DNA from: an uncultured Hymenobacter sp.
Lineage (GTDB): Bacteria > Bacteroidota > Bacteroidia > Cytophagales > Hymenobacteraceae
Assembly (NCBI GenBank): GCA_913778455.1
Contig: CAJYVK010000332.1
Coordinates: forward strand, 1-37,037
DNA: 37,037 nt
Reading direction: 5' to 3'
Shown here: piece by piece, positions 1-37,037 of the stretch
Layout of the letters: every line of letters starts with the position of its first letter
How positions within the stretch are numbered: position 1 is the first letter of the stretch
Made by a program: the position numbers and the translations under genes
The notes under the pieces: generated by a model
Database searches by the model: none
What the model was told of the DNA's origin: nothing
What the model saw: the letters and a program-made list of their open reading frames with translations, nothing else

Positions 1-31
1 AAGATGCTTCGCAAGCTCAGCATGACGGACG
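1..31. repeat. Partial palindromic intergenic repeat at window edge
   Basis: The first bases read AAGATGCTTCGCAAGCTCAG followed by CATGACGGACG. This closely resembles the right arm of the palindrome at 5131-5215, which has AAGATGCTTC followed by ACTGCGTTCAGCATG. It is therefore probably the right half of the same kind of element, with the left half outside the window. No gene lies between it and the next repeat. Confidence 0.55.
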
Positions 32-122
32 TTTTTTACTATTAAATTATTTGCAATCAACTACATACAAAATTATCATTCCTTTTCCTCCCCGCCCTGG
101 CCGCGCTGAGTAGCCAAGTGGA

Positions 123-225
123 TGTAACACCAAGCTCCAGCTTGGTGAGGCGGCTGGGTACGTTCGAACAACCCGGCTCGACGGATGAACCCTAACGCGT
201 CACCAAGCTGGAGCTTGGTGTTACA
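123..225. repeat. Family A palindromic repeat, copy 1
   Basis: A 25-base arm at 123-147, beginning TGTAACACCAAGCT, is repeated as an exact reverse complement at 201-225, with a 53-base spacer between. Each arm is also a hairpin on its own (CACCAAGCT, two bases, AGCTTGGTG). It ends 8 bases before the acetyltransferase start codon, so it lies in that gene's 5' leader or promoter. Three shorter relatives occur elsewhere in the window. Confidence 0.9.
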
Positions 226-233
226 CTCATTGC

Positions 234-815
234 ATGAAAACCGAAAAGGAGAAAATGCTGGCCGGGGAGCTCTACAACGCCGCCGACCCGCAGCTCGCCG
301 CCGAGAGCATTCGGGCCAAAGTGCTGTGCCAGCAGCTCAACGCCACGCCCGCCGACCAGCCCGCCGAGCGGGCGCGCCTGCTGCAAGCGCTGCTTCCGAA
401 CGCGGGCACCGAGCTGGGGCTGAACTCGCCGTTTTTCTGCGACTACGGCAGCAACATTACGCTGGGCGACAAGGTATTCTTCAACTTTAACTGCACTATC
501 CTGGACGTCACGTACGTGACCATCGGCAGCCGCACCATGTTTGGCCCCGGCGTGCAGATTTACACCGCCACCCACCCCCTCGACTACTTGGAGCGGGCCT
601 CGGGCCTGGAAGCGGCCGCGCCCGTAACCATCGGCGACGACGTGTGGGTGGGCGGGGCCACGGTCATCTGCCCCGGCGTGACCATCGGCGACCGCTCGGT
701 GATTGGGGCGGGCAGTGTGGTCACGCGGGATATTCCGGCCGACGTGGTGGCCGTGGGCAACCCCTGCCAGGTTATCCGGCAGTTGCGGCCAACGGGCCAG
801 CCAGGTGAGATTTAG
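234..815 (+). CDS. maa: Maltose/galactoside-type sugar O-acetyltransferase
   Basis: A 193-residue acetyl-CoA-dependent sugar O-acetyltransferase of the left-handed beta-helix family, probably cytoplasmic, transferring acetyl to a hydroxyl of a simple sugar. The N-terminal maltose-acetyltransferase helix region (EKMLAGELYNAADPQL, about 6-21) is present. Hexapeptide repeats follow from about residue 74 (ITLGDK, VTIGSR, VTIGDD, VTIGDR), and His114 in ATHPLD fits the catalytic His. It ends with the usual GNPCQVIR cap. Length is normal for Maa/LacA proteins. The ATG at 234 is the natural start, 8 bases after a palindromic repeat. The stop overlaps the stop of the convergent downstream gene. The family is clear; the natural acceptor sugar is not. 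Confidence 0.9.
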   Translation: MKTEKEKMLAGELYNAADPQLAAESIRAKVLCQQLNATPADQPAERARLLQALLPNAGTELGLNSPFFCDYGSNITLGDKVFFNFNCTILDVTYVTIGSRTMFGPGVQIYTATHPLDYLERASGLEAAAPVTIGDDVWVGGATVICPGVTIGDRSVIGAGSVVTRDIPADVVAVGNPCQVIRQLRPTGQPGEI

Positions 816-1984
816 CGTTCGCTACCCGTGTTGCGGTCGGCAGGCCAGAAGCCGCGCTCGCGTAGCATGCGCGCTACGGGCGTACCAGGCCGCAGCAAGG
901 ACAGCAGCTCAAGATACGAGATTTCAATATCATCTTGGCCATTGGCTTCTTGATAGTCATAAAATAAGGATATGCCCTTGCTGGTGAAACCAACGCCGCT
1001 TCGGGGTAGCTCCACGCGGGTAGAATCGTCCTCCTGCCAGACAACACCTTGCCGGCCCTTGATTTTTCCCTCCGTCCCTGTGCTCTTGACTAGGTGCTGG
1101 CCCACCATTCGCTCCAGCAGCACAGTAGCCTCGGGGCGCAGGACGTCTTCCAGCGTCAGCCAGCGGCCGGCACGCAAATCGTAGAGGCGGTTGCTACTTT
1201 CGCCGTGCGGCCGGGAGCCATTATACTCATTCACGTAATCGCCTTCGTCAAGGGCTAACAGGCCATAAGCATTTAGCCTAACCATTGTGGTTCTATAGCT
1301 ATTCGTACAATCGTCGACGGTTTTACGAGCAGTAGCCCGTACCAAAACACGACGCCGGGCCGGCGGGGGACATTGCAAAAGGCGCAGGGCCGGACGCAAG
1401 GTATCGGGCCCCAGCAAGTGAAGAAATTGCTGCGTTAGATGGGCATACGGAGCCCATGCCGCCGGCACCATATCATCGGACTTTGGGCACGCCTTGCCCT
1501 TGGCTTCAGTAGTCAGAATTTCGTAGCGCACGGCATCCTGGTAGTCTTCGTGCAATGCAAATGGTAGCCGACGACCGTTAGGACCCATCCAGGTGCCGGT
1601 GAGCACGGGGCCGAGCGGCTGGGTAGCCTGCCAAACGCCGCCCGGGCCTTCGGTAAGACGCAGGGGTTGCTTTGCACGGTACGGCTCCGCGGCCTTGAGC
1701 AAGATATCGCCGCCCGCCAGCCGCTCGTAGAAATAGCTACCCGTACACTGCACCTCTTTTTTGAAGGAATCAGGATTGACCGCGACGGTGAGCTCCAGCA
1801 CCACGGGCCGGCCACCCACGGTACCTCGGTAGCGGTGATAGCCGGTAAACGAGGGGTTGTTCTTGCCCAACTCGCTGCTTTGCCGGCTGGCCACCGCGGG
1901 CACCGTGCCAGTTGCGGCTACGGCGCGGCCAGCCAGCAGCCACAGCCCGATAACTACCCCTATAAGTTGCAGTGCCCCACGCAT
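812..1984 (-). CDS. Exported protein with DUF3298/RsiV-like C-terminus
   Basis: A 390-residue protein of unknown role. I start it at the ATG at 1984, which gives a clean signal peptide (MRGALQLIGVVIGLWLLAGR, then AVA). Six further codons are open upstream, but only from a TTG at 2002. The C-terminal 130 residues contain LYDLRAGRWLTLEDVLRP and a late stretch with FTSKGISLFYDYQEA, which recall the DUF3298 domain seen in RsiV-like exported proteins. The first half has no fold I can name. Its TAA overlaps the TAG of the acetyltransferase (TTAG at 812-815), so the two genes converge with no terminator between them. Expression of one may interfere with the other. Confidence 0.7.
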   Translation of the reverse strand: MRGALQLIGVVIGLWLLAGRAVAATGTVPAVASRQSSELGKNNPSFTGYHRYRGTVGGRPVVLELTVAVNPDSFKKEVQCTGSYFYERLAGGDILLKAAEPYRAKQPLRLTEGPGGVWQATQPLGPVLTGTWMGPNGRRLPFALHEDYQDAVRYEILTTEAKGKACPKSDDMVPAAWAPYAHLTQQFLHLLGPDTLRPALRLLQCPPPARRRVLVRATARKTVDDCTNSYRTTMVRLNAYGLLALDEGDYVNEYNGSRPHGESSNRLYDLRAGRWLTLEDVLRPEATVLLERMVGQHLVKSTGTEGKIKGRQGVVWQEDDSTRVELPRSGVGFTSKGISLFYDYQEANGQDDIEISYLELLSLLRPGTPVARMLRERGFWPADRNTGSER

Positions 1985-2026
1985 GACGTTACTGTTTTTC
2001 AAGAGCCTGATTAAGTTAGGAAGTGC

Positions 2027-2416
2027 TCAGTTGAGGTAGAGCATAGTGGTCGCTTTCCAGCTCACACACGCGGGGGCAGCCAGGTCGTCGGTGGCGAAGA
2101 TATCTTCGTCGAGCACTTGCAGCAGCTTCTTGAACGTATTGGTACGGCCCCGGTGCGGAATGGCCGTGAGCAGCAGGCGCTGGGCGACCTCGTAGCGACG
2201 CGACTTGTACGTCTTGGTAGCGTCTTCGTAGGCAGAGAGCTTGTGGGCCTCGTCCACCACCAGGTCTCAATGGGTGTTGGCGGCCACGTTCAGCACATCT
2301 TCCCGCGAGAGAAAATCGCTGGACGTCACCACCCGCTGGGCGGTACTGAAAATGGTCGGATCGGCCGAAAAAATGCTGCGATTAATGAGCGTGAAGGGCC
2401 GCAAGAGCAAGCCTAT
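2027..2416 (-). pseudogene. Remnant of a large SNF2/DEAH-box helicase
   Basis: Reading the - strand from 2416 gives about 130 codons of an internal helicase segment: FTLINRSIFSADP, then VVTSSDFLSREDVL, then DLVVDEAHKLSAY (motif II, DEAH), then LLLTAIPHRGRTNTF (motif III-like), then LLQVLDEDIFATDDL. A TGA at 2267-2269 replaces the Trp expected just before DLVVDEAH. Both ends are missing: the 5' break is at the end of the signal peptidase gene and the similarity fades near 2070. Intact relatives are very large helicases, including DrmD-like proteins of DISARM phage-defence islands and related SNF2 enzymes. This looks like a dead scrap of a defence or restriction-type helicase. Family assignment is from motif memory. 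Confidence 0.7.
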
Positions 2417-3426
2417 TCAATTGCTTTCCCGATGCGACGCCAACGAATTTTATGCATTACATCAGCATACGGGTCTAGTGAAAACCAGACGAAAGCAGCT
2501 TTACCCACGAGCTGATTTTCCGGTACGAATCCCCAGAACCGGGAATCTTCGGAGTTGTGGCGATTGTCGCCCAGCACAAAGTAGTAGTTCTGCTTGATCG
2601 TGTATTGCGTGAGCGGCCGGCCGTTTTGCTGAATCATCCCGTCGCGCCACGTGATGCCTGAGTTACGCTCGAACTGCGCCACGATTTTATAATAAATGGT
2701 AGCATTAAGCGGCGACAGGTTGACGACCTGCCCTTTTTTGGGCACCACGAGCGGCCCAAAATTATCGAGCTGCCAGTGCCGGGGCACGGCACTGCGCACC
2801 CCCGAAATCCGAAAATCAGCCTGATCCGGGAAGAGCGAGCCAGCGGGTACGCGGCCACCGGCCACCGTGAGTGCCCGCGTATAGGGTTGGCGGCGCAGAT
2901 AGGCGGCCGTCGTATCGGGGCAGCTGATGAGGTAGCCCAGGGTACCCGTTTCCGGATTGGTACTTACTGCCGGAACGCCCCCCGGCTCCGTATTGTCAAC
3001 TATTCCGTGCGCCCGCAGCGCCGCCTGCACCTCGTCGCCCGGAGCCGCTACCTCGAGAAAATAGGTCGTCTGGAGCTGCCCCCTATTAGGTGCCGGCCGC
3101 CCGTTGAGCAACACCTGCCCTTGGCGGATTACTAGCGTATCACCGCCCACGGCCACGCAGCGCTTGACGAGGTGCGTGCGCCGCCCGGCGGCGCGCAGCG
3201 GCTCGTAGGGAGCGTAGAAAGCCAATACGTCGTTGCGTTGTACCCTTGCATCACCTGTAGGCAATGAACTGATAAACACATAGTCACCTACTAGCAGCGA
3301 GCGCTCCATACTTTCGGAGGGTATCACGTAGGCTGGTAGCAGCCATCGGCTGAAGAGTACCGCCACGAAAAGAAGCAGGAGTCCACCGCGCCAGCCAGCC
3401 AGTGCCCGCCTAAGTTTTAAAAGCAA
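2413..3426 (-). CDS. lepB: Signal peptidase I
   Basis: A 337-residue type I signal peptidase that removes signal peptides at the outer face of the inner membrane. One N-terminal membrane segment (about 15-33) is followed by the Ser box PSESMERSLLVGDYVF with catalytic Ser39. The Lys box LVKRCVAVGGDTL gives catalytic Lys88, and the C-terminal GDNRHNSEDSRFWGFVP box is intact. A long insertion lies between the Lys box and GDNR, as in Bacteroidota enzymes of this size. The first ATG codon in frame lies after the catalytic Ser, so translation must begin at TTG (3426) or another non-ATG codon close by. The 3' end overlaps the helicase remnant by a few bases. It is divergent from the TPR gene. Confidence 0.9.
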   Translation of the reverse strand: MLLKLRRALAGWRGGLLLLFVAVLFSRWLLPAYVIPSESMERSLLVGDYVFISSLPTGDARVQRNDVLAFYAPYEPLRAAGRRTHLVKRCVAVGGDTLVIRQGQVLLNGRPAPNRGQLQTTYFLEVAAPGDEVQAALRAHGIVDNTEPGGVPAVSTNPETGTLGYLISCPDTTAAYLRRQPYTRALTVAGGRVPAGSLFPDQADFRISGVRSAVPRHWQLDNFGPLVVPKKGQVVNLSPLNATIYYKIVAQFERNSGITWRDGMIQQNGRPLTQYTIKQNYYFVLGDNRHNSEDSRFWGFVPENQLVGKAAFVWFSLDPYADVMHKIRWRRIGKAIE

Positions 3427-3767
3427 GGTAGTTGAGGTTTATTCAGGCACGAAATGATGGCTACTGCGGTACCCAAAGCCCAGGCACCAAAAATAGCAGC
3501 CAACGCCACCTGGGGCAAAGGAGGCGGCCCCCCGCAGCTACGGATATATTCTACCGGTGGCAATCTGCCGGGGCAGGCTTAGTCGTAAGTGCGGGTAATT
3601 GCTCCTGCCCGACATGCTCCCCGACAGTACCCTGACAAAGCCCTACCTTAGCAGCCGTCGTTCAGCCTACCGCTAGGCAGCGGAAAAGTAAGTGGCGGCA
3701 GAAGGCTTCCCGAGACAAAACCTGCTGATCTAGCACTTGAAATCAGGTACCTAACGTTCTCCTTTCT
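3427..3767. other. Divergent intergenic region, no gene recognised
   Basis: This 341-base region separates the divergent signal peptidase and TPR genes and should hold both promoters. A 67-codon open frame starting at 3432 has no recognisable features and is treated as chance. I saw no convincing promoter consensus, repeat or RNA gene here. Confidence 0.5.
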
Positions 3768-5099
3768 ATGCAGAAGAAACTTTACGCTAGCTTGTTAGTT
3801 GCTTTTGGCCTGGCCGTAGCCGCCATTGTGTTCTTCAAGCACCCCGGTCCGCCCGCCCTGCCCGAACCCAAAGACCGCATTGGCCGGCTGGCCCTGGGCG
3901 GCGAGTGGGTGAATACCAAAGCCGCCATGGAAGGCTTGCTAGCCAAGCTGCGCACCGATCCCAACGACCAAAAGAGCCGCCTACTGCTGGCCGAAGCCTA
4001 CATGCAGGAAGGCCGCATTACCGGTAATCACCCCTACTACGATGCCGCCGCCATGCAGCTGCTGCAAGAAGTACTCAAGGCCGATCCCGAAAGCTTCGAG
4101 GCGCTGTGCTGCCAGGCCTCGCTGAGCCTCACGCAGCATCACTTCTCGCAGGGCCTGGCGCTGGCCGAGCAGGCCCAGGCAATCAACCCCAATAGCGGCT
4201 ACGTCTATGGCCTGCTAACTGATGCCAACGTGGAGTTGGGTCACTACGACCAAGCCGTGAAGATGGCTGATAAGATGAACCAGGTGCGCCCCGACCTCAC
4301 GGCCTACGCCCGGGTAAGCTACCTGCGCGAGATTCACGGCGACGTGCCGGGCGCCATCGAGGCGATGGACATGGCCGTGAAAGCCGGCTTTGCGGGCCTT
4401 GAGCAAACCGAGTGGAGCCGCGTGGCCCTGGGCCACCTGTACGAAGTAAGCGGGCGCCTCGACCAGGCGGCCGGCTACTACCAGCAGGCGCTGGCGCTGC
4501 GCCCCAACTACGCCTACGCGCTGGCTGGCCTGGCCCGCGTGGCCGCGGCCCACCAAGATTACGCTACGGCCATTACCAACTTAAACCTGGCCCGCGCGAC
4601 GGTGAAGGATTACGCCTTCACCGACGAGCTGGTGGATATCTACCGCCTGAATAAGCAGCCCGCCGAAGCCGCCAAAATGGCGCAGGAATCGGTCGCCATG
4701 CTGGCCGACGCCGCCCAGCAAGCCAATGATAACGAAGAGCTAGGCCATTACACCGACCGCGAGCTGGCCTACGCCTACCTCAAGACTGGCAACCTAGACA
4801 AAGCCCTGGAGCACGCCAAAATCGAGTACGCCCGCCGCCCCGATAACATCGACGTCAACGAAACGCTGGCCTGGGTTCACTACAAGCGCGGCGAGTATGC
4901 CGAGGCGCAGAAATACATGCAGGTGGCCCGCCGCACCAACTCCCAAAACCCGGTGCTGCTGTGCCGCGCTGGCCTCATCCTCAGCAAGGCCGGCCGGGCG
5001 GCCGAGGGCCGCGCCCTCATCGAGAAAGCCGTGAAAGTCGCGCCCTACCTCAACCCTGAGGTGACGGTCGAGAGCGAAAACCTGCTGGCCGCCCGGTAG
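3768..5099 (+). CDS. Membrane-anchored tetratricopeptide repeat protein
   Basis: A 443-residue protein with an N-terminal membrane segment or signal peptide (residues 4-23, LYASLLVAFGLAVAAIVFF) and TPR units over most of the rest. Clear TPR-like helices include ALCCQASLSLTQHHFSQGLA, GHYDQAVKMADKMNQVRPD, GRLDQAAGYYQQALALRPN, YAYLKTGNLDKALEHAKIEY and VHYKRGEYAEAQKYMQVARR. TPR arrays act as protein-binding scaffolds, and this one should face the periplasm. It ends 113 bases before the preferred HupE start on the same strand, so they may be cotranscribed, with a palindromic repeat between. It leads the run that continues to the TonB receptor and DUF4331 genes. No catalytic domain is visible and its partner is unknown. 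Confidence 0.85.
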   Translation: MQKKLYASLLVAFGLAVAAIVFFKHPGPPALPEPKDRIGRLALGGEWVNTKAAMEGLLAKLRTDPNDQKSRLLLAEAYMQEGRITGNHPYYDAAAMQLLQEVLKADPESFEALCCQASLSLTQHHFSQGLALAEQAQAINPNSGYVYGLLTDANVELGHYDQAVKMADKMNQVRPDLTAYARVSYLREIHGDVPGAIEAMDMAVKAGFAGLEQTEWSRVALGHLYEVSGRLDQAAGYYQQALALRPNYAYALAGLARVAAAHQDYATAITNLNLARATVKDYAFTDELVDIYRLNKQPAEAAKMAQESVAMLADAAQQANDNEELGHYTDRELAYAYLKTGNLDKALEHAKIEYARRPDNIDVNETLAWVHYKRGEYAEAQKYMQVARRTNSQNPVLLCRAGLILSKAGRAAEGRALIEKAVKVAPYLNPEVTVESENLLAAR

Positions 5100-5130
5100 A
5101 AATTCGGTAAGCAACAATGAAAACGGTTGT

Positions 5131-5215
5131 CATGCTGAACGCAGTGAAACCTCTTGGTTGGTCTTATGGAGCGGTGCAGACGAAGCGGCCAAGATGCTTC
5201 ACTGCGTTCAGCATG
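5131..5215. repeat. Palindromic repeat overlapping the HupE start
   Basis: CATGCTGAACGCAGTGAA at 5131-5148 is matched by its exact reverse complement TTCACTGCGTTCAGCATG at 5198-5215, with a 49-base spacer. The right arm resembles the repeat at the left edge of the window. The last ATG of the right arm is in frame with the HupE-type gene and is its most plausible start codon. Confidence 0.85.
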
Positions 5216-5887
5216 CCAGGCTATCGCAAGCCTCAGCTGGTGGCAGCGGGTGGGTTAATCGCTCTACTACTACTTACCCTGCCCGCCGCTGCCCACGTCA
5301 TCGATGCGGACTTGAGCAAGCTCTCGCGCACCGAGATTTTCTGGACGTACATCAAGCTCGGCTTCACCCATATTTTGCCGCTGGGCTTCGACCACATCCT
5401 GTTCATTGTCAGCCTCTACATCCTGGAGCCGCGGCTGAAGCCGGTGCTGTGGCAGGCCACGGCCTTCACGGTGGCCCACTCCATTACGCTGGGGCTGGCG
5501 ATGTACGGGGTTATCCGACCGCCGGGCAGCGTGGTCGAACCGATTATTGCGCTGTCCATTCTGTTTGTCGCGCTCGAAAACATCATTACAACTACGCTCA
5601 GCCCGTGGCGCCTGGCCATCGTATTTGGGTTCGGGCTGATTCACGGCATGGGTTTCGCCAGCGCGCTCACCGGGCTGGGCCTGCCGCAGAAAGACTACGT
5701 TGGCTCGCTTATTTCCTTTAATGTGGGGGTTGAGCTAGGGCAGGTTTCTATCATTTTGCTATGCTGGGCGCTCGTGGGGCGCTGGGCCGCCGGCCGGCCC
5801 TGGTACCGGGCGCGGGTCGTGGTGCCAGTGTCGGTAGTGGTGGGCCTGATAGCCGCCTGCTGGACGGTAGAGCGCCTGCTGGCGTAG
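5213..5887 (+). CDS. HupE/UreJ-type integral membrane protein
   Basis: A 224-residue inner-membrane protein of the HupE/UreJ_2 group, which includes suspected nickel or cobalt permeases. From the ATG at 5213 it has a leader ending at LLLLTLPAAAH and about six more hydrophobic segments. FTHILPLGFDHILFIVSLYI carries the family's histidine signature (compare HPxxGxDH in HupE). FTVAHSITLGLA and FGFGLIHGMGFASAL add further conserved His residues within membrane segments. An in-frame ATG at 5117 would add 32 residues, but that extension is encoded almost wholly by a palindromic repeat, so I reject it. It is followed after 58 bases by a small Cys/His protein and then a TonB receptor, which fits a role in metal handling. 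Substrate not shown. Confidence 0.8.
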   Translation: MPGYRKPQLVAAGGLIALLLLTLPAAAHVIDADLSKLSRTEIFWTYIKLGFTHILPLGFDHILFIVSLYILEPRLKPVLWQATAFTVAHSITLGLAMYGVIRPPGSVVEPIIALSILFVALENIITTTLSPWRLAIVFGFGLIHGMGFASALTGLGLPQKDYVGSLISFNVGVELGQVSIILLCWALVGRWAAGRPWYRARVVVPVSVVVGLIAACWTVERLLA

Positions 5888-5945
5888 TCAGCTATGCTCG
5901 CCTGGCTCCTTTACTCATAAAAAAACCAGCCTATTCCTCTACACC

Positions 5946-6341
5946 ATGCTGCGCTCACTACTCACTTGGCTTTTGCTACTCAACTACCTACTGGTAGTGG
6001 GGGCGGGCCTGGTCGTGAGCCGGCCCCCCGAGCCGACCTTTTCGGCCGCGCACCCCTACGTACATAGCCACGACTGCCAGCAGCATAACTACCTGCGCCT
6101 CGACTGCTTCGAGCGTTGCAACGGTGACCAGCGCACCGTGCACCGGCGGCTACCCACCGGTACCGGCCTGCACTACCTGGCCCAGCTGAAGGGGCTCGAC
6201 GTGCATTTTGCCGCCGCGCCCGTGGCCGCCCTGGTGCCGCCGCTGGCTTGGGCCAGCCTGGCCCAACACTCCGCGCCGGCTCCGGTGGCGTGGTCCTCCT
6301 GGGTCGGCCTCAGCGACTACCCGCCACCCCAACACGGCTAA
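5946..6341 (+). CDS. Small exported Cys/His-containing protein
   Basis: A 131-residue protein with an N-terminal hydrophobic segment (residues 5-24, LLTWLLLLNYLLVVGAGLVV). The following 50 residues contain HSHDC (HxHxC) and DCFERCNGD (CxxxC). The rest is Ala/Pro-rich and less ordered. Small exported proteins of this kind are often found just upstream of TonB receptors in Bacteroidota, some with metal-type Cys/His motifs, but I cannot name a family. It lies between the HupE-type gene and the receptor and is read in the same direction. Metal binding is inferred only from the motifs and neighbours. Confidence 0.65.
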   Translation: MLRSLLTWLLLLNYLLVVGAGLVVSRPPEPTFSAAHPYVHSHDCQQHNYLRLDCFERCNGDQRTVHRRLPTGTGLHYLAQLKGLDVHFAAAPVAALVPPLAWASLAQHSAPAPVAWSSWVGLSDYPPPQHG

Positions 6342-6483
6342 AGCTATCCGCCCCAGCGTCCGCCCGGTCGCTGGCTGGCCCAGCGTGCCCCAGCCAAGCG
6401 CTGCGCGCCGGGCCATTGTGGTTGAAGCTGACGCCAGTAGCGCGCCCGGACGGGTGCGGGCTGGGCGTTGTTAGAACGCTGGT

Positions 6484-8802
6484 ATGCACCTTACTAAATT
6501 ACTAATAAATAAAACTTTGTGGAGTATGCTCGGGCTGGGGCTGTTGGCCGCGCCGGTGGCCCTGGCCCAGCGCCCGGCCGCGCTACGCGGCACCGTGGCC
6601 GATTCGCTATCGGGCCAGCCACTGGCGGGTGTACGGGTGGTGGTGCTAGGGCAGCCGGGTGGCACGGCTACCGACGCGCTGGGCCAATTCCGGCTGGCAG
6701 GGCTGGCGGCCGGCACCTACCGGGTGCAGCTGGGGGCGCTGGGGTACCGACTCAAAACCAGCGAGGTAACGCTGGCGGCCGGCGAAACGCGGAGCCTCAC
6801 GGCCGCGCTCGCTACTACTAGCCTCGACCTGGCCGAAGTAACCGTGAGCCAGCCCCGCGACCCTAATCAAACGCTGGCCGCCATCTCGCACATCGACCAG
6901 ACGCTGCGGCCCATCAACTCGGCCCAGGACCTGCTGCGGCTGGTACCGGGCCTGTTTATTGCGCAGCACGCGGGCGGGGGCAAGGCCGAGCAGATCTTCG
7001 TGCGCGGCTTCGACGCCGACCACGGCACCGACTTCGCGGTGAGCATCGACGGGCTACCGGTGAATATGGTGAGCCACGCCCACGGCCAGGGCTACGCCGA
7101 CTTTCACTTCGTCATCCCTGAGACGGTGGAGCAGCTGCGGGTGTACAAAGGCCCCTATACCGCGCGCTTCGGCGACTTTGCCACCGCTGGCGCGGGCGAG
7201 TTCACCACCAAAACCAGCCTCGACCGCAGCCAGGTAAAGCTTGAAGTAGGCCGCTTCGATACGCGCCGGGCGCTGGTACTGCTCGATTTACTGGGCTCGC
7301 ACCACTTGTTTAGCAAAAAGCCGGAGAGCGCCTACGTGGCCGCCGAGTACAACTTCACGAACTCCTATTTCGACGCGCCGCAGCACTTCAAGCGCTTCAA
7401 CGGCCTTTTCAAATACACCGGCCAGCTCACCGACCGCACCTCGCTGACGCTACTGGGCTCGCACTTCACCTCCAGCTGGGATGCCAGCGGCCAGATACCC
7501 GACCGCGCGGTAAACGAAGGAATCATCTCGCGCTTCGGCAGCCTCGATCCCAGCGAAGGGGGCAGCACCAACCGCACCAACGCCTCGGTGGTGCTGACTA
7601 CGGCGCTGCCCCAAGCGGCGGTGCTGCGCCAGCAGGCGTACTACTCGCGCTACAACTTCAGCTTGTTCTCGAATTTTACGTTCTTCAAGAACGACCCGGT
7701 GAACGGCGACGAAATCGACCAGACCGACCACCGTAACCTCTACGGCTACACCGCCACCTACGACCGCGACGACCGCCTGGGTCACGGCGGCCGCACCCTG
7801 CACACGGTAGTGGGCCTGGGCACCCGCCTCGACGATTCCGAATTGGGGCTGCGGCACGCCGTGCAGCGGCGCATCCTGGATACCGTGAGCACGGGCCGGC
7901 TTTATGAGCAGAATATCAACGCTTACCTCGACGAAACGCTGGAGCTGACCGAGCGCCTGACCGTAAACGCGGCCGTGCGTGCCGACTTGTTCATCTTCCA
8001 GTTTCGGGGCCAGAAAGCCGACTCGGCGACCGGGTTTGTGCCCCTCACGGGGCGCGTGGCGCGGGGCCGGGTTTCGCCCAAGCTCAACCTTTACTATCAA
8101 CTTTCGCCGGCGGTGCAGCTATTCGTGCGCTCGGGCCTGGGCTTTCACTCCAACGATGCGCGGGGTGTGGTGCAGGGCACCGGCCACTTCAACGCGCTCC
8201 CCCGCGCCGTGGGCGCCGAAGTGGGCAGCACCTTCAAACCCGTGCCTAGCCTGGTGATAAACGCCGCCCTCTGGACCCTGCACCTGCAAGACGAGCTGGT
8301 ATACTCGGGCGACGAGGGTACTACCGAAAGTGCCGGCCCCACCCGCCGCTACGGCGTCGATGTGTCGGCCCGCTACCAGCTTACCGGCCGGCTCTTCCTC
8401 GATGCCGACGTCAACTACAGCCACGGGCGGCTCGTGGGTATGCCGGCCGGTGAAAATTATATCCCACTGGCCCCGAGCTTTACCAGCATCGGCGGGCTCA
8501 CGCTCAGAAATCCTAACGGACTGAGCGCCAGCTTACGCTACCGCCACATCGACAGTCGCCCAGCGCAGGAAGACAATGCCATTCGGGCGCGGGGCTATTT
8601 CCTGCTCGATGCCGTGGTCAATTATACCCGGCCACGCTTCCAGCTAGCGGCCACGGCCGAAAACCTGGCCAACGTAGCCTGGAACGAGGCTCAGTTTGCC
8701 ACCGATAGCCAGCTCCGCGGCGAGGTCTCTTCGGTCAATGAGCTGAATTTTACGCCCGGTACGCCGTTTTTTATCAAGGTTAACGCCAGCGTTTTTTTCT
8801 AG
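6484..8802 (+). CDS. TonB-dependent outer-membrane receptor with His-rich plug
   Basis: A 772-residue receptor that should import a ligand across the outer membrane using TonB energy. It has a signal peptide (to about residue 28, PVALAQ) and a CarboxypepD_reg-like domain (about 33-112: LRGTVADSLSGQPLAGVRVV). The plug spans about 125-235, followed by a beta-barrel ending in Phe (KVNASVFF). The plug contains IFVRGFDADHGTDFAVSIDG and VNMVSHAHGQGYADFHFVIP, placing His180, His198, His200 and His208 close together. That is unlike a SusC and suggests a metal or metal-complex ligand. It is much shorter than the SusC at 22123, has no SusD partner, and follows the HupE-type gene. A strong terminator comes 23 bases downstream. 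Ligand unknown. Confidence 0.88.
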   Translation: MHLTKLLINKTLWSMLGLGLLAAPVALAQRPAALRGTVADSLSGQPLAGVRVVVLGQPGGTATDALGQFRLAGLAAGTYRVQLGALGYRLKTSEVTLAAGETRSLTAALATTSLDLAEVTVSQPRDPNQTLAAISHIDQTLRPINSAQDLLRLVPGLFIAQHAGGGKAEQIFVRGFDADHGTDFAVSIDGLPVNMVSHAHGQGYADFHFVIPETVEQLRVYKGPYTARFGDFATAGAGEFTTKTSLDRSQVKLEVGRFDTRRALVLLDLLGSHHLFSKKPESAYVAAEYNFTNSYFDAPQHFKRFNGLFKYTGQLTDRTSLTLLGSHFTSSWDASGQIPDRAVNEGIISRFGSLDPSEGGSTNRTNASVVLTTALPQAAVLRQQAYYSRYNFSLFSNFTFFKNDPVNGDEIDQTDHRNLYGYTATYDRDDRLGHGGRTLHTVVGLGTRLDDSELGLRHAVQRRILDTVSTGRLYEQNINAYLDETLELTERLTVNAAVRADLFIFQFRGQKADSATGFVPLTGRVARGRVSPKLNLYYQLSPAVQLFVRSGLGFHSNDARGVVQGTGHFNALPRAVGAEVGSTFKPVPSLVINAALWTLHLQDELVYSGDEGTTESAGPTRRYGVDVSARYQLTGRLFLDADVNYSHGRLVGMPAGENYIPLAPSFTSIGGLTLRNPNGLSASLRYRHIDSRPAQEDNAIRARGYFLLDAVVNYTRPRFQLAATAENLANVAWNEAQFATDSQLRGEVSSVNELNFTPGTPFFIKVNASVFF

Positions 8803-8825
8803 CGCGCACTGCTTGCCTCCCGACT

Positions 8826-8867
8826 GGCCCGTTCGGGTGTGAACTGTAGTTCGCACCCGAACGGGCC
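8826..8867 (+). terminator. Intrinsic terminator after the TonB receptor
   Basis: A 20-base stem (GGCCCGTTCGGGTGTGAACT at 8826-8845 against 8848-8867) with one wobble pair and a two-base loop, followed by TTCTGCTTTT. It lies 23 bases past the receptor stop and probably ends the TPR-HupE-receptor transcript. Confidence 0.85.
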
Positions 8868-9406
8868 TTCTGCTTTTGAGGCCGGGGTAAAACCTGTGCA
8901 ACGACAAAATCGGTGCGTTTGATAACTAGCTAACGAACCCTCTTTATTAAATACGTGCAACTTATCTCAGCTCAATTCTGAAGGAATCCAGGTGAAATTA
9001 GCGGCAACTTACGTCGGGCTAAAATTTTTTGAAAAAAGTTCCTTTTCAGAAGTCCGACTTCAACTTAATCCCGTATGTGGCACCAGGTGAGAAAGTAGAT
9101 GCAGTAATAAGCTGAGCATTATACCTTCTCACTAATCAGCAACTTGAATCAAGTCTAGGCGCAGGCTAGCACGCGCAGCCAGTGCAGTTACCAGCTTAGG
9201 CTGGGTGGTACCCATTTGGGCAAATTACTTACTTCCCGCTTCTCTAATCCGACTACCATAAGCGCCTAAAATCCCCATAGCTCCCATTTGAGCTTTGGGA
9301 TTGCCGGGGCTTGGGATTATCTAATTGTTTCCTTGTGCGGCTTCGGCGGTGCGAGGCAGCATTGCTTGTTGCGTTCCCTACCCTTTTTCACCCTTTCACT
9401 TTCTCC
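8868..9406. other. Intergenic region before the DUF4331 pair
   Basis: About 540 bases between the receptor terminator and the first DUF4331 start. Apart from the receptor remnant at 9046-9135 I see no gene. It is more AT-rich than its surroundings between about 8930 and 9140. The promoter for the DUF4331 pair should lie in its right half, but I found no convincing consensus. Confidence 0.5.
9046..9135 (-). pseudogene. C-terminal remnant of an outer-membrane barrel protein
   Basis: On the - strand the last 29 codons before a TGA at 9046 read LVRRYNAQLITASTFSPG followed by ATYGIKLKSDF. This is a typical C-terminal end of a TonB-dependent barrel protein, finishing on Phe. The next codon upstream is a stop and nothing recognisable continues. 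It appears to be the last trace of a deleted receptor gene on the opposite strand. The match is short, so it is a reasonable but not firm call. Confidence 0.5.
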
Positions 9407-11200
9407 ATGAACAGATTTACCAGACCTCTTCAATGGGCGGTCGGGGCATGTGCAATTACGGCGCTCGCTACCTGGGGCACCGTGCAGTACACGCCGCTGG
9501 AAGCCAGCAGCCACCGCGAGGCTCCGCTGATTGCCGACGACCCGCTGGCCGACAACACGGACGTGTACGCCTTCAAGGATCCTAATAATTCGGAGCGAAT
9601 TATCTTGATCGCCAACTACATCCCGTTTCAGCTGGCGCAGGGCGGGCCGAACTACTACACGTTCGGCGAGAATATCCGCTACGAGATTCACGTCAAGAAC
9701 AACGCTTCGACCACGGGTGATGACATCGTGTACCGCTTCACCTTCACGCGGACCAATGGTGACCCCACCACGTTTTTTAACGCGCGGCTGGGGCAGCAAA
9801 ACCTGAAAACTACCTACACCTGCGAGAAAATCGTGGCGGGTGGCACGCCGGTTACCATCGTCAGCAATGGCGTGGTGCCGGCGTATAACATTGGGCCGCG
9901 CTCGATAAATACGGGCGTGGGCCTGGCGCAGGCCTCGTACACGGCCTACCGGCAGGGTGCCGTGACGGCGGCCAGCGGCGGCGGCGGCGAGCAGGTATTC
10001 TGCGGCTCGGCCGACGACCCCTTCTACGTGGATCTGGGGGCCATCTTCGACCTGGCCGGCCTGCGGGCCAACCGGGGGGCCCGCGATGGCCTGGCCAAAT
10101 ACAACGTGCATTCGATCGCCCTGAGCATCCCGGTATCCACGCTGCAAAAGAACAGCCAGCCGGCCTCGGCGGCGGCTAACATCCTGGATGGCAACTACGT
10201 GATTGGGGTGTGGGCCTCGGCCAGCCGCCCCGCCATGCGGACGCTGAACGGCGGTACCACGGGCACTACCAGCACGTCGGGCAACTACACCCAGGTGTCG
10301 CGCCTGGGCATGCCGCTGCTCAACGAGGCCATCAACCCCGTCGGGGCCAAGGATGCCTGGAACCGCACCACGCCTTACAACGAGGCGGCCGTTACCGACG
10401 ACTACCTCTCGAACCCGGAGCTGGGCCTGTACATGGCGGACAATACTCCCATGAACGGCGCGGCCCCCAAGCCCAGCGGCCAAACCTACTACGGCGAGGC
10501 GGTGCCGGCCCTGAGCGCGTTGCGCATTCAAACGAAGTCGCTGGGTTCTTTTGACTTCCGCAACGGGGCGGCCGGCCTGTCGGGCCTGACCAGCGCCCAG
10601 CGGCAGGGGACGGTCTTTGCCGACCCCACGTTTGGCCCCTACCTGCTCGTAGCGGGCAAGCCGCGCTCGGTGGATATCAAGCCAATTTTCCACACCGGTG
10701 TGCCCAACCTGCCGCCGTACCAGCTGGCAACGGGTAAGAATGGCAACCCGCTGGCGGCGGGCAAGCCGTTCATCAACAACTTCTTGCCGGTACTGGGCGA
10801 CATGCTGCGCCTGAACATGGCCGTGCCGGCTACCCCGCGCAATTCGCCCGACTTTAGCAACCAGGGGCTGCTGGCCGCGGCCGTGTTGGGCATTACCGAC
10901 TCGCGCTACAACGGCAGCACGGCGCTGCAAAACATCCCCAACATGGACGGCTTCCCCAACGGCCGCCGGCTGGAGGATGAGGTAGTGAAGATTGAGTTAC
11001 AGGCGGTGAGTGGGGCCGTGCTGGCCGCCATCGGCCTGTGGTACGACGACTACACGCCGGGCACCTCGCCCACCCCCGCTACCTCGCAGCTGAAGGGCGT
11101 GCTGAATTTCACGGCGGGCGTCGAGAAAAACGACACCACGCTCAGCGCCTCCTTCCCCTACGTGCAAACGCCGTGGCAGGGCATGCGCGTGCGTCGCTAA
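9407..11200 (+). CDS. DUF4331 protein, short form
   Basis: A 597-residue exported DUF4331 protein of unknown function. I choose the ATG at 9407: it gives a membrane leader (PLQWAVGACAITALATWGTV), while the upstream extension depends on TTG at 9311 and encodes an unlikely peptide. The hallmark EASSHREAPLIADDP with NTDVYAFKDP follows the leader directly. Later motifs include GGPNYYTFGENIRYEIHVKN, SVDIKPIFHTGVPNLPPYQL and NMDGFPNGRRLEDEVVKIEL. The protein stops just after the domain (TPWQGMRVRR) with no sorting signal, so it is probably periplasmic or anchored by its leader. It is nearly colinear with the next gene, 33 bases downstream, so the two are a tandem duplication and probably one operon. 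Confidence 0.88.
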   Translation: MNRFTRPLQWAVGACAITALATWGTVQYTPLEASSHREAPLIADDPLADNTDVYAFKDPNNSERIILIANYIPFQLAQGGPNYYTFGENIRYEIHVKNNASTTGDDIVYRFTFTRTNGDPTTFFNARLGQQNLKTTYTCEKIVAGGTPVTIVSNGVVPAYNIGPRSINTGVGLAQASYTAYRQGAVTAASGGGGEQVFCGSADDPFYVDLGAIFDLAGLRANRGARDGLAKYNVHSIALSIPVSTLQKNSQPASAAANILDGNYVIGVWASASRPAMRTLNGGTTGTTSTSGNYTQVSRLGMPLLNEAINPVGAKDAWNRTTPYNEAAVTDDYLSNPELGLYMADNTPMNGAAPKPSGQTYYGEAVPALSALRIQTKSLGSFDFRNGAAGLSGLTSAQRQGTVFADPTFGPYLLVAGKPRSVDIKPIFHTGVPNLPPYQLATGKNGNPLAAGKPFINNFLPVLGDMLRLNMAVPATPRNSPDFSNQGLLAAAVLGITDSRYNGSTALQNIPNMDGFPNGRRLEDEVVKIELQAVSGAVLAAIGLWYDDYTPGTSPTPATSQLKGVLNFTAGVEKNDTTLSASFPYVQTPWQGMRVRR

Positions 11201-11233
11201 CTCATTCTCTCACCTTGCTATCGCCTATTTAAA

Positions 11234-14200
11234 ATGACTACTAAACAGTTACGCACCTACGTCGCGCTGCCTACGCTCGCGATGGCGGTAGTCGGCGGCG
11301 CCCTCTGGAGCCAGCTGCGCTACACGCCCCTGGAGGCTTCCTCGCACCGCGAGGCCCCGCTGATTGCCGACGACCCAGTGGCCGACAACACCGACCTCTA
11401 CGCCTTCAAAGACCCCAATGACGCCGGCAAGATCATCATCATTGCCAACTACATTCCGTTTGAGCTGCCGCAGGGCGGTCCCAACTACTCGACGTTTGGG
11501 GAGAACGTGCGCTACGAGATCCACGTCAAAAACAACACCGCCACCACCGGCGACGACGTGACGTACCGCTTCACCTTCACGCGGACGAACCAGGACCCGA
11601 GCACGTTTTTCAACGTCCGGCTGGGGCAGCAAAACCTGAAAACCACCTACACCTGCGAGAAAATCCTGGCCGGCGGCTCGCCGGTGGCCATTATCACCAA
11701 CGGTGAGGTGCCGGTCAACAACATCGGGCCGCGCTCCATCAATGGGGCGGCGGGGCTGAACTCGGGTACTTCCTACACCGACCGCCGCCTGAACGCCATT
11801 ACGCTGGCCTCGACGGGCGAGCGCGTGTTGTGCGGGCCGTCGGACGACCCGTTCTTTGCCGACCTGGGGGCCATTTTTGACCTTGCCAACATCCGCGGCG
11901 CTTCGGGCGGGGCGGGCACACCCACCGATGGGCTCGCGCGCAAAAACTGCCACAGCATCGCGCTCAGCATTCCGGTTGAAAACCTGCAAAAGACCGGGAA
12001 GAACATCAGTCAGGCGGCCAACATCCTGGACCCCGACTACGTGATCGGCGTATGGGCCTCGGCCAGCCGCCCGGCCATGCGCACCTTGAGCAGCACCGCC
12101 GACCCCACCAACAGCGGTGGCTGGGTGCAGGTGTCGCGCTTGGGCATGCCGCTCACCAACGAGGTGATTAACCCCATCGGGGCCAAAGATGCCTGGAACG
12201 CCCGCACCCCCTACAACGAGGCAGCCATCACCGACAGCTACCTCTCGAACCCGGAGCTGGGCCTGTACATGGCGGACGATACCCCCGTAAACGGCGCGGC
12301 TCCTAAGCCCGCCGGCCAGACCTACTACGGCGAGGCAATTCCGAACATCTCGAAGCTGCGCATCCAAACCAAGTCGCTGGCCGGGCGGCCGGGCTTCGGC
12401 AACGGCTTTGACTTCCGTAACGGCGCGGCGGGCCTGAGCGCCCTGTACAGCAACGCCGCTGGCGCCAACGCGGGCACGGCCTTCGCCCCGGCCCCGGCGG
12501 GCTTTGGCGAGTACCTGCTGAACCGCGGCCAATCCGGTAGCCCGCGCTCGGTGGACATCAAGCCGATCTTCCACACCGGCGTACCCAACCTGATTCCGTA
12601 CCAGCTGGCGACCGGTAAAGGCGGCAACCCGCTGGCGGCGGGCAAGCCGTTTATCAACAACTTCCTGCCCGTCATCGGCGACATGCTGCGCCTGAACATG
12701 GCCGTGCCGGCCACCCCGCGCACCTCGGCCGATTTCAGCAATCAGGGGCTGCTGGCCGCCGCCGCGCTGGGCCTGACTGATGGGCGCTACAATACCAACG
12801 CTAACCTGCAATTCATTCCCAACATGGATGGCTTCCCCAACGGCCGCCGCCTGGAGGATGCCGTGGACCAGATTGAGCTGAAGGCCGTGAGCGGCGTGGT
12901 ACTGGCCGCCATCGGCCTGTGGTACGACGACTTTACCGCTACTGCCACCAACCCCGTTACGCCGCAGCTTGGCAACGTGCTGGGCTTCACCACGGGCGTG
13001 GAAGCCAACGACACGACTATCCGGGCTGAGTTTCCGTTCGTGCAAACGCCCTGGGTAGGCACCGGCTCGGCCAGCGGTCCGACCAATACCGTCGTGATTC
13101 CCGACCTGACGATCAGCACGACCATGAACGTAGAGTCGGGCACGTATAACAATATCACCATCACCAGCACCGGCGTGGCTTCGTTCAACGGCCCCGTCGT
13201 GGTGAATGGCGCGCTGACCGTGCAAACCGGCGGCGTGATGAGCACGCGCGGTGTATTGGCTACCAACTGCCTTCCCATCACGGGCTCGGGCAGCTTTACG
13301 CTGCAAGCCGGGGCTACCCTGCGCATCTGCGACAGCAACGGCATCGCGGCCACGGGTACGGCTTCGGGGGCCATTCAGCTCACGGGCTCGCGCACGTACT
13401 CCAACGATGCGACGTACGAATACATTGGCGGCGAGGCCCAAACCAGCGGCACGGGCCTACCCAGCCGGGTGCGTAGCCTGACGGTGAACAACGCGGCTGG
13501 CCTCACCCTGAACAACGGCGGCGTAGGCGTAAGCCAGCTAGTAACCCTGACCAACGGCAACCTGATTAGCAGCGCCAACCAGCTGCTGACGCTCCTCTCG
13601 ACGCCCACCTCCGGCACGGCCCTCGTCGTGAATACCAACGGTGCCGTGACCGGCCCCGCCACCATGCAGCGCGCCATCGACCCCGCCTTCAACTCCGGCG
13701 CGGGCTACCGTCACTACAGCTCGCCAGTAGCCAGCACCACGCTCAGCGATCTGGGTAGCAACACCCCGAGCTTCAGCCCGATATTCAACCAGGCTTACAA
13801 CACGTCTCCCACGCCGAGTACAGTTACGCCCTTTCCCAACGTGTTTGCCTACGACCAGAGCCGCGTGACGATGGGGGCCAACACCTCGGCTGCCTTCGAC
13901 ATGGGCTTTGTGGTGCCGCAGGCCAGCGACGTGATGACGGTGCTCAGTGGCTACACCGTGAACATCCCGGCCAGCGCGGTAGTAGACCTTTCGGGTACCT
14001 TCAACAACGGGACTATCACGCGCAACGGCCTGGCGCGTGGCAGCCAGCCCCAGAGCGGCTGGCAGCTGCTCGGTAACCCCTACCCCTCGCCGCTCGACTT
14101 CAGCATAGTGTCCGGCATCACGCGCACCAACCTCGACGACGCGGTGTACGTGTACCAAAGCACCGGCCAGTACACCGGCCAGTACCGCAGCTACGTCAAC

Positions 14201-15061
14201 GGCTTCGGCAACCCGGTGGTAGCCGCCATGCAGGGCTTCTTTATGCGGGTGACGACCCCCGGCACCAGCAATGGCAGCCTGGCCCTGACCAACGCCGCCC
14301 GCGTCACGACGTTCAGCACTACGCCGAGCTTCAACCGTACCACTGCCGACCCGCGCCCCCAGGTAACGCTGAGCCTGCAAGGCAACTCGTTGCAGTTCGG
14401 GGATGAAACGTCGGTGTACTTCGAGCAGGGTGCGCTGGCGGGCTTCGACTCCCACTACGATGCCTACAAGCTACCCAACTCGTCGGGCATGAACATCAGC
14501 AGCTACATCACCGGCGGCGAGCTGTCCATCAACGGCCTCGCACCGCTGAATCCGACCGTTGCCACTACCGTACCACTCAACGTGCACGTGCCCGCCAACG
14601 GCACCTACACCCTGAATGCCGCCAAATTGGCCAACTTCACCAGCGCCACCACGGTGCTGCTGCTCGATGCCGAAACGGGCGCCCGGATCAACTTGGCGCA
14701 GCAGCCGCTGTATAGCTTCACGGCCGCCGCTACGGCGCTGCCGGGCCGCTTCAGCCTGTATTTCGGCCCGGCCGCCGCGCTGGCCGTGAACAATGCTGCG
14801 CTGGCCCAGCAGGTACAACTCTTCCCCAACCCCGCTCGGGGCAGCTTTACGGTAGTGGTACCCACTGAGCTCGGCAAGGGCACTGTGACGGCCACGCTCT
14901 ACAACCAACTCGGCCAAGCCGTGGCGCAGCGCAAGCTCGCCATGACCGCCGCCGGCGCGACCTCGCAATTCGACGTAACCGGCCTGGCGCTGGGGGTTTA
15001 CACCTTGCAGCTATCGGGCAGCGATGCCCGAGTAACCAAGCGCCTAGTCGTTGAGCAATAA
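11234..15061 (+). CDS. DUF4331 protein fused to a T9SS-sorted surface tail
   Basis: A 1275-residue protein. Residues 1 to about 610 repeat the DUF4331 protein before it (leader, EASSHREAPLIADDP, SVDIKPIFHTGVPNLIPYQL, NMDGFPNGRRLEDAVDQIEL). About 615-1190 is a Thr/Ser/Asn/Gly-rich region typical of Bacteroidota surface proteins: GTYNNITITSTG, LTVNNAAGLTLNNGGVGVSQ, GYRHYSSPVASTTLSDLG and GWQLLGNPYPSPLDF. About 1194-1275 is a type A T9SS sorting domain (LFPNPARGSFTV, LGVYTLQLSG, KRLVVEQ). It should be carried across the outer membrane by T9SS and displayed or released. A terminator follows at once. The biochemical role of DUF4331 is not known to me. Confidence 0.88.
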   Translation: MTTKQLRTYVALPTLAMAVVGGALWSQLRYTPLEASSHREAPLIADDPVADNTDLYAFKDPNDAGKIIIIANYIPFELPQGGPNYSTFGENVRYEIHVKNNTATTGDDVTYRFTFTRTNQDPSTFFNVRLGQQNLKTTYTCEKILAGGSPVAIITNGEVPVNNIGPRSINGAAGLNSGTSYTDRRLNAITLASTGERVLCGPSDDPFFADLGAIFDLANIRGASGGAGTPTDGLARKNCHSIALSIPVENLQKTGKNISQAANILDPDYVIGVWASASRPAMRTLSSTADPTNSGGWVQVSRLGMPLTNEVINPIGAKDAWNARTPYNEAAITDSYLSNPELGLYMADDTPVNGAAPKPAGQTYYGEAIPNISKLRIQTKSLAGRPGFGNGFDFRNGAAGLSALYSNAAGANAGTAFAPAPAGFGEYLLNRGQSGSPRSVDIKPIFHTGVPNLIPYQLATGKGGNPLAAGKPFINNFLPVIGDMLRLNMAVPATPRTSADFSNQGLLAAAALGLTDGRYNTNANLQFIPNMDGFPNGRRLEDAVDQIELKAVSGVVLAAIGLWYDDFTATATNPVTPQLGNVLGFTTGVEANDTTIRAEFPFVQTPWVGTGSASGPTNTVVIPDLTISTTMNVESGTYNNITITSTGVASFNGPVVVNGALTVQTGGVMSTRGVLATNCLPITGSGSFTLQAGATLRICDSNGIAATGTASGAIQLTGSRTYSNDATYEYIGGEAQTSGTGLPSRVRSLTVNNAAGLTLNNGGVGVSQLVTLTNGNLISSANQLLTLLSTPTSGTALVVNTNGAVTGPATMQRAIDPAFNSGAGYRHYSSPVASTTLSDLGSNTPSFSPIFNQAYNTSPTPSTVTPFPNVFAYDQSRVTMGANTSAAFDMGFVVPQASDVMTVLSGYTVNIPASAVVDLSGTFNNGTITRNGLARGSQPQSGWQLLGNPYPSPLDFSIVSGITRTNLDDAVYVYQSTGQYTGQYRSYVNGFGNPVVAAMQGFFMRVTTPGTSNGSLALTNAARVTTFSTTPSFNRTTADPRPQVTLSLQGNSLQFGDETSVYFEQGALAGFDSHYDAYKLPNSSGMNISSYITGGELSINGLAPLNPTVATTVPLNVHVPANGTYTLNAAKLANFTSATTVLLLDAETGARINLAQQPLYSFTAAATALPGRFSLYFGPAAALAVNNAALAQQVQLFPNPARGSFTVVVPTELGKGTVTATLYNQLGQAVAQRKLAMTAAGATSQFDVTGLALGVYTLQLSGSDARVTKRLVVEQ

Positions 15062-15067
15062 GTAGAA

Positions 15068-15109
15068 GGGCGCTGTGCCAGGTCGGTAGCATGACTTGGC
15101 GCAGCGCCC
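15068..15109 (+). terminator. Terminator after the DUF4331 operon
   Basis: GGGCGCTGTGCCAGGTC (15068-15084) pairs with GACTTGGCGCAGCGCCC (15093-15109) with two wobble positions and an eight-base loop, followed by CTCTCGTTTTC. It lies 6 bases past the stop of the long DUF4331 gene and separates it from the small protein gene. Confidence 0.8.
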
Positions 15110-15143
15110 CTCTCGTTTTCTACTTAATTTTTCGATTTTTCTC

Positions 15144-15365
15144 ATGAAAAAATATTCTTACCTGCCTTCTCTCGCCGGCGCACTAGTCGTTGGCCTGCTC
15201 GCCGCCGTGCCAGCAGTAGCGCAGCAGCCCAGCACGGGCGGCCCCACGCCGCAGCCGCAGGCCGACCCCACGGCCGTTCCCCTCGACGGGGGCGCCTCGT
15301 TGCTACTGGCTGGCGGCGTGGCCCTTGGCCTGAAAAAATTGCGTGACCGTCGCCGTACCAGTTAG
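15144..15365 (+). CDS. Small PID-CTERM-like protein
   Basis: A 73-residue protein with a signal peptide (MKKYSYLPSLAGALVVGLLA, then AVPAVAQQ), a short Pro/Gln linker, and a C-terminal VPLDGGASLLLAGGVALGLK followed by KLRDRRRTS. That end (P-x-D-G-G, one hydrophobic helix, basic tail) matches the PID-CTERM type of putative sorting signal found in Bacteroidota. The mature part is only about 20 residues, so the protein is almost nothing but sorting elements. I use the ATG at 15144; a TTG upstream would need to start inside a terminator hairpin. It is transcribed apart from the DUF4331 operon and followed by a strong terminator. Function unknown. Confidence 0.75.
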   Translation: MKKYSYLPSLAGALVVGLLAAVPAVAQQPSTGGPTPQPQADPTAVPLDGGASLLLAGGVALGLKKLRDRRRTS

Positions 15366-15391
15366 TCGCGCTCGTCGATAATAAGCCTGCT

Positions 15392-15432
15392 AGTCGCCTT
15401 AGGAAATAGAAGTTCTATTTCCTAAGGCGACT
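15392..15432. terminator. Perfect palindromic terminator between convergent genes
   Basis: AGTCGCCTTAGGAAATAGAA at 15392-15411 is followed after one base by its exact reverse complement at 15413-15432, then TTATTTGTTTATTT. It lies between the small PID-CTERM gene (+) and the GH92 gene (-) and could end transcription from either side. Confidence 0.85.
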
Positions 15433-15485
15433 TATTTGTTTATTTACCGCAACTTTCCCTTTGCCGAGCCCGGAGTAAAACCACA

Positions 15486-15522
15486 CAGGCCCGCCGCGCG
15501 ATAGTTGCGCACGGCGGGCCTG
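15486..15522 (-). terminator. Terminator of the mannan operon
   Basis: CAGGCCCGCCG (15486-15496) pairs with CGGCGGGCCTG (15512-15522). Read on the - strand the hairpin is followed by TGTGGTTTTACTC. It lies 19 bases beyond the stop of the GH92 gene, the last gene of the - strand operon. Confidence 0.75.
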
Positions 15523-15541
15523 CGTTGCTCTTCGGCGGCGG

Positions 15542-17914
15542 CTACTGCGCCGAGGGCGGGGGCGTTTTCGTACCCCAGGCTTTGTTGGGCTGGGGTCCCA
15601 TCGTGAAGACCAGCCGGCCGCCGCGCATCAGCTCGTCGCGGTAGAGCCAGCAGTTGGCCAGCGGCTTGCCGTTGAGCTCGGCAGACTGCACGTACACGTT
15701 GGCCTTGGCCGTGTTTTTGGCTTCGATGATCAGCGTTTTTCCTTTGCCCAACTGGATGGTGGATTTGCTGAACAGCGGGCTGCCCAGCTCAATGATGGGG
15801 CGACTGTCGGTAAAGCCCTTCACGTCGAACAAGCCCAGCGCCGTGATGACGTACCACGAGCCCAGCTGGCCCTGGTCCTCATCCTGCCCGTAGCCGTAGC
15901 CGTGAATGGGCTCAGTGCCGTAAAACTCGTCGCAAATCTGGCGGGTCCACTTCTGGGTAAGCCAGGGCTGACCGGCGAAATTGAACAGCCAGCTGATGTG
16001 CAGGCAGGGCTGGTTGCCGTGGTTGTAGATAGCCTTGATGCCGGCAAAGGCGTCGATTTCCTTGCCGCCGCCGAAGCCCGTTTTGGCCGAGGCGGTAAAG
16101 AGGCTGTCGAGGCGATTGGTAAACTTGTCGCGCCCCAGCGCCGCGATGAGCCCGGCCGGGTTTTGGGGCACGTAGAAAGTGTACTGCATGGCGTTGCCCT
16201 CCTGGAAGCCGCGCCAGGGCTCGAAGGGGTTGAAATTGCCCACGAAGGTGCCATCAGCCAGCTTGGGCTGCATGAGCTGGGTCTGGGGGTTGAAGATGTT
16301 TTTCCAGCCGTCGGATAGCTTGCTGAACTGCTCGTAGTCGGCTTTTTTACCCAGGCTCTTCGCCATTTGAGCGGCGGCAAAGGCGCTGAAGCTGTACTCC
16401 AGCGTGTGCGAGTTGGCGAAGTACGAGCCGGTGGAATCGGTCTTGTACCACTCGCCCTGGTACTGCTTGTAGTCTTCACGGAAGGGTACGTAGCCGTGCT
16501 GCACGAAGGCCTGCACGTCGAGCTTACCGGCGCCCACCGGGCGGCGGCGACCGCTCAGCTCGTTGGCCCGCACAGCCTGGTAAGCCAGGTTAACGTCGTA
16601 GTTGCGGATGCCAATCTGGTAAGCCCCGGCCACGGCCAGCCCCACGAAGTTGGTGCCCACGCCCGACACAAACTCACCGTTGGCCAGGCCGTCGCCAAAC
16701 CAGCCCTTGTCGCGGTACACTTGCAGTTCGGTGTTCACGTAGTTGCCGTACCACTCGGGGTAGGCCAGCGCCCAGAGCTGGGTCAGGTTCCAGTAGCCAC
16801 CCCAGATGGCGTCGGTATTCATCAGCTCGGGGCGGGGGCCGGCGCTGGCGGCCGGCTGGCCTACCTGGCCGCCGTGCTTGGGGTAGGCCCCGTTCACATC
16901 GCTGATGATGCCGCGCCCCAGCAGGCCGTGAAACAGGCCGGTGTAGAACTTGGTCTTGTCCTGCTCGTCGGGGCCTTCCACCGCGATTTTGCTTAGCTCG
17001 CGCTGCCAGGTGGCCTGCGCGGCGGCGCGGGCCTGGTCGAAAGTAAGGCGGCTGGCCTCGGCCAGCAGGTTGGCCTTGGCGTTGGCTACGGAGGTGTAGG
17101 ACAAGCCGATTTTCAGCTCAATCTTCTCCTGCGCGGCGGTTTGATAATCCAGAAACAAGCCCGCGCCCTTGCCCGTGGCCGAGTTCTTTTTCGCCTGCAC
17201 GCCCGCCGCCGAAAACGCGCCCACGCTGGCCGGGGCCTTGCTGATTTCGCCGTAGAAGTACATGTTGACCTTGCCGGCGGGGTCGTAGATTTTCACGTAT
17301 TTGGGGTAAGTGCTCACGAAGCCCTCCACGTGCGTGGCGTCCACCATCCGAATGCTGGCGTCGGTGACTTCGCCGCTCTCGCCCTGCTTGTTGCCGATGT
17401 CGAGGATGAGGTGGGCGCGGTCGCTCTTGGGGAAGGTGTAGCGGTGAAAGCCCACGCGCTTGGTAGCCGTGAGCTCGGCCGTGATGCCGTAGTCGGCCAG
17501 CAGCACCTTGTAGTAGCCGGGCTCGGCTACCTGGTCTTTGCGGTCAAAACCCGAGCGGTAGCCGCTGGCCGGCTTGTCGAGGTCGCCGGGCTGGGTGCGC
17601 AGCTCACCGGTGGTGGGCATGAAGCTTACGCCCCCCACCTGCCACTCGTGGAAATGCACGAAGCCCTCGATGGAATTTTGGCGGGTGTCGTAGCCCACGG
17701 CTTCCCAGCCCGAGGCATTGCCGTAGTGGCCGTTGGTAGAAGGGGCTAGCTTGGCCATGCCGTAGGGCACGGCCGCCGGGGTGTAGAAAAACCACCGGCT
17801 GTGCGCCGTACCGATGTTGGGGTTGACGTACTTCAGCACGTTTTGCGCGCCGGCCGGGCCGGCCAGCAGCGCGAGGGCCAGCGGTAAGATACCCGCGGGG
17901 AAAGTCAATTTCAT
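15542..17914 (-). CDS. GH92 family exo-mannosidase-type enzyme (first copy)
   Basis: A 790-residue exported glycoside hydrolase of family 92, the Ca-dependent inverting enzymes that mostly remove terminal mannose from alpha-mannans. I start at the ATG at 17914, which gives the signal peptide LTFPAGILPLALALLAGPAG then AQ; 28 further codons are open upstream. Family features: VNPNIGTAHSRWFFYTPAAV near the N-terminus, NTDAIWGGYWNLTQLWALAY in the middle, GNQPCLHISWLFNFAGQPWL, and GQDEDQGQLGSWYVITALGL. In GNQP, Gln635 stands where known GH92 alpha-mannosidases have the catalytic-acid Glu (GNEP). The DED base region is kept. No lipobox, so probably periplasmic. Last gene of the operon, with a terminator just after it. 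Confidence 0.9.
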   Translation of the reverse strand: MKLTFPAGILPLALALLAGPAGAQNVLKYVNPNIGTAHSRWFFYTPAAVPYGMAKLAPSTNGHYGNASGWEAVGYDTRQNSIEGFVHFHEWQVGGVSFMPTTGELRTQPGDLDKPASGYRSGFDRKDQVAEPGYYKVLLADYGITAELTATKRVGFHRYTFPKSDRAHLILDIGNKQGESGEVTDASIRMVDATHVEGFVSTYPKYVKIYDPAGKVNMYFYGEISKAPASVGAFSAAGVQAKKNSATGKGAGLFLDYQTAAQEKIELKIGLSYTSVANAKANLLAEASRLTFDQARAAAQATWQRELSKIAVEGPDEQDKTKFYTGLFHGLLGRGIISDVNGAYPKHGGQVGQPAASAGPRPELMNTDAIWGGYWNLTQLWALAYPEWYGNYVNTELQVYRDKGWFGDGLANGEFVSGVGTNFVGLAVAGAYQIGIRNYDVNLAYQAVRANELSGRRRPVGAGKLDVQAFVQHGYVPFREDYKQYQGEWYKTDSTGSYFANSHTLEYSFSAFAAAQMAKSLGKKADYEQFSKLSDGWKNIFNPQTQLMQPKLADGTFVGNFNPFEPWRGFQEGNAMQYTFYVPQNPAGLIAALGRDKFTNRLDSLFTASAKTGFGGGKEIDAFAGIKAIYNHGNQPCLHISWLFNFAGQPWLTQKWTRQICDEFYGTEPIHGYGYGQDEDQGQLGSWYVITALGLFDVKGFTDSRPIIELGSPLFSKSTIQLGKGKTLIIEAKNTAKANVYVQSAELNGKPLANCWLYRDELMRGGRLVFTMGPQPNKAWGTKTPPPSAQ

Positions 17915-18032
17915 ATTATGATTTTTAAGAATAAGGGCCAGCAAAAAGCCCGCGCCCGGCCTCACCGACCCGACGCGGGCAGACCGGGCGCACCCCACCG
18001 CGCAGCCCGGTCATTACTGGTGCAACGCCTAT

Positions 18033-18111
18033 TGTAACACCAGGCTCCAGCTTGGTGAGGTGCCAGGGCACGCTCACCAAACGTGACGCCAAGCCGGAGC
18101 TTAGCGTTACA
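18033..18111. repeat. Family A palindromic repeat, copy 2
   Basis: Arms at 18033-18057 and 18087-18111 around a 29-base spacer. It is the most diverged copy: five of 25 arm positions no longer match between sides. The spacer holds its own small hairpin (GTGCC, AG, GGCAC). It lies between the GH76 stop (18113) and the GH92 start inside the mannan operon, where it could affect mRNA stability or the relative output of the two genes. Confidence 0.85.
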
Positions 18112-18112
18112 C

Positions 18113-19288
18113 TTACAACAGCTTCCGCGCCTGCAAATCAGCCAGCGTTTCAAACATCATCACGCCGCTCATCTGGGTCGAGCCATCGACGGTGCCGCCC
18201 GGCTGGGTCGTCCAGTTGGTGTTGAACAGGTACTGCGGCCGGCGCGTAGCTTTCTGGTACAGGCTCTGGCCGTTGAACTTGAGGAACGACACGTACTGGG
18301 CGCGGGCCGCGGCCGACACGGCGGGCTCAGTGGCGAGCTGGGCCAGGTAGCGCACCAAAATGCCCTTGAACAGCCCGCCGTCGCCGCCACCCTCGTCGCG
18401 CATGATGCCACCGGGCGAGAGCTGGCTGTCGTTGAGCACGAAGGCAGCGGTGCGGTTGGCATCGTCGAGGTAGCTGCTCTGCTGGGTGGCGCGGTAGAGC
18501 TCCAGGCCCGCGCCCAGGTACACACCCTGGTTGTAGCTGAAGCGCCAGTCCCGGTCAACTTTCCCATCGCCCTGGCGGTTGATACCGTCCCACACGGCCC
18601 CGGTACTGGGGTCTACGAGGGTCTTTTTCAGCCAGTCGTAGATCTTCTGGGCCCAGGCCAGGTCGTCGGGGTTGCGGTCGAGCTGGTAGAGGCGGGCGGC
18701 CAGGATGGCCACCGGCGCGTTGGCGGGCGTGTTCTTGTAGTCGAGCTGGTTTTTACGCCAGGCAATGCCGCCCCCCTGGTTGGTGTTCCAGCCATTTTTG
18801 AGGTCGGCCCAGAGCAGCAGCGCCGTAGCCTTATACGATTGATCCTGGGTGATTTGGAAGGCCCGCAAGTTGGCCAACGCGTGCCAGGCCATATCGTCGT
18901 AGTAGGTATTGAGGTAGGTGTTACCGTTTTTCTTCTTGGTACCCTGCTGCAACTGCTGGATCCGGGTCAGGTAGTCGAGCACCTTGGTGCGCTGGTAGCC
19001 ATCGAGCAGGATGTCGAGGCCGTGGGCCTGCCACCAATAGTTGAAATCCGACTTGCCCGAATTGTTCTGTAAATAATACTGGTCGGAGGCCCAGAAGGAC
19101 TGGTTGAGCGTGGCCTGGGCCGAGTCGGCACGGGCGGCCCAGTTGACCACTACGGCCGCCGGCTGCGGGGCCGGCGGCGTAATGGCGTCATCGACCGGCT
19201 CGTGGCAGGCCGTGAGCGAAGCCAGGCCCAGCAGGGCACTGATTCCGAAGCGAAGGGAAAGCATACGAGTAGCCATAAGAGATTGCAT
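18113..19288 (-). CDS. GH76 endo-alpha-1,6-mannanase lipoprotein
   Basis: A 391-residue family 76 enzyme that should cut the alpha-1,6-mannan backbone at the cell surface or in the periplasm. The N-terminus is a lipoprotein signal ending GLASLTAC with lipid Cys28, so the mature protein is membrane-anchored. The catalytic Asp pair of the family is Asp131-Asp132 in NTYYDDMAW, and GIAWRKNQLDYKNTPANAPV and RDWRFSYNQGVYLGAGLELY fit the alpha6/alpha6 toroid. The start at 19288 is supported by AAGAGGAGA nine bases upstream, and only 18 bases separate it from the SusE-like gene, so they are translated from one message. A second GH76, exported differently, lies at 32967. Confidence 0.9.
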   Translation of the reverse strand: MQSLMATRMLSLRFGISALLGLASLTACHEPVDDAITPPAPQPAAVVVNWAARADSAQATLNQSFWASDQYYLQNNSGKSDFNYWWQAHGLDILLDGYQRTKVLDYLTRIQQLQQGTKKKNGNTYLNTYYDDMAWHALANLRAFQITQDQSYKATALLLWADLKNGWNTNQGGGIAWRKNQLDYKNTPANAPVAILAARLYQLDRNPDDLAWAQKIYDWLKKTLVDPSTGAVWDGINRQGDGKVDRDWRFSYNQGVYLGAGLELYRATQQSSYLDDANRTAAFVLNDSQLSPGGIMRDEGGGDGGLFKGILVRYLAQLATEPAVSAAARAQYVSFLKFNGQSLYQKATRRPQYLFNTNWTTQPGGTVDGSTQMSGVMMFETLADLQARKLL

Positions 19289-19306
19289 ACTAAACGTTCT
19301 CCTCTT

Positions 19307-20443
19307 CTAGCGCACCTTCACCTGGTGGGTGTAGGCGGCGGGCTGCATCATGACGAGAATATCCACGTTTTTGTGATCGGCCGCACCGATGAACTTAAAA
19401 CTGTTGTTCCACTGGTCGTCGGCCACCGGCACGAGGTTGAAGTAGGCAGCGGCCGTAGTCGCCGTGGGGGGCTGGTTATCAGTATTGGTGCTGCCGTACT
19501 GGCGCGCCTTCACGGTGCCAGCCATGTCTTTTTCCGTGAACACAAACTTGTAGCGCTCGTCGCGGCCCCAGCTGAACTGGAAGAACTCAATTGGCGTGTT
19601 GTCGATTTCCCACAGGCCCTTGCCCATGTAAGGCAGCGTCACGGTCACCTTGTTCTGGGCGGCCACCCAAAGGCCAACCGACTGAATCTCGGTGAGCACG
19701 GCCGAGCCGTTGTTGAAGTCGAGGGTCATGCGGTACACGCCCGTGGTCGTGGTGGGGTTGGTGGTGGTAGCCCCTTGCAGCAGCTTGGTGCCGCTGATGT
19801 AGTAATTCGTGGGCGTGCCGGTGGTCGCATCCACGATCTTCACGTCGCCGGGCGAGAGTTTGGTATACAGCTCAAACACGCCCGTCGAGAGGCGGCGGAA
19901 CGGCAGCGCCTGGCTGAGGGTAGCGCCGCCCTCGGTGCCCGAGCCGGAGAGGTAGAGGTTACCGGGAATGACCGAGAAGCCAGCCGGGCGCTCCACCGTC
20001 ATCACGCGGGAGGTCGAGGCGGGCAGCACGTTCAGGCCCTTGGAGGCGTTGACCCGCCACTTCAGCTTGCCCTGGCTCTGCGAGGCGATACCGGCCAGGT
20101 TGGCGATTTTATTGAGGTCGCCGTGGCTGAGCACCAGCTTGGTATCGAGACCGTTGGTTCCCGACACGGTGCTGTACACGGGCTGGGAGAAGTCGCCGCT
20201 TTCTTTATCAAACACCACTTCGTAGAGCACCAGCGTGCCATCGGCGGCGCGGGCCTGGCTCCACTCGAAGGTCACGGCCGCGTTGGAGGGCGGGTCGAGG
20301 CGGTAGAAGGTGTTGTCGGCGGGCGAGATGTAGTTCGACACCGGCGTAATGGTGTCGTCGAGGGCCTTGTCGTCTTTTTTGCAGCCCGCCAGCAGGCCGA
20401 CGAGCAACAGGATGAAAAGCAGCGGGTGGGAAAACTTTTTCAT
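19307..20443 (-). CDS. SusE-like surface glycan-binding lipoprotein
   Basis: A 378-residue outer-membrane lipoprotein (signal FILLLVGLLAGCKKDD, lipid Cys in LAGC). The first domain has the SusE-type opening ITPVSNYISPADNTFYRLDP with VTFEWSQARAADGTLVLYEV, followed by an Ig-like region and a C-terminal part with YFNLVPVADDQWNNSFKFIG of the SusE/SusF kind. Such proteins bind the glycan at the surface and aid capture. It starts 42 bases after the SusD stop and ends 18 bases before GH76, so it is in the same operon. By position the ligand should be alpha-mannan. Confidence 0.85.
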   Translation of the reverse strand: MKKFSHPLLFILLLVGLLAGCKKDDKALDDTITPVSNYISPADNTFYRLDPPSNAAVTFEWSQARAADGTLVLYEVVFDKESGDFSQPVYSTVSGTNGLDTKLVLSHGDLNKIANLAGIASQSQGKLKWRVNASKGLNVLPASTSRVMTVERPAGFSVIPGNLYLSGSGTEGGATLSQALPFRRLSTGVFELYTKLSPGDVKIVDATTGTPTNYYISGTKLLQGATTTNPTTTTGVYRMTLDFNNGSAVLTEIQSVGLWVAAQNKVTVTLPYMGKGLWEIDNTPIEFFQFSWGRDERYKFVFTEKDMAGTVKARQYGSTNTDNQPPTATTAAAYFNLVPVADDQWNNSFKFIGAADHKNVDILVMMQPAAYTHQVKVR

Positions 20444-20485
20444 GGAGATAGCGGCGAAGAAGAGTAGGAAAAATGCCCGGCTGGC

Positions 20486-22096
20486 TTACCAGCCGGGGTT
20501 TTGCGTCAGGTTGGGGTTGATGTCGCGCTCGCGCTGGGGCACCGGCCAGAGGTAGTGCTTGGCGGGGTCGAAGGTGCGCTGATCCACGCGCAGGTAGCCG
20601 TTGTCCACGCTAGGGTCGCCGGCCTTGATGCCGTGGGCGTAGCCTTTGAGGACCGTTTCGGCGGTGCGCCAGCGGCGCAGGTCGAAAATGCGCAATCCCT
20701 CCATCGCCAGCTCGGTGCGGCGCTCGCGGCGCACCACCGTTTGGAGGCTGGCCTGGCTGCCCCCGGGGAAGGCCAGCGCGCCGGGGTCGGTGAAGCCGGC
20801 CCGGCGGCGCAGCGCCCCGATGGTGCGGTCCCACTCGCCGCTCGTGAGCTGGCCCAGCTCATTTTTGGCCTCGGCGTGCATGAGCAGCACGTCGGCGTAG
20901 CGCACCAGGATCAGGTTCAGACCCGAGTTGAGGTTGGCGTCGGCGGTGGGATCGAAGTACTTGGCCGAGTAGTAGCCGGTGGGGCTGGCGTCGGCGCGGT
21001 CTACGGAGTTGTCGCCGGTGCCGGGCAGCGTGCGGATGAGGATGCTCGACCCGTCGGGGCGCTGCCATCGGTAGCCATCGTAGACCAGCGTGGCGGTCAG
21101 GCGCGGGTCGCGGCCCACGTAGGGCGTGGCCTCGCTGTAGCCCGAGCCACTTTCGCCGATGGCCTTGCCGTTGGCCATAAGGTAGCTATCGACCAATTCC
21201 TGAGTGGGCGCGATGGCACAGATGAGCTTGCCCTCGGTGCGCGGAATAAAGAACCGTTGCTCGGAATAGGTGCGCGAGGGAAACAGGTACTGCAAGTCGA
21301 GCATCACCTCACTATTGCCCTCGTTGCCGGGCGCAAACACGCCCGCGTAGCTGCCAAACAACCCGTAGGTACCCGCCTGGCCGCTTATCAATTGCTCGGT
21401 CACGGCCGTCACGTCGGCCCAGCGGCCCTCGTAGAGCAGCACCCGCGCCTTCACGGCCAGCGCCGCGCCCTTGGTAAAGCGGCCCCGGTCCTCGGCGGCG
21501 TAGGCGGTGTTGAGGGGCAGCGCCCCGGCGGCGGCATCCAGCTCCTTGAGCACGAAGTCGAGCACCTGGGCGCGGGGCGTGCGCGCCACGCCAGCGGCGT
21601 CCGACACGTTGATGGCCTCGGTGACCAGCGGCACGTCGCCGTACCAGGTCAGGAGCTGAAAGTATTGGTAAGCGCGCAGGGCGCGGGCCTCGGCGACGTA
21701 GCGGGCCTTAAGACCGGCGTCGAGGTTGCTAATCTTGTCGATGTTAGCCAGCAGCTGGTTGCACTTGCGGATGCCGCTGTAGTGGTAGCCCCACTCGTTG
21801 GTGACGCGCGCTTGGTTGGTGCCGTAGGCACCCTCGGCGATGTTGCGCGAGTTGGAGCCGTTGACGTCGCTCTTGTTATACGCGTTGTCGGAGAGCGTTT
21901 CGTTGAAGAAGAAATACTCGGAGTTGTAGAGGTTCTCGTAGGCGGTGGTCAGCACGTTGGCCGCGTCGGAGGGCTGCTGCCAGAAAGTGGCGTCGGTGGG
22001 GCGGTCGGTGGGCGGCAGGTCGAGCTTCTGGCAGGCCGAGAAGCCGAAGCCCAGCCCGAGCCCCAGCAGGAGCGAGTGGCGGAGGTTGCGATTCAT
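20486..22096 (-). CDS. SusD/RagB-type glycan-binding lipoprotein
   Basis: A 536-residue SusD-family lipoprotein that forms the lid over the SusC channel and binds the incoming oligosaccharide. The signal peptide ends GFGFSACQKLDLPPTDRPTD with the lipid Cys at about 22. Family features include DATFWQQPSDAANVLTTAYE, the TPR-like segment ARYVAEARALRAYQYFQLLT and the C-terminal RRERRTELAMEGLRIFDLRR, then LWPVPQRERDINPNLTQNPG ending in W. The start lies 26 bases after the SusC stop. The pair sits between a FecI/FecR module and mannan-degrading enzymes. Confidence 0.93.
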   Translation of the reverse strand: MNRNLRHSLLLGLGLGFGFSACQKLDLPPTDRPTDATFWQQPSDAANVLTTAYENLYNSEYFFFNETLSDNAYNKSDVNGSNSRNIAEGAYGTNQARVTNEWGYHYSGIRKCNQLLANIDKISNLDAGLKARYVAEARALRAYQYFQLLTWYGDVPLVTEAINVSDAAGVARTPRAQVLDFVLKELDAAAGALPLNTAYAAEDRGRFTKGAALAVKARVLLYEGRWADVTAVTEQLISGQAGTYGLFGSYAGVFAPGNEGNSEVMLDLQYLFPSRTYSEQRFFIPRTEGKLICAIAPTQELVDSYLMANGKAIGESGSGYSEATPYVGRDPRLTATLVYDGYRWQRPDGSSILIRTLPGTGDNSVDRADASPTGYYSAKYFDPTADANLNSGLNLILVRYADVLLMHAEAKNELGQLTSGEWDRTIGALRRRAGFTDPGALAFPGGSQASLQTVVRRERRTELAMEGLRIFDLRRWRTAETVLKGYAHGIKAGDPSVDNGYLRVDQRTFDPAKHYLWPVPQRERDINPNLTQNPGW

Positions 22097-22122
22097 CTGA
22101 AGGGAAGGGTGGGATAGCGAGA

Positions 22123-25100
22123 TTAGAGAGAGATGTCGACGCCCAGCGTCACCACGCGCACGGCCGGGTACACGCGGCCGCTGCTGCCCGAGCCCCCGCC
22201 AAAGCCCACGCTTTCGCTGAACTCCGAGATTTCGGGGTCAAAGCCAATTTTCTTCAAGTGGCTGATGGTGAGCAGATCCTGCCCCGAGGCGAAGATGCGC
22301 AGCCGCTGGATGTAGGCCCGCTTGGTGAGCGTGGCGGGCAGGGTGTAGCCGAGCTGCACGTTTTTGAGGCGGGCGTAGGCCCCGTTGCGCAGCCAGTAGT
22401 CGGAGCCCTGGTTGTTGTTGGTCGAGGCCGTGCCGATGGTCAGGCGGGGGTAGCTGGCGTCGGGGTTGGTGGGCGTCCAGCGGTCGAGGTGCTGCTCGTA
22501 CACGTTTTCCCAGTTGTTGTGAAACGCCTCCACGCCCTCGCCCCGAATGTAGAGGCTGCGCTTACCCACGCCCTGCACAAAAATCAGCAGGTCAACGCCT
22601 TTATAATCGGCCGCGTAGGTCGCCCCGAAGGTGTAGCGCGGAAACGGGTTGCCCAGAATAAAGCGGTCGTCCTGGTTGATGACACCGTCGCCGTTGCGGT
22701 CCACGTAGCGGATGTCGCCGGGCCGCACCGTGCCGGGGGCCACGAAGGCGGGCTTGGGGCCGGCGTTCACTTCCTCCATCGTCTGGTAGAAGCCGGCCGT
22801 GCGGTAGCCGAAGTACGAGTTGATGGGCCAGCCCTCGCGGATGATGTTGGTGGCGTCGCCGCCCCGGATGGTTTCCACGCCCTTGGTATCGAGCACGGTG
22901 TTGCGGGTATCGGCCAGGTTCAGGCTCAGGCTCTGGTTGAAGCCGCGCTCGGTGCGCATGCGGTAAGTGGCCGAGACTTCCCAGCCCCGGTTGCGCACCT
23001 TGGCCGCGTTCTGGGTGGGCGCGCCGGCCCCGAACACCCCGGCCACCGGCAGGTCGATGAGAATGTTGCTGGTGCGCTTGTCGAAGTAGTCGGCGCTGAA
23101 CGATAGGGCGTTCTGAAAGAAAGCCAGGTCAATCCCCACGTTGCCCATCGTGGCCGTTTCCCAGGTAATGCCCGCGTTGGAGGTGCTGAAGTAAGACCCC
23201 GACACCGGCACGCCGCCGAACGAGTACGTGCCCGGCGCGAGGCTCACGGTGCTGAGGTAGCGGTAGAGGCCAATGTTCTGGTTGCCGAGCTGCCCCAGCG
23301 AGGCCCGCACCTTGAAGTCGCTGAGCGTAGACTTCAGGAAGTCCAGGAAGTTTTCTTCGAGCGGCCGCCAGCCCACCGAGCCCGAAGGGAAGAAGCCCCA
23401 GCGGCGGTCGGCGGCGAAGCGCGACGAGCCGTCGTAGCGAAAGCTCCCCTCAATCAAGTACTTACCAGCAAAATTGTAGTTCAAGCGCCCGAATACTGAG
23501 TTCAGAGCCCACTGCTCCTGGTTGCCGTAGGTGCCGTTGGCGTGGTAGCCGCCGCTGGGGTCACTGATGCCGGCGTAGGTAGTACCGTTGTTGATGACGC
23601 CGAACTGGTTGCCGGGAATGTTGATGACGTGGATACCCCGGCGGTCGTCGGTGTAGTGCTCGGTAGAGTAGCCCACGAGCGCCTGCACGCTGTGCTTGTC
23701 GGCAAAGGTGCGGTCGTAGTTGAGGGTGGTCTGGTAGTTGGTGAGCAGGGTGCGCTGATTGCGGTTCTGCACCGAGTTGTTGCCGTCGCCGCCGGCCGTG
23801 GGCGAGCCGTCGAGCGTCACGTACTGGAGGCTGCGCTGAAACTCGTCGTTCTGGTAGTTCCACAGGTCGCCGCCCACCAGGCCGCGCAGCCGCAGGCCTT
23901 TTACAATCTCAAACTCGGCGTTGAGATTGCCGAAGCCGTTGTCGTTGGAATTGGTGCGCAAGCCGCCGTTGAGCAGGCGGTTGACCGAGTTGTCGCTGGC
24001 CGTGGCCGGGGTTACGTAGTTGCCCTGCGCGTCCTGCACGGGGTAGATAACCGGGATGCGGGCCGCGTCGCTGATAATCCACTGGGTATCGAACGCGTGC
24101 TCGCGGGTACCCACGTGGGCGTACGAGAAGATGGCCCCCAGCTTGAGCCGGTCGGTTACCTGCGTCGTGAGGTTGAGGCGGGCGTTGAGACGCTTAAAGC
24201 CGTAATTATCACCGTAAAATAGGCTATTCTGGTCCACGTAGCCCAGCGAGAGTAGGTAGCGGGTTTTGCCCGAGCTGCCGCTCACGCTCAGGTTGTGGTT
24301 TTGCTGGAAAGCCTGCTTTTTGAGCACCTGGTTGAGCTGCCAGTCGTAGTCGCCGTGGGCGGCGAAGTCGCGGATCTGCTGGGGCGTAAACTGCGGGGCC
24401 TGCCCCGAGTTGACGAGCGCCTCGTTCTTCAGCTCCATGAACTGGACGCCCGTCACGGGCCGGCGCTGGAAGTTGGGGGCCTGGTAGCCTAGCACCGTGT
24501 TGTAGCTGATCACCGGCTTCTGGTTGAGCGCGCCCTGCTTGGTCGTTACGAGCAGTACCCCGTTGGCCGCCCGCGAACCGTAAATGGCGGCCGAAGCAGC
24601 ATCCTTGAGCACCGTGATGCTCTCGATGTCATTCGGGTTAAGCGCGTTGAGCGAGCCCGCGATGCCGTCCACGATAATCAGCGGCGAGGCATTGCCCAGC
24701 GTTCCCACCCCCCGGATGTTAATATTGAGGCCCGCGCCCGGCTCGGCGCTGTTCTGCTGAATGGTGAGGTTGGGCGAGGCGCCTTGCAGGGCCTGGGCCA
24801 CGTTGGTCACGGGGCGGTTTTCGAGCGTGGCCCCGTTCACGGTGTTGATGGCACCCGTCACGTTGGCGCGCTGCTGGGTGCCGTAGCCCACTACTACCAC
24901 ATCGGTGAGGGCCTGGGCCTCGTCGGCGAGCGTCACGGCCAGGCTGCTGGTGGCCCCGGCTACCGGTACCTCCTGCCGCACGTAGCCAATGTAGGAAAAT
25001 ACGAGCGTGGCCCCGGCCGGCACTTGCAGGCTGAACTTGCCGTCGGGGTCGGTGGTGGTACCCTGGGTGGTACCCTTTACCACGACGGTCACCCCGGGCA

Positions 25101-25584
25101 GGCCCGCGCCCTTGGCATCGACGACGCGGCCGGCCACGGGCACGTCGGCCAGCACCGCCGCCCCGGTCGAGGCCAGCAGCGAGGGCACCGTCGGCGGCAC
25201 CTCCACCTGTGATACCGGCACCGGGCTGGGCGCGGGCTTGGGCACGATGACGTACAACCCCTCGCGCAGCCGCTCCAGCTGCAAGCCGCTCTGCCGGGTG
25301 AGGTAGCGCAACGCTTCGGGCAGGGATTTGAACGCCGGGTGGTCCTTGGCTAGGTAGCGGCCCGCTACTAGCTGGTTACGGTACAGAAAATTAACCTTGT
25401 AAGTAGCCTGCAACTCCTGAATGAAGGCTTCCAGGGGCACCTGGGGCGCGGCCGAGCGCCCGGTAGTCGCGGGCAGGCGGGGGTTTTGCACGGCCAGGGC
25501 CAAGGCCCCCTGGGCCTGGCTGGCCCCGGTGGGTACGGCCCCCAGTAGCAGCGCCATGCGCACGTAGCGGGTAAAATTTGCCAT
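22123..25584 (-). CDS. SusC/RagA-type TonB-dependent transporter with STN signalling domain
   Basis: An 1153-residue outer-membrane importer for mannan oligosaccharides. Domains: signal peptide (to about 25), STN domain (about 55-115, FIQELQATYKVNFLYRNQLV and SGLQLERLREGLYVIV), CarboxypepD_reg-like domain (about 148-220), TonB-box region (LTDVVVVGYGT), plug (about 240-345: NIRGVGTLGNASPLIIVDGI and VLKDAASAAIYGSRAANGVL), and a 22-strand-type barrel. The STN domain marks it as a transducer: when loaded it should signal to the FecR anti-sigma factor encoded 66 bases upstream, which releases the ECF sigma factor. SusD follows after 26 bases. This is the usual Bacteroidota arrangement for host- or fungal-glycan loci. 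Confidence 0.95.
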   Translation of the reverse strand: MANFTRYVRMALLLGAVPTGASQAQGALALAVQNPRLPATTGRSAAPQVPLEAFIQELQATYKVNFLYRNQLVAGRYLAKDHPAFKSLPEALRYLTRQSGLQLERLREGLYVIVPKPAPSPVPVSQVEVPPTVPSLLASTGAAVLADVPVAGRVVDAKGAGLPGVTVVVKGTTQGTTTDPDGKFSLQVPAGATLVFSYIGYVRQEVPVAGATSSLAVTLADEAQALTDVVVVGYGTQQRANVTGAINTVNGATLENRPVTNVAQALQGASPNLTIQQNSAEPGAGLNINIRGVGTLGNASPLIIVDGIAGSLNALNPNDIESITVLKDAASAAIYGSRAANGVLLVTTKQGALNQKPVISYNTVLGYQAPNFQRRPVTGVQFMELKNEALVNSGQAPQFTPQQIRDFAAHGDYDWQLNQVLKKQAFQQNHNLSVSGSSGKTRYLLSLGYVDQNSLFYGDNYGFKRLNARLNLTTQVTDRLKLGAIFSYAHVGTREHAFDTQWIISDAARIPVIYPVQDAQGNYVTPATASDNSVNRLLNGGLRTNSNDNGFGNLNAEFEIVKGLRLRGLVGGDLWNYQNDEFQRSLQYVTLDGSPTAGGDGNNSVQNRNQRTLLTNYQTTLNYDRTFADKHSVQALVGYSTEHYTDDRRGIHVINIPGNQFGVINNGTTYAGISDPSGGYHANGTYGNQEQWALNSVFGRLNYNFAGKYLIEGSFRYDGSSRFAADRRWGFFPSGSVGWRPLEENFLDFLKSTLSDFKVRASLGQLGNQNIGLYRYLSTVSLAPGTYSFGGVPVSGSYFSTSNAGITWETATMGNVGIDLAFFQNALSFSADYFDKRTSNILIDLPVAGVFGAGAPTQNAAKVRNRGWEVSATYRMRTERGFNQSLSLNLADTRNTVLDTKGVETIRGGDATNIIREGWPINSYFGYRTAGFYQTMEEVNAGPKPAFVAPGTVRPGDIRYVDRNGDGVINQDDRFILGNPFPRYTFGATYAADYKGVDLLIFVQGVGKRSLYIRGEGVEAFHNNWENVYEQHLDRWTPTNPDASYPRLTIGTASTNNNQGSDYWLRNGAYARLKNVQLGYTLPATLTKRAYIQRLRIFASGQDLLTISHLKKIGFDPEISEFSESVGFGGGSGSSGRVYPAVRVVTLGVDISL

Positions 25585-25650
25585 GTAACGGGTGGGAAAA
25601 ATGGATAAGAGAGAGCGGAGGAAGGAGTAGGCCAGGGTGGTAGCTCAGCG

Positions 25651-26700
25651 CTACTGGGCCAGCGGCTGCAAGCGCACCACGTTGCCGGTGCGGGTAGCCT
25701 CGATGCCCAGCGACTTGGCCAGGGCGGGGAGCAGGAGGTCGGGGTCGTTGGCGGGCAGCACGCCGGTGAGCGTCTGGCGCAGCAGGGCCGAGTCGGTGGC
25801 GATGACCTCCCAGCCGTAGGCGTCGCGCAGCAGCTGGGCGAGCTCGCGCACCGAGGTTTGCTGCAAGCGCAGCTGGCCCTGCGTCCAGGCCGAGTACAGG
25901 GCCGGCTGCACGTGCCGCCGGGCCAGGGCCGGCGCGTCGGCGGTAGTTTCGACGAGGTCGCCGGGCTGCATAAGCACATTTTCGGTGGTAAACCAGGCGT
26001 GGCGGGCCACGGCTACCTTGCCCGAGCTGAGCACCACTTTCGTACTGGCCGGCTGGCTGTTGACGTTGAACTGGGTGCCCAGCACCGCGATGTCGAGCCC
26101 GCCCGCGTGCACCACGAATTTGGCCCCGGCCGGGGCGGCGGCCACGTCGCGCACGGCCGCCGGGGCGAGGTGCGTCACGCGGAAGTAAGCCTCGCCCGTC
26201 AGCCACACCTCGCGGGGCGCGGTGGCCGTCCACCGGCTGGCGGTGGTAAGCGTGGCGTTGCCGTTGAGCACCACCACCGAGCCGTCGGGCAGGGTGAGCG
26301 TGCGGGGCTGCTGGGGGCCAGCCACGTAGCGCGTGGTGGGGCCGGTCGCGGCCGGCCACTGCCACCACGCCGCGGCGGCCAGCAAAGCCAGCGCCCCCGC
26401 GCCGGCCAGCCGCCGGGTGCGCCGCTGCCAGCGCAGCCAGGGCCGCGGCTCCTCGTACGCCAGCGCCCGCCGCAAACGCAGCAGCTCCTGCTGCTTGAGC
26501 TCGGCCGGCACCGGAAACAGCTGGCGCGGACCGAGACCCTGCACCAAGGCATGGGCCTGGTCGGCCGCGAGCTGCTGGGCCGGGTGCTGGGCCAGCCACG
26601 CCTGCCAGAACTGCCCCGCCGGCGAGCCGGCATCGGCCACGTAGGCCTGAAACGACTCGTCCGCCACGAAATCATTCACCGAGTACTGCGTAAAATCCAT
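25651..26700 (-). CDS. FecR-type anti-sigma factor
   Basis: A 349-residue inner-membrane regulator. The cytoplasmic N-terminal part (1 to about 95) should bind the sigma factor. One membrane segment follows (about 98-112, LAGAGALALLAAAAWWQW). The FecR domain covers about 125-235 (TLTLPDGSVVVLNGNATLTT, EVWLTGEAYFRV, FVVHAGGLDIAVLGTQFNVN). A DUF4974 domain lies at about 272-345 (WTQGQLRLQQTSVRELAQLL), and in this family it contacts the STN domain of the partner receptor. It sits between the sigma factor and the SusC gene in the same direction. Function as the signal relay for this locus is inferred from order and domains. Confidence 0.92.
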   Translation of the reverse strand: MDFTQYSVNDFVADESFQAYVADAGSPAGQFWQAWLAQHPAQQLAADQAHALVQGLGPRQLFPVPAELKQQELLRLRRALAYEEPRPWLRWQRRTRRLAGAGALALLAAAAWWQWPAATGPTTRYVAGPQQPRTLTLPDGSVVVLNGNATLTTASRWTATAPREVWLTGEAYFRVTHLAPAAVRDVAAAPAGAKFVVHAGGLDIAVLGTQFNVNSQPASTKVVLSSGKVAVARHAWFTTENVLMQPGDLVETTADAPALARRHVQPALYSAWTQGQLRLQQTSVRELAQLLRDAYGWEVIATDSALLRQTLTGVLPANDPDLLLPALAKSLGIEATRTGNVVRLQPLAQ

Positions 26701-26754
26701 AGGCGGGCAAGCGAGAAATGACCTGATTTTTCCTGACCACGAACGAGGGTGCGT

Positions 26755-26830
26755 TTTGTACTCTATCGGACGGGTAAATTTTTGGAAATATTTTTTAATC
26801 AGCTGTTGTCAAGCCACTTATTTCCATCCT
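26755..26830 (-). promoter_or_regulatory. AT-rich candidate promoter for the anti-sigma/SusC genes
   Basis: The 184 bases between sigma and anti-sigma genes contain an AT-rich block. On the - strand a TTGACA (26807-26812 on +) is followed by AACAGCTGATTAAAAAATA. This could be a separate promoter for fecR-susC, possibly read by the ECF sigma factor encoded upstream. It does not match the usual TAnnTTTG element, so it is a weak candidate. Confidence 0.3.
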
Positions 26831-26845
26831 TCACTCTTCTACACT

Positions 26846-26870
26846 GATGGCGCGTATGCCCTGCGCCATC
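26846..26870 (-). terminator. Hairpin just after the sigma factor gene
   Basis: GATGGCGC (26846-26853) pairs with GCGCCATC (26863-26870) around a nine-base loop, 14 bases beyond the sigma factor stop. No T-run follows on the - strand, so it is more likely an attenuator or mRNA-stabilising hairpin than a full terminator. Confidence 0.4.
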
Positions 26871-26884
26871 GGTAGCCCTTCACA

Positions 26885-27478
26885 TCAAGCGGAACACAGC
26901 CCCGCCAGTAGCTTGCACAGCACGAGCAGCAGCGAGTGCGGCAGCACTTGGCGCAGCCGCTTGATGGCCTGGTGCACCAGGTTGCGCACCGACTGGGGAT
27001 TGAGGTCCATAATCGCGGCGATGCGATCGTAGGCGAAGCCATCGAAAAACTTGAGGTACAAGGCTTCGCGGTGGCGGTTGCTGAGCTGTTGCAGGGCGGC
27101 CAGCAGCTGGGCTTGCTGCTCGGTGGTGAGTTGCTGGGCAATTAAAAACTCTTCGGGGGAGGGCTGCACGGGGGCGTCGCCGAGGTAGCCGCTTTGCAGC
27201 GCCGAGCGCCGCTTCTGGGCGCGGGCCTCGTCGGTGATGTGGTAGCGCAGCGCGGTGAAGAGGTAGGGCCGAATTTCCGCAATCGGCCCCAGGGCCGGGC
27301 GGCGCTGCCAGAGGCGCTGAAACAAGTTCTGGATGCAGTCTTTCACCACCTCCTCGTCGCCGGTGAGGCGCACCCCGTAGCGGTAGAGCTCGTCGTAGTG
27401 CGCCAGAAAAATGCGCTCGAATGCCTGCCTGCTGCCCGCCAGAAACTCATTCCACTGCGAAGCATCAAGCAATTGCAT
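26885..27478 (-). CDS. ECF sigma-70 family factor (FecI-like)
   Basis: A 197-residue extracytoplasmic-function sigma factor. I use the ATG at 27478 (MQLLDASQWNEFLAGSRQAF); the longer frame adds 15 unlikely residues. Region 2 is FERIFLAHYDELYRYGVRLT and VVKDCIQNLFQRLWQRR. Region 4 is LQQLSNRHREALYLKFFDGF and RIAAIMDLNPQSVRNLVHQA, a clear helix-turn-helix. It is paired with the FecR-type gene downstream and the STN-SusC, so it should turn on the SusCDE-GH76-GH92 genes when mannan fragments are sensed. The MFS gene lies 108 bases upstream in the same direction. Confidence 0.93.
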   Translation of the reverse strand: MQLLDASQWNEFLAGSRQAFERIFLAHYDELYRYGVRLTGDEEVVKDCIQNLFQRLWQRRPALGPIAEIRPYLFTALRYHITDEARAQKRRSALQSGYLGDAPVQPSPEEFLIAQQLTTEQQAQLLAALQQLSNRHREALYLKFFDGFAYDRIAAIMDLNPQSVRNLVHQAIKRLRQVLPHSLLLVLCKLLAGLCSA

Positions 27479-27586
27479 ACAGGTTAAGTAGTTAAGAAGG
27501 CCCCGCCGCTGCCGGGCACCCAAGCTCGGCAGTGCTTAATCGTATTAGCATCTGAGTCAGCCGGCCGGGCGGCGGGTACCTCTCCC

Positions 27587-28966
27587 CTACTGCCAGCCAC
27601 GCTCAATCTCCTCCAGGGTCCGGCCCTTGGTTTCGGGCACGGCCCGCCACACAAAGCCGAAGGTGAAGGCCGAAAGTAGCGCGTAGAGTCCAAATGCGCC
27701 CGCCAGGCCCGCCGTTTTCACTAACGATAAAAAGGTGAACGAGATAGCGGTGCAGGCCACCCACAGCGCCACCGTGGCCAAGGCCGCCGCCCGGCCGCGC
27801 ACGGCGTTGGGGAAAATCTCGGTAATTACCACCCACACGCCCGGCCCCAGCCCCACCGCGAAGCAGGCCACGTACAACATGATGAGCCCCAGCAGCCACG
27901 GCCCGGGCGCGTGCAGCTGCAAGGCCAGCACCAGCGCCCCCAGCGCCAGCGCCATGCCGCCCGAGGCAACCAGCAGCAGCGGCTTGCGCCCCACCCGGTC
28001 GATGACGAACAGCGCCACGATGGTGCCCGCGAAGTTGATGCCCCCGATGAGGGCGTTGGCCCCGATGGCCGAGGCGGCGCTCTGTCCGCTGTGCTCGGTG
28101 AAAATGAGGGAGCCGTAGTACAGAATAGTGTTGATGCCGGTGATTTGCTGCAACACGGCCAGTACCACCGCGATGCGCAGCGGCCGGCGCAGGCGCGGCT
28201 GGCTTAGGCGGGCGGCGGCCCCCTGCTCGTCGGCCAGCGCGGCCTGGATTTCGGCGGCCTCGGCGGCGGCAGCTACTGGGCCGTTGAGGCGAGTGAGGGT
28301 GCCCAGGGCTTCGGCCGCGCGGCACCGGCCCAGCAGCCAGCGCGGGCTTTCGGGCACCAGCAGCAGCGTGAGCATAAACAGCAGCGAGGGCACGGCGGCG
28401 GCGGCAAACATCCAGCGCCACGCCCCGAGCCCCAGCCCGGCCAGGTAGTAGCTGGCCACGTAGGCCAGCAAAATCCCCGTCACGATGGCCAGCTGGTTGA
28501 GCGTCACCAGTTGCCCGCGAATGCGGGCCGGGGCAATCTCGGCGATGTAGAGCGGCACCAGCAGTGAGGCCACCCCAATGGCCAGCCCGCCCGCAAACCG
28601 CGCCGCCACAAACTCGGCCAGCGTGCGCGGCACCGCCGCCGCCAGCGCCGACGCCGTAAACAGCGCCGCCGCCCCAAACAGCAGCCGCCGCCGCCCGTAG
28701 CGGTCGGTAAGCCAGCCGGCGAGGGCCGCCCCCGCCACCGCCCCAAACAGGATGCTGCTGGCCGCCAGCTCGGTTTGCCCGTCGCTCAAACCGAAGTCCT
28801 TCTTTAGAAAAACCAACGCGCCGTTGATGATGGCCGTATCGAAACCGAAGAGTAGCCCGCCCAATGCCGCGACGGCCGCGATCAGGTACACGTAACCGGG
28901 GCCGGCGGGAGGCGGGGCAGCGGCCGCTTCGGGCCGGGACCGGGCGGAGGCAGTTGGGGAGAGCAT
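27587..28966 (-). CDS. MFS sugar transporter (sugar-porter family)
   Basis: A 459-residue inner-membrane importer with about 12 membrane segments and every sugar-porter signature: GGLLFGFDTAIINGAL in helix 1, DRYGRRRLL between helices 2 and 3, PESPRWLLGR at the end of the first half, QQITGINTILYYG in helix 7, DRVGRKPLLL in the second half and PETKGRTLEEIE at 444 onward. These proteins are proton symporters or facilitators for hexoses and pentoses. In this locus mannose released in the periplasm is the likely substrate. It lies between the DeoR-type regulator and the sigma factor on the same strand, with a palindromic repeat upstream. Confidence 0.92.
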   Translation of the reverse strand: MLSPTASARSRPEAAAAPPPAGPGYVYLIAAVAALGGLLFGFDTAIINGALVFLKKDFGLSDGQTELAASSILFGAVAGAALAGWLTDRYGRRRLLFGAAALFTASALAAAVPRTLAEFVAARFAGGLAIGVASLLVPLYIAEIAPARIRGQLVTLNQLAIVTGILLAYVASYYLAGLGLGAWRWMFAAAAVPSLLFMLTLLLVPESPRWLLGRCRAAEALGTLTRLNGPVAAAAEAAEIQAALADEQGAAARLSQPRLRRPLRIAVVLAVLQQITGINTILYYGSLIFTEHSGQSAASAIGANALIGGINFAGTIVALFVIDRVGRKPLLLVASGGMALALGALVLALQLHAPGPWLLGLIMLYVACFAVGLGPGVWVVITEIFPNAVRGRAAALATVALWVACTAISFTFLSLVKTAGLAGAFGLYALLSAFTFGFVWRAVPETKGRTLEEIERGWQ

Positions 28967-29016
28967 GGGTGGGAAAAGGAAGAACTGTGGGAAAGGATTT
29001 TATAGCGGTCTACCTG

Positions 29017-29107
29017 CCCCGGTGTAACACTAAGCTCCGGCTTGGTGAGGCGTCCGGTGGACGAACTCAGGCGCCTCACCAAGCCGGAGCTTAGTGTTAC
29101 ACCGGGG
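29017..29107. repeat. Family A palindromic repeat, copy 3
   Basis: The 25-base arms are at 29023-29047 and 29077-29101 and match exactly as reverse complements around a 29-base spacer. The stem extends six more pairs on the outside (CCCCGG against CCGGGG), giving 31 paired bases. It differs from copy 1 at two arm positions and both changes are mirrored on the other side. It lies between the DeoR-type gene stop and the MFS gene start, so it may act as a terminator or attenuator for the - strand message. Confidence 0.9.
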
Positions 29108-29116
29108 CGATGAGCA

Positions 29117-29917
29117 TCACACCAGTAACACCTCGATACCCAGCGCCCGGAAAGGCGCTACCTGCGCCTCCGTGGCCCCGGTATCGGTAATGAGCTGATG
29201 CACCTCGGCGGTGGGGCAGATGAGCGAGGTAGCCACCGTGCCGAGCTTAGTATGGTCGGCCACCACGATGCGGCGCTTGGCCTGGCGCAGCATCACCTGG
29301 ATGATGGCGGCTTCTTCGGGATGCAGCGAGGTGAGGCCCCGCTGGGCATCGATGCCGTTGACGCCGATGAAGACTTTATCGACGAAGAACTGACTGAGTG
29401 CCTGAGCCGTGGCTGGCCCCACCAGCGAAAACCAGCCGCCAGTGAGGAAGCCCCCGGTCACGAACACCCGCACGTCGCGGCGGTGACTCAGCTCCATCGC
29501 CACGTTTACGGTATTGGTGACCACCGTCACGTTGGCCCCGGGCCGCAGGCTGCGCGTGACTTGCGTGGTGGTAGTACCCGCCGTGAGCGAGATAATTTCG
29601 CCCGGCTCGATGAGCGCGGCGGCGGCCAGCCCGATGCGGCGCTTCTCGGCCAGGTTGCGGTCTATCTGCTCGTGAAAGCTGGAATCGTAGCGGAAGGGCT
29701 CGTAGAGCAGGGGCTCGCGGGGCACCGCGCCGCCGTGGGTGCGCCGCAGCCGGCCGCGCTGCTCCAGCTCCACGAGGTCGCGCCGCACGGTGGCCACCGA
29801 CACGCCAAATTGCGCCGCCAGCTCATCGACGGTCACGGTGCCGGCGTGCAGCAGCTTTTCCATAATGGCCTGGGCGCGGACCGCGGCGGCGTTGTCGGGA
29901 GTTAGTATGTCAGACAT
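29117..29917 (-). CDS. DeoR-family transcriptional regulator
   Basis: A 266-residue sugar-responsive regulator, normally a repressor released by a phosphorylated sugar. I use the ATG at 29917 (MSDILTPDNAAAVRAQAIME); the longer frame needs TTG at 29953. The N-terminal winged helix has VDELAAQFGVSVATVRRDLV then ELEQRGRLRRTHGGAV. The C-terminal DeoR sensor domain has ISLTAGTTTTQVTRSLRP, VFVTGGFL and VFIGVNGIDAQRGLTSLHPE, with RIVVADHTKLG. It is encoded just downstream of the mannose-6-phosphate isomerase, so mannose-6-P or fructose-6-P is a reasonable effector. This would add a second control layer to the sigma/anti-sigma pair. Its binding site is not proven; see the dyad at 31923. Confidence 0.92.
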   Translation of the reverse strand: MSDILTPDNAAAVRAQAIMEKLLHAGTVTVDELAAQFGVSVATVRRDLVELEQRGRLRRTHGGAVPREPLLYEPFRYDSSFHEQIDRNLAEKRRIGLAAAALIEPGEIISLTAGTTTTQVTRSLRPGANVTVVTNTVNVAMELSHRRDVRVFVTGGFLTGGWFSLVGPATAQALSQFFVDKVFIGVNGIDAQRGLTSLHPEEAAIIQVMLRQAKRRIVVADHTKLGTVATSLICPTAEVHQLITDTGATEAQVAPFRALGIEVLLV

Positions 29918-29983
29918 AGGGCTGTGTTTATTCGAAAGCGATTGCGGCGGCAAAGTTGGCGGCGGCCGGGCGGCCGCCGCTGG

Positions 29984-31756
29984 CTAGGCGTGGGTCCGCA
30001 CGTAAGCTTTCAGGGTGGCGCACTCGGTACCGAGGGCCGGGCCGTGGGGCCGAATGGTGTAGGCCCCCACCGCCGCCGGCACGATAAACGTTTCGGCGTA
30101 ATGCACCACGAAGGGCTCGAAGGCCCCGCCGGGGCTTTCGACCACCGCCTCGGCCCCTTGCACCAAGTTGAGCACCTGCACGCCGCCGCGGGTGTGGTGC
30201 GGCACCGGGCCGGTAAACCAGTGCCGGCGCGTTTCGATAAACTCGCGCTCGTGCAGGCCGGTGCGCTCCTCGCGCCAGCCGGGACCGCTGGCCACGTCGG
30301 TCACTTGGTTGACCAGGTTTTGGGCAACCCAGGCCGTAGTGCGGTCGGGCTGGATGTTGGCCGCGCCGTGGGCCAGGTGAATGGGCCGGGGCCGGCCGTC
30401 GAGCCCCAGCCGCTGCCAGTCCCAGAGCTTGAAAGTGAAGATGTAGGGCGTCGCCGAAATCTCCAGCACCATGCTGCCCGCCCCCGAGCAGTGAATGGTG
30501 CCCGCCGGAATCAGGAAGTGGTCGTGCGGGCGGGCTGGTAGCTCGTTGACGTACGCGGCCGCCGGGAAGGGAACCGCTGAGTCGTCCTGGGCGCGTTGCA
30601 AGTCGGTCAACATTGCCTGACAATCAATCCCTTCCTTCAACCCCAGATATACCACCGCGCCCGGCTCGGCATCGAGCAGGTAGTAGCTTTCGTCCTGGGT
30701 GTAGGTGAGGCCGAACTGGTCCTGCGCGTACTCGGTGAGCGGGTGTACTTGCAGCGAGAGATTGCCGCCGCCCATCGTATCGAGCAGGTCGAAGCGGATG
30801 GGAAACTCGGTACCGAAGCGAGCGTGCACGGCCTCGCCCAGCAGCTCGCGGGGGTGCAGCAGCACGAGGTCGAGGCTCGGAATTTCGACCCGTTCCGCCC
30901 CGTAGCCCAGCCGCAGCGAGTTTTCCTCGGGCACGCAGTCGAAGCACCACGCGTAGTTGGCCGGGCCGGCGGGCAGGTCGCACACTTCGCGCATCCACTG
31001 CCCGCCCCAGGGGCCGGGGTCGAAAAACGGCACTACCCGGAACGGCCGCCGCACCGTAGCCGCCAGCCCGGCCCGCAGGGCAGCCCCGGCGAGGAGCCTG
31101 GGCACGGCGGGGTCGTTGGTATCGAGCAGAAAATCAGCCCGGGGCAGCACCTGCTTCTTCAAGCGGTCGGCCGCCCGCCAGTCCACGAAAAAGGCCCGCT
31201 TGTATTTAAGGCTGGCTTTTTCGGAAAAATTAGTGGCGCCCAGATTGGCAATCTCGCCGCGCCGCTGCCGCTGCTGAATCTCCCAGCGGGCCAGGTCGGC
31301 GTAGACCAGCACCGCGGGGGCCGGGCACACCAGCGTGGCCCCGGTGCCCAGCACCAGCACCAGCCGGCCGGCGGCCCCGGCCAGCGCGGCTTGCGCCTGT
31401 TGCAGCCGCTGGGGGTCGAGAAAATCGGCCACCGTCAGGCCGTTGAGCCGGCCGAATACAGGGTCGTCGGTGAGCGGGCCAGCCACCAAGCGGTCAATTT
31501 CGGCGGCGGGGTAATACAGGTCGTCGGCTACCAGCACCAGCGCCGGCTGCAAGGCCGCAACTAGCTCGCGCTGCACTTGCGCGAGGTCGGTACCGGGGTA
31601 GCACTCTACCGCTACTACTAGGGGCGAGTCGGCGGTCGGTGGAGTCGGCAGCGCCGCCCGTAGCCGGGTGCCGATGGTGGGCCAGCCCGCCTGGCAAGCA
31701 TCGGCCTCGGCCGCTACCGGCACGCAGGGGAACTTGTCGTAGTTGGAGGCGCGCAT
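29984..31756 (-). CDS. manA: Class I mannose-6-phosphate isomerase with extra N-terminal domain
   Basis: A 590-residue protein that should convert mannose-6-P to fructose-6-P. The C-terminal part is a cupin-type class I isomerase: LSLQVHP (Gln336, His338), DESYYLLDAEPGAVVYLGLK (Glu356) and LIPAGTIHCSG (His422) fit the Zn ligands, and a further cupin region follows. The first 230 residues are extra relative to E. coli ManA. They resemble a nucleoside/uridine-kinase-like fold (VVAVECYPGTDLAQVQRELV, then LVLVADDLYYP), but the loop ECYPGTDLAQ lacks the GK[ST] of a working P-loop, so kinase activity is doubtful. Long forms like this are known in Bacteroidota. It is the first gene of the - strand run and divergent from the sugar kinase. 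Confidence 0.88.
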   Translation of the reverse strand: MRASNYDKFPCVPVAAEADACQAGWPTIGTRLRAALPTPPTADSPLVVAVECYPGTDLAQVQRELVAALQPALVLVADDLYYPAAEIDRLVAGPLTDDPVFGRLNGLTVADFLDPQRLQQAQAALAGAAGRLVLVLGTGATLVCPAPAVLVYADLARWEIQQRQRRGEIANLGATNFSEKASLKYKRAFFVDWRAADRLKKQVLPRADFLLDTNDPAVPRLLAGAALRAGLAATVRRPFRVVPFFDPGPWGGQWMREVCDLPAGPANYAWCFDCVPEENSLRLGYGAERVEIPSLDLVLLHPRELLGEAVHARFGTEFPIRFDLLDTMGGGNLSLQVHPLTEYAQDQFGLTYTQDESYYLLDAEPGAVVYLGLKEGIDCQAMLTDLQRAQDDSAVPFPAAAYVNELPARPHDHFLIPAGTIHCSGAGSMVLEISATPYIFTFKLWDWQRLGLDGRPRPIHLAHGAANIQPDRTTAWVAQNLVNQVTDVASGPGWREERTGLHEREFIETRRHWFTGPVPHHTRGGVQVLNLVQGAEAVVESPGGAFEPFVVHYAETFIVPAAVGAYTIRPHGPALGTECATLKAYVRTHA

Positions 31757-31785
31757 AAAAAGAGGGGATCTATGGAAAAGGATGT

Positions 31786-31864
31786 TGTAACACCAAGCTC
31801 CGGCTTGGTGCTGCGGTAGGACGCGCCTGCCGAGCGCCTCACCAAGCTGGAGCTTGGTGTTACA
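31786..31864. repeat. Family A palindromic repeat, copy 4
   Basis: Arms at 31786-31810 and 31840-31864, with one wobble mismatch, around a 29-base spacer that holds its own hairpin (CGGTAGG against CCTGCCG). It lies 29 bases upstream of the isomerase start, inside the divergent promoter region between manA and the sugar kinase. Confidence 0.9.
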
Positions 31865-31922
31865 GAAGCAGCTTCCTCAATGCCCACCGCTTATCGTCGC
31901 TGCAAATATTGACAACAAAAAT

Positions 31923-31945
31923 GATTGTTTTAACCTAAAACGATC
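31923..31945. promoter_or_regulatory. Candidate operator in the divergent manA/kinase promoter
   Basis: GATTGTTTTA (31923-31932), three bases, then TAAAACGATC (31936-31945) form a ten-base dyad with one mismatch in an AT-rich stretch between divergent genes. The half-site CTAAAACG recurs in the palindrome at 34576 before the second GH92. The DeoR-type protein or another locus regulator may bind here. No footprint evidence can be seen from sequence. Confidence 0.45.
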
Positions 31946-31977
31946 AAAATAATTTTTATTTTTCCAAAATCAACTCG

Positions 31978-31985
31978 TTACTTTG
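31978..31985 (+). promoter_or_regulatory. Candidate -7 element for the kinase gene
   Basis: TTACTTTG, close to the Bacteroidota TAnnTTTG element though one base short, lies about 80 bases before the kinase ATG and just right of the AT-rich dyad. No clear upstream TTG element at the expected distance, so moderate to low support. Confidence 0.35.
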
Positions 31986-32063
31986 CCAGCAGCTTGGTGC
32001 AGCAGCGCAAAGAAGAAAGGAGCGTACGCGCAGTCGGCACCGGCATTTCCCCCATTCCCACCC

Positions 32064-32909
32064 ATGATTCTGATCGCCGACGGCGGCTCGACCAAGACCA
32101 CCTGGTGCCTGGTTGATGCCCATGCAACCCGCTCCTTTTTCCACACGGAGGGCTACAATCCGGAGTTCATCAGCACGGCGGGCATCATTGCCTCGCTACG
32201 GGAGCACCTGCCCGCAAATTTGGCAACCGACGCCGTGGCGGAAGTGTATTATTACGGGGCCAGCGTAGTGTCGCCGGCGCAGGTAGCCACCGTGGCCGAG
32301 GCCATGCAAGCGGTGTTTAGGCAGGCCCGCGTGGTGGTGGGCCACGACTTACTGGCGGCGGCGCGGGCGCTGCTGGGCCGGCAGCCGGGGTTCGCGGCTA
32401 TCTTGGGCACGGGCACCAATTCGTGCCTCTACGACGGCGAGCGCGTGGCGCACAACGTGGACTCGCTGGGGTACTTTCTGGGCGACGAGGGCAGCGGAGC
32501 CTTTATCGGCAAGGCGCTGCTGCGCGACTACCTGCGCGGCGACATGCCGGCCGATTTGCGGGCGGCTTTTCACGCCGCCCACGACCTGGAGCGGGACGCC
32601 ATCCTGGACCACTTGTATAACAAGCCTTTTCCCAACCGCTTCATTGCCAGCTTCGCCCGGTTTGCCTACGACCACGCGGCAACCGACTACTGCCGGGCGC
32701 TGGTGGCCGAGGCATTTGATTTGTTTTTCCGCAACATCATCAAAAAGTACCCCGACTACCAAGCCCACCCCTTCAACTGCGTGGGGTCGGTGGGGTATCA
32801 TTTCCGCGATGCGCTGGCCCGGGCCGCCACCGCGCACGGCATGGCCGTCGGCAAAATCATCCGCTCGCCCATCGACGACCTGGTTTCCTATCACCTGGCC
32901 GAGCGCTAG
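32064..32909 (+). CDS. BadF/NAG-kinase-type sugar kinase
   Basis: A 281-residue ASKHA-fold kinase of the BadF/BadG/BcrA-D and N-acetylglucosamine kinase group. I start at the ATG at 32064, so that the phosphate-1 loop (MILIADGGSTKTTWCLVD) is at the N-terminus; the upstream extension is unlikely. Other motifs: ILGTGTNSCLYDGERVAHNV (phosphate 2), SLGYFLGDEGSGAFIGKALL, and a late VGSVGYHF adenosine-type motif. Relatives in Bacteroidota are usually named N-acetylglucosamine kinase. Here it is divergent from mannose-6-P isomerase and followed by mannan enzymes, and no ROK-type mannokinase is present. I infer it may phosphorylate mannose for this pathway; substrate not proven. Confidence 0.85.
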   Translation: MILIADGGSTKTTWCLVDAHATRSFFHTEGYNPEFISTAGIIASLREHLPANLATDAVAEVYYYGASVVSPAQVATVAEAMQAVFRQARVVVGHDLLAAARALLGRQPGFAAILGTGTNSCLYDGERVAHNVDSLGYFLGDEGSGAFIGKALLRDYLRGDMPADLRAAFHAAHDLERDAILDHLYNKPFPNRFIASFARFAYDHAATDYCRALVAEAFDLFFRNIIKKYPDYQAHPFNCVGSVGYHFRDALARAATAHGMAVGKIIRSPIDDLVSYHLAER

Positions 32910-32966
32910 CCGGCCCGCCCTTTCCAACCGCGCTCCTTTTCCACTTTTTACCGCCCTCCCCTGCTG

Positions 32967-34418
32967 ATGCACTTTTTTACCATTTGCCGCGGGAGGCCGC
33001 GGCTGGCCCTACTGGCGGGCCTGCTGCTCACGGCCTCGGCCGCCCGGGGCCAGAACAAGTACCAGGTGGCCGGCGAGGCTATCCTGGACAAGCTCAATAC
33101 CAAGTTCTACAACGCCGGCAAGCAGCTCTACGTGGAGCAGGTCGATGGCAATGAGAATGTTATCGTAGAGCGCGGCGGGGCGAGCTACGTATGGCCGGCT
33201 TCGCACATGCTGCGAGCCCTGCGCTACGGGGCGCTCGTCAACCCCGCCAAGTACGCGGCCCGGCTCAAATCTTACGCCTACGCCCTCGACCAATATCGGC
33301 AAAACGGTAAGTACGCCTCCGACATCGTGCCCGGGGCCGACCCACTCTACGACGATAACGCCATCGTGGGGCTGGCCCTGCTCGACGCCTACCAGCAGGT
33401 GCTACCCACCGAAACCGGCCTCTACGAGCGCTCACTCATCGGCCTCACCTACTGCCTCCAGGCCCGCGATGCCAACTGGGGCGTGCCGCAAAAGGAAGCG
33501 GAACTGGGCTGTGGCAAATTCTACTCGCAGGCCACCATCCTACCGGCCTTGCAGTGCGCCCTGCTGGCCAAGGACAGCCCCGACCCGACTTACCTAGCCA
33601 CCGCCAAGCGCTACTACGAGCTCATCAACGACCCCGCCCGGCGGCTGCGCGACGCGGGCACCAACCTCCTCAATCAGTATTCCTTTTTCAACAATGGCAG
33701 TTGGAGCCTGACCGGGCACGGCGAAAACGGGGCCGGCTACCGGGCCTACCAAACCACGCCCAACGTCCAGCTGGCGCTGCGGCTCTACCAGCGCACCGGC
33801 GACGGCCGCTACCTCGACGACGCTACCCTGCTGGCCAACGCCTGCCTGCGGCAGTGGTACTCGCCGGGCCGGGGCGTGCGCGAGATTTCCTTCTGGGGCG
33901 GCAGCGATATGGTTGAGATGCTGGTTGATTTCTACGAGGTTGATCATAACGCGCAGTGGCTCAGCGCCGCCCGCGACATTGTGGACTATCTCATCGACTA
34001 CGGCCGCGACCAATTGGGCTACTACCCCGGCTCGTACAGCGACGCCGACGGCACCTGGAACCTCGACCGTCGCTACCTCTTCCCGGCCTCGGTGCAGATG
34101 ATGGGGCAGGCCTGCGCGGCAGCGGCCATTCTGCGGGTGGCGGCAGTCACGCCGGCCACCCCGCTCGCCGCCGCTGACGCGTCGGCCTCCCGGGTGGCCG
34201 ACGTATTTCCTAATCCGGTCCGGCACCGCCTGACGCTGCCCGCCAATTTCCAGCGGGCCACGGGCCGCGGCGCGGTAGTGAACGCCCTGGGACAAACGGT
34301 ACTGACTATCAGCCTACCAGCCGATACGCTCGACGTGTCGGCGCTGGCCCCCGGCGTGTACACCGTATCCTGGCAAGAAGGTGGGCAGCGCCTCACCAAG
34401 CGCTTTATCAAGCAGTAA
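32967..34418 (+). CDS. GH76 endo-alpha-1,6-mannanase with T9SS sorting domain
   Basis: A 483-residue exported family 76 enzyme. Signal peptide to about residue 29 (LALLAGLLLTASAARGQ). The catalytic domain (about 30-395) has the Asp pair Asp129-Asp130 in DPLYDDNAIVGLALLDAYQQ, with FYSQATILPALQCALLAK and ENGAGYRAYQTTPNVQLALR as further toroid helices. The last 70 residues are a type A T9SS sorting domain (VADVFPNPVRHRLTLPANFQ, ALAPGVYTVSWQEGG, KRFIKQ). It should be released or displayed outside, cutting polymeric mannan before capture, while the other GH76 is a lipoprotein. It starts 57 bases after the kinase stop and is probably cotranscribed with it. Confidence 0.88.
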   Translation: MHFFTICRGRPRLALLAGLLLTASAARGQNKYQVAGEAILDKLNTKFYNAGKQLYVEQVDGNENVIVERGGASYVWPASHMLRALRYGALVNPAKYAARLKSYAYALDQYRQNGKYASDIVPGADPLYDDNAIVGLALLDAYQQVLPTETGLYERSLIGLTYCLQARDANWGVPQKEAELGCGKFYSQATILPALQCALLAKDSPDPTYLATAKRYYELINDPARRLRDAGTNLLNQYSFFNNGSWSLTGHGENGAGYRAYQTTPNVQLALRLYQRTGDGRYLDDATLLANACLRQWYSPGRGVREISFWGGSDMVEMLVDFYEVDHNAQWLSAARDIVDYLIDYGRDQLGYYPGSYSDADGTWNLDRRYLFPASVQMMGQACAAAAILRVAAVTPATPLAAADASASRVADVFPNPVRHRLTLPANFQRATGRGAVVNALGQTVLTISLPADTLDVSALAPGVYTVSWQEGGQRLTKRFIKQ

Positions 34419-34423
34419 GTAGC

Positions 34424-34548
34424 GCGGACTCTGAGAGTCCGCGTGGCAATCGGCGCGGCTACGATACCGTGCGGAAGTCGTTGGTGGGGCTACTGTTTAC
34501 GTCCGCATTGTAGTCGGTGTGGATGTAATGCGGACTCCCAGAGTCCGC
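34424..34548. repeat. Paired palindromes (GCGGACTC family)
   Basis: GCGGACTCTGAGAGTCCGC at 34424-34442 and GCGGACTCCCAGAGTCCGC at 34530-34548 are each hairpins (GCGGACTCT or GCGGACTC stems) and also near copies of each other, 87 bases apart. They fill most of the gap between the GH76 stop and the second GH92 start. The first may serve as the terminator of the kinase-GH76 transcript. Confidence 0.8.
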
Positions 34549-34575
34549 ACTGCTTCCGAACAGAATCATTTTTGC

Positions 34576-34587
34576 TAAAACGTTTTA
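34576..34587. promoter_or_regulatory. Candidate operator before the second GH92
   Basis: TAAAACGTTTTA is a perfect 12-base palindrome with a central CG, ending 9 bases before the GH92 ATG. Its shape is like LacI-family operators. It shares CTAAAACG with the dyad in the kinase/manA promoter at 31935-31942. No LacI-type gene lies in the window; the DeoR-type protein is the only local candidate. Confidence 0.45.
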
Positions 34588-34596
34588 CTAAATAGT

Positions 34597-36795
34597 ATGC
34601 AGTCTATCAACCCGTCTGCCCGTTCCCTACTCGTACTGCTGGCGCTGAGTGCCTCCTGCACCCACATGGTACCCTCGACGAAACCGGGCCAGGCCGGCAA
34701 AACCGACGGCCCGGGCCAGCAAGTAAATCCGCTCATTGGCACGGCGGCTTTCACCGACCCCAAGCTGGTGGGCTACGTGGCCCCGCCCGGCTGGCACGGC
34801 GTGTGGGCCGGGCTGGCCTTCCCGGGTAGTTCTTTACCCAACGCGATGGTGCAGCTCAGCCCCGTCACCGAGTTTAATACCGGCTCGGGCTATCAGTACG
34901 AAGACTCGGTCATTCAAGCCTTTACCCACACTAATAAGGGCCACTGGAACCTGTGCCACCTGCCCGTGCTGCCCGTAACGGGCGCGCCCCCGGCCGACGG
35001 CAGCTACGCCTCGCGCTTCTCGCACGCTACCGAAACGGCGGCCCCCGGCTACTACGGCGTGACCCTCCGCGATTACAACGTGCGCGTGCGGCTGACCTCG
35101 ACCCTGCGCTGCGGGCTGCACCAGTACTACTACCCCCAGGCGCAGGACCGCCGCCTCGTGTTCAAGCTGGGCCGCTCAAACGAGCACGTCAACGACTGGA
35201 CTATTGAGAAGGTAGGGAACCACGCCGTACAGGGCTTTCAAAAAACCGGTGACCAGACTGCTTATTTCTACGCCGAGCTTAGCGCCGACGTTCAAGACAT
35301 TACTATCCAACACAAAGGCACCAAGGAGGGCCTGGCCGTGCTACGCCTGGCCAACGGCAACCGCCAGCCCGTGGAGCTGCGCCTCGGCCTTTCCTTCGTG
35401 AGCACTGAGAACGCCCGCCAGAACCTGGCCCAGGAGCTGGGCCACCGTTCCTTCGAAGACGTGCGCCAGGCCGCCGCCACCACCTGGAACCAACTGCTGA
35501 ACCGCGTGACCGTGAAGGGCGGTACCGCCCAGCAGCAAACTATGTTTTACACCTGCCTCTACCGCTCGTTTCTGTGGCCCGCCCTGCGCAGCGACGCCAA
35601 CGGCGAGTACCGCGACGTGAAGGGCCAGGTGTGCAAGGCTGATTTTCAGTACTACACCCTCCCCTCGCTCTGGGACACCTACCGCAACAAAGACGTGCTC
35701 ATGAGCATGCTCGCGCCCGACGTGACGGCCGACATCATCAAGTCGATGCAGGATATGGGGCACAAAACGGGCTTCATTCCAACCTTTTTTCACGGCGACC
35801 ACGCGGCCTCGTTCGTGGCTGGGGCCTACCAGCGCGGCGTCACCAACTTCGACGTGCCGGACGTGTACCGCCTGCTACTGCGCAACGCCAACGTGGAGGG
35901 CGGTACCCGGCCCCACATCAAGGAATACATCCAGAAGGGCTACATCGCCACTACCGAGGTGGCCGCCCCGCACGTGGAAACCCCCGGCACCGCCGGCGTC
36001 TCCAAAACCCTGGAATACGCCTTCGACGACTACGCCGTGGCCCAGCTGGCCCGGGCGCTGCACGATACGGCCCAGTACCGCGTACTCATGGCCCGCGCTA
36101 AGAATTACCGCAACGTCTTCGACCCCGGCACCAAGTTCATGCGCGGCCGGCAGGCCAACGGCCAGTGGGTGCAAAACTTCAACCCGCAGTATCCCTATTA
36201 CGAATATATGTACCGCGAGGCCAACGCCTGGCAGGTCTCGTTCTTCGCGCCCCACGACATGCCGGGGCTGGTCGATTTGTACGGCGGCCCGCGCCCCTTC
36301 GAGGCCAAGCTCGATTCGCTGTTCACTGTACCCTGGAACCCGAACTACATTGCCCGCAACGTGTCGGGCTTTATCGGCCAGTACTGCCACGGCAATCAGC
36401 CCGACCACGAAACGCCGTTTTCCTACTACTTCGTGGGCAAGCCCGAGAAGTCGCAGCAGCGCCTCGACGAAATCATGGCCAAATTCTACAACACCGGCGA
36501 AAAGGGCCTCGCCTTCTCGGGCATGGACGACGCGGGCGAGATGTCGGCCTGGTACGTCTTCAGCGCCACCGGCCTCTACCCCCTCTCGGCCGCCGACGCC
36601 CGCTACGTAGTCACGCTCCCCCTCTTCGACGAAGTCCGCTGGACCATGCCCAACGGCAAGGTGCTGACGGTGAGCAAATCCGGCCCCAGCCGCCAGCTGA
36701 GCACCATCCGCGTCAATGGCAAGACAAGTCCTGGCTATTTTGTGCCGCACCAATTATTCACCACTGGCGGGCAGTTGGAAGTAGTGGCGAAATGA
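34597..36795 (+). CDS. GH92 family exo-mannosidase-type enzyme (second copy)
   Basis: A 732-residue exported family 92 enzyme, distinct in sequence from the copy at 15542. The N-terminus (SLLVLLALSASC, Cys21) looks like a lipoprotein signal with a slightly unusual lipobox. Features: QQVNPLIGTAAF, WAGLAFPGSSLPNAMVQLSP, YTLPSLWDTYRNKDVLMSML, GFIPTFFHGDHAASFVAGAY, CHGNQPDHETPFSYYFVGKP and FSGMDDAGEMSAWYVFSATG then LYP. Gln601 in GNQP stands at the position of the catalytic-acid Glu of known GH92 alpha-mannosidases; the DD base region is kept. A candidate operator lies just before the start and hairpins follow the stop. Probable role is removing terminal mannose, or mannose linked through phosphate, from mannan fragments. 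Confidence 0.9.
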   Translation: MQSINPSARSLLVLLALSASCTHMVPSTKPGQAGKTDGPGQQVNPLIGTAAFTDPKLVGYVAPPGWHGVWAGLAFPGSSLPNAMVQLSPVTEFNTGSGYQYEDSVIQAFTHTNKGHWNLCHLPVLPVTGAPPADGSYASRFSHATETAAPGYYGVTLRDYNVRVRLTSTLRCGLHQYYYPQAQDRRLVFKLGRSNEHVNDWTIEKVGNHAVQGFQKTGDQTAYFYAELSADVQDITIQHKGTKEGLAVLRLANGNRQPVELRLGLSFVSTENARQNLAQELGHRSFEDVRQAAATTWNQLLNRVTVKGGTAQQQTMFYTCLYRSFLWPALRSDANGEYRDVKGQVCKADFQYYTLPSLWDTYRNKDVLMSMLAPDVTADIIKSMQDMGHKTGFIPTFFHGDHAASFVAGAYQRGVTNFDVPDVYRLLLRNANVEGGTRPHIKEYIQKGYIATTEVAAPHVETPGTAGVSKTLEYAFDDYAVAQLARALHDTAQYRVLMARAKNYRNVFDPGTKFMRGRQANGQWVQNFNPQYPYYEYMYREANAWQVSFFAPHDMPGLVDLYGGPRPFEAKLDSLFTVPWNPNYIARNVSGFIGQYCHGNQPDHETPFSYYFVGKPEKSQQRLDEIMAKFYNTGEKGLAFSGMDDAGEMSAWYVFSATGLYPLSAADARYVVTLPLFDEVRWTMPNGKVLTVSKSGPSRQLSTIRVNGKTSPGYFVPHQLFTTGGQLEVVAK

Positions 36796-37037
36796 GTGTA
36801 GGGTAAGCTTTAGCTTGCCCGGCGTCTGGGTGGGCGCTGCCCACGCAAACGCACTGGCCCGCACTGGCGCGAGTTTAGGCGCAGCCGTAACTCGTGCCCG
36901 GCTATGACGTGGAGGCTGCGCCTCCACTGCCGCGCCAGCGGCAATTCTACGCTTGTTCGTCACTCATTTATAAAATTTCAGAATACCCGGACGCGAGTTT
37001 GCCGCTGAGCGGCAGTGGAGGCTGCGCCTCCACTGCC
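36796..37037. repeat. Cluster of palindromic repeats, no gene
   Basis: After the GH92 stop come at least five hairpins: GGGTAAGCT/AGCTTGCCC at 36801-36820 (a possible terminator), GTGGGC/GCCCAC at 36830-36844, GGCGCGAGTT/AACTCGTGCC at 36866-36898, GTGGAGGC/GCCTCCAC at 36909-36927, and a longer copy of the last, GGCAGTGGAGGC/GCCTCCACTGCC, at 37011-37037 running to the window edge. Short open frames here look like chance. Confidence 0.8.

Follow-up and report, generated by a model that had tools for sequence, protein, structure and literature searches.

A conserved DUF4331 envelope gene set from Hymenobacter with a likely metal site at the mature DUF4331 N-terminus

DUF4331 proteins are predicted to start, once processed, with the tripeptide [Ser/Ala/Gly]-X-His. 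This feature, new here, makes the mature N-terminus a likely metal site of the ATCUN type, i.e., a tripeptide for Cu(II) or Ni(II). Two DUF4331 genes are found in the window (the whole stretch of 37,037 nucleotides analysed, from an uncultured Hymenobacter sp.), together with genes for a permease, a TonB-dependent receptor and three further envelope proteins. Since every intact DUF4331 among those examined bears an X-X-His tip and nickel-type transporters are frequent neighbours, the probable role of DUF4331 is the capture of nickel or copper that is then imported. The probability that the envelope system serves the capture and import of a divalent transition metal, Ni(II) more likely than Cu(II), is estimated at about 0.58.

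Gene content of the window

The earlier note on this DNA had described seven linked envelope genes lying together on the + strand. All seven were found and their coordinates and domains were confirmed. The features are the following:

3768..5099, + strand: TPR protein, probable periplasmic scaffold (TPR families at most 81.9 bits; N-terminal membrane anchor by reading)
5117..5887, + strand: HupE_UreJ_2 permease ORF (PF13795, 160.8 bits; likely start ATG 5213)
5946..6341, + strand: small exported Cys/His protein with HxHxC and CxxxC (HSHDC and CFERC read in the sequence)
6484..8802, + strand: TonB-dependent receptor (plug with SHAHGQGYADFHF)
8826..8867, + strand: terminator-like hairpin 3' of the receptor gene (consensus match only)
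most likely 9407..11200, + strand: DUFa, DUF4331 protein without T9SS tail (PF14224, 424 bits)
11234..15061, + strand: DUFb, DUF4331 protein with a long middle region and a T9SS type A sorting tail (PF14224, 388 bits)
15068..15109, + strand: terminator-like hairpin 3' of the DUFb gene (consensus match only)
most likely 15144..15365, + strand: PID-CTERM protein (NF046080, 43.8 bits, cut-off 26)
15392..15432, + strand: terminator-like hairpin 3' of the PID-CTERM gene (consensus match only)

The stems of the three hairpins, which are consensus matches only, have 18-19 bp, and the gap between the receptor and DUFa genes is 604 bp; together these make two or three transcription units probable. The interpretation of the earlier note is supported in part: it stood as regards a conserved envelope system, metal handling and a route from receptor to permease, but the seven genes are probably split by the hairpins and do not make up a single unit. 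No Rfam family reached its gathering threshold within the window, hence no riboswitch match, and riboswitch control of the locus was dropped.

DUFa and DUFb both belong to PF14224, for which the Pfam cut-off is 27 bits. DUFb ends with a Por_Secre_tail (residues 1196-1273, 39.4-39.5 bits for cut-offs of 23 and 27), i.e., a T9SS type A sorting domain, in agreement with the former proposal that one DUF4331 is sent to the surface by T9SS; DUFa has no C-terminal sorting tail. The score of the PID-CTERM protein identifies a PID-CTERM sorting signal. For the small Cys/His protein (5946-6341) no family above a cut-off was obtained in profile searches; its H40, C44, C54, C58 and H87 are invariant in 31/31 aligned sequences.

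N-terminus of DUF4331

Signal peptidase cleavage sites are predicted on the basis of the -1/-3 rule. For DUFa the predicted cut lies between PLEA and SSHREAP, with the SSH codons at 9506-9514; the SSH codons of DUFb are at 11339-11347. With this predicted processing, His occupies mature position 3, i.e., the position that defines an ATCUN site.

In the window and loci L032-L178, [SAG]-x-His was found at the start of 186 of 187 DUF4331 N-domains, the remaining one being truncated at a contig end; it must be noted that these domains were picked by a profile which itself includes the start, and that the sequences are related, not independent. The tripeptides are SSH (157), ADH (21), SDH (3), SHH (2), SNH (2) and GDH (1). 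The preceding residue is Ala in 171, Ser in 7 and Gly in 2 (180 in all), and in 6 forms, which have no signal peptide, it is the initiator Met, to which the Met removal rule would apply. Besides the truncated domain, this tally excludes the short snippets L001-L031; looked at separately, these snippets gave 33 SSHREA starts, all preceded by Ala without exception. Two other sets (112 ORFs and 132 starts) had been selected with a motif centred on SSHREA and thus are no test of that motif.

A crude signal-peptide caller, which often chooses an earlier site, gave His at +3 for 62 of the 146 DUF4331 ORFs in which it made a call, vs. 8 of 402 other exported-like ORFs. The same caller placed His at +1 in 18 of 49 HupEs (vs. 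7 of the 402) and at +3 in 11 of these 49.

The exact cut leaves some latitude. For the SSH forms, a loose cleavage rule is also satisfied if the cut is moved on by two residues, so that His comes first, and in the split clade cleavage between A and ADH or between AA and DH differs by one residue. Signal peptidase could not cut directly before His when residue 2 is Asp or Asn, so that His3 fits best.

Conservation of the neighbourhood

The earlier note had named the co-occurrence of DUF4331 with HupE-type, TPR and receptor genes as the point on which its proposal depended, and this co-occurrence proved to be enriched. The count covers 96 Bacteroidota-type DUF4331 loci, 21 of 117 (16, 4 and 1 in the three groups) having been left out because they gave no match or had a contig end less than 5 kb away. 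A TPR gene lies near DUF4331 in 85 of the 96, a gene of the same receptor family in 66 and HupE in 47; no HupE is nearby in 49 and no receptor in 30. At least two HupE_UreJ_2 genes were found in 68 of the 69 same-genus genomes with DUF4331 vs. 4 of the 21 without (90 genomes). The usual gene order is DUF4331(1-2)-TPR-HupE-Cys/His-receptor, that of the window being unusual.

The neighbourhoods are kept across Bacteroidota and partly in Pseudomonadota, Actinomycetota and one cyanobacterial plasmid. DUF4331 adjoins a nickel-type permease (HupE/UreJ, NicO or HoxN/NixA) in 13 of 25 examined plasmid loci; these 25, like 5 receptor loci, were picked non-randomly for taxon spread from lists of 32, 50, 43 and 30 records. 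As read from gene neighbourhoods, the widespread core is DUF4331-TPR plus a permease and, in Bacteroidota, the receptor. The view that this is a conserved and undescribed envelope system is borne out by the wide synteny and by a literature search on DUF4331 and on PF14224, in which no paper mentioning either was found.

Kinship of the receptor and of the permease

The window receptor matches three nikR/hoxN-linked relatives at 308-326 bits vs. at most 121 for six other receptors. H162, H180, H200 and H555 are invariant in nine compared receptors. The nikR/hoxN-linked proteobacterial receptors (Afipia, Paraburkholderia and Cupriavidus plasmids) have 32-34% identity to it over about 80% of its length and share the four invariant His and the GQGY plug motif. 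Unlike them, the window receptor is partnered with DUF4331 and TPR, in a genome without NikR: a NikR_C search of that genome (91% complete) gave no match, and NikR control of the locus was dropped. The neighbourhoods of the relatives contain nikR and hyp genes in one case, nikR and HoxN in another, and HoxN and NiFe hydrogenase in the third. Thus 3 of the 5 receptor-relative loci examined are near nikR, hoxN or hydrogenase genes, and in one locus no metal gene was seen; since two of these five, drawn from 50 matching records, were chosen for being hydrogenase plasmids, the nickel link is biased upward. The copper receptor OprC and the metal-pseudopaline receptor CntO (PDB) are also TonB-dependent metal receptors, but they match the window receptor at 22-28 bits only, over the plug region.

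The permease belongs to HupE_UreJ_2 (cut-off for PF13795, 24.5 bits). Its predicted mature His1 (codon 5294-5296) adjoins the predicted cleavage site, by reading, and is invariant in 45/45 aligned operon HupEs. The HupE/UreJ-2 «anglerases» (PMC12537917) are likewise PF13795-type permeases with His1 directly after the signal peptide; in contrast to them, the window HupE is without Ang domain and has a short stretch from His1 to the membrane part, i.e., about 18 residues from His1 (60) to the start of the PF13795 match (78) vs. about 175 for an Ang domain. Proteobacterial HupEs beside DUF4331 (L110-L112, L117-L119) have, by length and reading, a long extracytoplasmic N-terminal region, as in anglerases. 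DUF4331 does not figure in the sections of PMC12537917 that were consulted.

Proposed mechanism

Metal handling, as formerly suggested, is favoured by the strong co-occurrence, the likely ATCUN site and the kinship of receptor and permease to nickel families, the ligand itself being a presumed one. The co-occurrence likewise speaks for the proposed route from receptor to permease, the order and direction of transfer being putative. We infer metal binding, transfer order, inward direction and the roles of the TPR and Cys/His proteins as follows. The DUF4331 proteins are exported and, in Bacteroidota, one copy may bear a T9SS tail, by which it would reach the surface, the partner without tail probably staying periplasmic. 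Cleavage by signal peptidase would leave NH2-Ser-Ser-His, an ATCUN tripeptide in which the free amine, two amides of the backbone and the imidazole of His3 are expected to chelate Ni(II)/Cu(II). Next, the metal would be handed to the TonB receptor, whose conserved histidines would carry it over the outer membrane. In the periplasm it may be held or relayed by the TPR and Cys/His proteins, and HupE_UreJ_2, with His1 as predicted mature N-terminus, would move it across the inner membrane.

In protein metallophores such as hemophores, a TonB receptor is likewise supplied with a metal ligand by a secreted or surface protein. The likeness drawn is one of role, and the ligand proposed here differs in being a divalent ion that is bound, bare, by an ATCUN tripeptide.

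A broader scheme, which we advance tentatively and at somewhat less than even odds, is that DUF4331 proteins have, as their defining feature, an exposed ATCUN N-terminus throughout bacteria, made by signal peptidase if exported or by Met aminopeptidase if cytosolic. The exported forms would be protein nickelophores, displayed by whichever surface route the lineage has (T9SS, sortase or a T2SS encoded nearby); their partners would be a nickel receptor and permeases of the nickel type, the latter from several families.

Apart from this broader scheme, the preferred reading would have the following consequences: (i) DUF4331, a family without function, gains a precise and cheap test, i.e., Ni(II)/Cu(II) binding via the first three mature residues; (ii) if such binding is true, many environmental bacteria take up nickel or copper with an additional step of capture at the surface; (iii) the travelling of HupE-type permeases and of a TonB-receptor family with DUF4331 and TPR genes would be accounted for; (iv) a second class, beside the N-terminal His1 proteins, could be found from the residues bared by signal peptide cleavage.

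Alternative explanations

The copper version has the same architecture and overlaps in part with the preferred reading: DUF4331 would bind Cu(II) at the surface, and aerobic respiration would be fed with copper by way of the receptor and the HupE-like protein. We consider it unlikely, though it is the strongest of the rivals. ATCUN sites can strongly prefer Cu(II), according to PMC5811147. In PMC12537917, His1-bearing domains on HupE/UreJ-2 bind Cu(II), one of them also Ni(II), and the His1 Ang domains fused to HupE/UreJ-2 hold Cu(II) at 62-74 nM, i.e., tighter than Ni(II). Copper would also fit the fact that DUF4331 is associated with neither urease nor NiFe hydrogenase. Among same-genus genomes, urease was found in 45 of the 69 with DUF4331, in one of them as a broken fragment, and in 13 of the 21 without (p = 0.80). 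In the raw phylum sample the counts are 6/48 vs. 7/347 (p = 0.002), a significance that is gone once the genus is left out (2/44 vs. 7/347, p = 0.27). A strong NiFe hydrogenase match was seen, by reading, in only 3 of 48 DUF4331-positive genomes (G100, G248, G294). Nickel supply to urease or NiFe hydrogenase as the purpose of the system is thus unsupported. Against copper are the receptor relatives near nikR, hoxN and hyp genes, the permeases, whose kinds are nickel/cobalt families, and two operons ordered DUF4331-TPR-DUF6702-HupE, DUF6702 binding Ni(II) at 5.6 pM (PMC12537917). Nickel is placed first, as the more likely metal judged from receptor and permease kinship. What weighs against the preferred reading is that DUF4331 does not follow urease or hydrogenase, that the genome has no NikR and the window no Rfam match, and that about half of the loci have no HupE, and 30 of 96 no receptor, close by.

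An improbable alternative is the sensing, buffering or export of surplus metal under envelope stress, in which DUF4331 would sequester metal outside, the permease would export it and an ECF sigma/anti-sigma pair would control the system. Genes for ECF sigma and RskA-type anti-sigma factors are indeed near DUF4331 in several loci, and in L115 the NicO scores 106 bits with NF007454, a nickel/cobalt efflux model whose cut-off is 195. The Streptomyces NicO resembles RcnA-type exporters, so that the inward direction is a tentative one. However, TonB receptors are established importers, and one lies close to DUF4331 in 66 of the 96 loci.

A non-metal surface role for DUF4331 (adhesion, glycan or lipid binding) appears about equally doubtful. 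Residues 4-7 (REAP) are conserved as well, so that the N-terminus could be retained for folding or docking, SSHREAP being kept as a block and not His3 alone. The DUF4331 models also look rich in Ig-like beta-sandwich, with low Z: in VIA-align the best Z is 8.4 (7uww, rmsd 4.9, 203 aligned), followed by Ig-like rows tied near Z 7. No solved relative was found, Foldseek with the model (whole and residues 1-277) giving nothing at E <= 0.001; by sequence, the solved structures yielded nothing but antibody chains, with E >= 0.19. As residues 1-10 have pLDDT <50 in both models, these are silent on the metal site. On the contrary, divergent DUF4331 clades retain His3, and retain it at the same distance from the processing site, although residues 1, 2 and 4 vary, and nickel-type permease partners recur; both favour metal capture over a non-metal role.

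Chance neighbourhood, which could be argued from the hairpins dividing the set of the window into two or three units and from the DUFa-DUFb pair being found apart from the other partners elsewhere, is scarcely credible given that the neighbourhoods are conserved across Bacteroidota and partly beyond that phylum, and is ruled out for the core by the 96-locus counts and the same-genus HupE_UreJ_2 comparison.

The DUFa/DUFb/PID-CTERM cassette

In seven Hymenobacter loci (L034, L035, L037, L038, L042, L047 and L048) DUFa-DUFb are separate from the remaining partner genes, and the PID gene is seen in six of these seven. It adjoins DUFb in L032, L034, L035, L037, L038, L046, L047 and L048. Judged from this gene order, the PID-CTERM protein and the DUFa/DUFb pair are a Hymenobacter cassette.

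Gene organisation in the window

The positions given in the earlier note for the seven + strand genes are all confirmed, and one DUF4331 protein carries a T9SS surface signal as stated there: the tail is found on the second large gene (DUFb) only. In Pfam and NCBIfam, TPR repeats were matched in the TPR protein, HupE_UreJ_2 in HupE (160.8 bits), DUF4331 in the two large genes (DUFa, 424 bits; DUFb, 388 bits) and PID-CTERM in the last small protein. The receptor is of the TonB type and its N-terminus is CarboxypepD_reg-like; no family above cut-off was obtained for the Cys/His protein in the same searches. The features discussed are the following:

9407-11200, + strand: DUFa, DUF4331 (PF14224)
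11234-15061, + strand: DUFb, DUF4331 with T9SS tail
2413-3426, - strand: type I signal peptidase (S26) homologue, divergent, upstream of the TPR gene
15542-17998 and 20486-25584: adjoining SusCD-type polysaccharide locus (the mannan locus of the earlier note)

Terminator-like hairpins lie 3' of the receptor, DUFb and PID genes and a 604 bp gap precedes DUFa, pointing to two or three transcription units. No ECF/anti-sigma gene was seen between the seven genes. A type I signal peptidase homologue also occurs in five MAG loci (L064, L067, L075, L076, L092), on the same strand and just 5' of the first DUF4331.

Conserved neighbourhood in Bacteroidota

An eight-domain DUF4331 alignment was used to scan named genome contigs, giving 77 loci (best 80 of 570 confirmed stretches); 40 more were added from the samples of relatives and of the phylum, the latter having DUF4331 in 48/395 genomes. 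Most sufficiently long loci have the one-strand order DUF4331 (one or two copies)-TPR-HupE-Cys/His-receptor, or the same with parts missing. This order recurs in Hymenobacter, Spirosoma, Larkinella, Dyadobacter, Fibrella, Rudanella, Flavobacterium, Taibaiella and others. The co-occurrence proposed earlier is borne out by counting: TPR is near in 85/96 loci, the receptor in 66/96 and HupE in 47/96. These 96 of the 117 loci have room on both sides (groups of 61, 16 and 19; 21 omitted); by title or sample, all belong to Bacteroidota but L101 (MAG titled Williamsia). Moreover, among 90 same-genus relatives, at least two HupE_UreJ_2 genes are found in 68/69 genomes with DUF4331 vs. 4/21 without.

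No partner is present in nine of the 61 named loci, seven of which are a Hymenobacter DUFa-DUFb pair, accompanied by a PID gene in six. In the window, pair and PID gene adjoin the rest of the system. It must be noted that the receptor adjoining DUF4331 in the Adhaeribacter swui plasmid (L109, 6166-8429) is annotated as two adjacent ORFs and may be broken or mis-sequenced in that record.

Split and paired DUF4331

In a divergent clade (L145-L164), DUF4331 is split into an N-domain gene (216-239 aa) and, where seen, a C-domain gene (175-250 aa) whose product looks like a lipoprotein by reading. Of the 19 loci counted, 18 have TPR nearby and 10 a receptor of the same family, with 954-1036 bits in nine; the receptor of L154 reads as two ORFs.

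In paired full-length DUF4331, the first copy has no T9SS tail (4/4 scanned pairs) and the second matches Por_Secre_tail in 2/4 (L064, 46.1 bits; L105, 26.8 bits, just under the cut-off of 27). In L059 and L072, the second copy is longer, yet gave no Por_Secre_tail match. These features hint at a division of labour between copies.

Receptor relatives

The best plasmid relatives of the window receptor outside Bacteroidota are about 35% identical, and the 40 matches listed reach down to 29%. Five of 50 matching records were opened, two for being hydrogenase plasmids:

Afipia: nikR adjacent, hyp genes
Paraburkholderia: nikR and HoxN immediately ahead of the receptor
Cupriavidus: HoxN and NiFe hydrogenase within 8 kb
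Hymenobacter GOD-10R: HupE and DUF3500 genes
Indioceanicola: no metal gene seen in the record

The window receptor scores 308-326 bits against the first three and 337 bits against that of Indioceanicola vs. at most 121 bits against six other receptors (loci and window). All nine receptors compared share H162, H180, H200 and H555.

The GOD-10R plasmid (L169, 3127-12654) reads DUF3500-HupE-helix-turn-helix regulator-same receptor family-DUF3500-DUF3500. The ends of the last two DUF3500 read like T9SS tails, thus DUF3500 may stand in for DUF4331 in this parallel cluster.

Loci outside Bacteroidota

A plasmid collection was searched by tblastn and 25 DUF4331 loci were opened (L109-L124, L170-L178), L109 being the sole Bacteroidota member. 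The DUF4331 core is seen again, and 13/25 have a nickel/cobalt-type permease inside the fetched flanks:

L110, L111, L112, L117, L118, L119: HupE/UreJ-type (annotation or analysis-specific profile)
L172: HupE/UreJ-type (PF13795)
L170, Rhizobium leguminosarum: HupE (PF04955)
L115, L171: NicO; L122: NicO under curated cut-off
L121: nickel transporter (annotation)
L176, R. bangladeshense: HoxN/HupN/NixA protein (annotation; NicO by Pfam)

None was found in the fetched flanks of L109, L113, L114, L116, L120, L123, L124, L173, L174, L175, L177 and L178; L177 and L178 are unannotated, the look there being one TPR ORF scanned in each. Type II secretion genes adjoin DUF4331 and a small lipoprotein-like gene in Rhodobacterales plasmids (L113, L116, L120, L123), and a class F sortase adjoins DUF4331 in two Streptomycetaceae loci. 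In L112, an ORF annotated SMP-30/gluconolactonase (14334-14960; no Pfam match) reads as the C-terminal fragment of a TonB receptor from the same family.

The N-terminus of DUF4331

SSHREAP directly follows the predicted signal peptide in the 112 intact ORFs of a first set, chosen by that motif, and the preceding sequence is variable. In a profile-based search (window and L032-L178), 186/187 N-domains start with [SAG]-x-His, the remaining one being cut by a contig end. The tripeptides are SSH (157), ADH (21), SDH (3), SHH (2), SNH (2) and GDH (1), preceded by Ala (171), Ser (7), Gly (2) or the initiator Met (6). The latter forms (L170, L173, L174, L176, L177, L178) have no signal peptide and start Met-[Ser/Ala]-x-His; some adjoin HupE, HoxN/NixA or TPR genes, none of which is annotated beside L173 and L174.

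A loose -1/-3 rule fits 132/132 SSHREA starts, and also 132/132 two residues further, where His would be first; at every other offset from -8 to +8 it fits at most 48. Since Ala is at -1 in 128/132, the predicted cut is favoured before SSH rather than before His. Asp or Asn before His is poorly suited to signal peptidase, thus ADH, SDH, GDH and SNH also favour a cut leaving His at +3. With a crude signal-peptide caller, His is at +3 in 62/146 DUF4331 ORFs vs. 8/402 other exported-like ORFs. No clear fold match for DUF4331 was found, nor any paper on it in a literature search. According to PMC5811147 and PMC12509749, NH2-X-X-His is the ATCUN motif, whose Ni(II) and Cu(II) affinities vary with context.

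HupE and DUF6702

His60 of the window HupE is adjacent to Ala at the predicted cleavage site (LPAAA, then HVID). This His is invariant in 45/45 aligned operon copies and, in those listed with a signal peptide, is preceded by Ala (once Gly); HupE of L127, L136 and L137 has none. The same crude caller places His at +1 in 18/49 HupEs vs. 7/402 controls. In L127 and L137 the TPR and HupE genes flank a DUF6702 gene (51.7 and 59.7 bits against a cut-off of 24), with 11-25 bp on either side; when the 117 loci were searched with a narrow profile, no others matched. PMC12537917 reports binding of Cu(II) at 62-74 nM by the His1 (Ang) domains of HupE/UreJ-2 proteins, one of which also binds Ni(II) at 220 nM, and a DUF6702 affinity for Ni(II) of 5.6 pM. 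The window HupE differs from these anglerases in having no Ang domain.

Nickel or copper

The simplest account of these sequences is that Ni(II), or Cu(II), would be captured at the exposed DUF4331 N-terminus, handed to the TonB receptor and imported by HupE. Nickel is favoured by the kinship of receptor and permease and by DUF6702. Copper is favoured by the preference that ATCUN motifs often have for it and by the Cu affinity of Ang domains. As to nickel nutrition, no link of urease with DUF4331 was found in same-genus genomes (45/69 with DUF4331 against 13/21 without) or outside the genus (2/44 against 7/347), a strong NiFe hydrogenase match was seen in just 3/48 DUF4331-containing genomes and NikR was not found in the genome of the window; these results count against it.

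Regulation

Genes for ECF sigma factors and RskA-type anti-sigma factors occur close to DUF4331 in Pseudoalteromonas (L110, L124), Croceicoccus (L172) and a number of Bacteroidota loci. Pfam gave RskA_C in L078, L110 and L160; the rest were called by annotation or reading. In L067, a cupin protein is encoded after an ECF gene.
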